A DNA stretch of 64,000 bases from Streptosporangium album (GTDB lineage Bacteria; Actinomycetota; Actinomycetes; Streptosporangiales; Streptosporangiaceae). Below are positions 1 to 64,000 of this stretch, piece after piece; the first letter of the stretch is position 1; each line of letters starts with the position of its first letter. The stretch covers positions 3,100,001 to 3,164,000 of the forward strand of contig NZ_JACHJU010000001.1 of assembly GCF_014203795.1 (NCBI RefSeq), in the 5' to 3' direction. The notes below the pieces were generated by a model. It had not been told where the DNA came from, ran no database searches, and worked only from the letters and a program-made list of their open reading frames with translations. Both the position numbers and the translations under genes were made by a program.

Positions 1-2
1 CG

Positions 3-350
3 TACTCAGAAGCGCAGTTCAAAACACTCAAGTACTGTCCCGCGTTTCCTGGCACGTTCGGGTCCATCGAAGATGCCAACGTCTTTTGCGACCAGTTCTT
101 CCGGTACTACAACAATGAGCATCGCCATTCCGGCATCGGAATGCACACCCCGGCATCGGTGCACGACGGCTCCGCGGCCGAGATCCACGCCAGGCGGGCC
201 GCCACGCTGAACGCGGCGTTCCTGGCCCACCCCGAGCGGTTCCACGGCCGGCGGCCCTGTCCGCCGCCGCTGCCCTCACGAGTGTGGATCAACAAACCAC
301 CCACGACCCAAGAGGTCGATCCTTCACCACAAACCACACAAGTAGCCTGA
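3..350 (+). pseudogene. IS3-family transposase, C-terminal part
   Basis: The reading frame is open from the window edge to a TGA at 348-350 and encodes the tail of an rve/DDE integrase of the IS3 type. The block AQFKTLKYCPAFPG, then FCDQFFRYYNNEHRHSGIGM, is the usual end of the catalytic core: the tract around YNNEHRHSGIG follows the last catalytic glutamate in IS3 OrfB. The 5' part lies outside the window, so whether the upstream gene is intact is unknown. Shortly after the stop, at about 351-370, the sequence TGTCTCAACCGGTTTGACA resembles an IS3 terminal repeat and runs directly into group II intron sequence. The IS therefore probably inserted into, or recombined with, the intron. Confidence 0.8.
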
Positions 351-363
351 TGTCTCAACCGGT

Positions 364-825
364 TTGACAGATTCCGACTTCTTGGGATTCCGCCTCCAGT
401 GGCGTCGCAAGCAAGGCACCAACAAGTGGTACGTCTACACCTTCGTCTCCCACCAGGCCATCCGGACGGTCAGAGCGAAGATCCGTGCCCTCACGCCCAG
501 AACGTCGCAGCAGGACCTGCAATCAGTGTTGAGGAGACTCAACGCGATCACCCACGGGTGGGCCTCCTACTTCAAGCACGCCGTCGCCCAACGCACCTTC
601 GACAGTCTGGACCACTTCACCTGGTGCAGAGTGATCAGGATGCTCTGGAAACGACACCGCTGGACGTGGAGCGACATCCGCCGTCGATACACCACACCCA
701 TTGGGCAGTGGCTACCCATCACGGCGGGCGGGACCGAATTGAAACGAGTCGCGGCAATACCGATCACCCGGTACCGCTACCGAGGCAACAAGATCCCCAA
801 CCCCTGGACTCCTGCCCACACCTAA
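364..825 (+). pseudogene. Group II intron maturase, C-terminal fragment
   Basis: The frame encodes about 150 residues of the maturase (domain X) and DNA-binding region of a group II intron reverse transcriptase. Diagnostic stretches are DFLGFRLQWRRKQGTNKWYV, WASYFKHAVAQRTFDSLDHF, WKRHRWTW and TRYRYRGNKIPNPW. The palm/finger domains with the YADD active site are missing, and homology starts abruptly at about position 367 beside the IS3 end. No proper start codon belongs to this piece. It ends with a TAA 17 bases before intron domain V, the normal order in bacterial introns. It cannot make reverse transcriptase, although a domain X fragment might still be expressed. Confidence 0.88.
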
Positions 826-841
826 CGGCAAAGACCGTGGA

Positions 842-937
842 GAGCCCGGTGCGATGAAAGTCGCACGCCGGGTTCGGCGAGCGGCCTGGGGAAACGGACC
901 GAAGGCAACTTCGACACCGCGCCCCAGGCCGACTCAA
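842..937 (+). ncRNA. Group II intron domains V and VI (3' end of intron)
   Basis: Positions 842-875 form a canonical 34-nt domain V: GAGCCCGGTGCGATGAAAG, then the complementary strand, with the AGC catalytic triad near the 5' side and a GAAA tetraloop at 855-858. Domain VI follows as a long stem whose arms are GGCCTGGGG (about 885-893) and CCCCAGGCC (922-930). The 3' splice site should lie near 934-937; the exact base was not determined. The 5' intron domains are absent, so this is a truncated and presumably non-splicing copy. Confidence 0.85.
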
Positions 938-1627
938 CCGGCCCGCTCTGCGGTCCGCCGGGCGCGCCGGTCGGTCTGCGTGCCCGGCTGCGGCTCTCCG
1001 GCCGGTCCGGGCACGCACCGCCCCGTGCGCCCGAGAGGCCGCCAAAGTCACCAATTAAGGCCGTGACGATCGCTCACTTCGGTTCTCACCACACCTGGTT
1101 CGGCGATCGGCTGCCGCGCGGCTTCCGGTGCTCGGGCCTGGCGGCCCTGCGCTCCGGGTCCGCTTGCCACCGAATGACAGAACTGGTCCTTGGCACAAAG
1201 CATGCTGCACGATGTGGCATTTGAGCAGATGACTCGCCTATCGCTGCCAGCTGACGTTCTGGGGGCACCACAACCGAAACCCAACATATGCCAGGTATTG
1301 CTCAGGAGGGAGAGGGCGGCGCTGCCAACACGGACGTTCAGAAGATCCATGGACTTGGACACACCGAGATCTGCGGGTGTCAGCCCATGGCGTTCACAGC
1401 CGGCCCCGAAGCCGGCAAGGCTGGCCATGGCGGCGATCACCATGGAGAGGGATGGGACGACTGACCAACCCTGCTGCCCAGATGCGGGGCATGGGTACCA
1501 CCCCACGAGGAGGAGAGGGGCGGGGCGCCTGCCCTAGACACTGCCTACCGCAGCGGCCCACCATCGACAAACGCGTTGATGTCCTGATGCCACTGCTGCC
1601 GCTCCTGCCATGCTGTGACTATGTCCA
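938..1627. other. Intergenic stretch with no convincing gene
   Basis: No frame here looks like a conserved protein. The longer open frames have biased composition and no recognisable motif. The stretch holds the 3' exon side of the group II intron and one copy of a short dispersed repeat (1122-1187). On the minus strand just downstream of the MerR stop, a frame at about 1545-1640 reads residues such as AEQLMDIVTAWQERQQWH. This could be a frameshifted remnant of a longer C-terminus, but the evidence is weak. Confidence 0.5.
1122..1187. repeat. Dispersed short repeat, copy 1
   Basis: The sequence starting CTTCCGGTGCTCGGGCCTGG recurs at 14228-14296. The first 39 bases differ at one position; a 4-base gap follows and the tails (CTTGCCACCG then ATGAC) match again. 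Both copies lie in otherwise empty DNA beside decayed mobile genes. Function unknown; it may be the end of an unrecognised mobile element. Confidence 0.6.
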
Positions 1628-2050
1628 TCAGCTGCTCTGCGGAGCGGTGCACGTAATCGGGCCTGTGGCGCCTTCGGCCAGTTGCTCGGTGTACGCGCTG
1701 ACCTTGTGGGTGACCATGCCGAGAGACTCGGTGAGCTGTTCGATCTGCGCGGTGACCTGGTCACGATGTTGCCGCAGGAGGGTCAGCAGGTGCTCTTCGT
1801 TGCCCGCACCCCGCCTCACGAGGTCCGCGTACTGGCGGATGGCGGGCAGCGGCATGCCGGAGGCGCGCAGGTTGACGCAGAGGTGAAGCCACTCCACGTC
1901 CCTGTCACTGTAGACGCGCCGGCCACTGGGGCCCCGCCGTACGGGGGCGACCAGGATGCCCTCGCGCTCGTAGAAGCGCAACGCGTGGACGCTCAGGCCA
2001 GTGTGTTCGGAGACCTGCCCGATGCTCAGGCCTGGGTTCGTTTCCGGCAT
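1628..2050 (-). CDS. MerR-family transcriptional regulator
   Basis: A 140-residue protein beginning MPETNPGLSIGQVSEHTGLS has the N-terminal MerR winged helix: helix-turn-helix at residues 8-30, then HALRFYEREGILVAPVRR, and the wing with GRRVYSDRDVEWLHLC. A long dimerisation helix follows (about 80-125). The N-terminal motif is that of regulators controlling aldo/keto reductases or stress genes. No cysteine cluster for metal or SoxR-type [2Fe-2S] sensing is visible, so the effector is unknown. The ATG at 2050 is preferred because the family's conserved N-terminus starts a few residues later. It is divergent from the operator at 2068-2098 and the reductase genes, so it probably regulates that promoter. 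Confidence 0.85.
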   Translation of the reverse strand: MPETNPGLSIGQVSEHTGLSVHALRFYEREGILVAPVRRGPSGRRVYSDRDVEWLHLCVNLRASGMPLPAIRQYADLVRRGAGNEEHLLTLLRQHRDQVTAQIEQLTESLGMVTHKVSAYTEQLAEGATGPITCTAPQSS

Positions 2051-2067
2051 GAGGTCAAGGTTAGGGC

Positions 2068-2098
2068 TTGATCTAGAGTCGGCTCTAGCTCGTAGGCT
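2068..2098 (+). promoter_or_regulatory. MerR-type promoter/operator with 19-bp spacer
   Basis: A -35-like TTGATC (2068-2073) and a -10-like TAGGCT (2093-2098) are separated by 19 bp. Within the spacer lies the perfect inverted repeat CTAGAG-TCGG-CTCTAG (2073-2088). An over-long spacer with a central dyad is the hallmark of promoters twisted open by activated MerR proteins. It points toward the aldo/keto reductase fragment and gene downstream, and the MerR gene is divergent next to it. Confidence 0.7.
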
Positions 2099-2170
2099 CC
2101 GACGCACGCCCATCCCGCCCAATGCGCTGCGGGGTTGTCTCCGGCGTTTTCGCGGTATTTCGAGGAGCTG

Positions 2171-2263
2171 ATGATGCGTTACCGCGTTCTCGGCGGCACC
2201 GGCATCGAAGTGAGCGTCCACTGCCTGGGCGCCATGATGTTCGGCGCGGTCGGCGATCCCCGG
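2171..2263 (+). pseudogene. Aldo/keto reductase, N-terminal fragment
   Basis: The start ATGATGCGTTAC follows a GAGGAGC ribosome-binding site. The product begins MMRYRVLGGTGIEVSVHCLG, then AMMFGAVGDP, the first beta strands of an aldo/keto reductase. After about 30 residues the family similarity stops and the frame runs into unrelated sequence. The intact promoter and start with a lost body indicate a deletion or insertion. A complete paralogue begins 400 bp downstream at 2669. Confidence 0.75.
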
Positions 2264-2645
2264 CAGCCGTACGGGTCCCCAGGTGCCGGCGCCCGGCGTT
2301 GCCCGCCCACATCCCGAGCAAGGAAGCTCTTCACCCGTTCGGGCCGCCAGAGGCTCCACTTCCGTCCAGAATCCCTCGTCCGCCGGCGGGTAAGGGGCCA
2401 CGTCGTCGAGGTCCGGGGTGTAAGGCGAGGTGTGGTCCAGGTCCACCAACAGCCCCGGTTTCGTGCACCTGATCTATGGCCTGCACGCATGGCCGGTGGC
2501 TGTGGATGTAGGGGCGGTAGTCCCAGCCGATTGTGACCTCGAACCGGCCACCCTCCTCAAGTCGGCACCTCAGTCCCTCCCCGCGCGACATTGCTCGTAC
2601 CAGTTCCAGCCCGGCCGTGAGTGGCACCTTAAGCACGCCCGACAT
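2260..2645 (-). pseudogene. Frameshifted hypothetical protein fragment
   Basis: On the minus strand a frame starting at 2645 (MSGVLKVPLTAGLELVRAMS, then GGRFEVTIGWDYRPYIHSHR) loses protein-like composition near 2450. The neighbouring frame then becomes protein-like (VDLDHTSPYTPDLDDVAPY, then PPADEGFWTEVEPLAARTG) until it meets the aldo/keto reductase fragment at about 2260. The two halves look like one gene with a frameshift and a lost C-terminus. I do not recognise the family. It sits wedged between the truncated and the complete reductase, which suggests it was the inserted DNA. Confidence 0.4.
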
Positions 2646-2668
2646 GGATAGCCAGGAGATGATTCAAC

Positions 2669-3661
2669 ATGAAGTACCGCACGATTGGCAGTGATCCGAT
2701 GACTCGCCGTGATGTCAGCGTGCTGAGCCTTGGCGCGATGCTGTTCGGTACCGCCACCGACGAGGCGACGTCGTTCGCCATCCTTGACCGCTTCGTCGAG
2801 GCCGGCGGGAATTTCATCGACACCGCCAATAACTACGCCTACTGGGTCAATGGCACTCAGGGGGGTGAAAGCGAAACCCTGCTCGGCCGCTGGCGACGCA
2901 GCCGCAACGTCACCGATGAGATCGTCATCGCCACCAAGCTCGGAGGGCGGCCCAACGCTCCGGCGACCGGCCTCAGCCACGACCTTGAGGGCTTGTCCGC
3001 CCAAGTGATCCGGGAATCCTCGGAGCGGAGCAGGGAACGGCTCGGCGTGGACAAGCTGGACCTCCTGTACGCACACGCATACCTCGAAGGTTCCAAGGTG
3101 CCGCCGGAGGAGACCGTCGAGGCATTCGCAGGTTTGGTCCAGGAAGGCACCGTGGGTCTCCTCGGGGCGAGCAACCACTGGGCCTGGCGACTCGAGCGGG
3201 CCCGGAACCTGGCGGCCACGGCGGGGCTGCCCGGCTATGAAGTCCTGCAGTACCACCACTCCTACCTGCGTCCGCGCACCGATCTGCCGACGCTGCGCTC
3301 CAAGGACGGAAACCTCGGTGTGGTCGGCGGGAACCTGCTCAGCTATCTGAGAGCCGAGCCCGCACTCACGCTGGTCGCCTACTCGCCCTTGCTGGGCGGC
3401 GGCTACGTACGTGAAGACAAGCCGCTCGATGCCGCGTTCGACCACCCAGGCACACCCCAGCGTCTCGCGGCACTGCAGGAAGTGGCGAAGGAGACAGGAG
3501 CGACCGTCAACCAGGTGGTGCTCGCCTGGCTCATCGGCGGCGATATTCCGATGATCCCGCTGGTCGGAGCCTCCTCAGTCGAGCAGCTGGAGGAGAGCCT
3601 GGCTGCAGTGGACCTGGAGTTGACGGCGGAACAGCAGGCGAAGCTCGACGCCGCGTACTGA
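2669..3661 (+). CDS. Aldo/keto reductase
   Basis: A 330-residue NAD(P)H-dependent oxidoreductase of the aldo/keto reductase superfamily, close to the usual length. The catalytic tetrad is visible as Asp51 and Tyr56 (DTANNYAYW), Lys90 (IATKLGG) and His136 (LLYAHAY). Coenzyme-binding segments follow, including AYSPLLGGGYVR and the C-terminal IPLVGASSVEQLEESL. It probably reduces aldehydes or ketones; the substrate cannot be read from sequence. An AGGAG box at 2654-2658 precedes the ATG. The divergent MerR gene and its operator upstream suggest inducible expression, although the operator now first drives the truncated copy. Confidence 0.92.
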   Translation: MKYRTIGSDPMTRRDVSVLSLGAMLFGTATDEATSFAILDRFVEAGGNFIDTANNYAYWVNGTQGGESETLLGRWRRSRNVTDEIVIATKLGGRPNAPATGLSHDLEGLSAQVIRESSERSRERLGVDKLDLLYAHAYLEGSKVPPEETVEAFAGLVQEGTVGLLGASNHWAWRLERARNLAATAGLPGYEVLQYHHSYLRPRTDLPTLRSKDGNLGVVGGNLLSYLRAEPALTLVAYSPLLGGGYVREDKPLDAAFDHPGTPQRLAALQEVAKETGATVNQVVLAWLIGGDIPMIPLVGASSVEQLEESLAAVDLELTAEQQAKLDAAY

Positions 3662-3989
3662 CACTCCACCACATTCGGCATTCTTCGCACCGCGTGATGG
3701 AGGTGCCCATGCGTCGCTATGTACATGGAGACGAGGAGAGCCGCACATGCCTGGACACGCGTGAGCCGGGATGCTCCTCGAGCCAGTGCCGACGCGGATC
3801 GGAGACGCCCCGACTCCCGTTCCCGTGAGTTTCCCATGCGCGGATCTTGCTAACGCAGGTGCTAACAGCAGCCCTGGACGCCGATGGACAGCGGTAGAAG
3901 ACGATCAGGACGATGTGGGCCCTGATCAGGAATTCAAGAGCACCAGTGGACGTCGTAAGACGATCCCGAACTGGCTACGGATCAGAAGG

Positions 3990-4381
3990 TGGTTATGACG
4001 GCTTGGAACGGCCCCACTCGGACGGCTTGAGCTGGACCCACCCGACCTCGTTGTTGATCTCGGAAACTCGATGTCGGCCTGAACTGGCCCCACCCCGAGA
4101 TGCGACGTCCAGAGGCTCCCCAAGGCCCCAACGCCGTAGTTCGGCGCGAGGGTGTCGCCCGCCCTGCACGACGCCAGCCCCCGCGCCCGCTGAGCGGGCG
4201 ATGCCCTCGCCTGGCAGGGGTTCGGGGACGGCAGTCCCCGGGTCCACAGACTGTACTGTCGTCGGCGCTTCCGGCTGACCAGGGGTGGGGCCAAATCAAG
4301 CCGTCACTCCGATTTTCCGATGATCGCCAAGTGGTCCCAGGTCAAGCCGTCCAAAGGGGCCAAATGGAACCGTCCTAGCCA
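3990..4381. mobile_element. IS21-like non-autonomous element (MITE)
   Basis: A 392-bp insertion has TG...CA ends and is flanked by the 6-bp target duplication AGAAGG (3984-3989 and 4382-4387). Its ends are imperfect inverted repeats about 50 bp long containing repeated ACGGCTTGA-like blocks separated by GGCCCC, the multi-repeat end structure typical of IS21 elements. No istA or istB reading frame remains. Removing it restores an uninterrupted tRNA-Arg-like sequence identical to the right-hand copy near 17541. Confidence 0.75.
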
Positions 4382-4426
4382 AGAAGGTTGGGGTTTCGAG
4401 TACCTCCGGCCGCACAGCAGGTCAAA

Positions 4427-4458
4427 GGCCCTCCGGGATGATCCCGGGGGGCCTTTTT
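4427..4458 (+). terminator. Rho-independent terminator after the tRNA remnant, left copy
   Basis: The arms GGCCCTCCGGGA and TCCCGGGGGGCC form a 12-bp stem (one T-G wobble) around the loop TGA, followed by five T residues at 4454-4458. It lies where a terminator normally follows a tRNA gene and is preserved in both repeat copies. Confidence 0.85.
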
Positions 4459-4615
4459 CGTGCCCGTGCAGCAGCGTTGTACAGCAACGCGGGCTCACAC
4501 AGGCGATCTGCTACGGACAGCACGCGTCAAGGCCGGGGCGGCGTAGTCGGAGCGAGAAGGACGAACATCAAGGGCCAGCGCCCAAGCCCCGGCCCTCCGA
4601 AGGCGACAACCTTGC

Positions 4616-5401
4616 TCAGGCACCGCCGAGGTCACCCCGGAGACGGCGAACCCACTCCGCGGGGAAGACCTGCTCAAGCCGCTCTCTGCTGGTCTCCAAC
4701 ATCCCCTCCTTCGCCAGGGGAAGGAGTGCGCCGTTCTGGACCGCCGTGTGATTTTCGGGAGCCGGGCAGATGAGGACGGCGAGGATCCGACACGTCCGTT
4801 GCACCTCCTCGACCCCGGTGGCATGGACCATGCTCTTGATGGGGCCCCACGCCGTCTGTACGGCAAGAGCCACCAGCGCTTCGAGGAGAGGGCTGCGACG
4901 CTCATCATTCCGAGACTTGATGATAGCCGCCGTCACGTATTCGGGTATTCGGTCCATGGCTTTCGAGAACTCCTCAATACCCTCGGCCAGGGCCACGAGG
5001 AGATCGCACCAGAAGTGATTAGTGAGGATTCTTCTGGTTTCTCGTGGCCTGCCGCCGCCGAATCTCTTGTCCAGTTCGCTGATCACGGAGCCGGTAAGGA
5101 GGTCGCCGACTTCCTGGATGTGTTCGATGGTGCTTGGATTTTCGGACAGCCAGTCGATGAGATCGACTGTTGCACTGTCGGTGGCGGCTGCCTGTCTGGG
5201 CTTGGATGGCTCTCGTTGTCCCCTGGGGGTTTGGGTCTTAGCCCAGTCGGAGTCGCTGCGGTCTCTTGCCTCCTGGCGACTGACCGGAGAGGGATCGCGG
5301 GCCAAGGTGATGCCTTGGGGCCAACGGTGCTTCGTCCCGCCACAGGCGGAACATCGGCACTGATGCAGCTTGGCGTTCTCACAACGTGCAGGGTGCGTCA
5401 T
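4616..5401 (-). CDS. Hypothetical protein with N-terminal Cys/His motif
   Basis: A 261-residue protein of unknown function. The N-terminus has Cys7, Cys15, Cys17 and Cys20 with His25 (CENAKLHQCRCSACGG), a probable zinc-binding knuckle. A low-complexity Ser/Arg/Pro linker (35-75) leads to a helical region about 80-260 with LIDWLSENPSTIEHIQEVGD. No enzymatic motif is seen. Similar Cys-rich N-termini occur on accessory proteins in actinomycete islands, but that gives no function. It lies alone just inside the left att-like repeat, and the AT-rich DNA upstream (5430-5550) suggests recent acquisition with its own promoter. Confidence 0.6.
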   Translation of the reverse strand: MTHPARCENAKLHQCRCSACGGTKHRWPQGITLARDPSPVSRQEARDRSDSDWAKTQTPRGQREPSKPRQAAATDSATVDLIDWLSENPSTIEHIQEVGDLLTGSVISELDKRFGGGRPRETRRILTNHFWCDLLVALAEGIEEFSKAMDRIPEYVTAAIIKSRNDERRSPLLEALVALAVQTAWGPIKSMVHATGVEEVQRTCRILAVLICPAPENHTAVQNGALLPLAKEGMLETSRERLEQVFPAEWVRRLRGDLGGA

Positions 5402-5548
5402 TCGCCCTCCATCACGTTCGGTGTGAAGGCGAACTGAGCAGCTCGCCGGAAATCTTATTCTTTTAAATCACAAAAAACGAATGGCGAGATCGTCGCGATA
5501 GTTAGTTCGATATGTCTTTTCGGCTACGAGTAAAACTCTTGCATGCGA

Positions 5549-5582
5549 AAAATGCCCTTGGGGCGATCCCAAAGGGCATTTT
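5549..5582. terminator. Bidirectional terminator hairpin
   Basis: The stem AATGCCCTT/AAGGGCATT is extended by GGG/CCC across a single unpaired A. A runs on one side and T runs on the other give a U-tract in both directions. It ends transcription of the small minus-strand gene at 5601-5723 and insulates the promoter region of the next gene. Confidence 0.8.
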
Positions 5583-5600
5583 GTGGCAACGGATGATGAG

Positions 5601-5723
5601 CTACATCTCGCTTGAACCGTCGAGGCTCTGATTGAGCCGGTCGAGCGCCTTTCGCGTTTCCGGGGAGGGAATCTGAGCCTGAATCCACCGAGCGTTATCA
5701 GGTGAGGGCTGGACCGTAGACAT
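5601..5723 (-). CDS. Small hypothetical protein (40 aa)
   Basis: A 40-residue reading frame starts MSTVQPSPDNARWIQAQIPS and ends RLNQSLDGSSEM. It has a GAGGG ribosome-binding site about eight bases before the ATG and a strong terminator 20 bp after its stop. A ribosome site, compact frame and terminator make it more than a chance frame. No family was recognised. Its upstream DNA is cut by the IS1380 element, whose end lies about 20 bp before the start codon, so its native promoter may be lost or replaced. Confidence 0.5.
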   Translation of the reverse strand: MSTVQPSPDNARWIQAQIPSPETRKALDRLNQSLDGSSEM

Positions 5724-5741
5724 GACGATGCCCTCTGACCT

Positions 5742-7351
5742 GGCAGGATGGGAGTTCTCTACGCTTCCAGCCGCCGAATCAAGAGGGCACGTCGTAAGTG
5801 CGATTGTCTCACGCTCCCGCCCACACCCATGCGATCTTCGATGACCAGCACACGGTCGCCTACGCCGGCCTGCTGCCGGTGATGCGCCTGGCCGAGCGCT
5901 GTGACCTGGCCGGTCTGGCTCAGGAGCACGTGACCATCGCCGACCGACTCGGGGTGAATGCCCCGCTGAAAATCGGCTCGATCGTGGCCGGGATGATCGC
6001 CGGGGCCGACAGCATCGATGATCTGGACGTGCTGCGCCACGGCGGGATGGATAAGTTGTTTGCCGGGATCCGCGCCCCCTCCACGCTCGGGTCGTTTCTG
6101 CGCTGTCTGACGTGGGGCAACGTGCGGCAGATCGGGAAGGTCGGCCGCCGCCTGCTGGCCCGTCTGGCCGCGCACACACCGCTGCTGCCCGGCGTGGACG
6201 TGCTGGCGTTCCTCGATCTGGACTCGATGCAAAAACGGATTTACGGGCCGACCAAACAGGGCGCCGGGTTCGGGCACACCAAGATTCAAGGCAAGAGCCT
6301 GCGGGTCCGCGGTCTCAACGTGCTCGCCTCGGCCCTGTCCACCCCACTGGCCGCCCCGGTCATCACCGCCAGTCGGTTGCGCGGCGGCACCGCCAACTCC
6401 GCCCGCGGCGCAGACACCTTCGTGACCGAGTCGATCAATACGGCCCGGGAGGCCGGAGCCACCGGCATCCTGCTCTGCCGAGGCGATGCGGCCTACTACA
6501 GCGCCAAGGTCATCGGCGCCTGCCGGCGAGCCGATGTCCGGTTCTCCTTCACCGCGAAGATGGACCCCAAAATCAAGGCGGCGATCGCCGCGATCCCCCA
6601 GGGCGCCTGGACCCCGATCAGCTACCCCAACGCCATCTTGGACGAGGAATCCGGGCAGTGGATCTCCGATGCCGAGGTCGCCGAGACCCGCTACACCGCG
6701 TTCACCTCCAAGAAGGGGCAGGCCGTAACCGCCCGCCTGATCGTGCGCCGGGTCAAACGACTGGGTGAGCAGACCGACCCCGGCCACCACCCGTGCTATC
6801 GCTACCACGCCGTGTTCACCGACACTCCGTATGAGCTGATCCAGGCCGAAGGACAGCATCGTGATCACGCGATCATCGAGCAGATCTTCGCCGATCTGAT
6901 CTCCGGGCCGCTGGCTCACCTGCCCTCCGGTAATTTCGCGGCCAACGCCGCCTGGCTGGCACTGGCCACGATCAGCCACAACCTGCTCCGCGCCGCCGGT
7001 TGCCTGTCCGGAGCCCGCTGCGCACGAGCACGTGGAGCCACTCTGCGCCGCCACCTCATCGCCGTACCCGCCCGCCTCGCCCGGCACGGGCGCGGCCATA
7101 TCACCCTCCACCTGCCCGGCCACTGGCCCTGGCAGCCCGCCTGGATGAACCTCTTCGACGCGCTTCGCTCGCCACCGCTCGCCCGAGCCGCTTGATATCC
7201 CATCTCACAGGCACCACCCCGCCAGCACCTTGACGGCCTACCCAGCCACCGGCGACACCGCCACCGACCGCCCCGAACCGCATGACCCGGACAAGCCGCA
7301 GAACCCGCCAGCGGCGGCCCCATCACGCCCGAAAACAGGACTCCACCTGCC
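5742..7351 (+). mobile_element. IS1380-family insertion sequence (ends tentative)
   Basis: A complete IS1380-type transposase gene is flanked by imperfect inverted ends: GGCAGGATGGGAGT at 5742 on the left, and on the right the complement of GGCAGGTGGAGT ending at 7351. The resulting 1.6 kb is normal for the family. No target duplication could be defined, so the limits may be off by several bases. The element separates a small gene from the C-terminus of the degenerate integrase. Confidence 0.6.
5798..7195 (+). CDS. IS1380-family transposase
   Basis: A 465-residue DDE transposase. Family blocks are FLDLDSMQKRIYGPTKQGAG (first Asp) with GFGHTKIQGKSLRVRGLN, then ILLCRGDAAYYSAKVIGACR (second Asp). 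Near the C-terminus are HRDHAIIEQIFADLISGPLA (catalytic Glu) and NAAWLALATISHNLLRAAG. The length is full and the frame unbroken, so this copy may still be active. It catalyses cut-and-paste movement of its own element. Confidence 0.92.
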   Translation: MRLSHAPAHTHAIFDDQHTVAYAGLLPVMRLAERCDLAGLAQEHVTIADRLGVNAPLKIGSIVAGMIAGADSIDDLDVLRHGGMDKLFAGIRAPSTLGSFLRCLTWGNVRQIGKVGRRLLARLAAHTPLLPGVDVLAFLDLDSMQKRIYGPTKQGAGFGHTKIQGKSLRVRGLNVLASALSTPLAAPVITASRLRGGTANSARGADTFVTESINTAREAGATGILLCRGDAAYYSAKVIGACRRADVRFSFTAKMDPKIKAAIAAIPQGAWTPISYPNAILDEESGQWISDAEVAETRYTAFTSKKGQAVTARLIVRRVKRLGEQTDPGHHPCYRYHAVFTDTPYELIQAEGQHRDHAIIEQIFADLISGPLAHLPSGNFAANAAWLALATISHNLLRAAGCLSGARCARARGATLRRHLIAVPARLARHGRGHITLHLPGHWPWQPAWMNLFDALRSPPLARAA

Positions 7352-7403
7352 GAACACCGAGAGAAACGGCCCTCATGGAGGAATCGAACTTAGAAACGAT
7401 CAT

Positions 7404-8468
7404 TCAAAGACGCTCGGTGGATTCAGGCTGAGTGTAGACATCCATGGTCATCGAGATCTGCGAATGGCGCAGGATGCGCATCGCCACCCGAGGGTGGACG
7501 TCGAGGGCGGCCAGAAGCGAGGCGCAGGTGTGCCGGGTGTCGTGGACTCGGATGCGGGAGACACCCGCCTTGCGGCATTGAACCTCGAAGGATCGGTTGA
7601 AGTTACGCGGCTCGATCGGCGTGCCGTTCCTCGTGGTGAAGACGAGATCGGAGTCCTTCCACTTCGCCCCAGCGGCCTTGCGGGCCTCCTCCTGAATTCG
7701 CTGGCGGTGTCTGAGCGCAGTGATGCACAGGCCGAGCAGCGGAAGCGATGCGGTGGAGTCGTCGGTCTTGGTCGTCTCGCGGTGGAGGAGCTCTCCCCTG
7801 ATGCGGTTGAGCTCTCGAGAGATCCACACTTGTTCTCCACCGAGGTCGATGCAGTCCCAGGCGAGCCCGAGCACCTCGCCCCGCCGCAGGCCCAGAACGA
7901 GGATCAACACGTAGGCCGCGTAGAGCGGGTCATCCTCCGCTCGCAGGTGTTCGAGGAACTTCCGCGCCTCGTCGACGCCCCATGCCACGTGCTGGCGCTT
8001 CTTCTTGGTCTTGCTCGGGCTGGGCAGGGTGGTCAACGCCGCGACGTTCTTGGAGATCAGCTCTTCCCGGATGGCGTTGCTGAGCGCGGAACGCAGGACG
8101 CGGCGGATGCCCGCGATCGTGCTCCGGGACGGATATCCCTTGCAGCATTTTCCGGTGGCGCAGCATCGCCGTTTGGCCTCCGCTCGCCGGTGATCCTTCT
8201 TCTGGTCACAGCAGGTGCAGAGGGTGACCAGCGTGTTCAGCCACGTCTGAACCTCGCGGACCGTGAGCTTGTCGAGCCGCTTCTTGCCCAGGCCAGGGAC
8301 GATGTAGAGCCGCACCAGCGGCTCATAGGCCACGTAGGTCGTCGGCTCCAGGTTGGGTTCGATCACATCGGCGAGCCAGCGCGTCAGGTACGCGGCAAGG
8401 GTGGGGTGCTTGGTCGGCACCGGCCGGACACACGGGTATGAGTTCGTCAGCGCCGAGCACCTGGACAA
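7404..8468 (-). pseudogene. AICE-type tyrosine integrase, truncated at both ends
   Basis: A 354-residue frame encodes a phage-type tyrosine recombinase. The core-binding domain has LGKKRLDKLTVREVQTWLNT. A Cys-rich insert follows (CTCCDQKKDH, then RRCCATGKCC), as in many actinomycete element integrases. The catalytic domain shows LVLGLRRGEVLGLAW (Arg), VHDTRHTCASLL (HxxR), ILRHSQI (His) and DVYT (Tyr). After the tyrosine the normal C-terminal helix is replaced by PESTERL next to the IS1380 end. The N-terminal arm-binding region is replaced by unrelated residues at the junction with a kinase fragment. Activity is doubtful; it probably once mobilised an element using the tRNA-Arg site. Confidence 0.75.
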
Positions 8469-8895
8469 ACTGCGCGACGCGGGGCGTCTGCTGGTCGAGA
8501 CCCGCCGCTACGGCAACGTCTACGCTATCGACCGCCAGGCCATCGAAGACCGCCACGCCGCCGGCTACGTCCCCGTCACGCACATGGGCAACATCCGCGA
8601 TCTGCGCCGACTCATCGGCACGGTTCCCGACTCCTGGCTTCGCGTACTGCTGTGGGTGCCGCGCGAGGTCACCGAACAGCGCTCCCAGGCCCGCGGGGAC
8701 GCCGACACCAGTAAGCGCCTGACCGCGTGGGACGAGACCCTCGCCGACCTGGAGGCCAACACCGACGCCGGGTTCTTTCATCTCCGTATCCATACCGACC
8801 AGCTCAGCCCCGAGGGCGCAGCGAAGGAGATCACGAGCGCCTACGATCAGTTGCGAACGGCCGGGCGTCTTCGCGAGGAGGCATGCCCCCCGTGA
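8404..8895 (+). pseudogene. Guanylate-kinase-like protein, N-terminus lost
   Basis: From about 8418 the frame reads VGTGRTHGYEFVSAEHLDKL, then ETRRYGNVYAIDRQAIEDRH and GYVPVTHMGNIRDLRRL, the nucleotide-binding and lid parts of a guanylate/nucleoside-kinase-like P-loop protein. The P-loop itself and about 30 preceding residues are missing, and the open frame simply continues into DNA antisense to the integrase start. Two genes thus lost their 5' ends at one junction near 8400-8440. Homologues occur beside AICE replication genes. Confidence 0.65.
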
Positions 8896-9043
8896 GCCGC
8901 GCCGCCACCTCCGACGGGATCAGATCCAACCGCCACCAGGTCCCGCAGTCGAAGCACCTCGCCCCCGTCCACACTCCGTCCAGGTCCGACGTCCATGACA
9001 CCGACCCGTGCGAGCATCCAGCGAAGGAGAGCCGCCCCGTCAC
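8831..9043 (-). CDS. Small hypothetical protein with CxxC motif
   Basis: A 70-residue protein starting at GTG 9043, chosen because an ideal AGGAGGTG ribosome site lies seven bases upstream; longer upstream starts have none. It contains GCSHGSVSWTSDLDGVWTGA and RCFDCGTWWRLDLIPSEVAA, so Cys10, His12 and a CxxC pair could bind zinc. Its 3' end overlaps the kinase fragment convergently by 65 bp. It resembles accessory proteins of actinomycete integrative elements; function unknown. Confidence 0.55.
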   Translation of the reverse strand: MTGRLSFAGCSHGSVSWTSDLDGVWTGARCFDCGTWWRLDLIPSEVAARLTGGMPPREDARPFATDRRRS

Positions 9044-9337
9044 CCTTCCACCTCCTGCGGCAACCACGTGATCGTTGGGGTTCCCATGTCTCCCCCGCCC
9101 CTGTCGGACCGCAGTACGGCCGGTGTCTCCGCTCTCGGAAGCCGGTCTCATCTACGGGGGCGCGCAGAGCGGTGTCCAACGGGGTGATTGAACACCGCTC
9201 CCAGAGGCCAGACCCGAGATCGGGTCACCACCGGTGGCAGTCGTCGAGGAGCGGGGGAGCAGAAGCCGGGAACCGCTTAGGATGATCCCCAGCAGGCGGG
9301 GCGACGAGATCCCTCTAATCTGTCGCCCCGCCCGACT

Positions 9338-9625
9338 TCAGCAGGCGTGCCCGGACAGCACCGCCGTCCAGGTTGCCTGAGCTTCGTTGATCGACATGAG
9401 CGCAGTTTCTTGGATCTGCGGCGCGCGGTCGAGCTGCACTGTCCGACGCAGGAACGCCCGTCCACCGCCGACGCACAGCTCATAGACCGTCGCCCGGCAC
9501 GAGCAGGTCCAGGCCATTGGCCGCACCCGCGCCAGCGACCGGTACGGCCCCTGCCACACCAACCGCACATGATCACGCTGTCGCATCGCCACATGCGGAC
9601 TCAAGCACTCGCTCACTGCGGCCAT
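9338..9625 (-). CDS. Hypothetical AICE-associated protein
   Basis: A 95-residue frame starting MAAVSECLSPHVAMRQRDHV, with a CSCRATVYELC segment that may hold a metal. The start at 9625 overlaps the end of the upstream gene by 13 bp, indicating translational coupling. No known domain was recognised. The pair with 9613-9936 and the divergent GntR gene form a small cluster of the kind seen in AICE regulatory regions. Confidence 0.55.
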   Translation of the reverse strand: MAAVSECLSPHVAMRQRDHVRLVWQGPYRSLARVRPMAWTCSCRATVYELCVGGGRAFLRRTVQLDRAPQIQETALMSINEAQATWTAVLSGHAC

Positions 9626-9936
9626 GCGCCGCCCTCTTCCGGCGCCGTGTGCTCCCGGCGAAGGTCGGCGTAGCGCAGGGCGACCCGGCGCGCGGCCTGG
9701 ACGGGCTCCAATGCTGGATGCCAGGCATAGATCGGTCGTCGTTGACGAGCGTTCCACTCGGTCCGCCACCAGAACCGCTGTCCGTCGCACCAGACAAGGA
9801 GTCCCGCCCACACCGCGACCACTGCCAGACCGTACCCGTCGTGAACATCGGCAGTGATCTCATGTTGGGCTAAAGCATCACGAAGCTCCTCAGCCGCATC
9901 TACCGCTCCCGTTTCGTCGAGTGAGGTTGTGACCAC
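9613..9936 (-). CDS. Hypothetical AICE-associated protein
   Basis: A 107-residue acidic protein (MVTTSLDETGAVDAAEELRD...) with central WAGLLVWCDGQRFWWRTEWN and C-terminal PALEPVQAARRVALRYADLR. It is probably soluble and has no catalytic motif. It is the first gene of a two-gene minus-strand unit divergent from the GntR regulator at 10085, with about 150 bp of AT-richer shared upstream DNA. Function unknown. Confidence 0.6.
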   Translation of the reverse strand: MVTTSLDETGAVDAAEELRDALAQHEITADVHDGYGLAVVAVWAGLLVWCDGQRFWWRTEWNARQRRPIYAWHPALEPVQAARRVALRYADLRREHTAPEEGGAWPQ

Positions 9937-9959
9937 GACTTACCTCCTGTCGGCGTCGC

Positions 9960-10080
9960 GCCCAGCATAAGCAATCTTTACTACCCCTGCCTACCCTTCA
10001 CCATTTTTTCCTACTCATGACGACCGGTACGCCTCGTAACGTCTGTTGACCTGGGGCTACCGGTCGCTTCCTATCGTTTG
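9960..10080. promoter_or_regulatory. Divergent promoter region between AICE genes and GntR regulator
   Basis: The 148-bp gap is locally AT-rich and pyrimidine-rich. CCTAC/CTACC words recur (about 9978, 9989, 10010 and 10057), as does a CCGGT core at two sites (10024 and 10059). A TTGACC (10047-10052) followed by TATCGT about 20 bp later is a weak promoter candidate for the GntR gene, whose start is close behind. The repeated half-site suggests autoregulation. Confidence 0.35.
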
Positions 10081-10084
10081 TGCT

Positions 10085-10378
10085 GTGATCCACTTCCGGC
10101 CTGATCAGCCCAAGTCAGAGCAGGTTCTCGCCGAGATGCGTCGACGCATTCAGACCGGCGACTACAAGCCCGGGTATCCCGTCCCGGGAGAGCCCCGCAT
10201 GGCCGAAGAATTCGGAATCGCCCGACGAACTGCCCGTAAGGTGATCAACGCCCTCATTGCCGATGGACTGGTCTACACCGTCCGCAATATTGGGACGTTC
10301 GTCGCCGACTCCAAGACCGGCGGACCACCCGAGCACATCGGGCCCGGAGACGACGACCAGGATCAGCCCGAAGGCTAG
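10085..10378 (+). CDS. GntR-family transcriptional regulator (KorSA-like)
   Basis: A 97-residue protein starting at GTG 10085 (VIHFRPDQPKSEQVLAEMRR). The GntR winged helix is clear: residues about 10-75 include IQTGDYKPGYPVPGEPRMAE and EFGIARRTARKVINALIADG, then VYTVRNIGTFV in the wing. There is no ligand-binding C-terminal domain, only a short acidic tail, as in the small GntR repressors of actinomycete conjugative elements that restrain transfer. Such regulators usually control their own gene and neighbouring excision/replication genes; here those partners are absent. Confidence 0.8.
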   Translation: MIHFRPDQPKSEQVLAEMRRRIQTGDYKPGYPVPGEPRMAEEFGIARRTARKVINALIADGLVYTVRNIGTFVADSKTGGPPEHIGPGDDDQDQPEG

Positions 10379-11560
10379 TCCTGTTTTCCGCACGTGGAGG
10401 TGACTGAGATCTCGGGCGTTGATGTTGATCGCAGGCCGGTCGTGGCGGTATGACCTGAAGCTTGTGAGACAACGTGCGCAGTGGGGTGCCCAGAGTGTGG
10501 AGAAGATGCTCGGGGCGTTGCCGGTGGTGGCCGATTTCTGCACCAGGTTGCGGATCCGGGAGATCGTGGATGAGGCCTGCCCGGTGCGTGACCTGGCCGA
10601 ACTCACTCATGGTCAGGTGATCGAGGTGTTGATCGCCAACCGGTTGACCTCGCCGTCTCCACTGGTCCATGTGCAGGACTGGGCGCGGGCGTGGGCGGTG
10701 GCCGAAGCCTTCGGCGTCGAGGCGGACCTGCTCAACGACGACCGGATCGGCCGGGCATTGGACGCGATCGCCCCCCACCTCGACCACATCGCGGGATCGG
10801 TCGGCCTGGCCGCGATCGAGGCGTTCGGCATCGATGTCACCCGGATGCACTGGGACATGACCTCGATCTCGCTGCACGGCGACTACGAACAGGCCGAACA
10901 GGGATTCGCGGCACCGAGGTTCGGCCACCCCAAAGATCGCCGCACGGATCTGAAGCAGATCCAGGCCGGCATCGCGGTCTCCGGCGACGGCGCGATCCCG
11001 GTGTTTCACCGGGCCTTCGACGGCGGCGCGGGCGAGGTCGGGCAGGTCGTCGGCGCGATGAAGCGGTTGCAGCGACTGGCCTCCCGCCGTGACCTGCTGA
11101 TGATCGGCGATTCCAAGCTGATCTCGTACGCGAACCTGGTGGCGATGCATCAGCAGCGGGTGAGCTTCATCGCCCCGGCGTCCAAGGCCTACGTGCCGGC
11201 CACGCAGTTGGCCGGGCTGAGCGTGGAGGTGGCCACCGCCGTCGACTACGTCGCTCAGCGTGATCAGGCCAAACCCGTCGATCAGCGTGGATCATGGCAT
11301 GTGCTGGAGGACACGCTGGAGCTGGCCGGCCCCCGGAAGAAGGACCCGCTCCTCACCCTGCGGCGGATCTTCGGGCATTCCTCCGCCCGGGCGCAGGCCG
11401 CGGCCGGAGCTCGGGCTCTGAAGCTGTCGCGGGCCCGTGAGGATCTCAACCGGCTGCAACGCGGGCTGGGATCGCGGCATTACCCGACCGCGGAGAAGGT
11501 CGCCGCCAAAATCGCCGTCATCAGCACGCAGCGGCGGGTCGGCGCCTATCTGATCACTGA

Positions 11561-12558
11561 GTCATTGTCAGCAACCGGCGTTCACGCTGGGTGACAGCTG
11601 CTTGTGAGCTTGCTCCCGGTGGAAGAGGACGAGCGCCGCGGCGACGATACCGCCGATCTTCCAAGGGCACTTGCTGACGTTCCGCAGTGCCTTGAACCGC
11701 ATCTTGAGCTGGGCGTTCGCTCGTTCGGCGAGGGCTCGGAGCGCACCGTGGACCTTGTTGTACTGGATCTGATCGTCGGTGAGTGTGCCACCCCGAGACC
11801 TCTTGTACGGCAGGCGAAACCCCATACCCGCATCGACGTAGCCGAGGTCGGCCAACGTGATCAGCCCGTCCTCGGCGGCCTTGGCCAGCGGGTCGAGGAG
11901 GCCGTGCAGGCGGGCACAGGTGAGATCGTGTTCACGGCCGGGCCGTACCTCAGAAGTCCACAGCGGGTCGCCGCCGGGGCTGGACAGGACCTGAATGTTG
12001 CCGCCGTGCTGCTTGTGTTTTCCACTCCACCACAGGTCGGCGCCGTTCGGGCCCAGGGCGCGGCAGCGGTCGGTTTCGATCAGCGTGCCATCCAGATGCA
12101 GGCGGGTGTAGCCGGCGGCCTTCGCCGCCGTGAGCGCCTCCTGTAGCGTCGGCGCCTGGGCCTTCAATACGGTGACCCCTTCTTCGACGTACCGATCACA
12201 GGTCGCGTGCGAGATGGCGTTATCGGCGGCCGGCCGGGCGATCCGAGCGCCGTCCACCAGCCAGCGGATGATCAGAACGGCCTGCTTGAACTCGCCCAGC
12301 GCCCGAGTGCCCGCGCGGGTGCGGCGCCGTACCCGCTCGGCGCGCAACAGCCCGGCCAGAAACAGCACAACCTCGCGCGGCATGTCCAACTCGGCTGTAT
12401 AGGTGATACTGGAGGTCACGTGAAGCCCTTGTGTGCGGTGCGGTGGATCCTTCGACAAGACCCACCCCTACCAGGGGCTTCACGCTTTTCTCTACTTGAT
12501 CACTCCCACGCCCGCCGTGATCGGCTACACACGGTCATCGACCGTTGCTGACAACGTC
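11561..12558 (-). mobile_element. IS5-like insertion sequence inside the IS1634 transposase
   Basis: A 998-bp element with inverted ends sharing TTGTCAGCAAC is flanked by the direct repeat TCACTGA (11554-11560 and 12559-12565; an eighth base G also matches). Excising it rejoins the IS1634 reading frame exactly. The length of the apparent target duplication is unusual for IS5-type elements, so the true ends could differ by a few bases. Confidence 0.75.
11568..12419 (-). CDS. DDE_Tnp_4-type (IS5-like) transposase
   Basis: A 283-residue transposase starting at GTG 12419 (VTSSITYTAELDMPREVVLF). An N-terminal helix-turn-helix includes ADNAISHATCDRYVEEGVTV. The DDE domain has YTRLHLDGTLIETDRCRALG (Asp), KHKQHGGNIQVLSSPGGDPL, LITLADLGYVDAGMGF (Asp) and ALRALAERANAQLK (Glu). 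It is full length and uninterrupted. A paralogue with the same layout lies at 13166-13993. Confidence 0.88.
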   Translation of the reverse strand: MTSSITYTAELDMPREVVLFLAGLLRAERVRRRTRAGTRALGEFKQAVLIIRWLVDGARIARPAADNAISHATCDRYVEEGVTVLKAQAPTLQEALTAAKAAGYTRLHLDGTLIETDRCRALGPNGADLWWSGKHKQHGGNIQVLSSPGGDPLWTSEVRPGREHDLTCARLHGLLDPLAKAAEDGLITLADLGYVDAGMGFRLPYKRSRGGTLTDDQIQYNKVHGALRALAERANAQLKMRFKALRNVSKCPWKIGGIVAAALVLFHREQAHKQLSPSVNAGC

Positions 12559-13002
12559 TCACTGAGGTCGGGACCGATCCGGCCACCGGTAAGCCCACGT
12601 TGACCTGGGAGCTCAGCCAAGAGGCGATCGACGCCGAAGCCGCAGCCGACGGCTGGTACGCCTTGTTGTCCAACCTTGATCCCGGCCAGGCCGATGCCGC
12701 GCAGGTCCTGCTGCTGTACAAAAAGCAGGAATCGGTCGAGCGCCGCTACGCGGCGTTCAAGGGGCCGCTCGCCGTGAGCACCCTCTACCTGAAAGGAACG
12801 ACGCCTGCTATATCTGGACCCTCCGTATTACGTCAAGGGCGAAGGGCTTTACGACAATTTCTATCAACATGCGGACCATGTAATGGTCGCCGAGGCAATT
12901 CATCGCACAGGCGGCCCTTGGATTGTCTCATACGATGCCGCGCCCGAGATTTTAGATCTATATAAGGGATGCGAATCACTACGTTACTCGCTGGGCTACA
13001 GT

Positions 13003-14012
13003 GAGGTGATCTCAGCAAGATCAATAAGGGCGGTTGTGATTCGATGTCTTCAAAGCGACGCCGACAGACATGAATCGGGATGGATCGCGATCCCCCTGAA
13101 ATAGGCGTGGAGCTTTCGGTAGAAGAGGTCTCACCACAAGTCTTCTTCAGCCCAGAAAGCCCCACGTGATCACCTATCGTGCCACGCTCGACGTCCCTCG
13201 GGAACTGGTTTGCCATCTCTCCCTGCTGCTGGCGGCCGAACGCCGCCGACTGGGCACCCGTTCGGGTTCCAGGGCTCTGACCTGTTTTGAGCAGGCGGTG
13301 ATGGGATTGCGCTGGTTCCGCGACCGCACCGACCGGGCCGCCCTCGGCCGCGACCACGGCATCTCCCGCGCCACCGCCTACCGCTACATCGACGAGGTCA
13401 TCGACGTCCTGGCCGACCAGGCACCCGACCTGCACCACGCCTTGCAACGCGCTGTCGACGAGGGCCTCACCCACCTGATCCTGGACGGCACCGTCATCGC
13501 CACCGACCGCTGCCGGGAGAAGACCATCAGCGTCAAAGGCGAACCCATCGACCTGTGGTACTCCGGAAAGGCCCACCACCACGGCGGCAACATCCAGGCC
13601 CTGTCCGCGCCCTGCGGCCTGCCGCTGTGGGTGTCCGAGGTCGAACCCGGATCGGTTCACGACCTGACCGCCGCCCGCGCACACGTCCTGGGAGCGTTGT
13701 ACAAGGCCGCCGCCGACGGGCTGCCCACCTTGGCCGACTCCGGCTACGACGGCGCCGGCATCGGCATTCTCACCCCGGTCAAACAACCCTCCGACGGCCG
13801 GCCCCTCGACCTCGACACCCGCACCCGCAACGCACTCCTGCGCGCCCTGCGCTGCCTGGGAGAACGAGGCTTCGCCCTGCTCACACAACGCTGGCGCACC
13901 CTCCAGCGCATCACCGCCAGCCCCAGCAGAATCGGCGACATCGTCAAAGCCGCGCTCGTTCTCACCCATTTCGAACACGGCTACTTGAAATGAAAGTCGC
14001 TGAGATCACCTC
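13003..14012 (+). mobile_element. IS5-like insertion sequence inside the adenine methylase
   Basis: A 1010-bp element has perfect 14-bp terminal inverted repeats GAGGTGATCTCAGC (13003-13016 and 13999-14012) and a 3-bp target duplication AGT (13000-13002 and 14013-14015). Removing the element and one AGT restores the methylase frame. Intact ends and transposase suggest it may still be mobile. Confidence 0.9.
13166..13993 (+). CDS. DDE_Tnp_4-type (IS5-like) transposase
   Basis: A 275-residue transposase starting at GTG 13166 (VITYRATLDVPRELVCHLSL). The helix-turn-helix DHGISRATAYRYIDEVIDVL is followed by the DDE core: GLTHLILDGTVIATDRC (Asp), GKAHHHGGNIQALSAPCG, GLPTLADSGYDGAGIG (Asp) and LRCLGERGFALLTQRW (Glu). 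It is related to but clearly diverged from the copy at 11568-12419, so they are separate elements. It is complete within its own IS ends. Confidence 0.9.
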   Translation: MITYRATLDVPRELVCHLSLLLAAERRRLGTRSGSRALTCFEQAVMGLRWFRDRTDRAALGRDHGISRATAYRYIDEVIDVLADQAPDLHHALQRAVDEGLTHLILDGTVIATDRCREKTISVKGEPIDLWYSGKAHHHGGNIQALSAPCGLPLWVSEVEPGSVHDLTAARAHVLGALYKAAADGLPTLADSGYDGAGIGILTPVKQPSDGRPLDLDTRTRNALLRALRCLGERGFALLTQRWRTLQRITASPSRIGDIVKAALVLTHFEHGYLK

Positions 14013-14153
14013 AGTGCGGCCAAAGCCAGCTTGGGAACTGAAGTGATGTTTTTTTCTCCAGATCTTGTTCAGCCCGATGTACTCTCTGTTTCCGGCATTT
14101 CAAACCAGACGGTTTTGGATGCCAGGGATTCGTTGCAGCCTGAACTCTGGTAG

Positions 14154-14587
14154 GTCACCGTTTCATTGGCCGGTACTCCTAGTTGAGGGAAGCCGAGGGC
14201 GATCAGCATATTAATTCTGCCGCGCCGCTTCCGGTGCTCGGGCCTGGCGGCCCTGTGCTCCGGGTCGGGTGTCTTGCCACCGGATGACGGGGGTCTCTCT
14301 GTACACGCTAGGGAATCGGTAGACACCCGTACGTAGCGTGCACGGTAATCACCGTGAAAGGCGTGGCGTGAATATCTCTCTCTGATGCGAGAAGTACGCG
14401 GGATGGCCAGATTAACAGCACCAGACGAGTTGGGCTCGCATCCAGGTCGGACCTAGTAAGCCAAAGGCGCGGTCACCGATCTCCTAATTCAGACGCCATT
14501 CATCGTGACCGAACTTCACTGGTTGCGTGAGTTGAGTTCGTGGTGATCGCTGACTTCGCTACCGCCGCGCAAGACTGAATGATCGCT
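14154..14587. other. Intergenic stretch without a supported gene
   Basis: This 434-bp gap follows the methylase remnant and precedes the 3' end of the OLD nuclease. It contains the second copy of the dispersed repeat (14228-14296). No open frame here has conserved motifs or a ribosome site. It probably represents decayed element DNA. Confidence 0.5.
14228..14296. repeat. Dispersed short repeat, copy 2
   Basis: This copy matches 1122-1187: CTTCCGGTGCTCGGGCCTGG followed by CGGCCCTG is identical, and after a 4-base insertion the tail CTTGCCACCG matches again. The same DNA thus occurs at both ends of the mobile cluster, 13 kb apart. Confidence 0.6.
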
Positions 14588-16480
14588 TTATCCTTCTGCG
14601 CAAAGCGTCATGGCTCGAGTAATGACATCGCTGATCCAAGCCGGCGGATCGGTGTTAGCGTTCTGGGAGGCATGCCGGTAGGTCATCGGGTGCTTGCCGT
14701 CCATGCCGTTGTCGTTGGCGATGAGATCTTGGTGAGCTTCTCCCCAATCCGGCCACTCGGCTTCGAGGTAGGTCTCCAAGGTATCGTGAAAAACCGCATA
14801 GTCGTCGTACACCTTGGTCTGCGGGAAGTCCTCGACGTGTCCTTTCAAATACCCGAGCAGCATACGATTTGCCTGCATGCGCTGCCGTACTCCGTCGGCA
14901 ATTTTATCTGGAGCCTTATTCTTGCTGCGGTCACGATGCTCTCCACCAGCATCACCGTCGAATATGACGAAACAGGGCACCCCGAGTTCAGCGAGAACCG
15001 CATGCGCGAGCGGCAGAATCCTCTTGCTCCCAGCGTCAACGACCACGATTCCGTTCCTGTTGAGAGGATCGTGCCGTAGGCCACACCCCTCGAAGAATCC
15101 CTGATCAGTGCCGCCCTCAACAAGTAGCGCGGCACGGGCAAACAGCGCTTCTGGAAGTGACTGCAAACAAACCCGAGTGAGCTGCCGATAAACCTCATCG
15201 GTTTTGAAAGCGCTGTTGAGACGTTGAGCGATGGCTTCTTTGGACGTCGATTGGATCTGCACCGAAGCGCCGACGCTATCCGAGAGAGTCCTAGTCATCC
15301 GACGGATCTCCGTGAAGCCCTCGGGCTCCAAGAAGTACGGACTATGGGTCGCATAAGAGACTTGTACGCCGTGTCCGTCCTTACGCGCGATCTTGCGCAG
15401 TACGGTAGCGAATGCCCGGGCCTGGATAGGATGCTGGAACAGTTCCGGTTCCTCGATCGCCAGGAAGATGGTTCGATCATGTTCGGTAGCCTTGCTCTCG
15501 GCCAGTAGCCGTAGAGCGGAGATAAGTAGCGCGCGCTGAAAGCCGTGTCCCTGCTGATCCACCCGGGTTGTTGCCCTGCCATCCAGGACAGAGACCTTGA
15601 ATTGGACCTGTGGCATCTTGAACTCAGGGACAACGGGGGACACGTTAATGCTCCGGCCACTGGTGAGCTCACCAACCGCTGTAGTCAGGTCATCCGACAA
15701 GGTTTCGAGCTGCTCGCTGAAATGCTTGGTGTGGATGGTTTCCCGATTTGCATTGAAGATTATACCGAGTTCCGTAAGTTCTTTGTCCGCCTCGGTTCGA
15801 TCCACGGCTTGCTCAAGAATTCGTCCGATGATCGAGCTCTTGATATCACGGCTCTCATCGCCGGCCCGCAGGTCGGCACTGACGAAAACGTAGTCGAAGA
15901 GTCCAGTCATCTTCGCCTGGCCAGCGAAGCCGAAGAAGTGGGTATCCGCCTCGATCTCGGTGCCCTGGAGTTCGTGGGGATGGGCGGTCTCCCAAGCGAT
16001 GAGCGCAGTGTCTACCTCTGCCGCACTCCGGACAGCCGGCAGACCAAGGTCAGGTCGCTCTGTTCGCAACTCGTTGTAGCAGTCACGCCGAGCCTTCGCG
16101 CCTTGCACATCCCTGACCTTGATGAACGCCGGATAGGCCAAGGCCCGACCGGAAAGCTTGTCGTACCCTCTTTCCCAGCGCCGCCACAGCCGTACGGTCT
16201 CCACGCCACCAGCGGCGTATTTGCCGAGCGCTACTCGGTCGACGTCGGTGAGGTCGCAGAACTCCACCTCGACTGTGATCCGCTCCGGATCTGCGCCGGT
16301 GGAGACATCGTCGCTCGTGATCGGTGAATTCCGGTCTCCATTGAAGAACCAGTCGAGCGCGCGCAGCACAGACGACTTCCCGACCCCATTCGGTCCGATG
16401 AAGGTCGTGATGTCATCGAACCGGATGTCCACGTCCCGCAGACACCGATACCCCTGAATCCTCACCCGTTGAATCCGCAC
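14588..16480 (-). CDS. OLD-family ATPase/TOPRIM nuclease
   Basis: A 630-residue class 1 OLD-type protein (overcoming lysogenisation defect). The ATPase half has Walker A GPNGVGKSS (29-37), an ABC-like signature around 308-318 (VDQQGHGFQRA), Walker B IFLAIEEPE (338-346) and the switch His in YATHSPYF (about 379). The TOPRIM half has ALLVEGGTDQGFF (Glu455) and FVIFDGDAGGE (Asp508/Asp510), the metal-binding acidic residues of nucleases. OLD proteins act in anti-phage defence; GajA of Gabija is the class 2 relative, encoded with a helicase. No UvrD-like helicase gene is adjacent, so this is a solo class 1 protein. The ATG at 16480 begins MRIQRVRIQGYRCLRDVDIR, the family N-terminus. All key residues are present. 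Confidence 0.92.
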   Translation of the reverse strand: MRIQRVRIQGYRCLRDVDIRFDDITTFIGPNGVGKSSVLRALDWFFNGDRNSPITSDDVSTGADPERITVEVEFCDLTDVDRVALGKYAAGGVETVRLWRRWERGYDKLSGRALAYPAFIKVRDVQGAKARRDCYNELRTERPDLGLPAVRSAAEVDTALIAWETAHPHELQGTEIEADTHFFGFAGQAKMTGLFDYVFVSADLRAGDESRDIKSSIIGRILEQAVDRTEADKELTELGIIFNANRETIHTKHFSEQLETLSDDLTTAVGELTSGRSINVSPVVPEFKMPQVQFKVSVLDGRATTRVDQQGHGFQRALLISALRLLAESKATEHDRTIFLAIEEPELFQHPIQARAFATVLRKIARKDGHGVQVSYATHSPYFLEPEGFTEIRRMTRTLSDSVGASVQIQSTSKEAIAQRLNSAFKTDEVYRQLTRVCLQSLPEALFARAALLVEGGTDQGFFEGCGLRHDPLNRNGIVVVDAGSKRILPLAHAVLAELGVPCFVIFDGDAGGEHRDRSKNKAPDKIADGVRQRMQANRMLLGYLKGHVEDFPQTKVYDDYAVFHDTLETYLEAEWPDWGEAHQDLIANDNGMDGKHPMTYRHASQNANTDPPAWISDVITRAMTLCAEG

Positions 16481-16896
16481 CCGTGAATCCCATAGCTTTC
16501 AACGTGATCACGCAACCGGAATTCAGAAAGGAGCGTGAAATGTAGCGACTAATCCTAAATGGGATGATTTATCATCTTATGGAGCTAAGAAGTTACGAGA
16601 TAGGGGGAGCCCCAGCCGCATCGTGTAGGAACGACAGCTTGGCGCTCGCTCCATAGGATGGCTGGATACTTTCGTAAGCTTCTGGCTCAGCCTGAGCCGA
16701 AGACGGAGTTGATGTCAGGCCGCAGGCATCTTCATGCTGATAACCCTGCCGCTGCGGGTTGCTGTTGCTCTGCCATACAGCAGCGCCGTACAGCAACATC
16801 ACCTGACATGCTCACACCCCGCCAACCCACATCTACCGTCCGAGCAGGATGGTAGGCCATCGACGAGGGGCATGCCCTTGCCTACGGATCAGGTGG
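16481..16896. other. Intergenic region upstream of the OLD gene
   Basis: The first 150 bp are AT-rich for this genome and probably carry the OLD promoter, although no clear -35/-10 pair was fixed. At about 16759-16797 GTTGCTG and CAGCAAC form an inverted repeat. The segment CAGCAGCGCCGTACAGCAAC closely matches the flank inside both att-like repeats (CAGCAGCGTTGTACAGCAAC near 4470 and 17628), two changes in 20 bases. No gene is supported. Confidence 0.5.
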
Positions 16897-17382
16897 TCAG
16901 GTGTCGTACAAGCCGTCCCAGGGTTCGTAGAAGCCGAGGTCGTCCGGGTAGAGCTCAGCGTGTTCGGTGCCTTCGAAGGTCTCGATGACGAGGCCGAACA
17001 GCACGCCGTCGACGTCGCGGCGGAAGGGCCGGATGGCGATGTCGCCGAAGCGGAGGCCGGGGAGGGCATTGAGCCATTGCTTCAACCGCTCCTGCGCTGC
17101 GTCGACGGCGGCCCGGTAGTTGTCGTCGGTTCCGGTGCGCTCGATGCGGGAGTCGAGGTGGTGGCCGGCGGCGTCGAAGGTGTGCAAGACGGCGTACCAG
17201 CGTTTGTGTGCCTGCCAGTCGTCGGTGTGTGTGTAACCCTCCGGGAAGGCGGCGACGACGGAGCCGAGGAACTGTCCGCTCTCCCAATGGCCGATGGTGT
17301 CGGTGTGGTAGTCGGGTTCGTAGCTGATGGGGATGATCTCGGGGACTGCCATGTGCGGGAGAGTAGTGATCGGGTCCGACAT
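16897..17382 (-). CDS. Hypothetical protein, element-associated
   Basis: A 161-residue acidic, tryptophan- and tyrosine-rich protein. From the ATG at 17382 it reads MSDPITTLPHMAVPEIIPIS, then HWESGQFLGSVVAAFPEGYT, WYAVLHTFDAAGHHLDSRIE and a C-terminal EHAELYPDDLGFYEPWDG. No domain was recognised. An alternative start is the ATG at 17352 (MAVPEIIPIS); neither has a good ribosome site. It is the last gene before the right att-like repeat, the place where passenger genes of AICEs often lie. Confidence 0.6.
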   Translation of the reverse strand: MSDPITTLPHMAVPEIIPISYEPDYHTDTIGHWESGQFLGSVVAAFPEGYTHTDDWQAHKRWYAVLHTFDAAGHHLDSRIERTGTDDNYRAAVDAAQERLKQWLNALPGLRFGDIAIRPFRRDVDGVLFGLVIETFEGTEHAELYPDDLGFYEPWDGLYDT

Positions 17383-17400
17383 AGCCTTTGCGCTGCGCGT

Positions 17401-17748
17401 GATCTTGCTAACGGAAGTGCTAACACCGTCCCTGGACGCGAGTGGACATCCACAGAGGACGATCAAGTGTGAGATGTCTCTGAGCTGGTTTTTCTGACAC
17501 CTGTGGACGTCGGTGGACGTTCTCGAACTGGCTACGGATCAGAAGGTTGGGGTTTCGAGTACCTCCGGCCGCACAGCAGGTCAAAGGCCCTCCGGGATGA
17601 TCCCGGGGGGCCTTTTTCGTGCCCGTGCAGCAGCGTTGTACAGCAACGCGGGCTCACACAGGCGATCTGTTACGGACAGAACGCGTCAAGGCCGGGGCGG
17701 CGCAGTCGGAGCGAGAAGGACAAACATCAAGGACCAGCGCCCAAGCCC
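17401..17748 (+). repeat. att-like direct repeat, right copy, with tRNA-Arg(ACG)-like 3' half
   Basis: It begins with CTTGCTAACGGAAGTGCTAA, the same tandem GCTAAC boxes as the left copy, and has GTGGACGTCGGTGGACG before CGAACTGGCTACGGATCAGA (anticodon arm, anticodon ACG). The T-arm, terminator and 130 bp of flank follow. The 208 bp from 17541 are gaplessly alignable to 4382-4589 with five mismatches, all in the last 80 bases. Here the tRNA-like part is uninterrupted but still lacks its 5' half. Recombination between the two copies would delete about 13.2 kb. Confidence 0.75.
17586..17617 (+). terminator. Rho-independent terminator after the tRNA remnant, right copy
   Basis: Identical hairpin to the left copy: GGCCCTCCGGGA, loop TGA, TCCCGGGGGGCC, then TTTTT at 17613-17617. 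Confidence 0.85.
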
Positions 17749-17793
17749 TCTCTGTCAGACTGCACGCCGGGCGGCCCGGTCACGCCACGGCGG

Positions 17794-18783
17794 TCAGGAA
17801 TCCGCGTCCCACCAGCCGCGGCGCGCCGCGAGCAGGCCGGCCTGGAAGCGGGTGCGGGCGCCGAGCCGGTCCATCAGCTCGCTGACCCTCCGGTGCACGG
17901 TGCGCAGGCTCACCCCCAGCTGGCGCGCGACCGCCTCGTCCTTGAGCCCGGCCGCGAGCAGCGCGAACAGCTCGGGATCCGGCATGTCCGCCGGGCGGGA
18001 GCGCGCGTCGAAGATCGGCAGCGGCAGCGCCGACCGCCACAGGACCTCGAACAGGGTGACCAGCGCGTCGAGCAACGACGAAGAGTGCACGATGACCGCG
18101 CTGTCCGAGTGGGCGGACGCGTCGGCGCTCAGCGGCAGGATGGCGGTCCTCCGGTCGGCGATGGCCAGCTTCATGGGCACCTCGGGGCTGACCCTGGCCC
18201 GCTCTCCGGCCGCTGCCGACTCCTGGGCGAGGCGCAGCTTGCCGGGGATCTCCAGGGCCGAGGCGTCGTAGATGCCGCGCACCAGGAGGCCGTGCGCGAG
18301 ACGCTCCATCTCGGGGGCGTTCTGCTGGGAGGGGTCCTGTGCGTACGGTGGCCGGTCGAGCACTAGGAGCTCCTCGGTCGCGGTCTGCTGCAACTGCGTG
18401 AACCGCTGCACCACGGCCGCCTGCCCCTGCACGACCTCGACCAGTTCCTCGGGGGCCAGGTTCTCCGTTCGCGGCGTCTCGGCCAGCAGCGCGAGCGCGG
18501 CCAGCCTGGCCTGGGCCAGCCCCTCCTCGCGGCGGGAGATGAGGGCGGACACCGCCACGTCGGGCCTGGTCGGCACGTACCGGACCGGGCGCCCCGCCAT
18601 GCGGCTGACCAGGCCGAGCGACTCGAGCCGCGAGCACGCCCGGCGCAGGGCCACCGTGGTGTGGCCGGTGTGCGCGGCCAGCTCGAGCAGCGTGGCGCGC
18701 GGCCGGCGCAGCAGGTCGCGGTAGATCTGCTCGTCCTCTGCATCCACCCCGACCGCCGCGAGCGCGTTGTCGTCCGTGTTCAT
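17794..18783 (-). CDS. TrmB/LuxR-type helix-turn-helix regulator
   Basis: A 329-residue regulator with two DNA-binding ends. Residues about 15-75 form a TrmB-like winged helix (EQIYRDLLRRPRATLLELAA, then RRACSRLESLGLVSR). Residues about 265-325 form a LuxR-type helix-turn-helix (GLKDEAVARQLGVSLRTVHR, then RVSELMDRLGARTRFQAGL). The centre includes a phospholipase-D-like effector region seen in such actinomycete regulators, with no receiver phosphorylation site. It is divergent from the secreted propeller gene at 18903 across about 120 bp and probably regulates it. The family also controls secreted enzymes in Streptomyces, but the inducer here is unknown. Confidence 0.85.
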   Translation of the reverse strand: MNTDDNALAAVGVDAEDEQIYRDLLRRPRATLLELAAHTGHTTVALRRACSRLESLGLVSRMAGRPVRYVPTRPDVAVSALISRREEGLAQARLAALALLAETPRTENLAPEELVEVVQGQAAVVQRFTQLQQTATEELLVLDRPPYAQDPSQQNAPEMERLAHGLLVRGIYDASALEIPGKLRLAQESAAAGERARVSPEVPMKLAIADRRTAILPLSADASAHSDSAVIVHSSSLLDALVTLFEVLWRSALPLPIFDARSRPADMPDPELFALLAAGLKDEAVARQLGVSLRTVHRRVSELMDRLGARTRFQAGLLAARRGWWDADS

Positions 18784-18902
18784 GATCGATCAGTGTGTCA
18801 GATGCCTGCAATGGCGTAAATCTGCCGCCATAAGACCTAGCCTGAGCATCGAACTCACCGATAGAAACGGACTTGTAAGACATACCTGTCGGGGAGGCAG
18901 TG

Positions 18903-20033
18903 TTGAAGAAGGCGTTCACCATCGGACTCGCGACCGCGCTGACGGTCCTGTCGGCCGCCACGCCCGCCGTAGCGAGGGACCAACCCTCCGGCGACGGCTT
19001 CGACGGCTTCGGTTGGAGTCGGCCGACCTGCCAGACGGTCGGCAGTGATGGTTCTGTGACGTACGCGTGGAACGACGGCAAGAAGATCGCGCCCACCAGC
19101 AAGCCGGCGCGGCCGATCGTCTACACCACGGGTCTCGTCGCGCTCGACAGTCCGAACCAGTTGCTGGCCATGTCCAACAAGCAGTTGTTGGCCTCGAACG
19201 ACGCGGGCTGCACCTGGAGGGTGACCGGCGAGGTGAGCGGCTGGTACATCGAGCTGGTTGCGGCTCGGGGCGGCCGGGCCTACGCCTGGGACCGCGACGG
19301 CAACCTCGCGCTCGCCACGCCCGAGGGCGTCACGCCGCTCACCGCACCGGCCGGCGACCTGATCGGGCTCGGCGTGGACTGGAGTAACGGCGACCGCCTA
19401 CGGGCGTCCGACCTCGAAGGCCAGCTGTACGAGTCGCAGGACGGCGGGCGCACGTGGCAGCCCGTCGGGGTGCCGGCCTGGTCACCGAGCGACACCCGCA
19501 TGTCCTACACCGCGGTGTTCGACCCGCACGACCTGGACCACGTGGTGCTGGGCGCCTCGGACACCGGTGCCCGCGTCACCTTCGACGGCGGCCGCACCTG
19601 GACCTCGGCCGCGGGGCTGACCGAGACCGGTGACAGGGTCAACGTGTTCAGCGCCGCGATCTCCCCGGCCGTCGGGAACGTCGTCTGGGCGATGGGGCTC
19701 AACCTGGCGGAGCTGGATGCCGGCGTGCCGTCCGGCGGCCGGCACATCTACCGCTCGGACGACGGAGGCAGGAACTTCACCCCCGTCGTGGACCAGGACC
19801 GGGCGGTCACGATTCCCAACGGGCCGCTGCTCGCCCCGCACCCGAAGGACGCGGACGTCCTCTACTTCGACTTCGGGACCGGATGGTCGTCGATCGGCAC
19901 CGACATCTACAAGTACGAATCCCGTAAGAACCTCGTCACCATCAATCACAACTCCTACGACCGGGTCACCTCCATCGCCTTCAACCCCGCGCAGCCGAAT
20001 GTGATGTACCTGGGGGTGGCCGAAGAGGTGTAG
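18903..20033 (+). CDS. Secreted beta-propeller protein with Asp-box repeats
   Basis: A 376-residue exported protein. The N-terminus KKAFTIGLATALTVLSAATP AVA is a signal peptide with cleavage near residue 22-25. The mature part has Asp-box (BNR) repeats: SNDAGCTW, SQDGGRTW, TFDGGRTW and SDDGGRNF, one per propeller blade. The architecture resembles the dispase autolysis-inducing protein of Streptomyces, a seven-bladed propeller; that name is a suggestion only. No glycosidase catalytic residues stand out. GGGGAGG lies five bases before the TTG at 18903; a GTG at 18900 is the alternative but is only two bases from it. Confidence 0.82.
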   Translation: MKKAFTIGLATALTVLSAATPAVARDQPSGDGFDGFGWSRPTCQTVGSDGSVTYAWNDGKKIAPTSKPARPIVYTTGLVALDSPNQLLAMSNKQLLASNDAGCTWRVTGEVSGWYIELVAARGGRAYAWDRDGNLALATPEGVTPLTAPAGDLIGLGVDWSNGDRLRASDLEGQLYESQDGGRTWQPVGVPAWSPSDTRMSYTAVFDPHDLDHVVLGASDTGARVTFDGGRTWTSAAGLTETGDRVNVFSAAISPAVGNVVWAMGLNLAELDAGVPSGGRHIYRSDDGGRNFTPVVDQDRAVTIPNGPLLAPHPKDADVLYFDFGTGWSSIGTDIYKYESRKNLVTINHNSYDRVTSIAFNPAQPNVMYLGVAEEV

Positions 20034-20340
20034 CGCCCAGCCGCCGCCACGACTGCTCGGCGGCGGCCGGGTCGGCCCGGCCCTCGGCCAGATCTCCTTC
20101 CAGTTCGGCGCACATGTGCACGATCAGCAGGCGGATCACGGCCGCGGACCGGGTCGACAGTTCGCGGTCGAGGTCCTGCCCGCGAGAGGGCCGGAGCTTC
20201 TCCAGGCGGCGGAACGAGGGCGTCCTCAGATGCGCCTGCACGGAGTACTCGCGCAGGGAGGGCTCGACGACGGTCTGGGCGAGGAAGCGCCCGTACCAGG
20301 ACGGCGTGCCGAGCCCTTCCCGTACGGCGTTGCCGAGGCG
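19981..20340 (-). pseudogene. TetR-family regulator, C-terminal fragment
   Basis: The frame reads DRLGNAVREGLGTPSWYGRF, then LAQTVVEPSLREYSVQAHLR and IRLLIVHMCAELEGDLAEGR, the ligand-binding C-terminal half of a TetR regulator. The DNA-binding N-terminus is missing: the frame begins exactly where the adjacent methyltransferase gene ends (20342). No start codon with a ribosome site exists, and its 3' end overlaps the propeller gene. It is a deletion relic. Confidence 0.7.
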
Positions 20341-20341
20341 G

Positions 20342-21496
20342 TCAGCGTTTGACGGCTCGCAGGACGACGAACCTCGGGTCGCTCGCGGCGACCTCGCAGT
20401 TGCCGAAGAGCCGGCGCAGTTTCACGTGGTAGCCGAGGTGCCGGTTGCCGATCACCCACAGTTCGCCGCCGCGGCGTAGCGCCGCGCGTGACCCGTTGAA
20501 CATGCGCCAGGCCGTCGCGTCGGTCGTCGCGCGGTGCGTGTGGAACGGCGGGTTGTTCAGCACCAGGTCCACCGTCCCCGCCGGCACACCCGACATGCCG
20601 TCGGCCGCCATGAACTCCGCCTTGGTACCCGCGTCCACGTTCGCCCGGAACGTGGCCTCCGCCGAAGCCAGTGCCTGGTAGGACTCGTCGATGAACGTCA
20701 CCTTGGCTCCGCTGTCGGTCAGTGCCGCGGCGAGCCCGACCACTCCGTTGCCGCAGCCCAGGTCCACGACATGCTCGCGGCCACGGCGCGGCGGCAGGTT
20801 CTGCAGGAAGAAGCGGGTGCCGACGTCGAGGCGGTCGGCGCAGAAGATGCCCGCGTGGTTGGTGACGGTCAGGCCCGAGACCGCTCCGATGCCGGTGGGC
20901 AGCGCGTAACTTCGCGGCCACGGGTTGGCGCTCCGGGAGAGCCGGGGATCCGGTGAGCAGAAGATGAGCCGTGCCTTCTTCGCCGCCAGCGACGTCCTGG
21001 TCGGCCCGAGGATCCGTTCGAACAGCTTCGACGTCGAGGTGTGGATCTCGGTGACCATCCCCGCGCCGACGACCACGGTGCCCGCGTGCACATGGGGTGC
21101 GAGGCGGTGCAGCTGGTCCTCAAGGAGCGCGAGGCTCTTGGGCACCCGGATCAGCAGCACGTCGATCCGGTCCGGTGGCGCGTCCCCGGTCGTACGGAGA
21201 CGCACCGTGTCCGCGGCGACCCCGTTGCGCTTCAGGTTCGCCCGGGTCCCCTCCTGGCCGAGGAAGGAGTCGGTGATCTGCACGGGACGGTGATCGGCGA
21301 TCGCGGTGACCAGAGCACCCCACCGGTCGCCCAGCACGACCACGGTGCCCGACAGATCCGTCGGTTCGCCGTCGACCCCGTCGAGATGCCGCAGCAGGTA
21401 TTCGTCGGCGGCGTCCCAGGCGCGGAGCGGGTCGCGGGGATCCTCGGGGAAGCGGGTGAGGTCGAACTCACCTCTTGACGTCGTCAAACGGTTCAT
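20342..21496 (-). CDS. rlmG: RlmG/RsmC-like rRNA guanine-N2 methyltransferase
   Basis: A 384-residue class I SAM-dependent methyltransferase with the two-domain layout of RlmG/RsmC. A degenerate N-terminal methyltransferase fold (1-190) is followed by the active C-terminal one. Motif I is VVDLGCGNGVVGLAAAL and motif IV is VDLVLNNPPFHTHRATTD; NPPF is the signature of exocyclic amino methylation of guanine. Length fits RlmG (m2G1835 of 23S rRNA) better than RsmC, but target assignment is inference. It is monocistronic, and the TetR remnant directly downstream suggests a deletion just after its stop. Confidence 0.85.
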   Translation of the reverse strand: MNRLTTSRGEFDLTRFPEDPRDPLRAWDAADEYLLRHLDGVDGEPTDLSGTVVVLGDRWGALVTAIADHRPVQITDSFLGQEGTRANLKRNGVAADTVRLRTTGDAPPDRIDVLLIRVPKSLALLEDQLHRLAPHVHAGTVVVGAGMVTEIHTSTSKLFERILGPTRTSLAAKKARLIFCSPDPRLSRSANPWPRSYALPTGIGAVSGLTVTNHAGIFCADRLDVGTRFFLQNLPPRRGREHVVDLGCGNGVVGLAAALTDSGAKVTFIDESYQALASAEATFRANVDAGTKAEFMAADGMSGVPAGTVDLVLNNPPFHTHRATTDATAWRMFNGSRAALRRGGELWVIGNRHLGYHVKLRRLFGNCEVAASDPRFVVLRAVKR

Positions 21497-21775
21497 CGCG
21501 CCTCAGACTAGCGAGTCGCGCGAGGCGCCTGCCAAATCACCTCGGAGACCGCAGTGGCCGTCACGCTGGCGCCGCCGAGCTGTAGCCGCCCCGCTCTCCA
21601 TCGGTAAGCTCGGTGCCCGGTGAACGGTCTCGGAGTAAGGGTGGCCGTCCGGTAGCCGATGGTATCCGGCCCCGTGCGCATCGACGGCGGCATGCGTCTG
21701 CGGTAGACAGACGCCGCGTCGATCTGCCACCATTCCGTACATGATCGATGGAAAGGACAACGCCACCTTCATCCG

Positions 21776-22858
21776 GTGAGCGTTCTCGTGCAGCGGGAAG
21801 CTGCAGAAATCCGCGAAGAATGGCTGGGCCGGGCGTTGTCGACGCTGCCCGCCGACCGTCCGGCCGCAGAGGCCGCCATCTCCGGGCTGTACCGCCTGAT
21901 CGGGCTTGCTCCACCGCGTTTCCACTGGGTCGCGTCACCGGCCGCGGCCCTGGCCACCGTCCCGCGGGGTGTGCGTCTACGGCCTTCCGAGGCCGTCGAG
22001 CGCATGTCCGAATGGCCCCTGCCGCCTCGGTTCGCCGCCCTGATGAGAGAGCTGTGCCGCGGACTCGACGCCCAGGTCAGATGGGTCCATCAGCCGATGG
22101 ACCGGCTGATCCGCCGGGAGGTGCGCAGCTCGCTTTCGCAATCCACCGCCAGTTCGATCCTCGTGCCGCTCCGGGTGGCGCACGGCTCGCAGTATCGTCC
22201 GGGGGGCGTCTGGTACGGGGTGCAGTGTGTCTCCTGGGTCGCCCACTACGACGCCCTCCGCAGGGCGGCCGGAGTGGTCTTCACCCCCGAGCAGATCCAG
22301 CAGTTCGATCTGTGGGCGACGGTGGCCCGGTCATGCGGCTGGTGGTGGCCTCGTGAAGGCGTGTGCGTCATCTCCGAGCGGCCCGTCACCGTGCACACCG
22401 AGGTGTGGGGCGATGACGGCGAAGCGCGGCTGCACTGCGCGGACGGCCCCGCGGTGCGTTACGCGGACGGGTGGGACGTGTACGCCTGGCACGGGACGCA
22501 GGTGCCCTCCTGGGTGATCAAGGATCCGAGCGTCGGGCGGATCGCACAGGAGGCCAACGTCGAGGTCAGGCGGTGCGCGATCGAGCACATCGGCTGGGCG
22601 TCCTATATCGACCAGGCCGGGCTGCGGCTGGTCTCCTCCGCGCCGGACCCCGGCAACCCCGGCTCGGAGCTGCGGCTCTACGACATGCGGAAGGAGACCC
22701 GGGTGCTCCTCGCCGTCAACGGGTCCGTCGAACGCGACGGGCGCCGCCGCCGGTACGGGCTGACCGTGCCGGGCTTCTTCGACGACCCGATCGACGCCGC
22801 CGGCTGGACCTACGGGCTGTCCGCCGAGCAGTACTCCCTTCTCGTCCGCCGAACCTGA
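21776..22858 (+). CDS. DUF6745 protein
   Basis: A 360-residue protein starting at GTG 21776 (VSVLVQREAAEIREEWLGRA). Conserved-looking blocks are CVSWVAHYDALRRAAGVVFT, ARSCGWWWPREGVCVISERP and LHCADGPAVRYADGWDVYAW, then HIGWASYIDQAGLRLVSS. The GP-AVRYADGW... block is typical of DUF6745 proteins, whose function is unknown. No signal peptide or membrane helix. It is followed 10 bp later by a small gene, so the two form an operon. Confidence 0.8.
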   Translation: MSVLVQREAAEIREEWLGRALSTLPADRPAAEAAISGLYRLIGLAPPRFHWVASPAAALATVPRGVRLRPSEAVERMSEWPLPPRFAALMRELCRGLDAQVRWVHQPMDRLIRREVRSSLSQSTASSILVPLRVAHGSQYRPGGVWYGVQCVSWVAHYDALRRAAGVVFTPEQIQQFDLWATVARSCGWWWPREGVCVISERPVTVHTEVWGDDGEARLHCADGPAVRYADGWDVYAWHGTQVPSWVIKDPSVGRIAQEANVEVRRCAIEHIGWASYIDQAGLRLVSSAPDPGNPGSELRLYDMRKETRVLLAVNGSVERDGRRRRYGLTVPGFFDDPIDAAGWTYGLSAEQYSLLVRRT

Positions 22859-22868
22859 GGTGCCTTCC

Positions 22869-23306
22869 ATGACTGTGACTCTCGCTTCGCTCTCCCAGCA
22901 GACCGGACTCGCCGTGCTCGACCACCTCGAGCAGTCGGTGAGCATCCCCGTCGTCGACGGGCTCCAGGCCCAGGGCGACCTCATCGTCATCCCGCTCTCC
23001 GTCGTCGCGCCGTCCGTGAGGCCCTGGCCCGATGCCGGCTGGACGGACGTGCCTCCCGAGGGGGTCGAACTGCTCCGTGGCGCAGCCGGGGGCAACCCGC
23101 ACACGCTCGTCGCCGACCCGGACATCTGCCGGTGGACGACCGACGTGTCGGACCCCGACGGGCTGGCGATCGGCATCTTCGAGACCTCGGCCGTCGCCTA
23201 CCTGCTGCATCCCGAGCACGGGGCCACCGGCTGCACGCCGGGTGCCTACGTCATCCGGCGGCAGCGCGAGCACGAAGGGCACAGGGCACGCCTCGTCGCG
23301 GACTGA
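22869..23306 (+). CDS. Hypothetical protein paired with DUF6745
   Basis: A 145-residue soluble acidic protein (MTVTLASLSQQTGLAVLDHL...). It contains DLIVIPLSVVAPSVRPWPDA, and its end has GAYVIRRQREHEGHRARL. Such small partners commonly follow DUF6745 genes and are about this size. The spacing is 10 bp after the upstream stop, so co-translation is likely. No catalytic motif is apparent. The partnership suggests the two proteins act together; the activity is unknown. Confidence 0.7.
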   Translation: MTVTLASLSQQTGLAVLDHLEQSVSIPVVDGLQAQGDLIVIPLSVVAPSVRPWPDAGWTDVPPEGVELLRGAAGGNPHTLVADPDICRWTTDVSDPDGLAIGIFETSAVAYLLHPEHGATGCTPGAYVIRRQREHEGHRARLVAD

Positions 23307-23378
23307 TTTCCGGTGCGACGGTGGATCAGTGTCGGCCGTCGGCCGTCGGCCGCCGGCCGCCGCAGTGACCGGGCCGGG

Positions 23379-24418
23379 TCAGGCGTCGCTCGGGTAGCCC
23401 GGCGTGTCGTTGCCCGTGTTGATCGATGCCGCGGCGATCTCCACCGCGACGCCGGACGCCTCGGCGGTCGCGCCGACGTCGATCCGGCCGGAGAACTCGG
23501 TGAACCGTCCCTGCACGCTGGACAGCCCGAGGTGCTGCGCGGTGGCGGCCACCTTCGAATGGGCGGAGTCGATGGTCCACACGCCGGGCGGCGGCAGCTC
23601 CACGCCGCCCTGCCTCGCGAGCACGAGAAGCGCCAGGGGCGAGCCGTACAGGAACACGTCCCCGACGCCGTGGCCGAACGCGGTCTCGACGACCGCGCGG
23701 ATCGGAGCGGGCAGTGAGGAGAGCTTCGGAATCGAGCCGTCGTCCGCGGCGTTGTGCACCCCCAGCTCGGCCAGGCCGTCCGCGGTGTACTGGGCGACCC
23801 GGTTGCTCAGGACGGCGCCGAGCGCCGCGACGCCGGCCGTACCGCCGAGCGTGCGGAAGAACACGACGACCGAGCTGGCCGTGCCCAGCTCCTGCATGGT
23901 CATGCCGATGCCCACGCCGGTGAGGAACATGTAGATCGAGGCGAGCCAGTAGTCGGTGTCGGCACGCAGCAGGCCCATGAGGACGGACCCGGCGGTGAGG
24001 AAGACACCACCGATGATCAGGAAGATCTTCCAGCGGCCGGTACGGCCGCGCCGCCGACCATCGCGCCGGTCTGCCACGACAGCCAGTCGTAATCGGTGCC
24101 GGCGAAGGAGATCCAGAGCAGGAGCAGCGAGGCCGCGGCGGAGATCAGTACGGCTCCGCCCCAGTCGACCTTGACCTTGCGCGTGGCCACCGGAAGGTGG
24201 AGGGTCTTCTGCAGGACGATCAGCGCTATGACGGCGAAGGGCACGCCGACGTAGAGGCACCACCGCCAGCCGAGTCACGAGGTGTCCACGATGACACCGC
24301 CGATCAGCGGGCCGCTGACGGTGGCGAGGGCGAAGACCGCGCCGAGATAGCCGGAGTAGCGGCCGCGCTCACGCGGCGAGATCATCGCCGCCATGATGAC
24401 CTGGACCAGGGCGCTTAC
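23379..24418 (-). pseudogene. Decayed DHA2 (EmrB/QacA) transporter fused to a YceI fragment
   Basis: Several lesions are visible. The N-terminal half of the transporter is missing at the junction with the histidine kinase gene. ERGRYSGYLGAVFALATVSG, then PLIGGVIVDTS, is followed by an in-frame TGA where homologues have Trp, before LGWRWCLYVGVPFAVIALIV. A frameshift near 24045 shifts WQTGAMVGGAA to the frame of GRWKIFLIIGGVFLTAGSVL. The transporter frame then runs into PGVWTIDSAHSKVAATAQHL, the start of a YceI-like lipocalin domain, and ends after about 65 residues. It cannot make a working transporter. Confidence 0.8.
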
Positions 24419-25707
24419 GGCCGGCGGTGCCGCGGCGCAGACGGAGGCAAGAAGACGGTCACCCGTCCTCGCCGGAGCCGGCCGGCAGGGTGACGGTCAC
24501 CGCCAGGCCGCCGCCCTCCCGTGCCCACGGCGGCGACCTCGCCGCCGTGGGCACGGGCGACGGCGCGCACGATGGACAGGCCGAGCCCGGCCCCCTTGGC
24601 GGTGACCAGGCGGTCGGCGCCCAGGCGGCGGAACGGCTCGAAGAGCGCCGGGATCTCGTACGGCGGTACCGCGGGCCCGGTGTTGTCCACCTTTACCTCG
24701 ACCCGGCCGTCGTGCCGGGTACGGCTGGCGACGCGCACCCAGCCGCCGTCGCCGGTGTTGTGCCGGATGCCGTTCTCCACCAGGTTGTGCACCAGCCGCT
24801 CCAGCAGAAGCGCGTCGCCCGTGGTGGGCGCCTCGTCTGCCCGCTCGTGCACGGTGATACCGGTCTGTCCGGCTTCCGGGGCGGTCTGCGCGACCACGTG
24901 GCCGACCACGTCGGCCAGGTCGACCGGGAGCCGCTCGGTGATCTCGTTCTCCGAACCGGCCAGCAGCAGCAGTCCGGTGATCAGCCGCTCGTGCCGGAAG
25001 CTGATCTCCAGCAGGCTCTCGCCCAGCTGTTTGACGTCCTCGGAGGCCGACTTGCGGTGCATGGCCAGCTCGACCAGCGCGCGGCCCAGGGCCAGCGGGG
25101 TGCGCAGCTCGTGCGAGGCGTTGGCGACGAAGCGGCGTTGCCCGTCGAAGGACCCGTCGAGCCGCTCGACCATGATGTCGAAGGTGTCGGCGAGATCCTT
25201 GACCTCGTCGTCCGGGCCGCGCAGCGCGATGCGCTCGTGCAGTCCCCGGCCGGCCGCCGGGGCCGCGGCGATCCGCCGGGCGGTGTCGGTGACCTGGTGC
25301 AGCGGGGCCAGCACCCGGCCTGCGACCAGCCAGCCGAAACCGGCCGCGGCCCCGCCGACGACGGCCAGCGCGATCCCGCCCAGGGCGAGCAGCGAGTCGG
25401 TCGCGGCCTCGTGCAGTGTGGTCTGCTGTTCCCTCATCCAGTTCTCGGCGTCGGCCCCGGTGATCGCTTCGTCGTTCTTGCTCAGGAACAGTATCTTCCG
25501 CCTCGGCGCCTCGCCGTCCGCGGCGGCGGACGGGCCGGGCTTGTCAAGGGTGAGGACCTTCGGCGCGGAGCGCGCGAGCTGCTGGTTGAACAGCACGTAC
25601 GTGGTGCCGAGCAGCACCATCCCGGCGATGAGGAACAGGCCGCCGTAGAGCAGGGTCAGCCGGGCCCGCAGGGTGATGCGGCGCGGCAACAGCTTCGGTG
25701 TGTTCAC
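24415..25707 (-). CDS. Sensor histidine kinase (possible C-terminal frameshift)
   Basis: A 430-residue membrane kinase starting at GTG 25707, which overlaps the response regulator stop. Two transmembrane segments (about 12-34 and 105-130) bracket a short extracytoplasmic loop. HAMP is at 130-185, the H-box is FVANASHELRTPLA, the N-box is LVHNLVENGIRHN, the F-box is ALFEPFRRL and the G2 box is GAGLGLSIVRAV. After HGGEVAAVGTGG the frame turns Arg/Gly-rich and runs to 24415. In the next frame the expected end GGLAVTVTLPAGSGEDG stops at 24459, so one base appears inserted. The kinase core is complete; the tail is altered. It pairs with the OmpR-type regulator upstream. Confidence 0.88.
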   Translation of the reverse strand: MNTPKLLPRRITLRARLTLLYGGLFLIAGMVLLGTTYVLFNQQLARSAPKVLTLDKPGPSAAADGEAPRRKILFLSKNDEAITGADAENWMREQQTTLHEAATDSLLALGGIALAVVGGAAAGFGWLVAGRVLAPLHQVTDTARRIAAAPAAGRGLHERIALRGPDDEVKDLADTFDIMVERLDGSFDGQRRFVANASHELRTPLALGRALVELAMHRKSASEDVKQLGESLLEISFRHERLITGLLLLAGSENEITERLPVDLADVVGHVVAQTAPEAGQTGITVHERADEAPTTGDALLLERLVHNLVENGIRHNTGDGGWVRVASRTRHDGRVEVKVDNTGPAVPPYEIPALFEPFRRLGADRLVTAKGAGLGLSIVRAVARAHGGEVAAVGTGGRRPGGDRHPAGRLRRGRVTVFLPPSAPRHRRP

Positions 25708-26360
25708 GGGATCCGGTACCCCGCCCCCGTGACCGTCTCGACGACCGGCGGGTCGCCGAGCTTGCGGCGCAGCTTGAGGACGGCGAGCCGGACGGCTCCG
25801 GTGAACGGGTCGGCGTGCTCGTCCCACGCCTTCTCCAGCAGGTGCTCGGCGGAGACCACGGCCCCGTCGGCACGGAGCAGCTCGGCGAGGACGGCGAACT
25901 CCTTCTTCGACAACGGCACGTAGCGGCTGTCGCGGAACACCTCGCGGCGCGCCGGATCCAGGGTGATGCCCGCGCGCCGCAGCACCGGTGGCGCGGCCGG
26001 CCGGGAGCGGCGCCCGAGCGCCTGGACGCGGGCGGCGAGTTCGGGGAAGGCGAAGGGCTTGATGAGGTAGTCGTCGGCACCGAGGGAGAGGCCGGTCACG
26101 CGGTCGGTGACCTCGGCGGCGGCGGTGAGCATCAGCACCCGCGCCGCCGTGCCGGCCTCGACCAGCTCACGGCAGACCTTGTCCCCGTGTACGGCGGGCA
26201 GATCCCGGTCCAGGACGACCACGTCGTAGTCGTTGACGCTCGCACGCTCCAGCGCCGCCGCGCCGTCGTACGCGACGTCGACCGCGTGTGCCTCGTCACG
26301 CAGCCACTCCGCGATCGCGTCGGCGAGCAACGGCTCGTCCTCCACCACCAGCACCCGCAT
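25704..26360 (-). CDS. OmpR/PhoB-family response regulator
   Basis: A 218-residue regulator. The receiver domain starts MRVLVVEDEPLLADAIAEWL, has the phosphoacceptor Asp51 (VVVLDRDLP) and the conserved Lys in YLIKPFAFPEL. The C-terminal winged helix (about 125-218) ends VETVTGAGYRIP. The start at 26360 is chosen because the receiver fold begins there; longer versions add non-conserved residues. It overlaps the kinase gene (GTGA). The divergent efflux operon at 26575 and the GGAAACG repeats between are the likely target. Confidence 0.92.
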   Translation of the reverse strand: MRVLVVEDEPLLADAIAEWLRDEAHAVDVAYDGAAALERASVNDYDVVVLDRDLPAVHGDKVCRELVEAGTAARVLMLTAAAEVTDRVTGLSLGADDYLIKPFAFPELAARVQALGRRSRPAAPPVLRRAGITLDPARREVFRDSRYVPLSKKEFAVLAELLRADGAVVSAEHLLEKAWDEHADPFTGAVRLAVLKLRRKLGDPPVVETVTGAGYRIP

Positions 26361-26448
26361 CCTTCGTCTTCCCTTCCCTGGGCTCCTTGGGCGGAGGCCG
26401 CTCCGCGTACCGGCGCGACGGTTCCCTGAGCAATGGTCGCCGATCACC

Positions 26449-26546
26449 GCGTTTCCTCACCGTTAGTGATCGTTTTTCCGGCGGCCGCGGAAACGCCGGG
26501 GAAACGCGCCGTCGCGTTACATCACCTTCCGACAGGCCGGAAACGG
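26449..26546. promoter_or_regulatory. GGAAACG repeats, candidate response-regulator sites
   Basis: The word GGAAACGC occurs at 26489-26496 and again at 26500-26507, a tandem pair with an 11-bp period. A third related copy, GGAAACGG, is at 26539, and an inverted copy GCGTTTCC is at 26449-26456. Direct repeats one helical turn apart are the usual binding architecture of OmpR/PhoB regulators. They lie in the gap between the regulator and the divergent lipoprotein/ABC operon. Confidence 0.55.
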
Positions 26547-26574
26547 TCCGGCCTCGACGGAAAGCGACGGAACG

Positions 26575-27117
26575 ATGCGACTGCGGACCCGCAACGCGCT
26601 GGCGGCACTGCCGCTGGCGCTGACCCTGGCCCTTACGGGATGCGGCTCGGACGACGCCGGCGGTGGAACGGTGGCCTCGGCGGGCGGCGAGAAGAAGGGC
26701 GACAGCGGAAGCAGCCCCGCCAAGAGTATGAACCCGGACGAGATGGGAGTGAAGTTCGCGCAGTGCATGCGCGAGAACGGTGTCGACATGGAGGACCCGG
26801 AGCCGGGCAAGGGCAGCAGGCTCACCCTGAAGAAGGGCGCGGAGTCGGAGAAGGCCCTGGAGGCATGCAGGGAGTACAACCCGCAGGAGAACGGCTCCGC
26901 GAAGGCCGACCCCAAGGCCGAGGAGAACGGCCGCAAGTTCGCACAGTGCATGCGCGAGAACGGTCTGGAGGAATTCCCCGACCCGCAGCCGGGCCAGCGC
27001 GGGATCAGGGTCGACCGCAAGATCGGTGAGGACCCGGACTTCGCCAAGGCCCAGAAGAACTGCCAGGGCATCTTCTCGGGCGGCCCGGGCGGCCCTGGCG
27101 GCGGAGCGGACCAGTGA
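26575..27117 (+). CDS. Lipoprotein with duplicated KFAQCMRENG motif
   Basis: A 180-residue lipoprotein. The signal peptide MRLRTRNALAALPLALTLAL ends in the lipobox LTGC (Cys at about 23). After a Gly/Ser/Lys linker the motif KFAQCMRENG occurs twice (about 61 and 121), each followed by DP-rich sequence and a later cysteine (EACREY, KNCQGI), so two disulphide-linked repeats are likely. Homologues in actinomycetes sit beside MacB-type ABC genes. Its stop overlaps the adaptor start, making it the first gene of a four-gene operon. Confidence 0.8.
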   Translation: MRLRTRNALAALPLALTLALTGCGSDDAGGGTVASAGGEKKGDSGSSPAKSMNPDEMGVKFAQCMRENGVDMEDPEPGKGSRLTLKKGAESEKALEACREYNPQENGSAKADPKAEENGRKFAQCMRENGLEEFPDPQPGQRGIRVDRKIGEDPDFAKAQKNCQGIFSGGPGGPGGGADQ

Positions 27118-28247
27118 CGGACGGAACCGCCGTGCGGGACGGTGAGCCGGTCGAGGGTCTGCGGCCACGCCGGCGGAAGCGCCGCGGCGGGCGGATCGCC
27201 GTCGCGGCCGTCGTGGTGGCCGCGGGCGGCGCGGTCGCCGCCGCGTCGCTGGGTCTCGGCGGCGGCAGCCCGGCGGACGGCACGGTGGAGAGCAGACTGC
27301 CGCCGAAGACCGCCGAGGTGACCCGGAAGACGCTCACCGAAGCCCAGAGCGCCGACGGGGAGCTCGGCTACGGCCCGGCCACCGCCGTGGCCGGGCGGCT
27401 GCCCGGCACGCTCACCCGCCTGCCCGGCACCGGTGACCGGATCACCCGGGGCAGGGCGCTGTACGAGGTGGACGACAGGCCGGTGACGCTGATGTACGGC
27501 TCGATGCCCGCCTACCGCGCGCTGGAGCAGGGCATCGAGGGCCCGGACGTCAAGCAGTTGGAGAGGAACCTGAAGGCGCTCGGCTACAGCGGGTTCACGG
27601 TGGACGAGGACTACACCTACGCCACGGCGGAGGCGGTCATGCGGTGGCAGGAGGACCGGGGCCTGGAGGAGACCGGCGTCGTCGAGCTCGGGCGCGTCGT
27701 CTTCGTCCCCCACGCCGTCCGCGTGGACGCACTCCAGGCGGAGAAGGGCGACCCGACGGCACCGGGCCGCAAGATCCTCTCGTACACCGGCACCACCAGG
27801 GCCGTCACCACGGAACTCGACACCGCCGATCAGGGGCTGGTAAAGAAGGGCGCCAAGGTCACCGTCACGTTGCCCGACGACACGACGATCAACGGCCGCA
27901 TCGACGAGGTCTCCACGGTGATCAAGCCGGGCAGCGGGCCGAACGACGACCCGGCGACCAAGGTCGAGGTGGTCGTCGAACTCACGGGCAAGAAGGCGCA
28001 GCAGGCCGCCGGCGCCTACACCCTGGCCTCGGTGGACGTCTCCTTCACCGCCGGCACACGCAAGAACGTGCTCACCGTCCCGGTCGCCGCGCTGCTGGCG
28101 CTGCAGGAGGGCGGCTTCGGGGTGGAGGTCGTCACGGGCTCCACGTCGGCGTACGTCCCCGTGAAGACGGGTCTTTTCACCGGTGGCCAGGTGGAGGTAT
28201 CGGGGGACGGGATCGCCGAAGGCGCGATCGTGGGGATGCCGGGATGA
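27114..28247 (+). CDS. Efflux adaptor with peptidoglycan-binding domain
   Basis: A 377-residue membrane-anchored adaptor starting at GTG 27114. One transmembrane helix (about 27-48) follows a basic N-terminus. A PG_binding_1-like domain ([20 protein letters not shown], then [19 protein letters not shown]) is inserted in a HlyD/MacA-like frame of beta barrels, including [20 protein letters not shown] and [18 protein letters not shown]. Such proteins couple MacB-type ABC transporters to the envelope in Gram-positives. It overlaps both neighbours (GTG/TGA and ATGA), indicating tight translational coupling. Confidence 0.85.
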
Positions 28248-28936
28248 TCTCTCTGACGGATGTGACGAAGGTCTATCCCGGTGGTGTCACCGCGCTCGCC
28301 GGCGTCTCGCTGCACATCGGCCGCGGCGAGCTCGTCGCCATCGTGGGCGCGTCCGGCTCCGGCAAGTCGACCATGCTCAACGTGCTCGGCACCCTTGACC
28401 GGCCCACCTCGGGCAGCGTGCGCATCGACGGGCACGACATCGGACGGCTCTCCGACGCCGAGCTGTCCGCGCTGCGGGCGAGCCGCATCGGCTTCGTCTT
28501 CCAGCAGTTCCATCTCGCCGCGGGCACCGCGGCACTGGACAACGTGGCCGACGGGCTCCTGTACTCCGGGCTGCGGCACGGCGAGCGGCGCCGTCGGGCG
28601 GCGGCGGCGCTGGAGCGGGTCGGTCTCGGCCACCGTATGGACCACGAGCCGCACGAGCTGTCGGGCGGCGAACGCCAGCGCGTCGCCATCGCGCGGGCCG
28701 TGGCCGGCGACCCTCCATTGCTGCTCGCCGACGAGCCCACCGGAGCCCTCGACTCCACCTCCGGGGCCGGGGTGATGCAGCTCATGCGTGATCTGCACGC
28801 CGCCGGCACCACCGTTGTGATCATCACGCACGACCTGGAGATCGCCGCATCCCTGCCCCGCCAGGTACGGATGCGTGACGGCCGGATGGTGGCCGACTCC
28901 GCGCGGCGCGACGTCACCGTGTCAGGGGTGAGCTGA
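28244..28936 (+). CDS. MacB/LolD-type ABC transporter ATP-binding protein
   Basis: A 230-residue ATPase. Walker A is GASGSGKST (about 36-44), the Q-loop is FVFQQFHL, the signature is [14 protein letters not shown], Walker B is [12 protein letters not shown] and the switch His is in IITHDLE. It is full length for the family. It energises the permease encoded immediately downstream (overlap TGATG) with the adaptor upstream. The substrate may be an antimicrobial peptide or lipid; sequence does not say. Confidence 0.93.
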
Positions 28937-30141
28937 TGGCCGCCGACGTGCTGCAGCCGGCCCGGATGTGGCCGCGCGACGTGCTCAGGGTCGGCGCGGT
29001 GGGCCTGCGTACCCGCCCGATGCGGGCCTTCCTCTCCGCTCTGGGCATCGCCATCGGCATCGCCGCGATGGTCGCCGTCGTCGGCATCACCTCCTCCTCC
29101 CGCGCCGAGCTCGATCGCACGATCGCCTCGCTGGGCACCAACGTGCTCACCGTCTCGCCGGGGACGACCCTGACCGGCGAGACGGCCCAACTGCCCGTCG
29201 AGGCCGAGGCGATGGTGGGCCGGATCGGGCCGGTGGAGTCGGTGTCGGCCATCGGCCGCGTCGACGGCGCGAAGGTCTATCGCACCGACAAGATCCCCGT
29301 GACGGAGACCAACGGGATCGCGACCTACGCCGCCCGCACCGGCCTGCGCTCGATCACCGGGGCACGGGTCCGCAGCGGCACCTGGCTCAACGACGCCACG
29401 GGCGCCTATCCCGCGACGGTGCTCGGCGCGACCGCCGCGGCCCGGCTGGGGATCGGCCATGCCGGCCCCGACACGCAGGTGCTGATCGGCGGTGAGTGGT
29501 TCACCGTGCTCGGCATTCTCGCCCCGGCCCCTCTCGCCCCCGAACTGGACACCGCGGCGCTGGTCGGCTGGCCGGTGGCGGAGTCCGAGCTGGGGTTCGA
29601 CGGGCATCCGACCACCGTCTACACCCGTTCCGCGGACTCCCAGGTGGAGTCGGCCCGCTCGGTGCTCGGCGCCACCGCCAACCCGGAGGCGCCCAACGAG
29701 GTCGAGGTCTCCCGCCCCTCGGACGCGCTCGCGGCCAAGCAGGCCGCGGGTGAGGCGTTCACCGGGCTGCTGCTCGGCCTGGGCGCGGTGGCCCTGCTCG
29801 TCGGCGGGGTCGGGGTGGCCAACACCATGGTCATCTCGGTGCTGGAACGGCGGGCCGAGATCGGCCTGCGCCGCTCGCTGGGCGCGACCCGGGGGCAGAT
29901 CCGCACCCAGTTCCTCGCCGAGTCTCTCCTGCTCTCCGCCCTCGGCGGGGCCGGTGGCGCGTTGCTGGGCACCGCCGTCACCTCCGGCTACGCCGTCTAC
30001 AAGGGCTGGCCGGCCGTCATCCCCCCCTGGGCGGTGCTCGGTGGAGTCACCGCCACCCTGGCCATCGGCGCCCTGGCCGGCCTCTACCCGGCGATCCGCG
30101 CCTCCCGGCTCTCTCCCACGGAGGCGCTCGCCACGCCGTAG
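28936..30141 (+). CDS. MacB-type ABC transporter permease
   Basis: A 401-residue permease with the MacB/FtsX layout. TM1 is at about 32-52 (FLSALGIAIGIAAMVAVVGI), then a large extracytoplasmic MacB_PCD domain (60-255), then three C-terminal helices, including LLLGLGAVALLVGGVGVANT and the coupling stretch SVLERRAEIGLRRSLGATRG. It is the last gene of the lipoprotein-adaptor-ATPase-permease operon. Together with the divergent two-component system it resembles drug- or envelope-stress-responsive export modules. Confidence 0.92.
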   Translation: MAADVLQPARMWPRDVLRVGAVGLRTRPMRAFLSALGIAIGIAAMVAVVGITSSSRAELDRTIASLGTNVLTVSPGTTLTGETAQLPVEAEAMVGRIGPVESVSAIGRVDGAKVYRTDKIPVTETNGIATYAARTGLRSITGARVRSGTWLNDATGAYPATVLGATAAARLGIGHAGPDTQVLIGGEWFTVLGILAPAPLAPELDTAALVGWPVAESELGFDGHPTTVYTRSADSQVESARSVLGATANPEAPNEVEVSRPSDALAAKQAAGEAFTGLLLGLGAVALLVGGVGVANTMVISVLERRAEIGLRRSLGATRGQIRTQFLAESLLLSALGGAGGALLGTAVTSGYAVYKGWPAVIPPWAVLGGVTATLAIGALAGLYPAIRASRLSPTEALATP

Positions 30142-30280
30142 GCCCGCCGGGCGACGCCGGTGGCGAGGGCCGTGGGAAGTCCTGCACCGCTCCGGAGCGG
30201 CGGTGGCAGAGCCGGGCAAAGGCATGTCCAAGCGTCCGTGTCGCGAGCGCGGATCCGCGCGGTCCCCTATCTCCTTGGCA

Positions 30281-30299
30281 GGAGTGTTGGTGACACTCC
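30281..30299. promoter_or_regulatory. Inverted repeat directly before the lipoprotein gene
   Basis: GGAGTGT-TGGTG-ACACTCC is a perfect 7-bp dyad ending just before the ATG codons at 30301 and 30313. It could be an operator or an RNA hairpin affecting translation. No adjacent regulator gene is evident. Confidence 0.4.
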
Positions 30300-30312
30300 C
30301 ATGGAGGGCGAG

Positions 30313-30846
30313 ATGAGGAAGTTGCTCCACGCAGGCGTGCTCGCGCTTGGCCTGCTCGCGGCTGGATGCGGCGGTACCGGTGAGAAGGGTACGGCCGGAC
30401 CGATCGCCGCGGACCAGGTCAACGCGTCGCTCAGCCCGTATGAATCTCCTGGCATGTCCGAGGAGCCGACGGCCGGGGCCATGGTCGAGCTGGGGGATAC
30501 GAAGATCGGAAAGGTGCTGGTCGGCGAGGAGGGCCGCACGCTCTACCTCTTCAAGAAGGACAAGGATGGCAAGTCATCGTGTTCGGGCGACTGCGCGGTG
30601 ACGTGGCCGCCGTACATCACCGAAGGGAAACCCGAGGCCGGCGACGGCGTCAAGGCGGACCTGCTCGGCACCACCAAACGGGAGGACGGCACGTCACAGG
30701 TGACCTACAACCGTCATCCGCTCTACTACTACGTCAAAGACAAGAAGGCCGGCGACGTCACAGGCAACGACGTCAAGGATTTCGGCGCCGAATGGTACGC
30801 GGTGACCGCGGAGGGGAAGAAGGCCAAGGGGAAGAAGGCTGACTGA
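30313..30846 (+). CDS. COG4315-type lipoprotein (secreted repeat family)
   Basis: A 177-residue lipoprotein starting MRKLLHAGVLALGLLAAGCG, with the lipobox LAAGC. The ATG at 30313 is preferred over 30301 because GGAGGG lies just upstream. After an acidic linker come two copies of the domain, recognised by GRTLYLFKKDKDGKSSCSGD, then CAVTWPPY and YNRHPLYYYVKDKKAGDVTG. The Y-x-[FWY]-x-x-D pattern and paired Cys are those of COG4315. Function is unknown; relatives are envelope proteins, sometimes linked to redox or stress regulons. A very strong hairpin follows. Confidence 0.85.
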   Translation: MRKLLHAGVLALGLLAAGCGGTGEKGTAGPIAADQVNASLSPYESPGMSEEPTAGAMVELGDTKIGKVLVGEEGRTLYLFKKDKDGKSSCSGDCAVTWPPYITEGKPEAGDGVKADLLGTTKREDGTSQVTYNRHPLYYYVKDKKAGDVTGNDVKDFGAEWYAVTAEGKKAKGKKAD

Positions 30847-30896
30847 GATCCGGCACGTAACGCCGGGGGCCGCCCTCGTCCGGCGGCGCGGTAGGT

Positions 30897-30951
30897 GAAG
30901 CCCTCCGAGATCCTTGCCGGGCAGCGGCCCGCAAGGATCTCGGAGGGCTTC
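30897..30951. terminator. 21-bp perfect hairpin terminator
   Basis: The arms GAAGCCCTCCGAGATCCTTG-C and its exact complement (30931-30951) enclose a 13-base loop. There is no U-tract, as is common for GC-rich actinomycete terminators. It ends the lipoprotein transcript. Confidence 0.8.
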
Positions 30952-31475
30952 TCTGCCGTTCACGGTGATGAGTCCCCTCGCCCGTCTTCCGGCCATGAGA
31001 GGCCGGAAAAGACGTCCCGGCGGATACGTCGGCCTGCCCGTCGGCCGCCAGATGACCGGATCGACCACCCCACCCTCCATGTCCGGTCGCGGTGGAGGAC
31101 AAAGCGACTGCCCGGAACTTTTTGTCAATGACAGACAGACCGCCTGCGAACTGACCCTGCGGGCGTCCCTCGCCAGGAGGGGGCGGCATCCGGCGCGATC
31201 GGCATCGTCACGAAAGGACACGTCGCGCGGTGAGACCCGCGCCGAGGCCGCCCGGTCGGTCTCCGAAGTGGTGTTATTCCACCTCACGGGGGGTATCGCC
31301 TGCGTTTGTAGGGAGGATCCGCCGCCGGCTGTGCTCGACCGCCGGTCGGACGAGGACCGCCGGGCGAACCCCACCATCAGGGGCGGCGGTCACTGTGGCG
31401 TGTGGGCCGTGCCAACGGCCCCACCAAGCCTCCGACAGACCAGGACCGGAAAGCAACCAGCCATGTGAGGACGAC
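30952..31475. other. Non-coding region before the cyclase/dehydrogenase operon
   Basis: No frame in this 524-bp stretch has conserved protein features. A smaller hairpin TTCCGGCC-ATGAGA-GGCCGGAA lies near 30989-31010, and a SigB-like promoter candidate lies at 31271-31296. The remaining sequence may be a long 5' leader. Confidence 0.5.
31271..31296 (+). promoter_or_regulatory. SigB/SigH-like promoter candidate
   Basis: GTGTTA and GGGTAT are separated by 14 bases, resembling the GTTT-N14-16-GGGTAT promoters read by actinomycete SigB/SigF-type stress sigma factors. It lies 180 bp upstream of the two-gene operon at 31476. Based on a visual motif match only. Confidence 0.35.
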
Positions 31476-32411
31476 ATGAGCGAACACCACGATCACACGA
31501 CCGATCGGCTCGCCCGCGCGCTGGGCTGGGCCAGCCTCGGCCTGGGAACGGTGCAACTGGCCGCGCCGATGGTCGTAAGCCGGCTCAGCGGCGTCGACGA
31601 CTCAGTCCGGGCCCGCCGCGCGGTGCCGCTGACGGGCGTGCGGGCACTGCTCCACGCGGGAGCCCTGCCGGGCGGCCGCCGACCCGCTCCCTGGGCGTGG
31701 AGCCGTGTCGTCGGCGACGCGGCGGACCTGACGATGCTGCGCCGGGCGGCGGCCAGACGCCGCGGACACAGGCGTCGCCGCGTCATGGCCGTCACGGCGG
31801 TGGTCGCCGGCATCACGGCCGTCGACCTGTACACCGCGGCGCGTGCCCGCCGGCAGCGGCTGAGCGGGACGGGCGAGCGCGGGATGGACCTGCACGCGGC
31901 CATCACGATCAACCGCCCCCGCCAGGAGCTGTATCTGTACTGGCGCGACTTCGAGAACCTTCCCCGCTTCATGGCGCACCTGGAGTCGGTGGAGACCAGA
32001 GGCGACGGACGCTCGCACTGGAAGGCGCGCGGTCCCGCGAAGACGGCCCCCGAATGGGACGTCGCGATCACCGAGGACCACCACGGCGAGCTGATCGTCT
32101 GGCGGTCCACGAGCGGCACCGTCGGCAGCCGCGGTCTGGTGAGTTTCACGGACGCGCCCGGCGGGCGCGGCACGGAGGTGCGGGTGAACCTCAAGTACGA
32201 CCCGCCGGGCGGCAAGGTGGGCGCCGCCTTCGCCAAACTGCTGGGCGAGCACCCCGAGCAGCAGGCCCGAGACGACCTGCGCCGGTTCAAGCAGGTCGTG
32301 GAGACCGGCGAGGTGATCCGCTCCGATGGCAGCCCCGAGGGCACCCGTGCGCTGCGGCAGGCCAGGCAGCGTCCCGCTCAGCCCGTCAAGTCCCCTCAGC
32401 TCGTGAAGTGA
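31476..32411 (+). CDS. SRPBCC (polyketide cyclase/START-like) membrane-associated protein
   Basis: A 311-residue protein. The N-terminal half (1-130) has weakly hydrophobic helices ([20 protein letters not shown], then [20 protein letters not shown]) separated by Arg-rich loops. The C-terminal half (about 135-290) is a SRPBCC domain with the typical [20 protein letters not shown] and [17 protein letters not shown]. Such fusions occur next to zinc dehydrogenases in many actinomycetes. The binding ligand is unknown. The dehydrogenase starts 14 bp after its stop, so they form an operon. Confidence 0.82.
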
Positions 32412-32424
32412 TGAGGAGAATTTC

Positions 32425-33594
32425 GTGAAAGCCAACTGCTGGATGGGCCGCAACACCGTCGAGGTTCAGGAGGTTCCGGATCCCCGGATCCTGAACGCCC
32501 GCGACGCCATCGTCCGCATCACCTCGACCGCGATCTGCGGATCCGACCTGCACCTCTACGACGGCTACATCCCGACCATGAAGAGGGGCGACATCCTCGG
32601 CCACGAGTTCATGGGCGAGGTGGTGGAGGTGGGCCCGGAGGTGACGAGACTGCGGGTCGGCGACCGGGTGGTCGTCCCCTTCCCCATCGCCTGCGGCAAT
32701 TGCGCCGCCTGCGAGCACGGCCAGTTCTCGGTGTGCGAGAACTCCAACCCCAACGCGGGCATGGCGGAGAAGCTCATGGGCTACGCTCCCGCGGGCCTCT
32801 TCGGCTACTCCCACATGCTCGGCGGCTTCGCGGGAGGCCAGGCGGAGTACGCGCGCGTGCCGTTCGCGGACGTGGGGCCGATCAAGATCGAGGACGACCT
32901 GCCGGACGAGAAGGTGCTCTTCCTGTCCGACATCTTCCCCACCGCCTGGATGGGGGCGGAGATGTGCGACATCAAACCCGGTGACACGATCGCCGTCTGG
33001 GGGGCCGGTCCTGTCGGCCAGCTCACGGTCGCCTGCGCCTACCTGATGGGTGCCGAACAGGTCATCTCCATCGACCGCTTCCCCTACCGGCTGGAGAAGG
33101 CCAAGCGTGCGGGCGCGCAGACGCTCAACTACGAGGAGGTCGACATCCTCGACGCGCTCCGCGAGATAACCGCGGGCAGGGGCCCGGACGGGTGCATCGA
33201 CGCGGTGGGCATGGAGGCCCACCACCCCACCACCGCCCTACACGCCTACGACCGCGCCAAGCAGGCGACGCGGATGGAGACCGACCGGCCGTACGCCCTG
33301 CGGGAGGCGATCCTGGCCTGCCGCAACGGCGGGACCGTCTCCGTGATCGGTGTCTACGGCGGCCTGATCGACAAGTTCCCGATGGGCTCGTTGATGAACC
33401 GGTCGTTGACGCTGCGGAGCGGCCAGTGCCACGTGCAGCGCTACCTCGAACCGCTGCTGGGCAGGATCCGCGACGGCGACATCGATCCCAGCTTCGTCAT
33501 CAGTCACCGCATGCGGCTGTGGGACGCCCCGCGCGGCTACGAGATGTTCAAGAACAAGCAGGACGATTGCAACAAGGTCGTCCTCAGCCCTTAG
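32425..33594 (+). CDS. Zinc-dependent alcohol/formaldehyde dehydrogenase family protein
   Basis: A 389-residue medium-chain dehydrogenase, starting at GTG 32425 behind AGGAG. Catalytic zinc ligands Cys38 (AICGSDLH) and His60-Glu61 (GHEF) are present, as are the four structural-zinc cysteines at 90, 93, 96 and 104. The Rossmann motif is [20 protein letters not shown]. The long insert and [19 protein letters not shown] are typical of the glutathione-independent formaldehyde dehydrogenase branch. The substrate is not determinable. It is co-transcribed with the SRPBCC gene. Confidence 0.92.
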
Positions 33595-33667
33595 CGCGGT
33601 GACCGACCCGGACAGGACCATCCGATACTGGCTAGGATCGCGTCATACGAGCCTGCTCTGATGGGGG

Positions 33668-34648
33668 ATGGTGACCGAGCACACGCATCCGGACAGCCGC
33701 CCGCGTGATTCCTTCGCGGCGGCTGCGGCGGCGCTGTCCCGTCTGGGACGGCTGCGTGACCTGCCGGTCATCCTCATGCTGGCGTGGGTGGGCTGGCTGG
33801 CCATCCCGTGGCCGTTCAGTGGTCTCGCCCAGGCCCGCGGTACGGCCGACCAGTCTCTGAGCGCGGGCGCCTCGGCGGACCGGGTTCTGAGCGCGGGCGC
33901 CTCGGCGGACCGGGCTCTCGGCATCGGCGCGTCGACCGGCCAGGCCACGGGCACAGCCGTCTCGGCGGCCCGGGGCCCGGCTCGCCCCGCATTGCTGGTG
34001 AAGACGGCGCAGGCGGCTCTGAGCCCGCGGGAGCTGATCGCCTCGGAACGGGCACGCATCGCCGAGGAGGTGCACGACGCGGCCGGGCACGGCCTCGCGA
34101 CCATCGCCATGCAGGCAGGGGTCGCCCTGCTCATGCTCGACGAGCGTCCCGACCAGGCCCGCGAGTCGCTGGAGGCGATCCGCTCGACCAGCATGAAGGC
34201 GCTCAGCCAGCTCCGCTCCGCACTGGACCTCATCGACCCCACGACCTCGGACCACGATCTGCCCGCACTGATCCACGGGGTGCGTGCGGCGGGGCTGCCC
34301 GTCGACGTCGAACCGGCCGAGCCACAGGTCCCGGCGCACCTCGAAGGTACGGTCTACCGGGTCGTGCGCGAGTCGTTGACCAACGTCCTGCGTCACGCCG
34401 GTCCGACCAGGGCCCTGGTCCGCGTCGCCAACGATCCGTGCGTGTTCGTCCTGGAGATCGCCGACCGGGGGAGCGGCCTCTCCGGAACGGCCGAGGGCCG
34501 GGGTCTGGCCGGGATGCGGACCCGGGTGACGGAGGCCGGTGGCCTGTTCAGCGCGGGCCCCCGCGAGGGCGGTGGCTTCCAGGTCATGGCACGCTTCCCG
34601 CGGGCATCGCGGGATTCGGGGAGTCCCGTGGCCGAGGGCGCCGCGTGA
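33668..34648 (+). CDS. NarL-type sensor histidine kinase
   Basis: A 326-residue kinase with a single predicted membrane helix (about 33-50, LPVILMLAWVGWLAIPW). A low-complexity linker carries a tandem duplication of SAGASADR (a 30-bp DNA repeat at about 33857-33916). The HisKA_3 region has SERARIAEEVHDAAGHGLAT, with the phospho-His, and HATPase_c has VYRVVRESLTNVLRHAG and GRGLAGMRTRVTEAGG. It lacks the usual multi-span sensor, so it may sense through partners. The response regulator follows with a GTGA overlap. Confidence 0.9.
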   Translation: MVTEHTHPDSRPRDSFAAAAAALSRLGRLRDLPVILMLAWVGWLAIPWPFSGLAQARGTADQSLSAGASADRVLSAGASADRALGIGASTGQATGTAVSAARGPARPALLVKTAQAALSPRELIASERARIAEEVHDAAGHGLATIAMQAGVALLMLDERPDQARESLEAIRSTSMKALSQLRSALDLIDPTTSDHDLPALIHGVRAAGLPVDVEPAEPQVPAHLEGTVYRVVRESLTNVLRHAGPTRALVRVANDPCVFVLEIADRGSGLSGTAEGRGLAGMRTRVTEAGGLFSAGPREGGGFQVMARFPRASRDSGSPVAEGAA

Positions 34649-35310
34649 ACCCTCCGACGGGCCCGATCCGTGTGGCGCTCGCCGATGATCAGGCTGTCGT
34701 GCGCATGGGGCTCAGGGTTCTCATCGACCGCGAGCCCGACCTGGAGTTCGCCGGTGAGGCCGCCGACGGCGTCGCCGCTCTCCGGCTGCTGGGCGACACC
34801 CGCCCCGATGTCCTCCTGCTCGACATCCGCATGTCCGGCATGGACGGCATCGACACGCTGCGGGCCATCGCCGCCGACCCGGCGCTCAGCGCCACCCGGG
34901 TGGTCGTCGTCACCACCTTCGAGCTCGACCAGTATGTCTTCGCCGCGCTCCAGGCCGGAGCCAGCGGGTTCCTCCTGAAGGACAGCGCCCCCGAGGAGCT
35001 CGCCCACGCGATCAGGGTCGTCGCCTCGGGCGAGGCCCTGCTCTCCCCCTCCGTCACCAGGAAGGTCATCGGCCGGTTCAGCCACCACGACGTCGCCCCG
35101 GTCGAGGGGCTCGACCATCTCACCCCCAGAGAGCGTGAGATGGTCGCCTGGGTCGCCACGGGCCGGTCGAACGACGAGATCGCCGCAGAGCTCGTCATCA
35201 GTCCCGACACCGTCCGCACCCACGTCAGCCGGGCCATGGTCAAGCTTCATGCCCGCGACCGGGCCCAGCTGGTCGTCTTCGCGGTCAGGGCCGGGCTGAC
35301 GATCCCTTGA
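34645..35310 (+). CDS. NarL/FixJ-family response regulator
   Basis: A 221-residue regulator starting at GTG 34645, inside the kinase stop. The receiver domain is IRVALADDQAVVRMGLRVLI, with phosphoacceptor Asp60 (VLLLDIRMSGMDG) and Lys in FLLKDSAPEEL. The C-terminal LuxR helix-turn-helix is HLTPREREMVAWVATGRSND, then EIAAELVISPDTVRTHVSRA. It is partner of the upstream kinase. The 3' end overlaps the convergent secY gene by 26 bp. Confidence 0.93.
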   Translation: MNPPTGPIRVALADDQAVVRMGLRVLIDREPDLEFAGEAADGVAALRLLGDTRPDVLLLDIRMSGMDGIDTLRAIAADPALSATRVVVVTTFELDQYVFAALQAGASGFLLKDSAPEELAHAIRVVASGEALLSPSVTRKVIGRFSHHDVAPVEGLDHLTPREREMVAWVATGRSNDEIAAELVISPDTVRTHVSRAMVKLHARDRAQLVVFAVRAGLTIP

Positions 35311-36598
35311 GGAAGCCCCGGTAGGTGCGCTGCTCCAGCTGCGACTCGATCTGCTTGACCGTGTCCAGCCCCACCCCGACCATGATGAGGATGGTCGTCC
35401 CGCCGAACGGGAAGTTCTGCTGGGTCCCCGGATCGCGCAGGATCACGAACGCGATGATCGGGATCAGCGACAGCGTGCCGAGATAGGCCGCTCCCGGCGC
35501 GGTCAGCCGTGAGAGCACGTGCCGCAGGTATTCCGCGGTGGGCCGCCCCGGCCGGATGCCGGGCACGAATCCGCCGAACCGTTTCATGTTGTCGGCCACC
35601 TCCACCGGGTTGACGGTGATCGACACGTAGAAGTAGGTGAAGGCCACGATCAGCAGGAGGTACGCCGTCACGTAGACCGGATGGTCACCCGAGACGAGAT
35701 AGCGCGAGATCCACTCCGCGACCGGTCCCGTGCCGCCCATCAGCCCCGTCGCCAACTGCGGGAGGAAGAGCAGGGACGAGGTGAAGATGACGGGGACGAT
35801 CCCGGCCTGGTTGACCTTCAGCGGGAGATAGGTCGAGGTCCCGCCGTACATCCTGCGCCCGACCATCCGCTTGGCGTACTGCACCGGGATCCGCCGCTGC
35901 GCCTGCTCCATGAACACCACCGCCGCCACCAGGAAGACACCCGCGGCCAGCATCACCACCAGCGCGAACGGGCTGAGCACGAAGATGTTCGACACGTAGG
36001 AGGGGAACACGGCGACCACCTGCGTGAAGACCAGGATGGACATGCCGTTCCCGATCCCCCGATCGGTGATCAGCTCTCCCAGCCACATGATCACGCATGT
36101 CCCCGCCACCATGGTGGCCACGATCACCACGACGGTCAGCGGGTCCTGACCGTGCAGCACCTGCCGGTTGCAGTTGGGGAAGATCCGGCCCGTACGGGCC
36201 AGTGACACGACCGTGGTGGCGTTGAGCACGGCCAGCGCCACCGTCAGGTATCTCGTGTACTGCGTGATCTTCGCCTGCCCCTGCTGTCCCTCCTTCCTGA
36301 GCGTCTCCAGACGCGGGATCATCACGGTGAGCAGCTGGACCACGATGCCGGCGGTGATGTACGGCATGACCCCGAGGGCGAACACCGACAGTTTCAGCAT
36401 GGCTCCGCCGCTGAACAGCTGCAGCATGTCGACGAGCCCGCCGCGGGTCCCGCTCAGGCACTCCCGCACGGCGACCACGTTCACACCGGGTGCGGGCAGG
36501 ATCTGCCCGCACCGGAACAGCACGATCATCGCCAGTGTGAAGAGCATCTTCCTGCGGAGGTCGGGCACGCGGAAAGCACGGATGAGCACGGTCAGCAT
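35285..36598 (-). CDS. secY2: SecY paralogue (protein translocase channel)
   Basis: A 437-residue, ten-helix SecY. Signature segments are FALGVMPYITAGIVVQLLTV, GIGNGMSILVFTQVVAVFPS, VVFMEQAQRRIPVQYAKRMV and YLPLKVNQAGIVPVIFTSSL. The start MLTVLIRAFRVPDLRRKMLF is standard. In actinomycetes the housekeeping secY lies between ribosomal protein and adk genes; here it stands alone between a two-component system and an efflux pump, so it is an extra or relocated copy. No secA2 or accessory Sec gene is nearby. The symbol secY2 is a working label for the paralogue. Confidence 0.88.
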   Translation of the reverse strand: MLTVLIRAFRVPDLRRKMLFTLAMIVLFRCGQILPAPGVNVVAVRECLSGTRGGLVDMLQLFSGGAMLKLSVFALGVMPYITAGIVVQLLTVMIPRLETLRKEGQQGQAKITQYTRYLTVALAVLNATTVVSLARTGRIFPNCNRQVLHGQDPLTVVVIVATMVAGTCVIMWLGELITDRGIGNGMSILVFTQVVAVFPSYVSNIFVLSPFALVVMLAAGVFLVAAVVFMEQAQRRIPVQYAKRMVGRRMYGGTSTYLPLKVNQAGIVPVIFTSSLLFLPQLATGLMGGTGPVAEWISRYLVSGDHPVYVTAYLLLIVAFTYFYVSITVNPVEVADNMKRFGGFVPGIRPGRPTAEYLRHVLSRLTAPGAAYLGTLSLIPIIAFVILRDPGTQQNFPFGGTTILIMVGVGLDTVKQIESQLEQRTYRGFLKGSSARP

Positions 36599-36816
36599 GC
36601 GCCGAGTCTGGCCGCGTGGCGACGGCGGGACATCCGCTCACCGGCGGCTCCGCCGTACGTAGATCCGCGTACTCCCCACCAGGGCGGCCGGTGGTGTCAA
36701 GAACCCGCACGCGCCCGGGAAGCTCCTCCCCGTGCCGCCACGCGAGGCCCTCGATCCCCTCACATGCCGCGACCGACGCCCGGCTCGGTTGAGCCGGGCG
36801 TCGGGATGGGGGTGTC

Positions 36817-38286
36817 TCATGCGGCCATCGCGGGCTCTGCCTCCGCGGCGGGGATGGCGGGGGCGGCGTGGCGGCGCAGGACCACGGCCGTGACGACCGC
36901 CAGGGTCAGGAAGATCAGCGCGCCGACCGCGGCGACCGCGTGCAGGCCGCTGGTGAAGGCCGCACGGACCGCGTCGAGGTCCACGGCCGCGGCCACCGCG
37001 GAGGTGATGGAGTCGGCGTCGACGCCGGAGGGGAGCGCGCCGCGGAAGACGGCGGTGCCGAGGCTGCCCAGCGCGGCGATGCCCACCGCGACGCCGAACT
37101 CGCCGCTGGTCTCCGACAGTGACGCGGCCGATCCCGCCTTCTCCGCCGGCGCGGCGGTCATCATGATGCCGGTGCCGAGCCCCATGGGCAGTGCCATTCC
37201 CGCCGAGGCCAGCACCAGCCCGGCCACCAGCAGTGGGATCCCGCCGACCGCGGGCACCTGGGTGTGCAGGACCAGGCCGGCGGCGGCGAGCGCGAGTCCG
37301 GCGGCCATCACGTAGGCGGGGGCGACCCGGCGGGCCAGCGCGGGACCGGCCGACAGAGCCACGATCATCACCAGGTTCTGCGGCAGCAGCCACAGGCCGG
37401 CGGCGAGCGGCGACAGCCCGGAGACCGACTGCAGGTACATCGTGGACATCAGCGTGGTGCCCGCCATCACGATGCCGCCGAGCAGCCCGATCACCAGCGT
37501 CGCGGTGAAGGCCTTGTTGGCGAACAGCCGCAGGTCGAGCAGCGGGTCGGCGAGCCGGCGCTGACGGCGGACGAAGGTCACGCCCACGGCCAGACCGACG
37601 ACGATGGCGGCGATGGGCAGCGGCTGCGAACCGTTCCTGGCGATCTCCTTGAGCCCGTAGATGACCGGCAGGATCGTGCTCAGGGACAGCGCGACGCTGG
37701 CCAGGTCCAGCCGTCCGGCCGACGGGTCACGGTACTCGGGCAGCAGCACCGGACCCGCCACCAGCACGGCCACCATGAACGGCACGCCCAGCAGGAACGC
37801 CGAACCCCACCAGAAGTGCTCCAGCAGCAGCCCGCCGACCAGCGGGCCGATGGCCATGCCGACCATGAAGCAGCTGAACCAGATCCCGATGGCCGCTCCC
37901 ATCTGCTTGGGGTCGTCGAACATGTTGCGGATCAACGCCATCGAGGACGGCATCAGCGTGGCGCCCGCGATGCCGAGCAGCGCCCTGGCCACGATCAGCG
38001 TCTCCGCGCTGGTGGAGAAGGCGGCCACCACCGAGAGCACGCCGAACGCGGCGGCGCCGATGAGCAGGAGCCTGCGCCTGCCGATCCGGTCGCCCAGCGT
38101 GCCCATGGTCACCAGGAACCCGGCGAGCATGAACGAGTAGATGTCCATGATCCACAACTGTTGCGGGGCGGAGGCGCCGAGCGAGGCGCTCAGGTGCGGC
38201 AGCGCGAGATAGAGGACGCTGACGTCGACGGAGAGCAGCAGGGCGATGGAGGCGAGGACGCCGAGCCCGATCCAGTTCTTTGTCAT
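36817..38286 (-). CDS. DHA2-family (14-TM) MFS drug exporter
   Basis: A 489-residue major facilitator with about 14 helices. It starts MTKNWIGLGVLASIALLLSV with motif VDVSVLYLALPHLSASLGAS, has the A-loop GTLGDRIGRRRLLL, motif C-like GIWFSCFMVGMAIGPLVGGL, and a late FGVAVGIAALGSLGTAVF. These are proton antiporters for drugs or secondary metabolites. It is divergent from the AfsR-like regulator at 38347 over 60 bp, which probably controls it. Confidence 0.92.
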   Translation of the reverse strand: MTKNWIGLGVLASIALLLSVDVSVLYLALPHLSASLGASAPQQLWIMDIYSFMLAGFLVTMGTLGDRIGRRRLLLIGAAAFGVLSVVAAFSTSAETLIVARALLGIAGATLMPSSMALIRNMFDDPKQMGAAIGIWFSCFMVGMAIGPLVGGLLLEHFWWGSAFLLGVPFMVAVLVAGPVLLPEYRDPSAGRLDLASVALSLSTILPVIYGLKEIARNGSQPLPIAAIVVGLAVGVTFVRRQRRLADPLLDLRLFANKAFTATLVIGLLGGIVMAGTTLMSTMYLQSVSGLSPLAAGLWLLPQNLVMIVALSAGPALARRVAPAYVMAAGLALAAAGLVLHTQVPAVGGIPLLVAGLVLASAGMALPMGLGTGIMMTAAPAEKAGSAASLSETSGEFGVAVGIAALGSLGTAVFRGALPSGVDADSITSAVAAAVDLDAVRAAFTSGLHAVAAVGALIFLTLAVVTAVVLRRHAAPAIPAAEAEPAMAA

Positions 38287-38346
38287 GGCGCCTACGGTGT
38301 CGCAGGGCGCTTCAGGTCTTCTTTCCGTGGGCTTAAGGTCGGTCGT

Positions 38347-41300
38347 ATGCGCTTTGGGGTGTTGGGGCCGCTGACGGTGTGGACCGATGCGGGGCAGAGC
38401 GTCCCGATCCCTGGTCTGAAGGTGCGCGCGTTGCTCGCCGACCTGCTGGCCCACGAGGGCCGGGCGGTCTCCACCGACCGGCTGGTGGACGACCTGTGGG
38501 GCGAGGACCTGCCGGGCAACGCGGTGGCCGCGCTCCAGGTACGGGTCTCGCAGCTGCGCCGCGCGCTGGAGGAGGCCGAGCCCGGCGGCAAGAACCTGAT
38601 CGTTTCCCGGGCGCCCGGCTACCAGCTCCAGGTGGATCCCGATGCGATCGACGCCATGCGCTTCACCAGGTTGCTGGGCGAGTCGCGGCTGAAGGAGGCG
38701 CTGGAGCTGTGGCGGGGGGCGGCTTTCGCGGACTTCGCGGATTTCGAGTTCGTCCGTCCGGTGGTGGCCCGGCTGGAAGAGGCACGGCTGGGGGCGGTGG
38801 AAGAGTTCGCCGAGATACGGCTGGCGGCGGGCGAGCCCGTCGAGGTGTCCGAGCTCGTCGGCGAGCACCCGTTGCGCGAGCGGCTCCGGGCCGTACACAT
38901 GAAGGCCCTGTATCGGGCAGGGCGGCAGAGTGAGGCGCTGGCCGTCTACGGCGAGCTGCGCGAGCGGCTCGCCACCGAGCTCGGACTGGATCCCTCACCC
39001 GAGCTGGCCGCGCTGTACGAGCAGATCCTGCGCCAGGATCCCGCGCTCAGCGGGCCGGAGCGGCGCTCCTCCGGCAACCTGCCCGCGGCCGTCAGCGAGC
39101 TGATCGGGCGCGAGGACGCGATGACCGACGTGCGCGCGCTGCTGGGGACGGGCAGGCTCGTCACGCTCACCGGTTCCGGCGGCGTGGGCAAGACCAGCCT
39201 CGCGTTGGAGACCGCGCGAAGGCTGGCCGGCGCGTTCACCGACGGCGCGTGGCTGGTGGAGCTGGCCTCCTATGACAGGCACACGCCGTCGCTGGCCGAG
39301 GCGGTGCTCGCGGCGCTGGACATCAGGGACGGCGCCGACGTCCCCGGCGCGCTCGACCGGCTGTCGGCCGCGCTGACCGCCAAGAACATGCTGCTGGTCC
39401 TCGACAACTGCGAGCACGTGGTGGACCAGGCGGCCAAGCTGGCGGAGCTGTTGCTGCGCGCCGCGCCGGGACTGCGGATCCTGGCCACCAGTAGGGAGCC
39501 GCTGGCCGTGGCCGGCGAGGCGCTGTGGAGCGTGCCCGTGCTGGAGGTGCCCGCCGGGGCGGGGCTCGACGAGGTGGCGGCGTCCGACGCGGTGCGGCTG
39601 TTCATGACGCGGGCCACCGCCTCCGCCCGGGGGTTCGCGCTCGACGCCGGCAACGCCGAGGCCGTGGCGCAGTTGTGCCGCAGGCTGGACGGCCTGCCGC
39701 TGGCGCTGGAGCTGGCGGCGACCCGGGTGCGCGCGCTGGGCGTGCACGAGCTGGTGGCCAGGCTGGACGACCGGTTCCGGGTGCTGGCCGGGTGGCAGCG
39801 GGGCGCGCCCGAACGGCAGCAGACGCTCATGGCGATGATCGACTGGAGCTGGACCCTGCTCACCGACGAGGAACGGATCGTGCTGCGGCGGCTGGCCGTG
39901 CACGCCGACGGCTGCACGCTGGAGGCCGCGGAGGCGGTGTGCGCCGAGCCGGGGCTGGACGTGCTCGACCTGCTGGTCAGGCTGGTGGACAGGTCGCTGG
40001 TGACGGCCGTCGACGGGCCTTCGGGGGTGCGGTATCGCCTGCTGGAGTCGGTGGCGGCCTACTGTCTGCGGCGGCTGGACGATGTGGGGGAGACCTCCCG
40101 GGTACGGCAGGCGCATGTCCGGTATTTCGTGAAGCTGGCCGTACAGGCCGAGCCGTACCTGCGGGGTGGTGAGCAGGCGCGGTGGATGCGACGGCTGGAC
40201 GCCGAGGCCGCGAACCTGCGCGCCGCGCTCGACAACGCGCCCGCCGACAGCGCGTTGCGGCTGGTGAACGCGCTGGCCTGGTACTGGTTCCTGCGCGGCA
40301 GGCTGGGCGAGGGCAGACGGGCGCTGGCCAAGGCGCTGGCCGGGCGGGCTCACGGTGCCGAGTGGGACAGGGCACGGGCCTGGGAGGCCGGGTTCGCGCT
40401 GTTGCTCGGTGAGGACGTGGACTGGGCGGACGCGTTGCGCGTCCAGGATCCGGGCGACCTGGCCAGGGCGCGGTGGTTCATCGGGCTCGGGCTGGTCGAC
40501 GAGACGTCCGCGCGTGCGCTGGTGGACAGCGCGCTGGCCACGTTCCGCGAGGTCGGCGACCGATGGGGCGTCGCGGCGGCGCTGAGCAGGCACGCCCGTG
40601 ACGCCTTCACCCGGCGTGACCACGCCGCGCTGGAACGCGACGGCGGCGAGAGCGCCCGGCTGTTCGGCGAGCTGGGCGACCGCTGGGGGTGGTTGCAGGC
40701 CGACGAGTGGCTTGGTGGGCTGGCCGAGATGCGGCGCGACTACGAAGGCGCCGCCCGGCTGTTCACCGCGGACCTGAGCGCGGCCGAGGAGCTCGGGCTG
40801 TGGCCGGACGCCGTACGGCGGATGTGCTGGCTCGGCTGGATCGCCATGAACCAGGCCGACTACGACCGGGCCCTGGACTTCTGCGGGCGGGCCCTGCGGC
40901 TGGCCGCCGGTCAGGGCTACCGCGAGGGGCAGATCTTCGCCGAGATGGGGTACGGCTTCGCCGCCCGTCGCGCCGGTCGGCTGGAGCTGGCGGAGAAGCA
41001 CCTGCGCCACCTCCTCGAAGGCGTTCCCCGCGACGGCGAGCCGGTGGTGTTCCTGTCCGACGTGCTGGTGGAGCTGGGCTTCGTCAGCGAGCTGCGCGGC
41101 GATCTCGACGCCGCCCGCGCGCTCTTCCTGGAGGCGCTCGCCGCGGCCAGGAAGACCGGCGACCCCTGGTCGACGGTGCTCACCGTCGAGGGGCTGGCGG
41201 CCGCCTCGCCCGGCGAGAGGGCCGCCGAGCTGCTGGGACTGGCGGCCGCGGCCAGGGTGGCGCATCAGGCGCCGCCCAGCGACTCCGGGCAGGCCGAGCT

Positions 41301-41400
41301 CGACCGGATCACCCGACGGGTCAGGTCCGAGCTGGGCGAGGACGTCTTCACCACCGCCTACGCGCGTGGTGGTGAGCTGACCCTCGACGACGCGGGCTAG
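38347..41400 (+). CDS. AfsR/SARP-type regulator with NB-ARC and TPR domains
   Basis: A 1017-residue regulator. The N-terminal OmpR-like winged helix (MRFGVLGPLTVWTDAGQSVP, to about 95) and bacterial transcriptional activator domain (to about 245) are followed by an NB-ARC ATPase with P-loop LTGSGGVGKTSLALE (about 275-288), MLLVLDNCEHVVDQ and LRILATSREPL. A long TPR-like C-terminus follows. A longer open frame exists upstream, but conservation starts at ATG 38347. Members act as activators of export or biosynthesis genes; the divergent MFS pump is the likely target. Confidence 0.93.
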   Translation: MRFGVLGPLTVWTDAGQSVPIPGLKVRALLADLLAHEGRAVSTDRLVDDLWGEDLPGNAVAALQVRVSQLRRALEEAEPGGKNLIVSRAPGYQLQVDPDAIDAMRFTRLLGESRLKEALELWRGAAFADFADFEFVRPVVARLEEARLGAVEEFAEIRLAAGEPVEVSELVGEHPLRERLRAVHMKALYRAGRQSEALAVYGELRERLATELGLDPSPELAALYEQILRQDPALSGPERRSSGNLPAAVSELIGREDAMTDVRALLGTGRLVTLTGSGGVGKTSLALETARRLAGAFTDGAWLVELASYDRHTPSLAEAVLAALDIRDGADVPGALDRLSAALTAKNMLLVLDNCEHVVDQAAKLAELLLRAAPGLRILATSREPLAVAGEALWSVPVLEVPAGAGLDEVAASDAVRLFMTRATASARGFALDAGNAEAVAQLCRRLDGLPLALELAATRVRALGVHELVARLDDRFRVLAGWQRGAPERQQTLMAMIDWSWTLLTDEERIVLRRLAVHADGCTLEAAEAVCAEPGLDVLDLLVRLVDRSLVTAVDGPSGVRYRLLESVAAYCLRRLDDVGETSRVRQAHVRYFVKLAVQAEPYLRGGEQARWMRRLDAEAANLRAALDNAPADSALRLVNALAWYWFLRGRLGEGRRALAKALAGRAHGAEWDRARAWEAGFALLLGEDVDWADALRVQDPGDLARARWFIGLGLVDETSARALVDSALATFREVGDRWGVAAALSRHARDAFTRRDHAALERDGGESARLFGELGDRWGWLQADEWLGGLAEMRRDYEGAARLFTADLSAAEELGLWPDAVRRMCWLGWIAMNQADYDRALDFCGRALRLAAGQGYREGQIFAEMGYGFAARRAGRLELAEKHLRHLLEGVPRDGEPVVFLSDVLVELGFVSELRGDLDAARALFLEALAAARKTGDPWSTVLTVEGLAAASPGERAAELLGLAAAARVAHQAPPSDSGQAELDRITRRVRSELGEDVFTTAYARGGELTLDDAG

Positions 41401-41843
41401 CTGCTCGCCAGGTGCTCCGCCATGCGGTCGAAGAACTCGCTCCAGCCCGCCTTGGCCTGCTCGGCGTGCTCGGAGTCGGTGTTGACGCCGTACTGGTGGA
41501 AGCGCATGACCGTCGCGCCGTCCTGCTCCTCCAGCGTGAGCGTGACGACCGAGGCGGGGCCGTCGCCGGGGTTGTCGGGGTCGCCCGTGGTGAACACCAG
41601 CCGCCCGGGCGCGGCCACCTCGCGGTAGACGCCGTTCAACGTCACCTCGAAGCCCTCCTCGCCGACCATCGTGGCCTGCCAGGTCCCACCGGGCCTGGCG
41701 TCGAGAACGATCCGGTCGGCCGGGGTGGCGAAGATGCGCGGACCGAACCAGTGCGAGAAGCGCTTGGGCTCGGTCCAGGCCTCGTAGACCAGCTCACGGG
41801 GAGCGTCGAGGGTGCGGGTGATCTCGTACTCGGCGGTCGTCAT
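41397..41843 (-). CDS. AHSA1/SRPBCC domain protein
   Basis: A 148-residue START-like protein of the AHSA1 type, beginning MTTAEYEITRTLDAPRELVY, with EAWTEPKRFSHWFGP, DARPGGTWQATM and a C-terminal GWSEFFDRMAEHLA. These single-domain proteins bind hydrophobic ligands or chaperones. They are often encoded with an ArsR regulator, absent here, where an epoxide hydrolase remnant lies upstream instead. Its stop codon overlaps the AfsR-like gene convergently by 4 bp. Confidence 0.9.
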   Translation of the reverse strand: MTTAEYEITRTLDAPRELVYEAWTEPKRFSHWFGPRIFATPADRIVLDARPGGTWQATMVGEEGFEVTLNGVYREVAAPGRLVFTTGDPDNPGDGPASVVTLTLEEQDGATVMRFHQYGVNTDSEHAEQAKAGWSEFFDRMAEHLASS

Positions 41844-41959
41844 CGCTCTGCCCTCACAGGGTCCATGGTCGGTTTCGACGAGACCTACGATGCCGGGGAG
41901 CTCTTACGATCGGCTTCCCATGTCCTTAAGACCGCTGTCCTTGAGGCCGCTGTCCTCAA

Positions 41960-42073
41960 GACCGCGTCGGTCCACTCCTTGAACTTCTCGGTGATCCAGG
42001 CCAGCTGCCCGACGGGGGAGTCGTGCAGCCCGTAGGCCAGGGTCTGCGGGCGAGTGGACTGGATGGTGACACC
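41960..42073 (-). pseudogene. Epoxide hydrolase remnant
   Basis: The minus strand encodes GVTIQSTRPQTLAYGLHDSP, then VGQLAWITEKFKEWTDAV, a characteristic C-terminal segment of epoxide hydrolases (the Tyr/Asp/Trp-rich helix of the cap). Before and after it the sequence is unrelated. The frame ends at 41885 after a stretch built from 15-bp repeats (near 41920-41960, unit like AAGACCGCTGTCCTT). It is a small relic with no start codon. Confidence 0.65.
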
Positions 42074-42166
42074 GTGTGGGGCGAGGCGCCACCGGACCAG
42101 GAGGGAACAGATCGCGGCCGGCTCGGCAACAACAGGTGTCCTGATCCAGAGCCGAGAGGCCACAGC

Positions 42167-42766
42167 ATGAGCGAGACGAGCCGGGCAGAGGTCGATGACG
42201 CCTCTTTCATCGAACGGTCCCGGCACGATCCCGAGGTGTTCGCCGAGGTCTTCCGTCGGCACGCCCCGGATATCACGCGCTATGTCACCCGCAGGCTGGG
42301 GGACGACGCCGCCGAGGACGTGGTGGCCGAGACCTTCCTGGCGGCGTTCCGGCAGCGGGACGGCTACGACCTGTCACGCCGGAACGCGCGGCCGTGGCTG
42401 TACGGGATCGCGACCAACCTGATGCGCCAGCACCTGCGGACCGAGGTGCGGCAGCTACGTCTCGTGGAGCGCACCGGGGCCGACCCGGTGACGGCGTCGT
42501 TCACCGAGCGCAGCGACGAGCGGCTCAGCGCCGAGGCCTCCCGCCGGAGCCTGGCGGGCGCGCTGGCGGCGCTGCCCAAGGGGCACCGTGACGCGTTGCT
42601 GCTGGTGGCATGGGGCGGTCTCAGCTACTCGGAGACCTCCGAGGCACTGGGCATCCGCCTGGGAACCGTGCAGTCGCGCGTCAACCGAGCTCGAAAGAGA
42701 CTCCGCAGGGAACTCGGCGGGATCAATCCCATGACCACCGTTAGCGAGGAATCCGTCCATGAATGA
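42167..42766 (+). CDS. ECF RNA polymerase sigma factor
   Basis: A 199-residue ECF sigma factor. Region 2 is FAEVFRRHAPDITRYVTRRL, with the -10 recognition helix DDAAEDVVAETFLAAFRQRD (about 45-66) and NARPWLYGIATNLMRQHLR. Region 4 is ALAALPKGHRDALLLVAWGG, then LSYSETSEALGIRLGTVQSR. The downstream gene overlaps by 8 bp and encodes a CU044_5270-type membrane protein, the usual partner acting like an anti-sigma factor. Confidence 0.92.
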   Translation: MSETSRAEVDDASFIERSRHDPEVFAEVFRRHAPDITRYVTRRLGDDAAEDVVAETFLAAFRQRDGYDLSRRNARPWLYGIATNLMRQHLRTEVRQLRLVERTGADPVTASFTERSDERLSAEASRRSLAGALAALPKGHRDALLLVAWGGLSYSETSEALGIRLGTVQSRVNRARKRLRRELGGINPMTTVSEESVHE

Positions 42767-43790
42767 GATGACCCGGCTCGAGCGGTTCCGTTCCGAGATC
42801 CCACGGCCCGATCCGGCCGCCCTCCGGGCCCAGGAGGACCGGCTGCTGGCAGCCATCGCCGATCCGGCACCTGTCCGCCTCGAACGCGCCGGGATGCGCC
42901 CGCGCGCCGTACACCGCCTGAGGCTCAGCTTCGCGACGGGGCTGGCTGCCGCCGTGGTGACAGCCGGGGTCATGGTGGTCGCCGTCGATTCGGAGCCAGG
43001 CGCTCCGCCGGTTCTGCACACGATGCCGGTGAAGGTGGAGACGGTCCTCAACCGGGCTGCGGAGAATGTGAACATGTTCCCGGAGCTGTACCCGAAGCCC
43101 GGGCAGTTCCTGGTCTTCGAGTCACGGACGATGGATACCGTCGAGTCGAACGGCGCTGACGGCCACTCCCGTTTCCTGGCCCGGTCGAAGCGCAAAGTCT
43201 GGCTGCCCGTGGAAGGTGACTCGACGGGCGGGTTCATCGAGGGCGAAGGGCTTGCGCCCAGCGCTTACCCGGGCTGGCCGATTCCGCCCGAGGCGCGGGA
43301 GAACCTCGGCCGCAGCGGTCCGGAGAAGCTCGCCGACTTCGACGACCGCGCCGAGTACCTGCGTACGGACTACGCCTACCTGAGCCGTCTGCCCACCGAG
43401 CCGGCGAAGATGTACGAGCACCTCTACACCGGACTCACGCACGGTGCCGGTGCCGATGCCGATGCGTGGCAGCGGGTCGGGGGCATGCTCTCGGAGGCGT
43501 ATATGCCGGCAGCGCAGCGTGCCGCGCTGTTCCGGGCGGCAGCGGCCATCCCCGGCGTCACGACCGTCGGCGAGGCCGCCGACGCGGCGGGCCGTACGGG
43601 CGTCGCCGCGGCGAGGGTCGACCCGCTGCTCGGCATCCGGGAAGAGTACATCTTCGACCGGGAGACCTACCGGTACCTCGGTGTGCGGAGAGTCGTCACG
43701 GACGCCGGCCAGGCCAAGGCGCCGGTGGGGAGCGTGCTGACCTCCTCGGCACTGCTGAAGGTCTCGGTCGCCGATCAGGCCCCGCGGTGA
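42759..43790 (+). CDS. CU044_5270-family membrane protein, putative anti-sigma
   Basis: A 343-residue protein with an N-terminal cytoplasmic segment (MNEMTRLERFRSEIPRPDPA to about 65), one transmembrane helix (about 70-88, ATGLAAAVVTAGVMVVAVDS) and a large extracytoplasmic domain with MYEHLYTGLTHG and ARVDPLLGIREEYIFDRETY. This is the CU044_5270 layout found behind ECF sigma genes in actinomycetes. Anti-sigma action is inferred from position and topology. It overlaps the sigma gene by 8 bp. Confidence 0.85.
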   Translation: MNEMTRLERFRSEIPRPDPAALRAQEDRLLAAIADPAPVRLERAGMRPRAVHRLRLSFATGLAAAVVTAGVMVVAVDSEPGAPPVLHTMPVKVETVLNRAAENVNMFPELYPKPGQFLVFESRTMDTVESNGADGHSRFLARSKRKVWLPVEGDSTGGFIEGEGLAPSAYPGWPIPPEARENLGRSGPEKLADFDDRAEYLRTDYAYLSRLPTEPAKMYEHLYTGLTHGAGADADAWQRVGGMLSEAYMPAAQRAALFRAAAAIPGVTTVGEAADAAGRTGVAAARVDPLLGIREEYIFDRETYRYLGVRRVVTDAGQAKAPVGSVLTSSALLKVSVADQAPR

Positions 43791-43921
43791 GCGGGCACTG
43801 ACCGGCGCGGTCACGGATCAGCGACCCGGCGGGTCGGCCGAGTCCGTCCGGCAAGTGGCCGAGCGAGGCACGGGCCTCCTGCGGGGGCGTCCTTGCCTCC
43901 GGCCCGTCGGCGGCCGGCCGG

Positions 43922-44902
43922 TCACACCCCGGCCAGCACCAGGCTGAAGTCGCCGGTGGGGTCGGTGTAGTGGCGGAGCACCGCGAACCCGGCCGCGGCG
44001 AGCTCCCGCCGCAGGCCCTCGGGGCGGAACTTGGCGCTGATCTCGGTCCGCATCTCCTCCCCGTCGGCGAAGGAGACGGTCAGGCCGAGACCGTCGACCC
44101 GCACGTCCATGGCGCGGGTCGCGCGCAGCCGCATCTCGATCCAGTCGTTGCGCACGTCGTACAGCGCGATGTGCTCGAAGGCGTCCGGCTCGAAGTCGGC
44201 GTCCAGCTCCCGGTTGACCACGCGCAGGACGTTCCGGTTGAAGGCGGCGGTCACCCCGGCCGCGTCGTCGTAGGCCGCGACCAGCCGCCCGGTGTCCTTG
44301 ACCAGGTCGGCCCCGAGCAGGAAGGTGTCACCGGGCCGCAGGGTGGCGCGCAGCTCCTTGAGGAACACCTCGCGTGCCGCCGGATCGAGGTTGCCGATCG
44401 TGCCGCCGAGGAAGGCCACCATCCGCCGTCCCTGGCGGGGCAGCAGGGCCAGGTGGCGCTCGAAGTCGGCGCAGACCGCCCGCACGGTCAGGCCGGGATA
44501 GCGGGTGGTGAGCCGCCGTGCGGCGTCGCCCAGGGTGACCGCGTCGACGTCCACCGGCGTGTAGGTGCGCAGCGTCCCCGTCGCGGAGAGGGCGTCCAGC
44601 AGCAGGACGGTCTTCTCACTGGTCCCCGAGCCGAGCTCGACCAGGGTGTCCGCGCCGCTGCGTGCCGCGATGTCCAGGGCCTCCCTGCGCAGGATGGCCA
44701 GCTCGCGGCGGGTCGGATAATACTCCGGCAGGCAGGTGATCTGTGAGAACAGGTCACTGCCCGCCGCGTCGTAGAACCACTTGGGCGGCAGCCACTTGGG
44801 CGTCGACGTCAGCCCGGTGCGGACGTCGTGTTCGAGGGCCTGACGCAGGTAGTCGTGATCGAGATGGTTGACCAGGTGTACGGCTGACTGGCTGACGGAC
44901 AC
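43922..44902 (-). CDS. egtD: L-histidine N-alpha-methyltransferase (EgtD)
   Basis: A 326-residue SAM-dependent enzyme making hercynine from histidine, the first committed step of ergothioneine synthesis. Motifs are LPPKWFYDAAGSDLFSQITC, LPEYYPTRRELAIL, the SAM loop ELGSGTSEKTVLLL, FLGGTIGNLDPAARE and DNVLRVVNRELDADFEPDAF-type residues near 245. The start at GTG 44902 has AGGAGG just upstream. It follows egtC after 100 bp at the end of the egtABCD operon. Confidence 0.95.
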   Translation of the reverse strand: MSVSQSAVHLVNHLDHDYLRQALEHDVRTGLTSTPKWLPPKWFYDAAGSDLFSQITCLPEYYPTRRELAILRREALDIAARSGADTLVELGSGTSEKTVLLLDALSATGTLRTYTPVDVDAVTLGDAARRLTTRYPGLTVRAVCADFERHLALLPRQGRRMVAFLGGTIGNLDPAAREVFLKELRATLRPGDTFLLGADLVKDTGRLVAAYDDAAGVTAAFNRNVLRVVNRELDADFEPDAFEHIALYDVRNDWIEMRLRATRAMDVRVDGLGLTVSFADGEEMRTEISAKFRPEGLRRELAAAGFAVLRHYTDPTGDFSLVLAGV

Positions 44903-45002
44903 GGGTCCTCCTGGGTCGATGGGGCACGGGATCCTTCTCGCCCGGTGGCTCGCCGGCCCGTGCCCGGGGTGCTGTGTCTGCCGGTGATCTCGCTCCGCCC
45001 GC

Positions 45003-45707
45003 TCACAGCGGCTGGACGTGCACGCCGTCGGGCGAGGCGAGGACCAGGCTCCGCTCCGGTACGGCCTGCCAGCCGGACCGGTCGTCCAGCGGCTCGCTCG
45101 CCACGAGCACGCCGTCGTCGAGATGGAGAAAGAGCGTGTCGCCCCAGACGGTCGCCGCGATCGACGTGCCGTCACAGGCGAGCAGGTTCAGGCGGGCCTC
45201 GGGATCCTTCGTCCCGGCGTGGACGACGACCTCCGCCAGGGCGTCGCCGAGCGGATGGCCCGCGCGCCGCCGCGCGAACACCGCGGCGGCGACCCATGCC
45301 GAGTCGCAGGGACTCTCCGCCTCGTCGGCGAGTTCCCGCACCGCCTCCCGCGCGACGCGGCCGTTGTGGCTGAGCAGCCACGGCCCGTCGGCGAACGGAG
45401 CGGTCGCCGCCTCCTCGATCGGCATGCCGACGGTCGCCGACCGTACGGCGGCCAGCAGACAGCCCGAACGGGCGATCCGGGCGAGGCCTGGCAGGTTGGC
45501 GTCCGCCCAGATGGGGACCGTACGGCGGTAGCGGACGGGTTCCGCTCCGGTGGAGTCGTACCAGCCGACTCCGAAACCATCGGCGTTGACCGTGCCGTAA
45601 CGCTGCAGGCGCGGGGCGTAGGACTGCCGGAGCAGGCCGTACTCGGGTTCCTGGATCAGTGAGGCGAGACTGCGGGGCGCGCCCAGCCAGGCTGCGTGAC
45701 GGCACAT
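45003..45707 (-). CDS. egtC: Gamma-glutamyl-hercynylcysteine sulfoxide hydrolase (EgtC)
   Basis: A 234-residue class II glutamine-amidotransferase-fold amidase. The N-terminus MCRHAAWLGAP gives Cys2 as catalytic nucleophile after Met removal, followed by NADGFGVGWYD and PWLLSHNGRVA (oxyanion/Gly-rich loops). It removes glutamate from the EgtB product. The start is adjacent to the egtB stop (45708), so translation is coupled. Confidence 0.93.
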   Translation of the reverse strand: MCRHAAWLGAPRSLASLIQEPEYGLLRQSYAPRLQRYGTVNADGFGVGWYDSTGAEPVRYRRTVPIWADANLPGLARIARSGCLLAAVRSATVGMPIEEAATAPFADGPWLLSHNGRVAREAVRELADEAESPCDSAWVAAAVFARRRAGHPLGDALAEVVVHAGTKDPEARLNLLACDGTSIAATVWGDTLFLHLDDGVLVASEPLDDRSGWQAVPERSLVLASPDGVHVQPL

Positions 45708-47009
45708 CTATACCTCCTCCGGGGAGGCGGAGCGGGCGCAGCGGAAGCCGGAGAAGATCTGCCGGCGGATCGGGTGGTCCCAGTTCCTGAACGTCGTGCG
45801 GACCGCGGCCGGATCGGCCGCCCAGGACCCGCCCCGGAGCACCCGGTAGTCCTTGCCGAAGAAGACCTCGCTGTACTCGCGGTAGGGGAAGCTGCGGAAA
45901 CCGGGATAGGGCAGGAACACCGAGTCGGTCCACTCCCACACGTCCCCGATCATCTGCTCGGCGCCGTAGGGGCTCGCCCCGGCGGGGAAGGCGCCGAGTG
46001 GAGCGGGCCGTGCCGCCCGGTGCCCGAGGTTCGCCAGGTCGGGCCGGGGCCCGTCGTCACCCCACGGGTACGTCCGCGACCGTCCGGTCGCCGCGTCCCA
46101 CCCGCATGCCTTCTCCCACTCGGCCTCGGTGGGCAGCCGTCTGCCGGCCCAGCGGGCGTAGGCGTCGGCCTCGTACCAGCACACGTGCTGGACGGGCTCC
46201 TCCATGGGCACCGGTTCGGGCCGGCCGAAGCGGGTGCGCCACCAGGTCCCGCCCTCCCTGGTCCAGAACAGCGGGGCGGAGGCGTGGCTCTCCTGCCGCC
46301 ACAGCCAGCCCTCCGGGGCCCACCAGTGTGGATCGTCGTAGCCGCCGTCCTCGACGAAGGCGGCGTAGGCGTCGTTGCCGACCGGGAACCGGTCGATCCA
46401 GTAGCCGGGCAGATGGACCCGGTAGGCGGGGCGCTCGTTGTCGTAGGCCCAGGGCTGAACGTCGGTGCCCATCAGGAAGGAACCCGCGGGGACGAACACC
46501 TCCTCGTCACCGGTGGCCCTGCCGGGAGGCAGGACGCCGTCGCGGACCAGGCCGGGCTCCTTCGACAGCTGCAGGGTGGCGAGCATCGTCTCGTCGTGCT
46601 GGTGCTCGTGCTGGATCACCAGGCCGAAGACGAAGCCGTCCCGATGGAGCGGGTCGGGGCCGTGCAGGTCGATCGTGTCGAGGACGTCCAGCGCCCGGCC
46701 GCGCACGCCCTCGATGTAGCGGCGTGCCTCGTCCGGGCCCAGTATGGGCAGGCTCGGGCGATTCTTGCGGGGGTGCTTGAACGCGTCGTACAGGTCGTCC
46801 ATCTCGGGCCGGAGCGGGGTGATCCCGCCCGCCTCCCGCAGCACCCACAGCTCCTCGTAGTTGCCCACGTGCGCCAGATCCCACACCAGCGGTGACATCA
46901 GCGGCGAGTGCTGCCTGACCAGCAGGTCGTCCTCGGTGTCGGTGTAGGCCAGCGACCGGTTCCGCACCGCGACCAGCTCGGCGGCGATCTGCTCCTTGAA
47001 GTCGTTCAT
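45708..47009 (-). CDS. egtB: Hercynine oxygenase / sulfoxide synthase (EgtB)
   Basis: A 433-residue non-haem iron enzyme joining gamma-glutamylcysteine to hercynine with O2. The N-terminal DinB-like domain holds the iron ligands LAHVGNYEELW and the HX3HXE motif in IQHEHQHDETM. The C-terminal FGE-sulfatase domain has VFVPAGSFLMGTD, RLPTEAEWEKACGWD, GDVWEWTDSVFLPYPG and LRGGSWA. Start ATG 47009 overlaps the egtA stop (ATGA). Confidence 0.95.
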   Translation of the reverse strand: MNDFKEQIAAELVAVRNRSLAYTDTEDDLLVRQHSPLMSPLVWDLAHVGNYEELWVLREAGGITPLRPEMDDLYDAFKHPRKNRPSLPILGPDEARRYIEGVRGRALDVLDTIDLHGPDPLHRDGFVFGLVIQHEHQHDETMLATLQLSKEPGLVRDGVLPPGRATGDEEVFVPAGSFLMGTDVQPWAYDNERPAYRVHLPGYWIDRFPVGNDAYAAFVEDGGYDDPHWWAPEGWLWRQESHASAPLFWTREGGTWWRTRFGRPEPVPMEEPVQHVCWYEADAYARWAGRRLPTEAEWEKACGWDAATGRSRTYPWGDDGPRPDLANLGHRAARPAPLGAFPAGASPYGAEQMIGDVWEWTDSVFLPYPGFRSFPYREYSEVFFGKDYRVLRGGSWAADPAAVRTTFRNWDHPIRRQIFSGFRCARSASPEEV

Positions 47010-48232
47010 TCTTGTCCTTCCTCGGTCAACCAGGCCGACAGGCGCCGCGCCGGCCCTTTCACCAGATCCAGCAGGTCCAGGGCCGGAGGACGGCCGGACG
47101 TCACGTGACGGTCGGCGAACGCGGCCACCTCGCGGGCCAGGGCCGGAGGCATCCCCAGGCGGGGCATCGCGGTCAGGGCGGCCCGGAAGCAGGTCTCGGC
47201 GGCCCTCCGCAGCCGGGGGTCCGCCAGGCCGTGACGCGCCGCCTGCGGCCACATCGCCGCGCACGGTTCGACCGCGGCCATCGCCGCGTCCGCCGCACGG
47301 TCGTCCATCACGAGGGCGTGGGTCACCGCCACGCACACCGGCCAGCTCGCCGGGTGCTGGGCGTCGAGGTAACGGATCTCCAGCCAGCCGCGTGGCCGGA
47401 CCGGAGGGAAGATCGTCGTGGCGTGGTAGGCCAGGTCCACCACGGTCAGCGGGCGCGCGGGCGCGGTCAGCCAGTCGCGGAAGGTCGAGCCGTCGCGGAT
47501 GACACGGCACCGCTCCCCGTCCTCGCGCACGAGCATCAGCCGGGCGTCGAGCAGATACGCGGCCCAGGCCGCGGCCGGGTCTCCGGACGCCGGGATGGGC
47601 GCCGTCCGGGTGCGGTCGAGGTTCTCCCACACCGCCTGGCGGCCCGACATCCACCCGCACGGCCGGCCCTCGCTGAGCGACGAGTTGGCGAAGGCCGCCG
47701 TCAGGACGGGCCCCAGCAGGTGCGCGCGCTCCCACCGCACCGCGGGTTTCTCTCCCAGGTCCAGGTTGACCTGGATCGACGCCGTCGAGCACATCATCAG
47801 CGCCCCGTACGGCATGCCGAGGAACGCGGACATCGCCTCGTAGCGGGGCAGGCGTAGCTGCCGCCGCGCCGGCCGTAGCGGGTCGAGGCCCACCCCGGCC
47901 AGCACCAGGCCCGCCTTCCGCAGGGCCGTGCGCGCCGCCTCGACGTCGGCGGCGAGGAGGGCGATCGCGTCCGGCAGCGATCCGGCCGGACCGGAGAGTT
48001 CAAGCTGGCCGCCCGGCTCGAAGGTCACCCGGCTCCCGCCGGGCAGCGGTGGCAGGGCGTCGGCGGTCCTGGCCACCGGGACCTGACGGCCGGGATCCCC
48101 TCGGTCGAAGACCAGGAACTCCAACTCGACTCCCACCTGATCCCCGGTGGAGCCGAGGAAGCAGCCTCGGGCGAACTCCTCCACGTCCGAGGCGTCCCGG
48201 ACCAGGGTCTCCTCGGCGGCCAGGTCGGTCAT
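47006..48232 (-). CDS. egtA: Glutamate-cysteine ligase (EgtA)
   Basis: A 408-residue GCS2-type ligase making gamma-glutamylcysteine for EgtB. Visible blocks are GDQVGVELEFLVFD, SRVTFEPGGQLELSGP, MMCSTASIQVNLDLGE and TIFPPVRPRGWLEIRYLDAQ. It is the first gene of the minus-strand operon egtABCD. The upstream gap shared with a divergent zinc-finger gene holds mirrored TGTAACG boxes. Confidence 0.93.
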   Translation of the reverse strand: MTDLAAEETLVRDASDVEEFARGCFLGSTGDQVGVELEFLVFDRGDPGRQVPVARTADALPPLPGGSRVTFEPGGQLELSGPAGSLPDAIALLAADVEAARTALRKAGLVLAGVGLDPLRPARRQLRLPRYEAMSAFLGMPYGALMMCSTASIQVNLDLGEKPAVRWERAHLLGPVLTAAFANSSLSEGRPCGWMSGRQAVWENLDRTRTAPIPASGDPAAAWAAYLLDARLMLVREDGERCRVIRDGSTFRDWLTAPARPLTVVDLAYHATTIFPPVRPRGWLEIRYLDAQHPASWPVCVAVTHALVMDDRAADAAMAAVEPCAAMWPQAARHGLADPRLRRAAETCFRAALTAMPRLGMPPALAREVAAFADRHVTSGRPPALDLLDLVKGPARRLSAWLTEEGQE

Positions 48233-48286
48233 CGCGCCCCCTTCGCCCAGATGTGTACGGATCTATAGACCCGCGAGTCCCGCGAG

Positions 48287-48312
48287 CGTTACAGCGGGGG
48301 GCGGGTGTAACG
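48287..48312. promoter_or_regulatory. Mirrored TGTAACG boxes between egtA and a zinc-finger gene
   Basis: CGTTACA (48287-48293) and TGTAACG (48306-48312) form a 7-bp inverted repeat with a 12-base spacer. Read outward, each is TGTAACG, similar to -35 elements of some ECF sigma factors; TCTATAG lies about 16 bp beyond it on the egtA side. It may be two divergent promoters or a regulator dyad. Confidence 0.4.
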
Positions 48313-48357
48313 GATCGATCCGCGGACGGCACTACGCCGTATGGGACACGGGTGGGG

Positions 48358-48642
48358 ATGATGCGAGCCGGAGCGCGACGGGGGCGATCGGCCGGCTGTC
48401 ATGAGGCTGTGGAGCTCGTCACGGACTACCTCGAAGGGGCGCTGCCCGCCGGTCGGCGGCGATGCCTCGAAGGCCATCTGGCCGCATGCGCCGGGTGCGC
48501 CGTCCATCTGGAACAGATCCGGGTGACGGTCTGGATCCTTGGCTGCCTCGGGGCCGGCGCCATACCGGATCGGGCCCTCAGCAGGCTGTGCGGGGCCTTC
48601 CTCGGCTCAGGGGTGTCGCCGTTCCCTGAAGGCGGTCAGTAG
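48358..48642 (+). CDS. Zinc-finger (zf-HC2) anti-sigma-like protein
   Basis: A 94-residue protein with the HC2 zinc-binding pattern of ZAS anti-sigma factors: CHEAVELVTDYLEGALPAGR, then RRCLEGHLAACAGCAVHLEQ, where His-x3-Cys-x2-Cys plus an upstream Cys/His bind zinc. There is no obvious membrane segment. A second ATG at 48361 is equally possible. It is convergent with a similar gene at 48607 (overlap 36 bp) and probably arose by duplication. No sigma gene is directly attached on its own strand. Confidence 0.75.
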   Translation: MMRAGARRGRSAGCHEAVELVTDYLEGALPAGRRRCLEGHLAACAGCAVHLEQIRVTVWILGCLGAGAIPDRALSRLCGAFLGSGVSPFPEGGQ

Positions 48643-48888
48643 CCGCTCGCGCATGTCGCCGGGCAGGCCCTGGGGCCGCAGCTCGCCGAGGGCGACGACG
48701 GTGGTGCGGGACTGGGCGAGGTGGCGCGCGCAGCCCTCGCAGGCGACGAGGTGTTCCTCGAACCGGTCGCGGGTGAGCTCGTCGAGCTCGTCCTCCAGGT
48801 AGGCGGTGACGAGCTCCACCGACTCGTCGCAGCTGAACCGCTTCACGACGCTGACCGCCTTACCGTCTCGATCCTGCACTGATTCCAC
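48607..48888 (-). CDS. Zinc-finger anti-sigma factor
   Basis: A 93-residue ZAS-type protein. The zinc site is CDESVELVTAYLEDELDELT, then RDRFEEHLVACEGCARHLAQ (HxxxCxxC). The GTG start at 48888 overlaps the stop of the sigma gene by one base, so synthesis is coupled to its target. Such small cytoplasmic ZAS proteins hold ECF sigma factors inactive and may release them on thiol oxidation. Proximity to ergothioneine genes makes a redox role attractive but unproven. Confidence 0.85.
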   Translation of the reverse strand: MESVQDRDGKAVSVVKRFSCDESVELVTAYLEDELDELTRDRFEEHLVACEGCARHLAQSRTTVVALGELRPQGLPGDMRERLLTAFRERRHP

Positions 48889-49538
48889 TACGCCGACCGC
48901 CTCGCCGTCTCGAAATATTCCTCCAGCCGCCCGCGTACCGACGCGCGGGCGCGGTGCAGCAGGACACGCTGGTTGGCCGCGGAGATCTCCATGATCTCGC
49001 AGACCTCCTCGGACGTGCACCCCTCGACATCGCGGAGGGTGATCACCGCCCGCTGCCTGGGCGGCAGCTCGGCCAGGGCCGCCGCGATCCGGCCGCGCAC
49101 CTCCGCGGCGAGCACTTCGCCCTCCGGAGTCGGCCAGGCGGCGGGGAGCTCCTTCCAGTGCCCGGGAAGGGGGTCGCCCGCGCCCTGGAAGCGTGAACGG
49201 TCGACCGTCGGTCTCTCCTGCTCGAAGACGCTGCTCCACGGGACCGTGCGGTTCTCCCGCACGCCCTGCTTCTTGGCCGTGTTGACCAGGATCCGGTAGA
49301 CCCAGGTCTTGACCGACGAGCGGCCCTCGAAGCCGTCGATCCCCCGGATCACCGCCAGCCAGGTGTCCTGGACGATCTCCTCCGCCGAGTCGTTGGTGGA
49401 CACGTGCGAACGCGCCAGCCAGAGCATCCCCCGAGACCAGGTGTCCAGCAGCGCCGCGAACATCGTTTCGTCCCCGGCGCGCAGCGCCGCGACGACGACA
49501 TCGTCCGGGGGCAGTCCACCGCCCGGCAAGGGCTCCAC
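48888..49538 (-). CDS. ECF RNA polymerase sigma factor
   Basis: A 216-residue ECF sigma factor. The GTG at 49538 is chosen because AGGAGGAG lies eight bases upstream, although the frame is open further. Region 2 is AALLDTWSRGMLWLARSHVS, then NDSAEEIVQDTWLAVIRGID and SVKTWVYRILVNTAKKQG. Region 4 is ALAELPPRQRAVITLRDVEG, then CTSEEVCEIMEISAANQRVL. It is encoded with a ZAS anti-sigma factor, as in redox-responsive ECF systems. Confidence 0.9.
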   Translation of the reverse strand: MEPLPGGGLPPDDVVVAALRAGDETMFAALLDTWSRGMLWLARSHVSTNDSAEEIVQDTWLAVIRGIDGFEGRSSVKTWVYRILVNTAKKQGVRENRTVPWSSVFEQERPTVDRSRFQGAGDPLPGHWKELPAAWPTPEGEVLAAEVRGRIAAALAELPPRQRAVITLRDVEGCTSEEVCEIMEISAANQRVLLHRARASVRGRLEEYFETARRSA

Positions 49539-49728
49539 GATCGTCTCCTCCTGGTCGGGCCTCTGGAACCTGCTGAGAAGTGCTTGCGGAGCGAGGCCGG
49601 TACGCAGAAGAGAAGATTCCCGCCCGGAACCGGACCGACACCTCTCCCACCCGGCGGGTGGAGCCGGGTTGTTCGCACCGGTGTTCCAGGAGATTCCGGC
49701 GTGGTCGGGGGCATGCGCCATCCTTTTG

Positions 49729-49784
49729 TTTCCGCTATGGAAAGCTGTGTGTTGACGTATCGGAAAGTAAATGGCAGACTTTCC
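49729..49784. promoter_or_regulatory. Double GGAAA/TTTCC dyad operator
   Basis: TTTCC-GCTAT-GGAAA (49729-49743) and GGAAAGT-N9-ACTTTCC (49762-49784) are two dyads sharing the GGAAA half-site, with TTGACG (49752-49757) between them. They end four bases before the start codon at 49788. The winged-helix regulator encoded second in the operon is the natural candidate to bind. Confidence 0.55.
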
Positions 49785-49787
49785 TAC

Positions 49788-50240
49788 ATGGAAACACACG
49801 ATGGATCCGACGCCTCCGCCACCCGGCCGACCCCCGAAGAGGCGAGCGCGGCGCTCCGCGAAGTGGAGCAGGTCCGGTCCTCGCTCGACGTCGTCCCCGT
49901 ACCGGGGTGGTACATGCCCCTCCTGGCCCTCCTGGCCGCCGGGTCCGCGCTGGCCCAGCTGCTGCCGACGGCCGTCACGGTCGTGGTGGTCCTGATCATG
50001 GTGGCGGGGATCGGGGCGACGGTGCGGCTGTATGTACAGAAGGTCGGGTTCCTCAGGCAGGTCAAGGGGCGTGAGGTGTGGCCCGCGGTAGTGCCTCTCG
50101 TGGTCATCTACCTTGCCGCCGCCGTGCTCGACCTGGCCTACGGCCAGGAGTGGGGGTGGATCGTGGCAGCCGTCCTGGGCGGCGGCACCATCCTCGGCAT
50201 CGGCTACTACCACCAGCGGCGTGTTCGGAGGCAGGCATGA
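49788..50240 (+). CDS. Small membrane protein of unknown function
   Basis: A 150-residue protein with a charged cytoplasmic N-terminus (METHDGSDASATRPTPEEAS to about 40) and four predicted helices in two pairs (YMPLLALLAAGSALAQLLPT, VTVVVVLIMVAGIGATVRLY, AVVPLVVIYLAAAVLDLAY and GWIVAAVLGGGTILGIGYYH). It is transcribed with a winged-helix regulator that overlaps its stop (ATGA). Similar two-gene units are common in actinomycetes; the function is unknown. Confidence 0.75.
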   Translation: METHDGSDASATRPTPEEASAALREVEQVRSSLDVVPVPGWYMPLLALLAAGSALAQLLPTAVTVVVVLIMVAGIGATVRLYVQKVGFLRQVKGREVWPAVVPLVVIYLAAAVLDLAYGQEWGWIVAAVLGGGTILGIGYYHQRRVRRQA

Positions 50241-50539
50241 CGGTCGTGCGCGAGCCCGCGGACGGCTTCGACGCGACGATCCACGCGCCGAACCGGCTGC
50301 GCGTCTGCGCCCTGCTGGACGCGGTGTCGGAGGTGGAGTTCGGCGTGGTCCAGGAACGGCTCGACGTCAGCGCCTCCGTGCTCAGCAAGCACGTGAGCGT
50401 GCTGGTCGAGGCCGGCTACGTCAAGCAGCGCAAGGCCACCCGCGACACCCGGCAGCGCGTGTGGCTCCAGTTGACCGGCGCCGGTCGTGCCGCCTACCGT
50501 GCCCATGTCGCCGCCCTGCGGGCGATCGTCGGGGAGTGA
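50237..50539 (+). CDS. Winged-helix transcriptional regulator (MarR/ArsR-like)
   Basis: A 100-residue single-domain regulator: IHAPNRLRVCALLDAVSEVE, then FGVVQERLDVSASVLSKHVS, the recognition helix, VLVEAGYVKQRKATRDTRQR, the wing, and a C-terminal dimer helix. It is of the stand-alone DNA-binding type seen with small membrane proteins. It overlaps the upstream gene and probably represses this operon through the GGAAA/TTTCC dyads. Confidence 0.85.
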   Translation: MTVVREPADGFDATIHAPNRLRVCALLDAVSEVEFGVVQERLDVSASVLSKHVSVLVEAGYVKQRKATRDTRQRVWLQLTGAGRAAYRAHVAALRAIVGE

Positions 50540-50670
50540 GCGGTATGGCAGGGCGTCCCCGTCGTGGCCGGCACCGCGGTTCAGCGGGTCTGGAGGCGGC
50601 GACGTGGGAGGTCACGGTGTCGAGGACCGCGACCTGTGAGCGTCACCAGCCATGGCCCGTACTTCTCGGG

Positions 50671-50710
50671 GACTTGACTTCCTCCCCACGGCTGAAGCCG
50701 GGGGATTCCC
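50671..50710. mobile_element. IS200/IS605-type end hairpin remnant
   Basis: On the minus strand GGGAATCCCCCGGCTTCAGC, then CGTGGGGAGGAAGTCAAG, matches the conserved right-end hairpin of IS200/IS605 elements (also the TnpB guide RNA scaffold). The stem is CCCCCGGC/GCCGTGGGG around TTCA. No tnpA or tnpB frame is present nearby, so it is a solo end or a decayed MITE. Confidence 0.55.
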
Positions 50711-50730
50711 ACCCTCGCAGGTCGGATTTC

Positions 50731-51555
50731 CTACTTCACCGCCAGTCGCCTGCCAGGAGGACTCTCCTTTTTGGAGGCCGAGCCGTGGCGCAGCGGGTGC
50801 CAGGCGCTCACCAGGGCGAAGGCCAGCAGCAGCTCGGCGATGTCCCCGCCGTAGTACATGATCTCCGCGGCCCCGCGGAGCTGGTCGGGAGGGACCGGCA
50901 CATCGACCAGCAACCCGGCGTACATCAGCTGGGACAGCGTGGCGTGTACGGCGACCGCCACGCCCATCACGAGCAGCCGCATCGGCACCGACGGGCGTAG
51001 CGGCGCCGGATCGGGGCCGGCGATCACCCAGGCGAACAGGTAGCCCGCCAGCAGGAAGTGCAGATGGACCAGATGATGGGCCACCGGGCCGGTGGCGGTG
51101 ATCCGGTACAGCGGCGTGCAGTACAGCACCGCCAGACCGCCCACGCTGAGCATCAGTGCCGTCCACGGGTTGGCGATCACATGTACGGCGCCGCTCCGCA
51201 GTATCCGGCCGACGCGGCGCCCCTGGGACGGCGGCAGGGAGCCCAGCAGCAGCCGCACCGGGGCGCCCAGCACCAGACCCAGCGGCGCCAGCATCCCGAT
51301 GAGGAGATGCTGCAGCATGTGACCGCGGAAGTCCGCTCCGGCGAACGAGGCGACGGGTCCGGTCAGGGCGGCGGCGAGCAGGGCGGCGCCGGTGAGGAAG
51401 CTCGCCGTCCGCCACGGGCTCCACCCTCTGGTCTCATGGCGCCGGAGGGCCACCAGCGTCAGGTAGCCGGCCGCCAGGAGGACGGGCCCGATGACCGCGG
51501 GGAGCGTCCCGAGGTCGCCGCCATGGTGGTGCGCCGGGTGGGCGAGGAAGGTCAT
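50731..51555 (-). CDS. Cytochrome c oxidase assembly-like membrane protein (CtaG family)
   Basis: A 274-residue integral membrane protein with about seven helices. His-rich positions typical of the CtaG/Caa3 family include LAHPAHHHGGDLG, FRGHMLQHLLIGMLAPLGLV and HHLVHLHFLLAGYLFAWVIA. It may help insert copper into oxidase or act in copper handling. It starts inside the end of the DUF2243 gene (ATGA overlap), forming a pair common in actinomycetes. Confidence 0.85.
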   Translation of the reverse strand: MTFLAHPAHHHGGDLGTLPAVIGPVLLAAGYLTLVALRRHETRGWSPWRTASFLTGAALLAAALTGPVASFAGADFRGHMLQHLLIGMLAPLGLVLGAPVRLLLGSLPPSQGRRVGRILRSGAVHVIANPWTALMLSVGGLAVLYCTPLYRITATGPVAHHLVHLHFLLAGYLFAWVIAGPDPAPLRPSVPMRLLVMGVAVAVHATLSQLMYAGLLVDVPVPPDQLRGAAEIMYYGGDIAELLLAFALVSAWHPLRHGSASKKESPPGRRLAVK

Positions 51556-52109
51556 GGCGCCGGAGAGGCGGACGGGCGCCCGCTGTCCGAGCACAGGTCG
51601 ACCGGTGTGCCGCTGCGCTGCAGCGCCCAGCCTCCCACCACCAGCACGGCGCCCAGCAGCAGGAAGCCCAGATCCCACCAGGTCTGGTAGGGGCCGGTCC
51701 GCACATGGTGGATGCCCAGGATGTGGTGGTCGATGAGACCTTCGACCAGGTTGAACGCCCCCCATCCGACCAGGATCCATCCCCACAGCATCCGTGATCC
51801 CCACACCCGGCCCCGGGACCGGCCGATGCGCGAGTACAGCAGGCCGAGGCCGAGCAGGACCGCCAGCCAGGTGAACGCGTGGAAGAGCCCGTCCCACAAT
51901 GTGTTCATCCGGAGTCCGGCGACGGTGTTCGCCGGGTAGTACCGCAGGCCGATGTTGTCGGTGTCGGTGCTGCTCAGCATGTGATGCCACTGCAGGATCT
52001 GGTGGAGCAGGATGCCGTCGACGAACCCGCCCAGCCCGATGCCGAGAACCGTCCCGGGCAGGGCGATCCGCCGTCTCACGTCGGCTGGTCCTGCCGATCT
52101 GACCGCCAT
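51552..52109 (-). CDS. DUF2243 membrane protein
   Basis: A 185-residue protein with four to five helices, recognised by LGIGLGGFVDGILLHQILQW HHM-type His-rich motif, LWDGLFHAFTWLAVLLGLGL and NLVEGLIDHHILGIHHVR. The conserved histidines suggest metal or haem contact. It is co-encoded with the CtaG-like protein downstream (4-bp overlap). DUF2243 function is not established; the pairing hints at copper/oxidase biogenesis. Confidence 0.88.
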   Translation of the reverse strand: MAVRSAGPADVRRRIALPGTVLGIGLGGFVDGILLHQILQWHHMLSSTDTDNIGLRYYPANTVAGLRMNTLWDGLFHAFTWLAVLLGLGLLYSRIGRSRGRVWGSRMLWGWILVGWGAFNLVEGLIDHHILGIHHVRTGPYQTWWDLGFLLLGAVLVVGGWALQRSGTPVDLCSDSGRPSASPAP

Positions 52110-52332
52110 GTCGGCCGCCTTTCCGGGTCCGGCGCGTCGGTGCCGGTGCAGGCCTCGCGACTTCCGCCGGGCTCAACGGTGAATCTGCCCCGTAAGAAGA
52201 GATGAAATCGTGACATAGCGGTCAATTGTCTGATAAGCGGTCACGGTCTGCGGCGATCCTCGAGCGGGGATTCGACCGTCGCCCGTGGGCTGCGTGTTGC
52301 CATGCTACGTAGAACGAAATATAGTCTCCGGC

Positions 52333-52668
52333 ATGCCAAGGGGATCATCAGAAGTCAGCGAGCCGATGTACTTCGTCCTCGCCGCCCTCCTGGACGGGCC
52401 GCTCCACGGATACGCGATCATCAAGGGTGTCGCCGAGCTCTCGGGAGGACGCGTCAAGCCGTCCGTGGGCACCCTCTACGGCGTCCTCGACCGGCTGGCC
52501 GCCAACGGTGTGATCGTTGTGGACCGGGAGGAGACCGTGGACGGGCGCAGGCGGCGCTACTTCCGGATCACCGACTCGGGCAGCGCGCTGGTCCGGGCGG
52601 AGGCCGAGCGCATGCACGAGGCCGCCTCGGTGGTCAGGGGCCGCGCCCTGGGGGCGTTCTTCGCATGA
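52333..52668 (+). CDS. PadR-family transcriptional regulator
   Basis: A 111-residue PadR winged helix: EPMYFVLAALLDGPLHGYAI, then IKGVAELSGGRVKPSVGTLY, GVLDRLAANGVIVV and GRRRRYFRITDSGSAL, then one C-terminal dimerisation helix (PadR-s2 type). Its stop overlaps the next small gene (ATGA). PadR regulators in this arrangement usually repress their own operon with a membrane protein partner. Confidence 0.92.
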   Translation: MPRGSSEVSEPMYFVLAALLDGPLHGYAIIKGVAELSGGRVKPSVGTLYGVLDRLAANGVIVVDREETVDGRRRRYFRITDSGSALVRAEAERMHEAASVVRGRALGAFFA

Positions 52669-52853
52669 CGGCACTGGAGCGGCGCTACCGCCAGCTGCTG
52701 CTGGCCTACCCCCGCGGTTACCGGTCCGCCTACGGCGACGAGCTCATCGGCCTCCTGCTCGACACCGCCGACCCCGGCAGCTCACTGCCGCCGCCCAAGG
52801 AGCGGGAGATCGGGCTGCGGGTGGAGCGTGAGTTCGGCGCGGTCCTGGGCTGA
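52665..52853 (+). CDS. Short protein after PadR, probably truncated
   Basis: A 62-residue product beginning MTALERRYRQLLLAYPRGYR, then SAYGDELIGLLLDTADPG. This N-terminus is that of larger PadR-linked membrane proteins, but here the hydrophobic body is missing and the frame ends EREIGLRVEREFGAVLG. An internal deletion joining the N- and C-terminal ends would explain it. It is coupled to padR by a 4-bp overlap, so it is probably still translated. Confidence 0.6.
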   Translation: MTALERRYRQLLLAYPRGYRSAYGDELIGLLLDTADPGSSLPPPKEREIGLRVEREFGAVLG

Positions 52854-52947
52854 GGCCCCGTGCCCGCCGGGCTCGCCGGTGGTGGCCGAGCCGGGCGCGG
52901 TGATAGTTCGACAGGGAACGTAGGGTTTCCCCCCTAAAGTTCCACGT

Positions 52948-53844
52948 ATGGAACAGACCATCACGGCAGAGCCCCAGGTGGATCGCCGGGCGCTCGTGGC
53001 GGCAGGCGTCACCGTGGTGCTGTGGGCCTCGGCATTCGTCGCCATCCGCAGCGCCGCACCGTACTTCTCCCCCGGTGCCCTGGCTCTGGGCCGGTTGCTG
53101 GCGGGCTCGGTGGTGCTCGGCACCATCTGGCTGGTGCGGCGTGAGGGCCTGCCGCCGCGCGCCGCGTGGCCCGGCATCCTGGGCTCCGGAATCCTGTGGT
53201 TCGGCCTCTACATGGTCGTCCTGAACTGGGGCGAGCAGGAAGTGGACGCGGGGACGGCGGCTATGGTCGTCAACGTCGGCCCGATCATGATCGCGCTCCT
53301 CGGCGGCTGGCTGCTCGGGGAAGGGTTCCCGCCCCGTCTGATGTCGGGGATGGCGGTGTCGTTCCTCGGCGCCGTCGTGGTGGGGGTGTCCATGTCCGAC
53401 GGGGGCCGCGCGTCGGTCGTCGGGGTCCTGCTCTGCCTGCTCGCGGCGGTGACGTACGCCGGTGGCGTGGTCTGCCAGAAGCCCGCGCTGCGGCACGGCT
53501 CGGCGCTGCAGGTCACCACCTTCGGCTGCTTCGTCGGCACGGCGGCCTGCCTGCCGTTCGCGGGCCAGCTGGTGTCGCAGATGACGGATGCCCCGCTGTC
53601 TGCGACGCTGAACGTCCTCTACCTGGGGGTCTTTCCGACGGCTCTGGCGTTCACCACCTGGGCCTACGCGCTCGCCCGCACCACCGCGGGCAAGATGGGC
53701 GCCACGACCTATGTCGTTCCGACCATGGTGGTCCTGATGGCCTGGATGGTCCTCGGCGAGATCCCCGGCTGGCTGACCCTCGCCGGCGGCCTGCTCTGCC
53801 TCGCCGGCGTGGCCGTCTCCCGAGGGCGGCCCGCGAGGGCGTGA
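52948..53844 (+). CDS. EamA/DMT-family transporter
   Basis: A 298-residue ten-helix transporter with two EamA repeats: VTVVLWASAFVAIRSAAPYF at the start of repeat 1 and VGVLLCLLAAVTYAGGVVCQ at the start of repeat 2, then FTTWAYALARTTAGKMGATT and LMAWMVLGEIPGWLTLAGGL. Such proteins export amino acids or other metabolites. It is monocistronic, with its own upstream gap. The substrate is unknown. Confidence 0.92.
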   Translation: MEQTITAEPQVDRRALVAAGVTVVLWASAFVAIRSAAPYFSPGALALGRLLAGSVVLGTIWLVRREGLPPRAAWPGILGSGILWFGLYMVVLNWGEQEVDAGTAAMVVNVGPIMIALLGGWLLGEGFPPRLMSGMAVSFLGAVVVGVSMSDGGRASVVGVLLCLLAAVTYAGGVVCQKPALRHGSALQVTTFGCFVGTAACLPFAGQLVSQMTDAPLSATLNVLYLGVFPTALAFTTWAYALARTTAGKMGATTYVVPTMVVLMAWMVLGEIPGWLTLAGGLLCLAGVAVSRGRPARA

Positions 53845-53860
53845 GCCCCGGACGGAACGG

Positions 53861-54370
53861 TCAGGCGGGTATCGAGACGCCGAGACCGCCGCGGGTCTGC
53901 GCGCCGTACCTCTCCTTCTCCCGGGCGATGTCGAGGGGCTTGATGCCGCTCCGCCCGCTCAGCACCTCCTCGGTGAGCAGGTCGGCCGGGACCAGCCAGG
54001 ACACCTCGAACTCCAGTCCGTCGGGATCCTTGGCGTACAGGGCCTTGGTGGTGGAGTGGTCCGAGGCGCCGACCAGCGCGTCCAGCTCGCCGAGCTTGAG
54101 CGCGATCCGCTCCAGCTCCGCCAGGGTGTCCACCTCCCAGGCCAGGTGGTAGAGGCCGACGGTGGAGCGTCCGGCGCCGGAGGGGCCTGCCTGGGCGCCG
54201 AGCTCGAACAGGCCGAGGTCGTGGTCGTTGGTGGAGCCGGAGGCCTGCAGGAACGCGGCTCCCCGCATCTCCATGACGACCCGGAAGCCGAGGGCCTCCC
54301 GGTAGAAGGCCACGCTGCGCTCCACGTCGCGCACGAACAGGACCGCGTGGTTGAGCCGTTGGACCGGCAT
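53861..54370 (-). CDS. VOC-family (glyoxalase/extradiol dioxygenase-like) protein
   Basis: A 169-residue vicinal-oxygen-chelate protein: MPVQRLNHAVLFVRDVERSV (His8, metal ligand), FYREALGFRVVMEMRGAAFL, VGLYHLAWEVDTLAELER (His) and KDPDGLEFEVSWLV (Glu). The metal triad His-His-Glu is complete, like catechol 2,3-dioxygenase relatives. It is divergent from a MarR gene, with two TTGA-N4-TCAA operators between, so it is probably induced by an aromatic or electrophilic ligand. Confidence 0.92.
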   Translation of the reverse strand: MPVQRLNHAVLFVRDVERSVAFYREALGFRVVMEMRGAAFLQASGSTNDHDLGLFELGAQAGPSGAGRSTVGLYHLAWEVDTLAELERIALKLGELDALVGASDHSTTKALYAKDPDGLEFEVSWLVPADLLTEEVLSGRSGIKPLDIAREKERYGAQTRGGLGVSIPA

Positions 54371-54386
54371 GGTTCCTCCCATAAAA

Positions 54387-54431
54387 CTTGAACTCTCAAG
54401 CACTTTACCGCCAGATGTTTGAGAGTTCAAG
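54387..54431. promoter_or_regulatory. MarR operator pair
   Basis: CTTGAACTCTCAA (54387-54399) and its exact complement TTGAGAGTTCAAG (54419-54431) form a 13-bp inverted repeat separated by 19 bp. Each arm is itself a TTGA-N4-TCAA dyad, a MarR-type site. The spacing suggests a two-dimer operator covering both divergent promoters. Confidence 0.8.
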
Positions 54432-54443
54432 TAAACTGAGACG

Positions 54444-54893
54444 GTGACGCGATGGCTGGACGATGACGAGCAGCACGCCTGGCGTGCGTTCCTGGCGGCC
54501 TCCCAGCTCGTCCAGGAGGAGCTGGACCGCCAGTTGCAGCGGGATTCCGGCATGCCGCACGCCTACTACGCGGTGCTGGTGAAGCTGTCGGAGGCGCCGG
54601 GCCGCACGCTGCGGATGAGCGAACTCGCGTCGGAGGTCAACTCCTCGCAGAGCCGGCTCTCCCACGCGGTGGCCCGGCTGGAGGAGCGCGGCTGGGTGCG
54701 GCGCGAGCCATGCGCGGCCGACAAGCGTGTGAGCTGGGCGGTCCTCACCGACGAGGGGTTCGCGGTGCTCGCCGCGGCGGCACCCGGTCACGTCGAGGCG
54801 GTACGGCAGAGCCTCTTCGACCTGCTCACCCCCGAGCAGGTCATCCAGCTCGCCGGGATCTGCGATGCGGTGCTGAGGAAGCCGGAGGCCTGA
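54444..54893 (+). CDS. MarR-family transcriptional regulator
   Basis: A 149-residue MarR protein (GTG start at 54444): WRAFLAASQLVQEELDRQLQ, AYYAVLVKLSEAPGRTLRMS, the recognition helix ELASEVNSSQSRLSHAVARL, the wing EERGWVRREPCAADKRVSWA and a C-terminal dimerisation helix. It is divergent from the VOC gene and likely binds the dyads at 54387-54431 to repress both. A single Cys in the wing (about 92) could in principle sense oxidants. Confidence 0.93.
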   Translation: MTRWLDDDEQHAWRAFLAASQLVQEELDRQLQRDSGMPHAYYAVLVKLSEAPGRTLRMSELASEVNSSQSRLSHAVARLEERGWVRREPCAADKRVSWAVLTDEGFAVLAAAAPGHVEAVRQSLFDLLTPEQVIQLAGICDAVLRKPEA

Positions 54894-54963
54894 GCGGCCC
54901 CGGCGGCTCGCCGAGGAGATCAGCGTGGGCCGGGACCCGTCGGGTCTGTAAAACCGGTGGCGG

Positions 54964-56211
54964 TCAGCGCGGGGCGGGGGGCGTCCCGGCCGCGGCCAGG
55001 TGGGCTCCGGGGTCGGCGATGATCCGGTGGATGACCTGCCCGGCGGCGCCCAGGGTCGCGGCGTCGCCGCCGAGCCGGGAGACGGTGAGTTCGGGGACGG
55101 TGTGGCGCATCGTGCTCAGCCGGGCGGTCATCGTGTCGTGGGCCGGGCCGTGGATCCACGGGAACAGCGGGGCGAAGATGCCGCCCAGCACGATCGTCCC
55201 GGGATCCATCAGGTGGACCGTGGAGGTGAGCGCCACGCCGAGTGCCTGCCCGGCACGCTCGCAGGCGCGCAGCGCACCGGCCTCGCCCGCCCGCAGGCGC
55301 TCCACGAGCTCGGGGATGCCGCCCGCCGCCGAGCCGCCCGCCGCCCCTCCCGATCCGGTCGCTCCTCCCGATCCGCCCGCCGCCGATCCGGCCGTCCCGC
55401 CGAGGCCGGCCGCGCGCAGGAGAGCCTCCTGGCCCGCGTACTGTTCCAGACAGCCCCGGCCGCCGCAGCGGCAGGCGGGGCCGTCGGGGGAGACGATCAC
55501 GTGGCCGAGCTCTCCGGCCAGTCCCCGGGTGCCGCGGAAGAGGGCGCCGCCGACCACCAGGCCCGCGCCGATACCGATCTCGCCGGACACATGGAGGAAG
55601 TCGCCGGTGCCGGAGCCGAACCAGAGCTCGCCCAGCGCCGCCAGGTTGGCCTCGTTCTCCACGTCCACGGGGAAGTCCAGCAGGTCGCCCACCCGGACGT
55701 CGTGCCAGCCGAGGTTCGGGGCGGAGTGGAGGAGCCCGTCGTCCACAGGGCCGGGGACGGCGAGGGTGGATCCGGCGATGGTGAGGCCTTGTGAACGGGC
55801 TTCATCCACAGCCTTGCGGGCAAGTTTCTGCAGGTGAGAAAGGGTTTCCGTAGGCGAGGTGACCTGGTTGTCCACAGCCTGTGCACAACGCAGCCGTACC
55901 GAGAGGGTGAGGTCCACGACGCACGCGGACAGGTAGTCGACGTTGATCTCGAGGCCGAGGGCCGCGACCCGGTCCCCGCTGAGGCCGACCGCCGTGCCCG
56001 GCCGTCCCCGCTCGCCGTCGCGCAGCGCGCCCGACTCGGTGACCATGCCGGCGTCGAGCAGGTCGCCGACCATCTTGGACACCGTGGTCTTGGTCAGTCC
56101 GGTGATCTCGGCCAGCGCCGCACGGGTGACGGGCCCGCTCCGGCGGACCTCGCCGAGGACCACGCCGAGGTTGCGGGCACGCATCGAGTCATGGCGTACG
56201 GCCTGCGTCAT
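54964..56211 (-). CDS. xylR: ROK-family transcriptional repressor (XylR-like)
   Basis: A 415-residue ROK repressor starting MTQAVRHDSMRARNLGVVLG. The helix-turn-helix includes ALAEITGLTKTTVSKMVGDL. The sugar-kinase-like domain has GLEINVDYLSACVVDLT, GEIGIGAGLVVGGALFRGTR, GELGHVIVSPDG and the zinc motif CRCGGRGCLEQY. An unusual Gly/Ala/Ser-rich insert of about 30 residues (near 280-310, GSAAGGSGGATGSGG) follows the zinc motif. It is divergent from xylAB with a dyad between, so it should repress xylose use until xylose binds. Confidence 0.88.
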   Translation of the reverse strand: MTQAVRHDSMRARNLGVVLGEVRRSGPVTRAALAEITGLTKTTVSKMVGDLLDAGMVTESGALRDGERGRPGTAVGLSGDRVAALGLEINVDYLSACVVDLTLSVRLRCAQAVDNQVTSPTETLSHLQKLARKAVDEARSQGLTIAGSTLAVPGPVDDGLLHSAPNLGWHDVRVGDLLDFPVDVENEANLAALGELWFGSGTGDFLHVSGEIGIGAGLVVGGALFRGTRGLAGELGHVIVSPDGPACRCGGRGCLEQYAGQEALLRAAGLGGTAGSAAGGSGGATGSGGAAGGSAAGGIPELVERLRAGEAGALRACERAGQALGVALTSTVHLMDPGTIVLGGIFAPLFPWIHGPAHDTMTARLSTMRHTVPELTVSRLGGDAATLGAAGQVIHRIIADPGAHLAAAGTPPAPR

Positions 56212-56251
56212 GGAACACCCCCTCTTGACGATCCCACCACCTCGCACCATA

Positions 56252-56274
56252 TTAAGTCCATAAAGTGGATTAAA
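56252..56274. promoter_or_regulatory. XylR-type operator in the xylR-xylA gap
   Basis: TTAAGTCCA-TAAAG-TGGATTAAA is an imperfect 9-bp dyad in the 77-bp gap between the ROK gene and xylA, AT-rich against the local background. The position overlaps the xylA promoter region, 15 bp before the start codon. Confidence 0.7.
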
Positions 56275-56288
56275 TCGGAGGACCGCGC

Positions 56289-57440
56289 ATGAGCGACTAC
56301 ACCCCCACACCCGAGGACCGCTTCACCTTCGGGCTGTGGACCGTCGGCTGGCAGGCCCGTGACCAGTTCGGAGACGCGAGCCGCGCCCCGCTCGACCCGG
56401 TGGAGAGCGTTCACCGGCTCGCCGAGCTCGGCGCCTACGGCGTCACCTTCCACGACGACGACCTGCTGGCCGTCGAGCCGGACCGGGACAGGGCCGTCGA
56501 GCGTTTCAAGAAGGCGCTGGCCGAGACGGGGCTGAAGGTCCCGATGGCCACCACCAACCTGTTCACCCACCCGGTCTTCAAGGACGGCGGGTTCACCAGC
56601 AACGACCGCGAGGTCCGCCGCTACGCCCTGCGCAAGGTGATGCGCAACGTCGACCTGGCCGCCGAGCTCGGCGCGACCACCTATGTCTGCTGGGGCGGCA
56701 GGGAGGGCGCCGAGTCCGGCGCCGCCAAGGACATCAGGGCCGCGCTCAGCCGTTACAAGGAGGGCATGGACCTGCTCACCTCCTACGTGATCGACAAGGG
56801 CTACGACATCAGGTTCGCCATCGAGCCCAAGCCGAACGAGCCGCGCGGCGACATCCTGCTCCCGACCGTCGGCCACGCGCTGGCGTTCATCAACGAGCTG
56901 GAGCACGCCGAGCGGGTGGGTCTCAACCCCGAGGTCGGCCACGAGGAGATGGCCGGGCTCAACTTCGCGCACGGCATCGCGCAGGCGCTCTGGCACGGCA
57001 AGCTGTTCCACATCGACCTGAACGGCCAGCACGGCACGCGGTACGACCAGGACCTGGTCTTCGGCCACGGGGACGTGAAGAACGCGTTCTTCCTGGTGGA
57101 CCTGCTGGAGAACGGCGGCTACGACGGTCCCCGGCACTTCGACTACAAGCCGCTGCGCACCGAGGACGCCGAGGACGTCTGGGTCTCGGCCGCGGCCAAC
57201 ATGCGCACCTACCTGATCCTGAAGGAGAAGGTGAAGGCGTTCCGCGCCGACCCCGAGGTCGCCGAGGCGCTCGCCGCCAGCAGGGTCGCCGAGCTGTCGG
57301 AGCCCACGCTCGCCCCCGGCGAGACGCTGGAGGACCTGCACCGCGACGACTTCGACGTCGAGCGGGCCGCCGCACGCGGATTCCACTTCTCCCGCCTGAA
57401 CCAACTGGCCATGGAGCACCTCCTCGGGGTCCGCGGATGA
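56289..57440 (+). CDS. xylA: Xylose isomerase
   Basis: A 383-residue TIM-barrel isomerase converting D-xylose to D-xylulose, with two metal sites. Catalytic and metal motifs are VTFHDDDLL (about 52-60), [45 protein letters not shown] and [10 protein letters not shown]. The length fits the short class I actinobacterial enzymes. GGAGG lies seven to eleven bases before the ATG. The stop overlaps xylB (ATGA). Confidence 0.97.
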
Positions 57441-58825
57441 CCCTCGTGGCCGGGGTCGACTCGTCGACCCAGAGCTGCAAGGTGATGATCAGGGACGCCG
57501 AGACCGGCGCCCTGGTCCGGCAGGGGCGCGCGGCCCACCCGGACGGGACCGAGGTCGACCCGGCCGCCTGGTGGTCGGCGCTCCAAGAGGCGATCGCGCA
57601 GGCGGGCGGGCTGGACGGCGTCGCGGCGATGAGCGTCGGCGCCCAGCAGCACGGCATGGTCTGCCTGGACTCCTCCGGCGCCGTCGTGCGGGACGCGCTG
57701 CTGTGGAACGACACCCGCTCGGCCGGGGCCGCCCGGGACCTGGTGGAGGAACTGGGCGGGCCGGCGGCGTGGGCGGAGGCGGTCGGCAGCGTGCCGGTCG
57801 CGTCGTTCACGGTGACCAAGCTCCGCTGGCTGGCCGAGCACGAGCCCGCGAACGCCCGCCGTACGGCCAGGGTCTGCCTGCCGCACGACTGGCTCACCTG
57901 GCGGCTGGGCGGGGAGTCGGTGACGGACCGGGGCGACGCGTCCGGGACCGGATACTGGTCGCCCGCGACCGGTTCCTACCGGACCGACCTCCTGAAGGCG
58001 GCCTTCGGTGCCGTCCCCGAGCTGCCGCGCGTGCTGGGTCCCCGCGACTCCGCGGGCGAGCTGCGCGCCCCCGGCGGCCGGCCGGTACGGCTCGCGGCCG
58101 GGACCGGGGACAACATGGCCGCGGCTCTCGGGGTGGGAGCCCTGCCGGGAGACGTGGTCGTGTCGATCGGTACCTCGGGGACGGCGTTCGCCGTCGCCGA
58201 GAGCCCGAGCGCCGACCCCGCCGGTGCCGTGGCCGGGTTCGCGGACGCCACCGGGCGGTTCCTGCCACTGGTGTGCACGCTCAACGCGGCCCGGGTGCTC
58301 GACGCCGCCGCCCGGCTGCTCGGGGTCGGCCTCGACCGGCTCGGGCAGCTCGCCCTCGACGCCCCCGCCGGGGCGGGCGGCCTCGTCTGCGTGCCGTACC
58401 TGGAGGGCGAGCGGACCCCGAACCTCCCGGACGCCACGGGATCGCTGCACGGACTGACCCTGGGCACCTCGACCCCCGCCCACCTGGCCAGGGCCGCGGT
58501 GGAGGGCATGCTCTGCCACATGGCCGACGCCTTCGACGCCCTCGGGCTGGACCCGGCCCGGGTGCTGCTCATCGGGGGCGGCGCCAGGTCGGAGGCCGTA
58601 CGGCGGATCGCCCCGGCGGTCTTCGGGCGGCCGGTGATCGTCCCCCCGCCGGGGGAGTACGTCGCGGACGGGGCGGCGAGGCAGGCCGCCTGGCTGCTCG
58701 GCGGCGGTGACGAGCCCCCGGCATGGGAGGCGGCCGGAGCGGAGCGCTTCGAGGCCGACGCCACGCCCGCGGTGAGAGCTCGCTACGCCGAGGTCCGTGA
58801 CGCCCAGATCCGCGACGGGAGCTGA
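57437..58825 (+). CDS. xylB: Xylulokinase
   Basis: A 462-residue FGGY kinase phosphorylating D-xylulose. The N-terminal domain begins [20 protein letters not shown] and has [20 protein letters not shown]. The C-terminal domain has [20 protein letters not shown], then [14 protein letters not shown] and [20 protein letters not shown]. It overlaps xylA by 4 bp, completing the two-step route to xylulose 5-phosphate. Confidence 0.95.
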
Positions 58826-58937
58826 CGCCCCGCCTCTGCCCCGCCCCCCGCCGCCGGCTCGTCTCAGGGGTGGGTCAGGGTCGGATCAGGGGCGTCGCCG
58901 GATGTATGAACGGGGCCCCGTGGGACAGTCTTGGCGC

Positions 58938-59648
58938 ATGCTCGCGTTGAAGAGGCTCTACCCGCTGGTCGCCTGCGCCGGGATCGTGATGGCCGCGGTG
59001 GCCACGGTCGTCGGTCAGATCGACCCGGATCCCCATCTGGACCCGCTCAATCTGACGATCGGCGAGTACGCGGCGCTGGACCGGGGAGGGGCCGTCGAGT
59101 TCGCCATGGCGTCCCTGGGGATCGGGTCCTTCGCGCTGGTCGCGGGCCTGCGGGCGGCCGGCGTGCCGGTCGGCGCGGTGGCGGAGCGGTTGATGCTGGC
59201 GTGGAGCACGGCGCTGGTCGTCATCGCGATCATGCCGGTCACCGCCCCGATGTACCCCTACGTCTCGGTCACCGCCTTCGCCACCGTGTTCGTCTCCATG
59301 CCGGTGGCGGGCGCGCTGATGGTGACGCGGTTCAGCCAGGACGAGGGGTGGCGGGCGGTCGCCCGGCCGATGGAGTGGCTGGCGCTGGCCGGCGGGTTCG
59401 GGCTGCTGGCGATCACCTATGTGGCGCTCCCCGGCGACCGGGTGCTGATCGGCCTCGCCGAGCGGGTGATGCTGGGCACGGAGATCGCACTGGTCGGTGT
59501 GCTGGCCGTACGGCTGTCGCAGCTGACCGTGGTACGGGCCATCCGGCTCTCGCCGCCGGCCTGGGTCCGGGCCACCACTCGCGCCTCACGCGCCGCTTTG
59601 AGTGGACTTGTCTCAGAACATGACTATTTCATGACAGGTCACAAATAG
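58938..59648 (+). CDS. DUF998 membrane protein
   Basis: A 236-residue protein with about six helices. LYPLVACAGIVMAAVATVVG begins the first, followed by the loop DPDPHLDPLNLTIGEYAALD, then AMASLGIGSFALVAGLRAAG, STALVVIAIMPVTAPMYPYV and a last helix LGTEIALVGVLAVRLSQLTV. This is the DUF998 pattern; function unknown. It is monocistronic between the xylose locus and the conservon. Confidence 0.85.
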   Translation: MLALKRLYPLVACAGIVMAAVATVVGQIDPDPHLDPLNLTIGEYAALDRGGAVEFAMASLGIGSFALVAGLRAAGVPVGAVAERLMLAWSTALVVIAIMPVTAPMYPYVSVTAFATVFVSMPVAGALMVTRFSQDEGWRAVARPMEWLALAGGFGLLAITYVALPGDRVLIGLAERVMLGTEIALVGVLAVRLSQLTVVRAIRLSPPAWVRATTRASRAALSGLVSEHDYFMTGHK

Positions 59649-59750
59649 GATACGAATACCGCCATCAGTCAGTGCTATCCTCGGCGGCGATCTAGAGATC
59701 GTCCGGAGGCCTCCGCCACCGGCGCTCCGAGACCGGACCGTAGAGGTGAC

Positions 59751-61961
59751 ATGGCATCGAGCAAGTCCATCCGGTTCAAGATCTCGGTACTGGTGGCCAT
59801 CCCCCTCACCTCGATGGTCGCCCTGTGGGGCTTCGCGGCGACCGTCACCATCGGCGACTCGGTGAGCCTGCTCGATGTCACCACGCTCTACGACTCCTTC
59901 GGCGGGCCCGGCGACACGCTGAACAGCGCCCTCCAGCGTGAGCACCTGCTGTCGGCCGAGTATCTGGCGAGCCGCTCGGACGCCGACCGCGCCACCCTCA
60001 CCGGGCAACGCGTCGTCACCGACCAGGCCCGCGAACGCTTCCGGAAGGCGACCACCTCCGACCCGGCCCAGTCGGCCATGTCCGCGGAGACCAGGGCCCG
60101 CTTCGACGAGCTGATGAGCCGCGTGAACGCGCTCGACACGGTCCGGGCCAAGATCGACAGTGGCCGGATCGGGCCGGTCAGCCTCGCCAACGACTTCTCC
60201 ACGGTGCCCGACGCCCTGAACCGGCTCTTCACCACCATGAGCCTCAGCAACGACCTGCCGCTCTACCGGCAGTCGCGCGGCCTTGCCACGATCATCTACG
60301 CCAAGGACTTCCTCGGCCGTGAGCGGGCGCTCGCGGCCGGGTCGCTGGCGCGCGGCCGCCCGCTGTCGGCCGGAGAGCTACGCCTGTTCACGCAGCTCTC
60401 CACCAAACGGCTCTTCCTCATGGACCAGGGGCTGCCGGAGCTGGAACCGGCGCTGCGCCAGCCCTTCGGCGAACTGACCGACTCGCGGCTGTACGGAAGG
60501 TTCACCAGGCTGGAGGAGCGCCTGCTGGCCGGTGCCCTCGTGTCACCCACCGACTGGCGGGCCGCCAGCGACGAACTGGAAACCGCCTACCAGAGATCGG
60601 TGACGGCGGCCGGCGTCGCCCTCTACGATCGCGCGACGCCGGACGCCGTGGCGACCTTCGCCAGAGCCGGAATCGCCGGTGTGCTCGGGCTCGTCGCGGT
60701 CGTCACGTCGCTGCTGGTCTCCTACCGGGTGGGCAGGGGACTCACCCGGGAGCTCGCCGGCCTGCGCCGGGCCGCCGCGGAGCTGGCGGAGGTGCGACTG
60801 CCCCAGGTCATGGAGAAGCTGCGCCGGGGCGAGCGGGTGGACGTGGCGGCCGAGGCCCCCTCGCTGGGACCGCTGGGCAGTACGGCCGAGGTCCACGACG
60901 TCGCCGCGGCCTTCGACAGCGTCCAGCACCGCGCCGTGGACGCGGCCGTGGAGCAGGCCAGGCTGCGTGAGGGTGTCGCCCAGTCCTTCCGCAACCTCGC
61001 CCGGCGGAGCCAGTCCCTCCTGCAGCGCCAGCTCAAGCTGCTCGACGGGATGCAGAAGCAGGCCGAGGATCCCGACGCGCTGGAGAACCTGTTCCGGCTG
61101 GATCACCTCACCACCCGCATGCGCCGTCACGCCGAGGGCCTGGTGATCCTCTCCGGCGGAGCCTCCGGCCGTAAGTGGCGCTCGTCGGTCCTGATGGAGG
61201 ACGTGCTGCGCGGCGCCGCCGCCCAGGTCGAGGACTACGCACGCGTGCGGATCTATCCGATGCCCGGCACCACCCTGGTCGGCGGCGCGGTGGCGGACAT
61301 GATGCACCTGTTCGCCGAGATCATCGAGAACGCAACGGTCTTCTCCCCGCCCGGGGGCGAGGTGTCGGTCCGGGGCGAACTCGTGGGGCGCGGCTTCACC
61401 ATCGAGATCGAGGACAGGGGACTCGGCCTGACCGCTGAGAAACGTGTCGCGATCAACGAACGTCTGGCCGCCCCGCCGGAGCTCGACCCGGCCGAGACCG
61501 ACCGGCTCGGGTTCGCGGTGGTCGGCATGCTGGCCGCGCGGTACGGGGTCGGCGTGACGCTGCGAACCTCGCCGTACGGCGGGACCGGCGTGGTCATCCT
61601 GCTGCCGGAGTCCCTGCTGGGTGATCCGGAGCCGGTCGAGCCGCCGGAGCCGGTGCTGCGGGAGATCACCAGGATCGCCGAGCCGGTGGGCCCCCTGAAA
61701 ACCGTCGATTCGCAAGCGCCGGCGGAGCCCCTGGTGCCGGCCCCCGCGGGCCTGTGGAAGTCGTCGCAGCGGCGGGTCAACGGCGGGCTGCCCCGCCGGG
61801 TGAGCCAGATGAACATCTCGCCGCAGCTACGGCAGGAGCCCTCCCCGGTCGCCGAGGTGGAGACGCGGTCCCCCGAGGAGGCGCGGGCGCTGCTGAGCTC
61901 CCTGCAGGCGGGATGGCGGCGCGGGCGGGCGGACGGTGAAGACGGCGGTGGTGAGCCGTGA
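59751..61961 (+). CDS. Conservon sensor kinase with NIT domain (CvnA-like)
   Basis: A 736-residue membrane sensor. TM1 (about 10-32) and TM2 (about 303-322) flank an extracytoplasmic nitrate/nitrite-sensing-type domain. A HAMP-like segment and coiled coil follow (ELAGLRRAAAELAEVRLPQV, then FRNLARRSQSLLQRQLKLLD), then HATPase_c with LFAEIIENATVFSPPGGEVS and EDRGLGLTAEKR, then a Pro-rich tail. There is no standard phospho-His motif for a response regulator; conservon kinases act with roadblock, DUF742 and GTPase partners. It is the first gene of cvnABC. Confidence 0.92.
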   Translation: MASSKSIRFKISVLVAIPLTSMVALWGFAATVTIGDSVSLLDVTTLYDSFGGPGDTLNSALQREHLLSAEYLASRSDADRATLTGQRVVTDQARERFRKATTSDPAQSAMSAETRARFDELMSRVNALDTVRAKIDSGRIGPVSLANDFSTVPDALNRLFTTMSLSNDLPLYRQSRGLATIIYAKDFLGRERALAAGSLARGRPLSAGELRLFTQLSTKRLFLMDQGLPELEPALRQPFGELTDSRLYGRFTRLEERLLAGALVSPTDWRAASDELETAYQRSVTAAGVALYDRATPDAVATFARAGIAGVLGLVAVVTSLLVSYRVGRGLTRELAGLRRAAAELAEVRLPQVMEKLRRGERVDVAAEAPSLGPLGSTAEVHDVAAAFDSVQHRAVDAAVEQARLREGVAQSFRNLARRSQSLLQRQLKLLDGMQKQAEDPDALENLFRLDHLTTRMRRHAEGLVILSGGASGRKWRSSVLMEDVLRGAAAQVEDYARVRIYPMPGTTLVGGAVADMMHLFAEIIENATVFSPPGGEVSVRGELVGRGFTIEIEDRGLGLTAEKRVAINERLAAPPELDPAETDRLGFAVVGMLAARYGVGVTLRTSPYGGTGVVILLPESLLGDPEPVEPPEPVLREITRIAEPVGPLKTVDSQAPAEPLVPAPAGLWKSSQRRVNGGLPRRVSQMNISPQLRQEPSPVAEVETRSPEEARALLSSLQAGWRRGRADGEDGGGEP

Positions 61962-62060
61962 GCCGGGGCCGGGGCCGGGAGCGAGGCCGCCGGGTCGGAT
62001 CGGCGGAATCGACGGAGACCGCAACGAGTGTGATCATCAGAGGGGAAGGGGTTTAACCAC

Positions 62061-62450
62061 GTGCCGGGTGAGCTGTATTGGCTTCTGGATGACTTCGTCA
62101 CAAGTGTGGCGGACGTCTCGCACGCGCTGATCCTGTCCAACGACGGGCTCATGGTGGCCTCGTCCCGGGGGCTGAGCAAGGAAGACGCCGACCATCTGTC
62201 GGCGGTGGCCTCCGGCTTCCAGAGCCTGGCCAAGGGGACCAGCCTGCAGTTCGGCGGAGGAGCCGTACGGCAGACGATGGTGGAGATGGACTCGGCGTTC
62301 CTCTTCGTCACCTCGGCCGGCCAGGGGAGCTGCCTGACGGTGATGACCACGGGAGCCGCCGATGTGGGCCTGATCGCCTACGAGATGGCCCGTCTGGTCA
62401 CCCGCGTCGGACAGCACCTCGCCACCGAGCCCCGGGTGACCGGCCAATGA
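62061..62450 (+). CDS. Roadblock/LC7 domain protein (CvnB-like)
   Basis: A 129-residue roadblock protein starting at GTG 62061: LYWLLDDFVTSVADVSHALI, LSNDGLMVASSRGLSKEDAD and ADVGLIAYEMARLVTRVGQH. Roadblock proteins of conservons bind the Ras-like GTPase and regulate its cycle. It overlaps the DUF742 gene by 4 bp and lies 100 bp after the kinase. Confidence 0.94.
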   Translation: MPGELYWLLDDFVTSVADVSHALILSNDGLMVASSRGLSKEDADHLSAVASGFQSLAKGTSLQFGGGAVRQTMVEMDSAFLFVTSAGQGSCLTVMTTGAADVGLIAYEMARLVTRVGQHLATEPRVTGQ

Positions 62451-62818
62451 GCGATGACATCGAGTGGATCGACGAGGAGGCGGGGCCCGTCGTCCGCCCC
62501 TACGCGCTGACCGGTGGGCGGACCAGCACGTCCTCCGGCGCCTTCGACCTGCTGTCGATGGTGGTGGCGACGGGGTCGGCGGTCGCCGCGAGCTCGCATC
62601 TGGGCTCCGAGCACCGGAAGCTGCTCGGCCTCATGCGGCGGACCCGGCCGATCGTGGAGATCGCCTCGGACGCCAGGTTGCCGATCGGCGTGATCAGGGT
62701 GCTGCTGGGGGATCTGCTGGACCAGGGCCTGATCCTGGTGCGCTCGCCGCTCCCGGCCGCCACGGCGCCCGCGGAGAGCCTCCTGCAGGAAGTGATCAGC
62801 GGCCTCCGGGCGCTGTGA
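62447..62818 (+). CDS. DUF742 protein (CvnC-like)
   Basis: A 123-residue protein with the conserved WIDEEAGPVVRPYALTGGRT and a winged-helix-like end (EIASDARLPIGVIRVLLGDL, then LDQGLILV and LQEVISGLRAL). DUF742 proteins are the third members of conservons. The expected following gene, a GTPase on the same strand, is absent; the next gene is on the opposite strand. Confidence 0.93.
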   Translation: MSDDIEWIDEEAGPVVRPYALTGGRTSTSSGAFDLLSMVVATGSAVAASSHLGSEHRKLLGLMRRTRPIVEIASDARLPIGVIRVLLGDLLDQGLILVRSPLPAATAPAESLLQEVISGLRAL

Positions 62819-62839
62819 AACCCGGAGGCCATGACAGGC

Positions 62840-62871
62840 CGGCGGTCCGCGGTGAAGGCCGCGGACCGCCG
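62840..62871. terminator. Hairpin between convergent conservons
   Basis: CGGCGGTCCGCGG and CCGCGGACCGCCG form a perfect 13-bp stem around the loop TGAAGG, centred in the 60-bp gap between the convergent DUF742 and GTPase genes. It would terminate both transcripts. Confidence 0.75.
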
Positions 62872-62878
62872 GGTCCGG

Positions 62879-63454
62879 TCAGCGCTGGCTTGCCGTCAGC
62901 ACCTTGAGGGAGTGCTCCACCAGCGTCACCAGCACGATCTTGGCCGATGCGCGACGCCGGACGTCACACAGCAGGACAGGCACGTCCGAGTCCAGGTCGA
63001 GGGCCACGCGCACGTCCTCGGCCTCGTAGCGTTCGGCTCCGTCGAAGCAGTTGACCGCCACGACGAACGGCGTGCCCCGCTGTTCGAAGTAGTCGATCGA
63101 GGGAAAGCAGTCGGTCAGCCGCCGGGTGTCGGCCAGCACGACCGCGCCCAGGGCGCCGTAGGACAGCTCGTCCCACATGAACCAGAACCGCTCCTGCCCG
63201 GGAGTGCCGAACAGGTACACGACCAGGCCCTCCCGGATCGTGATACGGCCGAAGTCCATGGCGACCGTGGTGGTGGTCTTGCCTTCCACGCCCTCGACGT
63301 CGTCGATGCCGATGCCGCGGTCGGAGAGCACCTCCTCGGTGCGGAGCGGACGGATCTCGCTGATCGCGCCGACGAGTGTGGTCTTGCCCACCCCGAAGCC
63401 GCCCGCGATGAGAATCTTGAGCGCGACGGGTTCGTCAGAGGGCCCGAAGTCCAT
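62879..63454 (-). CDS. Conservon Ras-like GTPase (CvnD-like)
   Basis: A 191-residue MglA/CvnD-type GTPase. The P-loop is IAGGFGVGKTTLVGAISEI (about 16-34), switch II is YLFGTPGQERFWFMWDELSY and VVAVNCFDGAERY replaces the NKxD box (NCFD), as in this family. It overlaps the upstream DUF742 gene by 20 bp on the minus strand and is the fourth member of the second conservon. It may also serve the facing conservon that lacks a GTPase. Confidence 0.94.
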   Translation of the reverse strand: MDFGPSDEPVALKILIAGGFGVGKTTLVGAISEIRPLRTEEVLSDRGIGIDDVEGVEGKTTTTVAMDFGRITIREGLVVYLFGTPGQERFWFMWDELSYGALGAVVLADTRRLTDCFPSIDYFEQRGTPFVVAVNCFDGAERYEAEDVRVALDLDSDVPVLLCDVRRRASAKIVLVTLVEHSLKVLTASQR

Positions 63455-63782
63455 TGATCACTTCCTTGAGAATGCGCTCGCTCGCCGAAGCGCGCCCGAT
63501 CGAGATGAGCTGGTGGTCCTGCAGGTCGCCGAGGAGGACACGGACCACGCCGAGCGGCAGGTCGAGATCCGAGGCGATGTCGGCCACCGATGTCGCGGCG
63601 GTGACCAGGGAGAGGATGCGTTCCTGCTCCGGTCCGGGGACGAACCCCTCGGACGTGCCGGCACCGGTCGCGGTGACCATCGCGACCAGGTCCAGTTCGT
63701 CGCCGGAGGAGCGGGTACGCCCCCCGATGAGTGCGTAGGGCCGGACGATCGGTCCGGCCTCCTCGTCCACCCACTGCATCAT
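63435..63782 (-). CDS. DUF742 protein (CvnC-like), second conservon
   Basis: A 115-residue DUF742 protein: MQWVDEEAGPIVRPYALIGG, then RTRSSGDELDLVAM and SDLDLPLGVVRVLLGDLQDH, ending LKEVINGLRAL. The start may lie at the ATG pair at 63777-63782 or further upstream, as homologues have a few more residues; no strong ribosome site decides it. It overlaps the GTPase gene by 20 bp. Confidence 0.9.
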   Translation of the reverse strand: MMQWVDEEAGPIVRPYALIGGRTRSSGDELDLVAMVTATGAGTSEGFVPGPEQERILSLVTAATSVADIASDLDLPLGVVRVLLGDLQDHQLISIGRASASERILKEVINGLRAL

Positions 63783-63846
63783 CCGGCTCCCGCGTCTTCG
63801 GCTGGGGGACCGAACGACCGGTGTCCTCCGCGCGCGCCTGCCTCGT

Positions 63847-64000
63847 TCACGAGAGCCCTTGGCGTGGAAGGGTGGAGATATGCTGGCCGACCCGCTTGAC
63901 CAGCATCGCCATCTCGTAGGCGATGTGGCCGACATCGGCGTCGGAACTGCTCAGTACGGCCAGGCAGGTTCCCTGGCCGGCTGCCGTGACGAACAGGAAC
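63847..64000 (-). CDS. Roadblock/LC7 protein (CvnB-like), second conservon, partial
   Basis: The C-terminal 50 residues of a roadblock protein: FLFVTAAGQGTCLAVLSSSD, then ADVGHIAYEMAMLVKRVGQH and ISTLPRQGLS, stop at 63847-63849. The 5' end lies beyond the window. It matches the same region of the roadblock protein at 62061-62450 and completes the order roadblock-DUF742-GTPase on the minus strand. Confidence 0.9.
   Translation of the reverse strand, partial: FLFVTAAGQGTCLAVLSSSDADVGHIAYEMAMLVKRVGQHISTLPRQGLS

Follow-up and report, generated by a model that had tools for sequence, protein, structure and literature searches.

Within a 64,000-nucleotide stretch of the Streptosporangium album genome (the window, to which all coordinates without further label refer), two long direct repeats carrying part of a tRNA-Arg(ACG) gene enclose an island of 13 kb, and a tRNA scan of the window by ARAGORN has found none, which raises the question of what kind of insertion these repeats belong to and where its target gene has gone. 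Repeat copy 1 (4382-4589) and copy 2 (17541-17748) are 208 bp long and 97.6% identical, and they differ at five positions (130, 140, 163, 182, and 193 of the repeat), all within the distal 80 bp; these coordinates and mismatches reproduce those given in a preliminary description of the locus. The GCTAAC boxes and GTGGAC words that it listed before each repeat have been recovered as well, as GCTAAC pairs at 3843-3866 and 17401-17424 together with TGGAC words. Further copies of the unit, as the description had proposed, have been sought across the 9.02-Mb genome of 14 contigs, using as query 362 bp that surround copy 2. The search has returned 10 matches; only two of them cover the 208-bp unit, and the remaining eight are partial, one being the right arm of joint 1.

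Each repeat is part of a larger joint, all features of which are given on the plus strand. Homology between the two joints (3837-3990 against 17394-17547, 75.9%) begins ∼150 bp before the 208-bp repeat, and each joint therefore holds both arms of an element and not a right junction alone. The layout consists of a right arm (GATCTTGCTAAC-N5-TGCTAAC, with TGGAC words), the tRNA-Arg(ACG) core, a terminator, and a left arm (GTGCAGCAGCG..TACAGCAACG), and as all four parts occur together, the joints have been identified as attP-type joints between elements. In joint 1, the right arm of the Arg-type end of element A (3843-3989; GCTAAC pair, TGGAC words, and tRNA-Arg(ACG) core up to AGAAGG; 75-76% identical to 17401-17547) is separated from copy 1 by a 392-bp insertion (3990-4381) that splits the att core, with AGAAGG at 3984-3989 and again at 4382-4387. 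The imperfect inverted ends of this insertion give a local alignment score of 41, compared with a mean of 14.6 and a maximum of 25 in 300 shuffles, and partial sequences related to it are present elsewhere in the genome. Copy 1 then provides the rest of the core, a terminator (∼4424-4454, positioned from the corresponding fold in copy 2), the left arm (4466-4489), and the left end of element B. In joint 2, the right arm of B (17401-17540) comprises the GCTAAC pair, TGGAC words, and the anticodon-loop part of the core, the loop fragment CTACGGATC lying ∼120 bp below the GCTAAC pair and directly upstream of copy 2, outside the 208 bp. Copy 2 continues with core, terminator, left arm (17625-17648), and a truncated left end, which breaks off at 17748 and which we take to be what remains of a third Arg-type element. 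At this truncation point, a 16-bp match (17746-17761) is identical to the end of a 1.6-kb insertion inside element A (genome position 3098773), which we read as a putative IS. The preliminary description had placed a tRNA 3′ half with its ACG loop inside the repeats, with GCTAAC boxes and GTGGAC words before each, and had seen in both copies one right junction type in place of a left/right pair: part of the tRNA core is indeed contained but the loop is not, the right arm adjoins copy 2 but is kept from copy 1 by the 392-bp insertion, and the joints are alike but are complete attP-type joints. Tandem integration, one of the two readings that it had preferred to one simple element, is supported, as both arms are found at both joints and homologous elements flank joint 1 on both sides. 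The two long repeats are joints between actinomycete integrative conjugative elements (AICEs) stacked at a tRNA gene.

These elements belong to a family whose left arm (GTACAGCARCG-N-TACAGCAACG) follows the tRNA and its terminator at tRNA-Thr(CGT) and tRNA-Thr(TGT) in the S. album genome, and the same arrangement has been observed in named Streptosporangiaceae at tRNA-Arg(ACG), tRNA-Thr(CGT), and tRNA-Thr(TGT). One of these three target genes is present in 14 of 18 named integrase loci (6 Arg, 4 Thr(CGT), 4 Thr(TGT)), the others having only a tRNA-Gly (one locus) or no tRNA (three loci), and the left arm, with at most 3 mismatches, has been found in 17 of the 18, being absent in locus L107. 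The family is thus predicted to be one of Streptosporangiaceae AICEs that insert into the 3′ part of these three tRNA genes. Joints of right arm, core, and left arm occur outside S. album too, namely in Streptosporangium amethystogenes (locus L111, Thr(CGT) core, ∼4 kb from tRNA-Thr(CGT)) and in genome G012, 8 kb from tRNA-Arg. On an integrase tree of 21 rows, the integrase of A falls among the Thr(CGT) rows (100/98), and that of B joins the S. subroseum and S. minutum rows, both of which have Arg cores (100/99). Target labels, which we have assigned ourselves from the core preceding each left arm, change four times on this tree, compared with a mean of 9.2 after shuffling and a value as low in none of 200 shuffles. 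The Arg rows are not monophyletic, and nor are the Thr(TGT) rows; the Arg label of L102, L110, L112, and L113 stands for an Arg core in a locus with no intact tRNA-Arg, and L107 has been kept as its own group.

Element A starts outside the window at tRNA-Thr(CGT) (C1:3084725; tRNA 3084725-3084801), where its left arm is located, and its right part occupies 1-3842 on the plus strand, with a MerR regulator (1631-2449, minus strand) and an aldo/keto reductase (2669-3658, plus strand), both assigned by Pfam. Its genes are ordered as integrase, excisionase, RepSA-like initiator, DUF2637, FtsK-type protein, and GntR, followed by cargo. Integrase and excisionase (PF00589, PF14659, HTH_17/excise) lie near attL in the tRNA gene, as in an AICE; a candidate replication initiator matches RepSA (NF041486) with 531 bits and E 1.9e-159, below the equivalog cut-off of 700; and the FtsK/SpoIIIE-type transfer protein expected of an AICE matches PF01580 above the cut-off (E 9.8e-23), its score for the TraB profile NF041214 being 46 bits, well short of the 800 required. 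The two ends do not share one core as those of a single AICE would, since Thr(CGT) is found on the left and Arg(ACG) on the right. Because a Thr-type left end is combined with an Arg core at the right joint, A would be a chimera of two elements, and by predicted gene content it is a full AICE.

Element B, the 13-kb island between the joints, is in a different state. The gene adjoining its left end (4616-5401, minus strand) has no Pfam or PADLOC match, and its DNA is 93% identical in an S. minutum element. The tyrosine integrase (7407-8507, minus strand, PF00589), 79% identical to that of A, is truncated on its N-terminal side and interrupted near its C terminus, with a tail at ∼5604-5672, by an IS1380-family insertion (5673-7432, plus strand; transposase 5798-7192, NF033539) that lies near the 3′ end of the gene and has a short target duplication, read as CTCAG. 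A segment homologous to A (8412-9909, plus strand; 83%, then 74%) adjoins the truncated integrase and is followed by a GntR-type regulator (10046-10375, plus strand, PF00392), a DUF4277 ORF (10419-11591, plus strand, PF14104), which we take to be an IS transposase from the link of DUF4277 with transposases, an IS with a DDE_Tnp_4 transposase (11558-12561, minus strand; 99.7% identical to genome 2703997-2705003), and a second DDE_Tnp_4 transposase identified by Pfam (13100-13990, plus strand). An OLD-like ATPase-TOPRIM nuclease (14591-16480, minus strand; PF13175, PF20469; PADLOC Old, E 4.7e-48) is a candidate phage-defence cargo, and an ORF beside the right arm (16900-17466, minus strand) has no Pfam or PADLOC match. 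Neither rep nor tra has been found among the B ORFs scanned by Pfam profiles, and a DNA comparison with A has revealed no counterparts of its rep, xis, and tra there; B does not contain the complete int, rep, and tra set of an AICE. Its integrase and left end are nevertheless related to elements at tRNA-Arg(ACG): the S. minutum element matches the 208-bp unit at 93%, across all 208 bp of copy 1, and the integrase at 95%, and an S. subroseum element at an intact tRNA-Arg partly matches unit, next gene, and integrase. B is accordingly described as a putative decayed AICE, a defective remnant, and it is probably immobile now, given a core divided by an insertion, an integrase both truncated and interrupted by IS1380, and no rep or tra among the genes found. 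The preliminary description would have been contradicted by related strains in which the repeats do not bound presence or absence of the island; in G003 and G002, which are other species and not strains, six segments of B compared with the tRNA-Arg sites (40 kb each) have matched only in short att pieces and in a 73-bp integrase piece (G003). Only partial matches have been obtained in a plasmid collection (3 records, 13-23% of the query) and in a phage collection (1 record, 12%).

Regarding the missing target gene, the array does not adjoin its own tRNA. An intact tRNA-Arg(ACG), which the preliminary description had suggested to look for elsewhere, has been located at C1:2714562-2714635 on the minus strand, 390 kb from the array; it is the sole intact copy seen in the genome, found via the repeat query and not by a whole-genome tRNA scan. 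Both this separation and the mismatched end cores of A are explained here by an inversion. The genome under study (G000) has been compared locally with G003 and G002, both of which are single-contig, and the matches with G003 contain gaps. On the outer left, G003 4005001-4035295 corresponds to G000 2658277-2696169 in the same direction, and on the outer right, G003 4501122-4518000 corresponds to G000 3143913-3154471, again in the same direction. Between them, G003 4045107-4064611 matches G000 3084836-3065001 in reverse, starting at tRNA-Thr, and G003 4427842-4438618 matches G000 2724388-2714560 in reverse, ending at tRNA-Arg. The pattern at both tRNAs and on the right is repeated in G002, whose left marker has been placed by a separate outer-marker search. 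As the outer flanks are collinear and the inner ends reversed, the 370 kb that separate the two tRNAs are inverted relative to these two genomes, and this interval is centred on dnaA/oriC, 184 kb from tRNA-Arg and 186 kb from tRNA-Thr. Origin-centred symmetric inversions are a recognised class in bacteria, and the features of this class, namely reversed inner ends, collinear outer flanks, and an oriC inside and near the middle, are all found. The stretch around the origin appears to have flipped between two element-bearing tRNA genes. A destruction of tRNA-Arg at the island site, which had been considered, is unneeded, as the gene is intact at 2.7146 Mb and its flanks match those of the relatives in inverted order.

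A likely crossover site, judged from geometry and identity, is a 3.6-kb inverted repeat with one copy in each island. Genome positions 2707438-2711040 and 3098772-3095171 are 99.89% identical over 3603 bp, and the similarity continues at 95.7% over 771 bp past the 1.6-kb insertion in the second copy. The end of the group II intron-like segment in the window (375-1142, plus strand) forms, with genome 3095171-3098772, an inverted repeat to 2706677-2711040. RVT_1/GIIM and group_II_RT_mat matches have been obtained for the segment. Homologous recombination at this repeat would yield exactly the swapped halves that are seen.

The whole is best explained, and we regard this as probable, by a tandem AICE array at tRNA-Arg(ACG) followed by an inversion of the origin domain. 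AICEs of one integrase family would insert at tRNA-Arg(ACG), tRNA-Thr(CGT), or tRNA-Thr(TGT), and integrase-driven integration at a core already held by a sister element would create attP-type joints: joint 1 from the right arm of an Arg-type element, the Arg core, and the left arm of B, and joint 2 from the right arm of B, the Arg core, and the left end, now truncated, of a third element. The original place of the array would have been downstream of tRNA-Arg(ACG). The inverted 3.6-4.4 kb group II intron-like copies, situated across oriC from each other in the islands at tRNA-Thr(CGT) and tRNA-Arg(ACG), may then have recombined in a crossover that flipped the origin-centred interval. tRNA-Arg would thereby have come to lie 390 kb from the array, and A would combine the left half of a Thr-type AICE with the right half of an element of the Arg type. 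The Thr-core right end of the Thr-type AICE has not been found in the stretches scanned at 2.644-2.756 Mb, and a further rearrangement is therefore needed. A Thr(CGT) core with a right arm is located at 0.435 Mb, with arm-core fragments at 0.42-0.435 Mb, and the left arm that now adjoins tRNA-Arg is of another type (GCTAAC pair at 2714470); the missing Thr end, these fragments, and the different left arm together show that events other than a single flip have taken place.

The inversion might instead be an assembly error at the 3.6-kb repeat, so that in the cell tRNA-Arg still joins the array and tRNA-Thr its own AICE. This we consider unlikely, even though the nearly identical 3603 bp sit exactly between the swapped halves, where an assembler could misjoin, and the uninverted order would leave both islands more self-consistent: G012 is inverted as well, yet the stretches compared there contain no long inverted repeat, and no N occurs in 25 stretches of G000 that have been counted, though a misjoin is possible without N. 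The reading of the repeats as joints of tandem AICEs is independent of whether the inversion is real or misassembled. Far less probable is the entry of an Arg-type circle (a dimer) into the Thr(CGT) AICE by homologous recombination with no inversion at all. The integrase and other segments shared by A and B at 74-84% could have served such an event, which would likewise place Arg joints beside a Thr left end, but it leaves unexplained the inverted inner ends with collinear outer flanks relative to G003 and G002, as well as the match of the right flank of the window to the side that tRNA-Arg faces in these genomes, and under it the array should end on the right in a Thr core, of which none has been found in the window. 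A single conventional island between attL and attR, to which the direct repeats spaced 13 kb and the integrase between them might point, is hardly credible with no intact tRNA at either end, right and left arms at both ends, and a sister AICE directly abutting the first repeat.

Tandem AICEs as such are already known. One report describes Sav3708/Sav3728 at tRNA-Arg of Streptomyces avermitilis and Fean5518/Fean5534 at tRNA-Lys of Frankia, a tandem pair with closely related integrases whose members excise singly or together (PMC3218068); the elements considered here are likewise stacked at one tRNA gene, but, as read from sequence, their array is off its tRNA, an insertion divides one joint, and B has decayed. 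AICE accretion at tRNA-Arg in a Streptomyces population has been described in the main text of PMC9513070, where several elements and a remnant lie between direct repeats and defective AICEs occur, as in the present locus; integrase sequence is stated there to be uncorrelated with the site, whereas within the one integrase family studied here the sites cluster on the tree, and the word inversion is absent from that main text. In pneumococcus, prophage-linked inversions between the bacterial and a prophage lytA, asymmetric about the origin, have been outlined (PMC8637289). Both cases share inverted homologous sequences, at least one of them in a mobile element, that recombine and flip chromosomal DNA, but the ends here are AICE islands in two tRNA genes nearly equidistant from oriC. 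An origin-domain flip between two AICE hotspots has not been found in the open-licence literature, searched for AICE, Streptosporangium, or island together with inversion. Conjugative elements in tRNA genes can, on this evidence, remodel the chromosome around the replication origin, and att repeats without a neighbouring tRNA may be the stranded halves of rearranged arrays.

The order of the two tRNAs has been followed across genomes with a left marker L (2664001-2676000), a right marker R (window ∼52.9-54.5 kb), and tRNA-flank markers; for R only the last part has been used, as its first part lies elsewhere in G002, G004, and G006 and smaller parts do so in G014. Both tRNAs are intact according to ARAGORN in G000, G002, G003, and G012, and so is the tRNA-Arg of G015, while the tRNAs of G004, G006, and G014 and the tRNA-Thr of G015 have been taken from BLAST matches running through the tRNA. 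The uninverted order L-Thr-Arg-R is found in five of the eight genomes with all markers placed (G002, G003, G004, G006, G014), the inverted order L-Arg-Thr-R in two (G000, G012), and a third order in G015; the count leaves out G001, G005, and G007-G011. In G013, both tRNAs have the same direction ∼65 kb apart, which fits neither order as far as can be seen from the tRNAs. A dnaA-dnaN tree of seven genomes, without G015, separates G000 and G003 from the rest (99.7/100), the placement of G012 being weak (60/62), and from the split of G000 and G003 from the others a minimum of two flips follows. In G012, comparison of 40 kb on the Thr side with 47 kb on the Arg side has revealed just 107 bp at 84%, located at the arms, and no long inverted repeat, so that the crossover site of G000 is perhaps not general; the flip in G012 may have used another site, or its traces may have gone.

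In all seven genomes, dnaA and dnaN are located between the two tRNAs, the stretch of G006 holding part of dnaA only. Distances to the dnaA-dnaN gap, worked out from gene coordinates, are 184 kb (Arg) and 186 kb (Thr) in G000, 197 and 196 kb in G003, 189 and 240 kb in G012, 174 and 139 kb in G002, 253 and 284 kb in G014, 283 and 316 kb in G004, and 242 and 185 kb in G006. The spacing is clearly near-equal in G000 and G003, and only roughly so in the other genomes. Tentatively, and with more doubt than confidence, the AICE hotspots at tRNA-Thr(CGT) and tRNA-Arg(ACG) may be postulated as recurrent flip points in Streptosporangium, between which the origin domain flips repeatedly in different lineages. 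The two genes would flank oriC at comparable distances, each directed away from it, and incoming related elements would keep supplying inverted homology for repeated flips. If so, AICEs would be broken and reassorted into chimeras with mismatched ends. Strains in both orientations, as well as AICE chimeras with Thr-type left and Arg-type right ends, are predicted.

The LuxR gene on the right of the island has been tried as a synteny marker and is unusable, as it forms with the next gene a block (17808-20031) that lies elsewhere in G004, G018, and G023. The methyltransferase marker is far from tRNA-Arg in G006, and the right flank has therefore moved in some genomes too. An extra local inversion on the right flank occupies 4474933-4495091 of G003.

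On contig C1 of the S. album genome, the stretch C1:414000-442000 (extracted as loci L015 and L016) is a graveyard of element ends, in which three features have been located on the minus strand: a right att arm with a core, i.e., the tRNA 3' part, of tRNA-Thr(CGT) (C1:434984-435141), a right arm with a tRNA-Thr(TGT) core (C1:430016-430172), and a tRNA-Arg core with a GCTAAC pair beyond it (C1:419668). No intact tRNA is present in either locus. The missing Thr(CGT) right end of the Thr-type AICE is perhaps among these ends.

In genome G004, the tRNA-Arg core region is matched six times on a single strand within 57 kb (C1:9640949-9698073), one of the six matches carrying a right arm; this is an extended accretion array at the tRNA gene that the S. 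album Arg-type elements also use. In G015, a right arm with Arg core and the tRNA-Arg gene (C1:3659564 and 3839829, respectively) are separated by 180 kb and point in opposite directions, the former probably being another stranded Arg joint. A second left-arm type, TTGCTAAC-N4-TTGCTAAC, lies immediately downstream of tRNA-Arg in S. album (C1:2714470, L014) and of tRNA-Thr(CGT) in G003 (C1:4045086); it belongs to a different element family, and both families share these two tRNA sites.

Within B, the decayed AICE between the two 208-bp repeats, an additional left-arm-like pair (ATACAGCAGCGCCGTACAGCAACA) with ∼110 conserved bp has been observed at 16775-16892 of the window, ∼0.6 kb inward of the right arm; a comparable pair occurs ∼0.45 kb from the right arms in G003 and Nonomuraea glycinis (L109).

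To the right of B, the window shares one block (17808-20031), made up of a LuxR-type regulator gene and another gene that has BNR-repeat matches, with G004, G018, and G023 at 76-81% DNA identity, with no further long match to these genomes beyond it in the 13-19 kb compared. Further along the right flank, G003 C1:4474933-4495091 is inverted relative to about 21.7-36.7 kb of the window, and this local inversion of ∼15-20 kb is a separate event.
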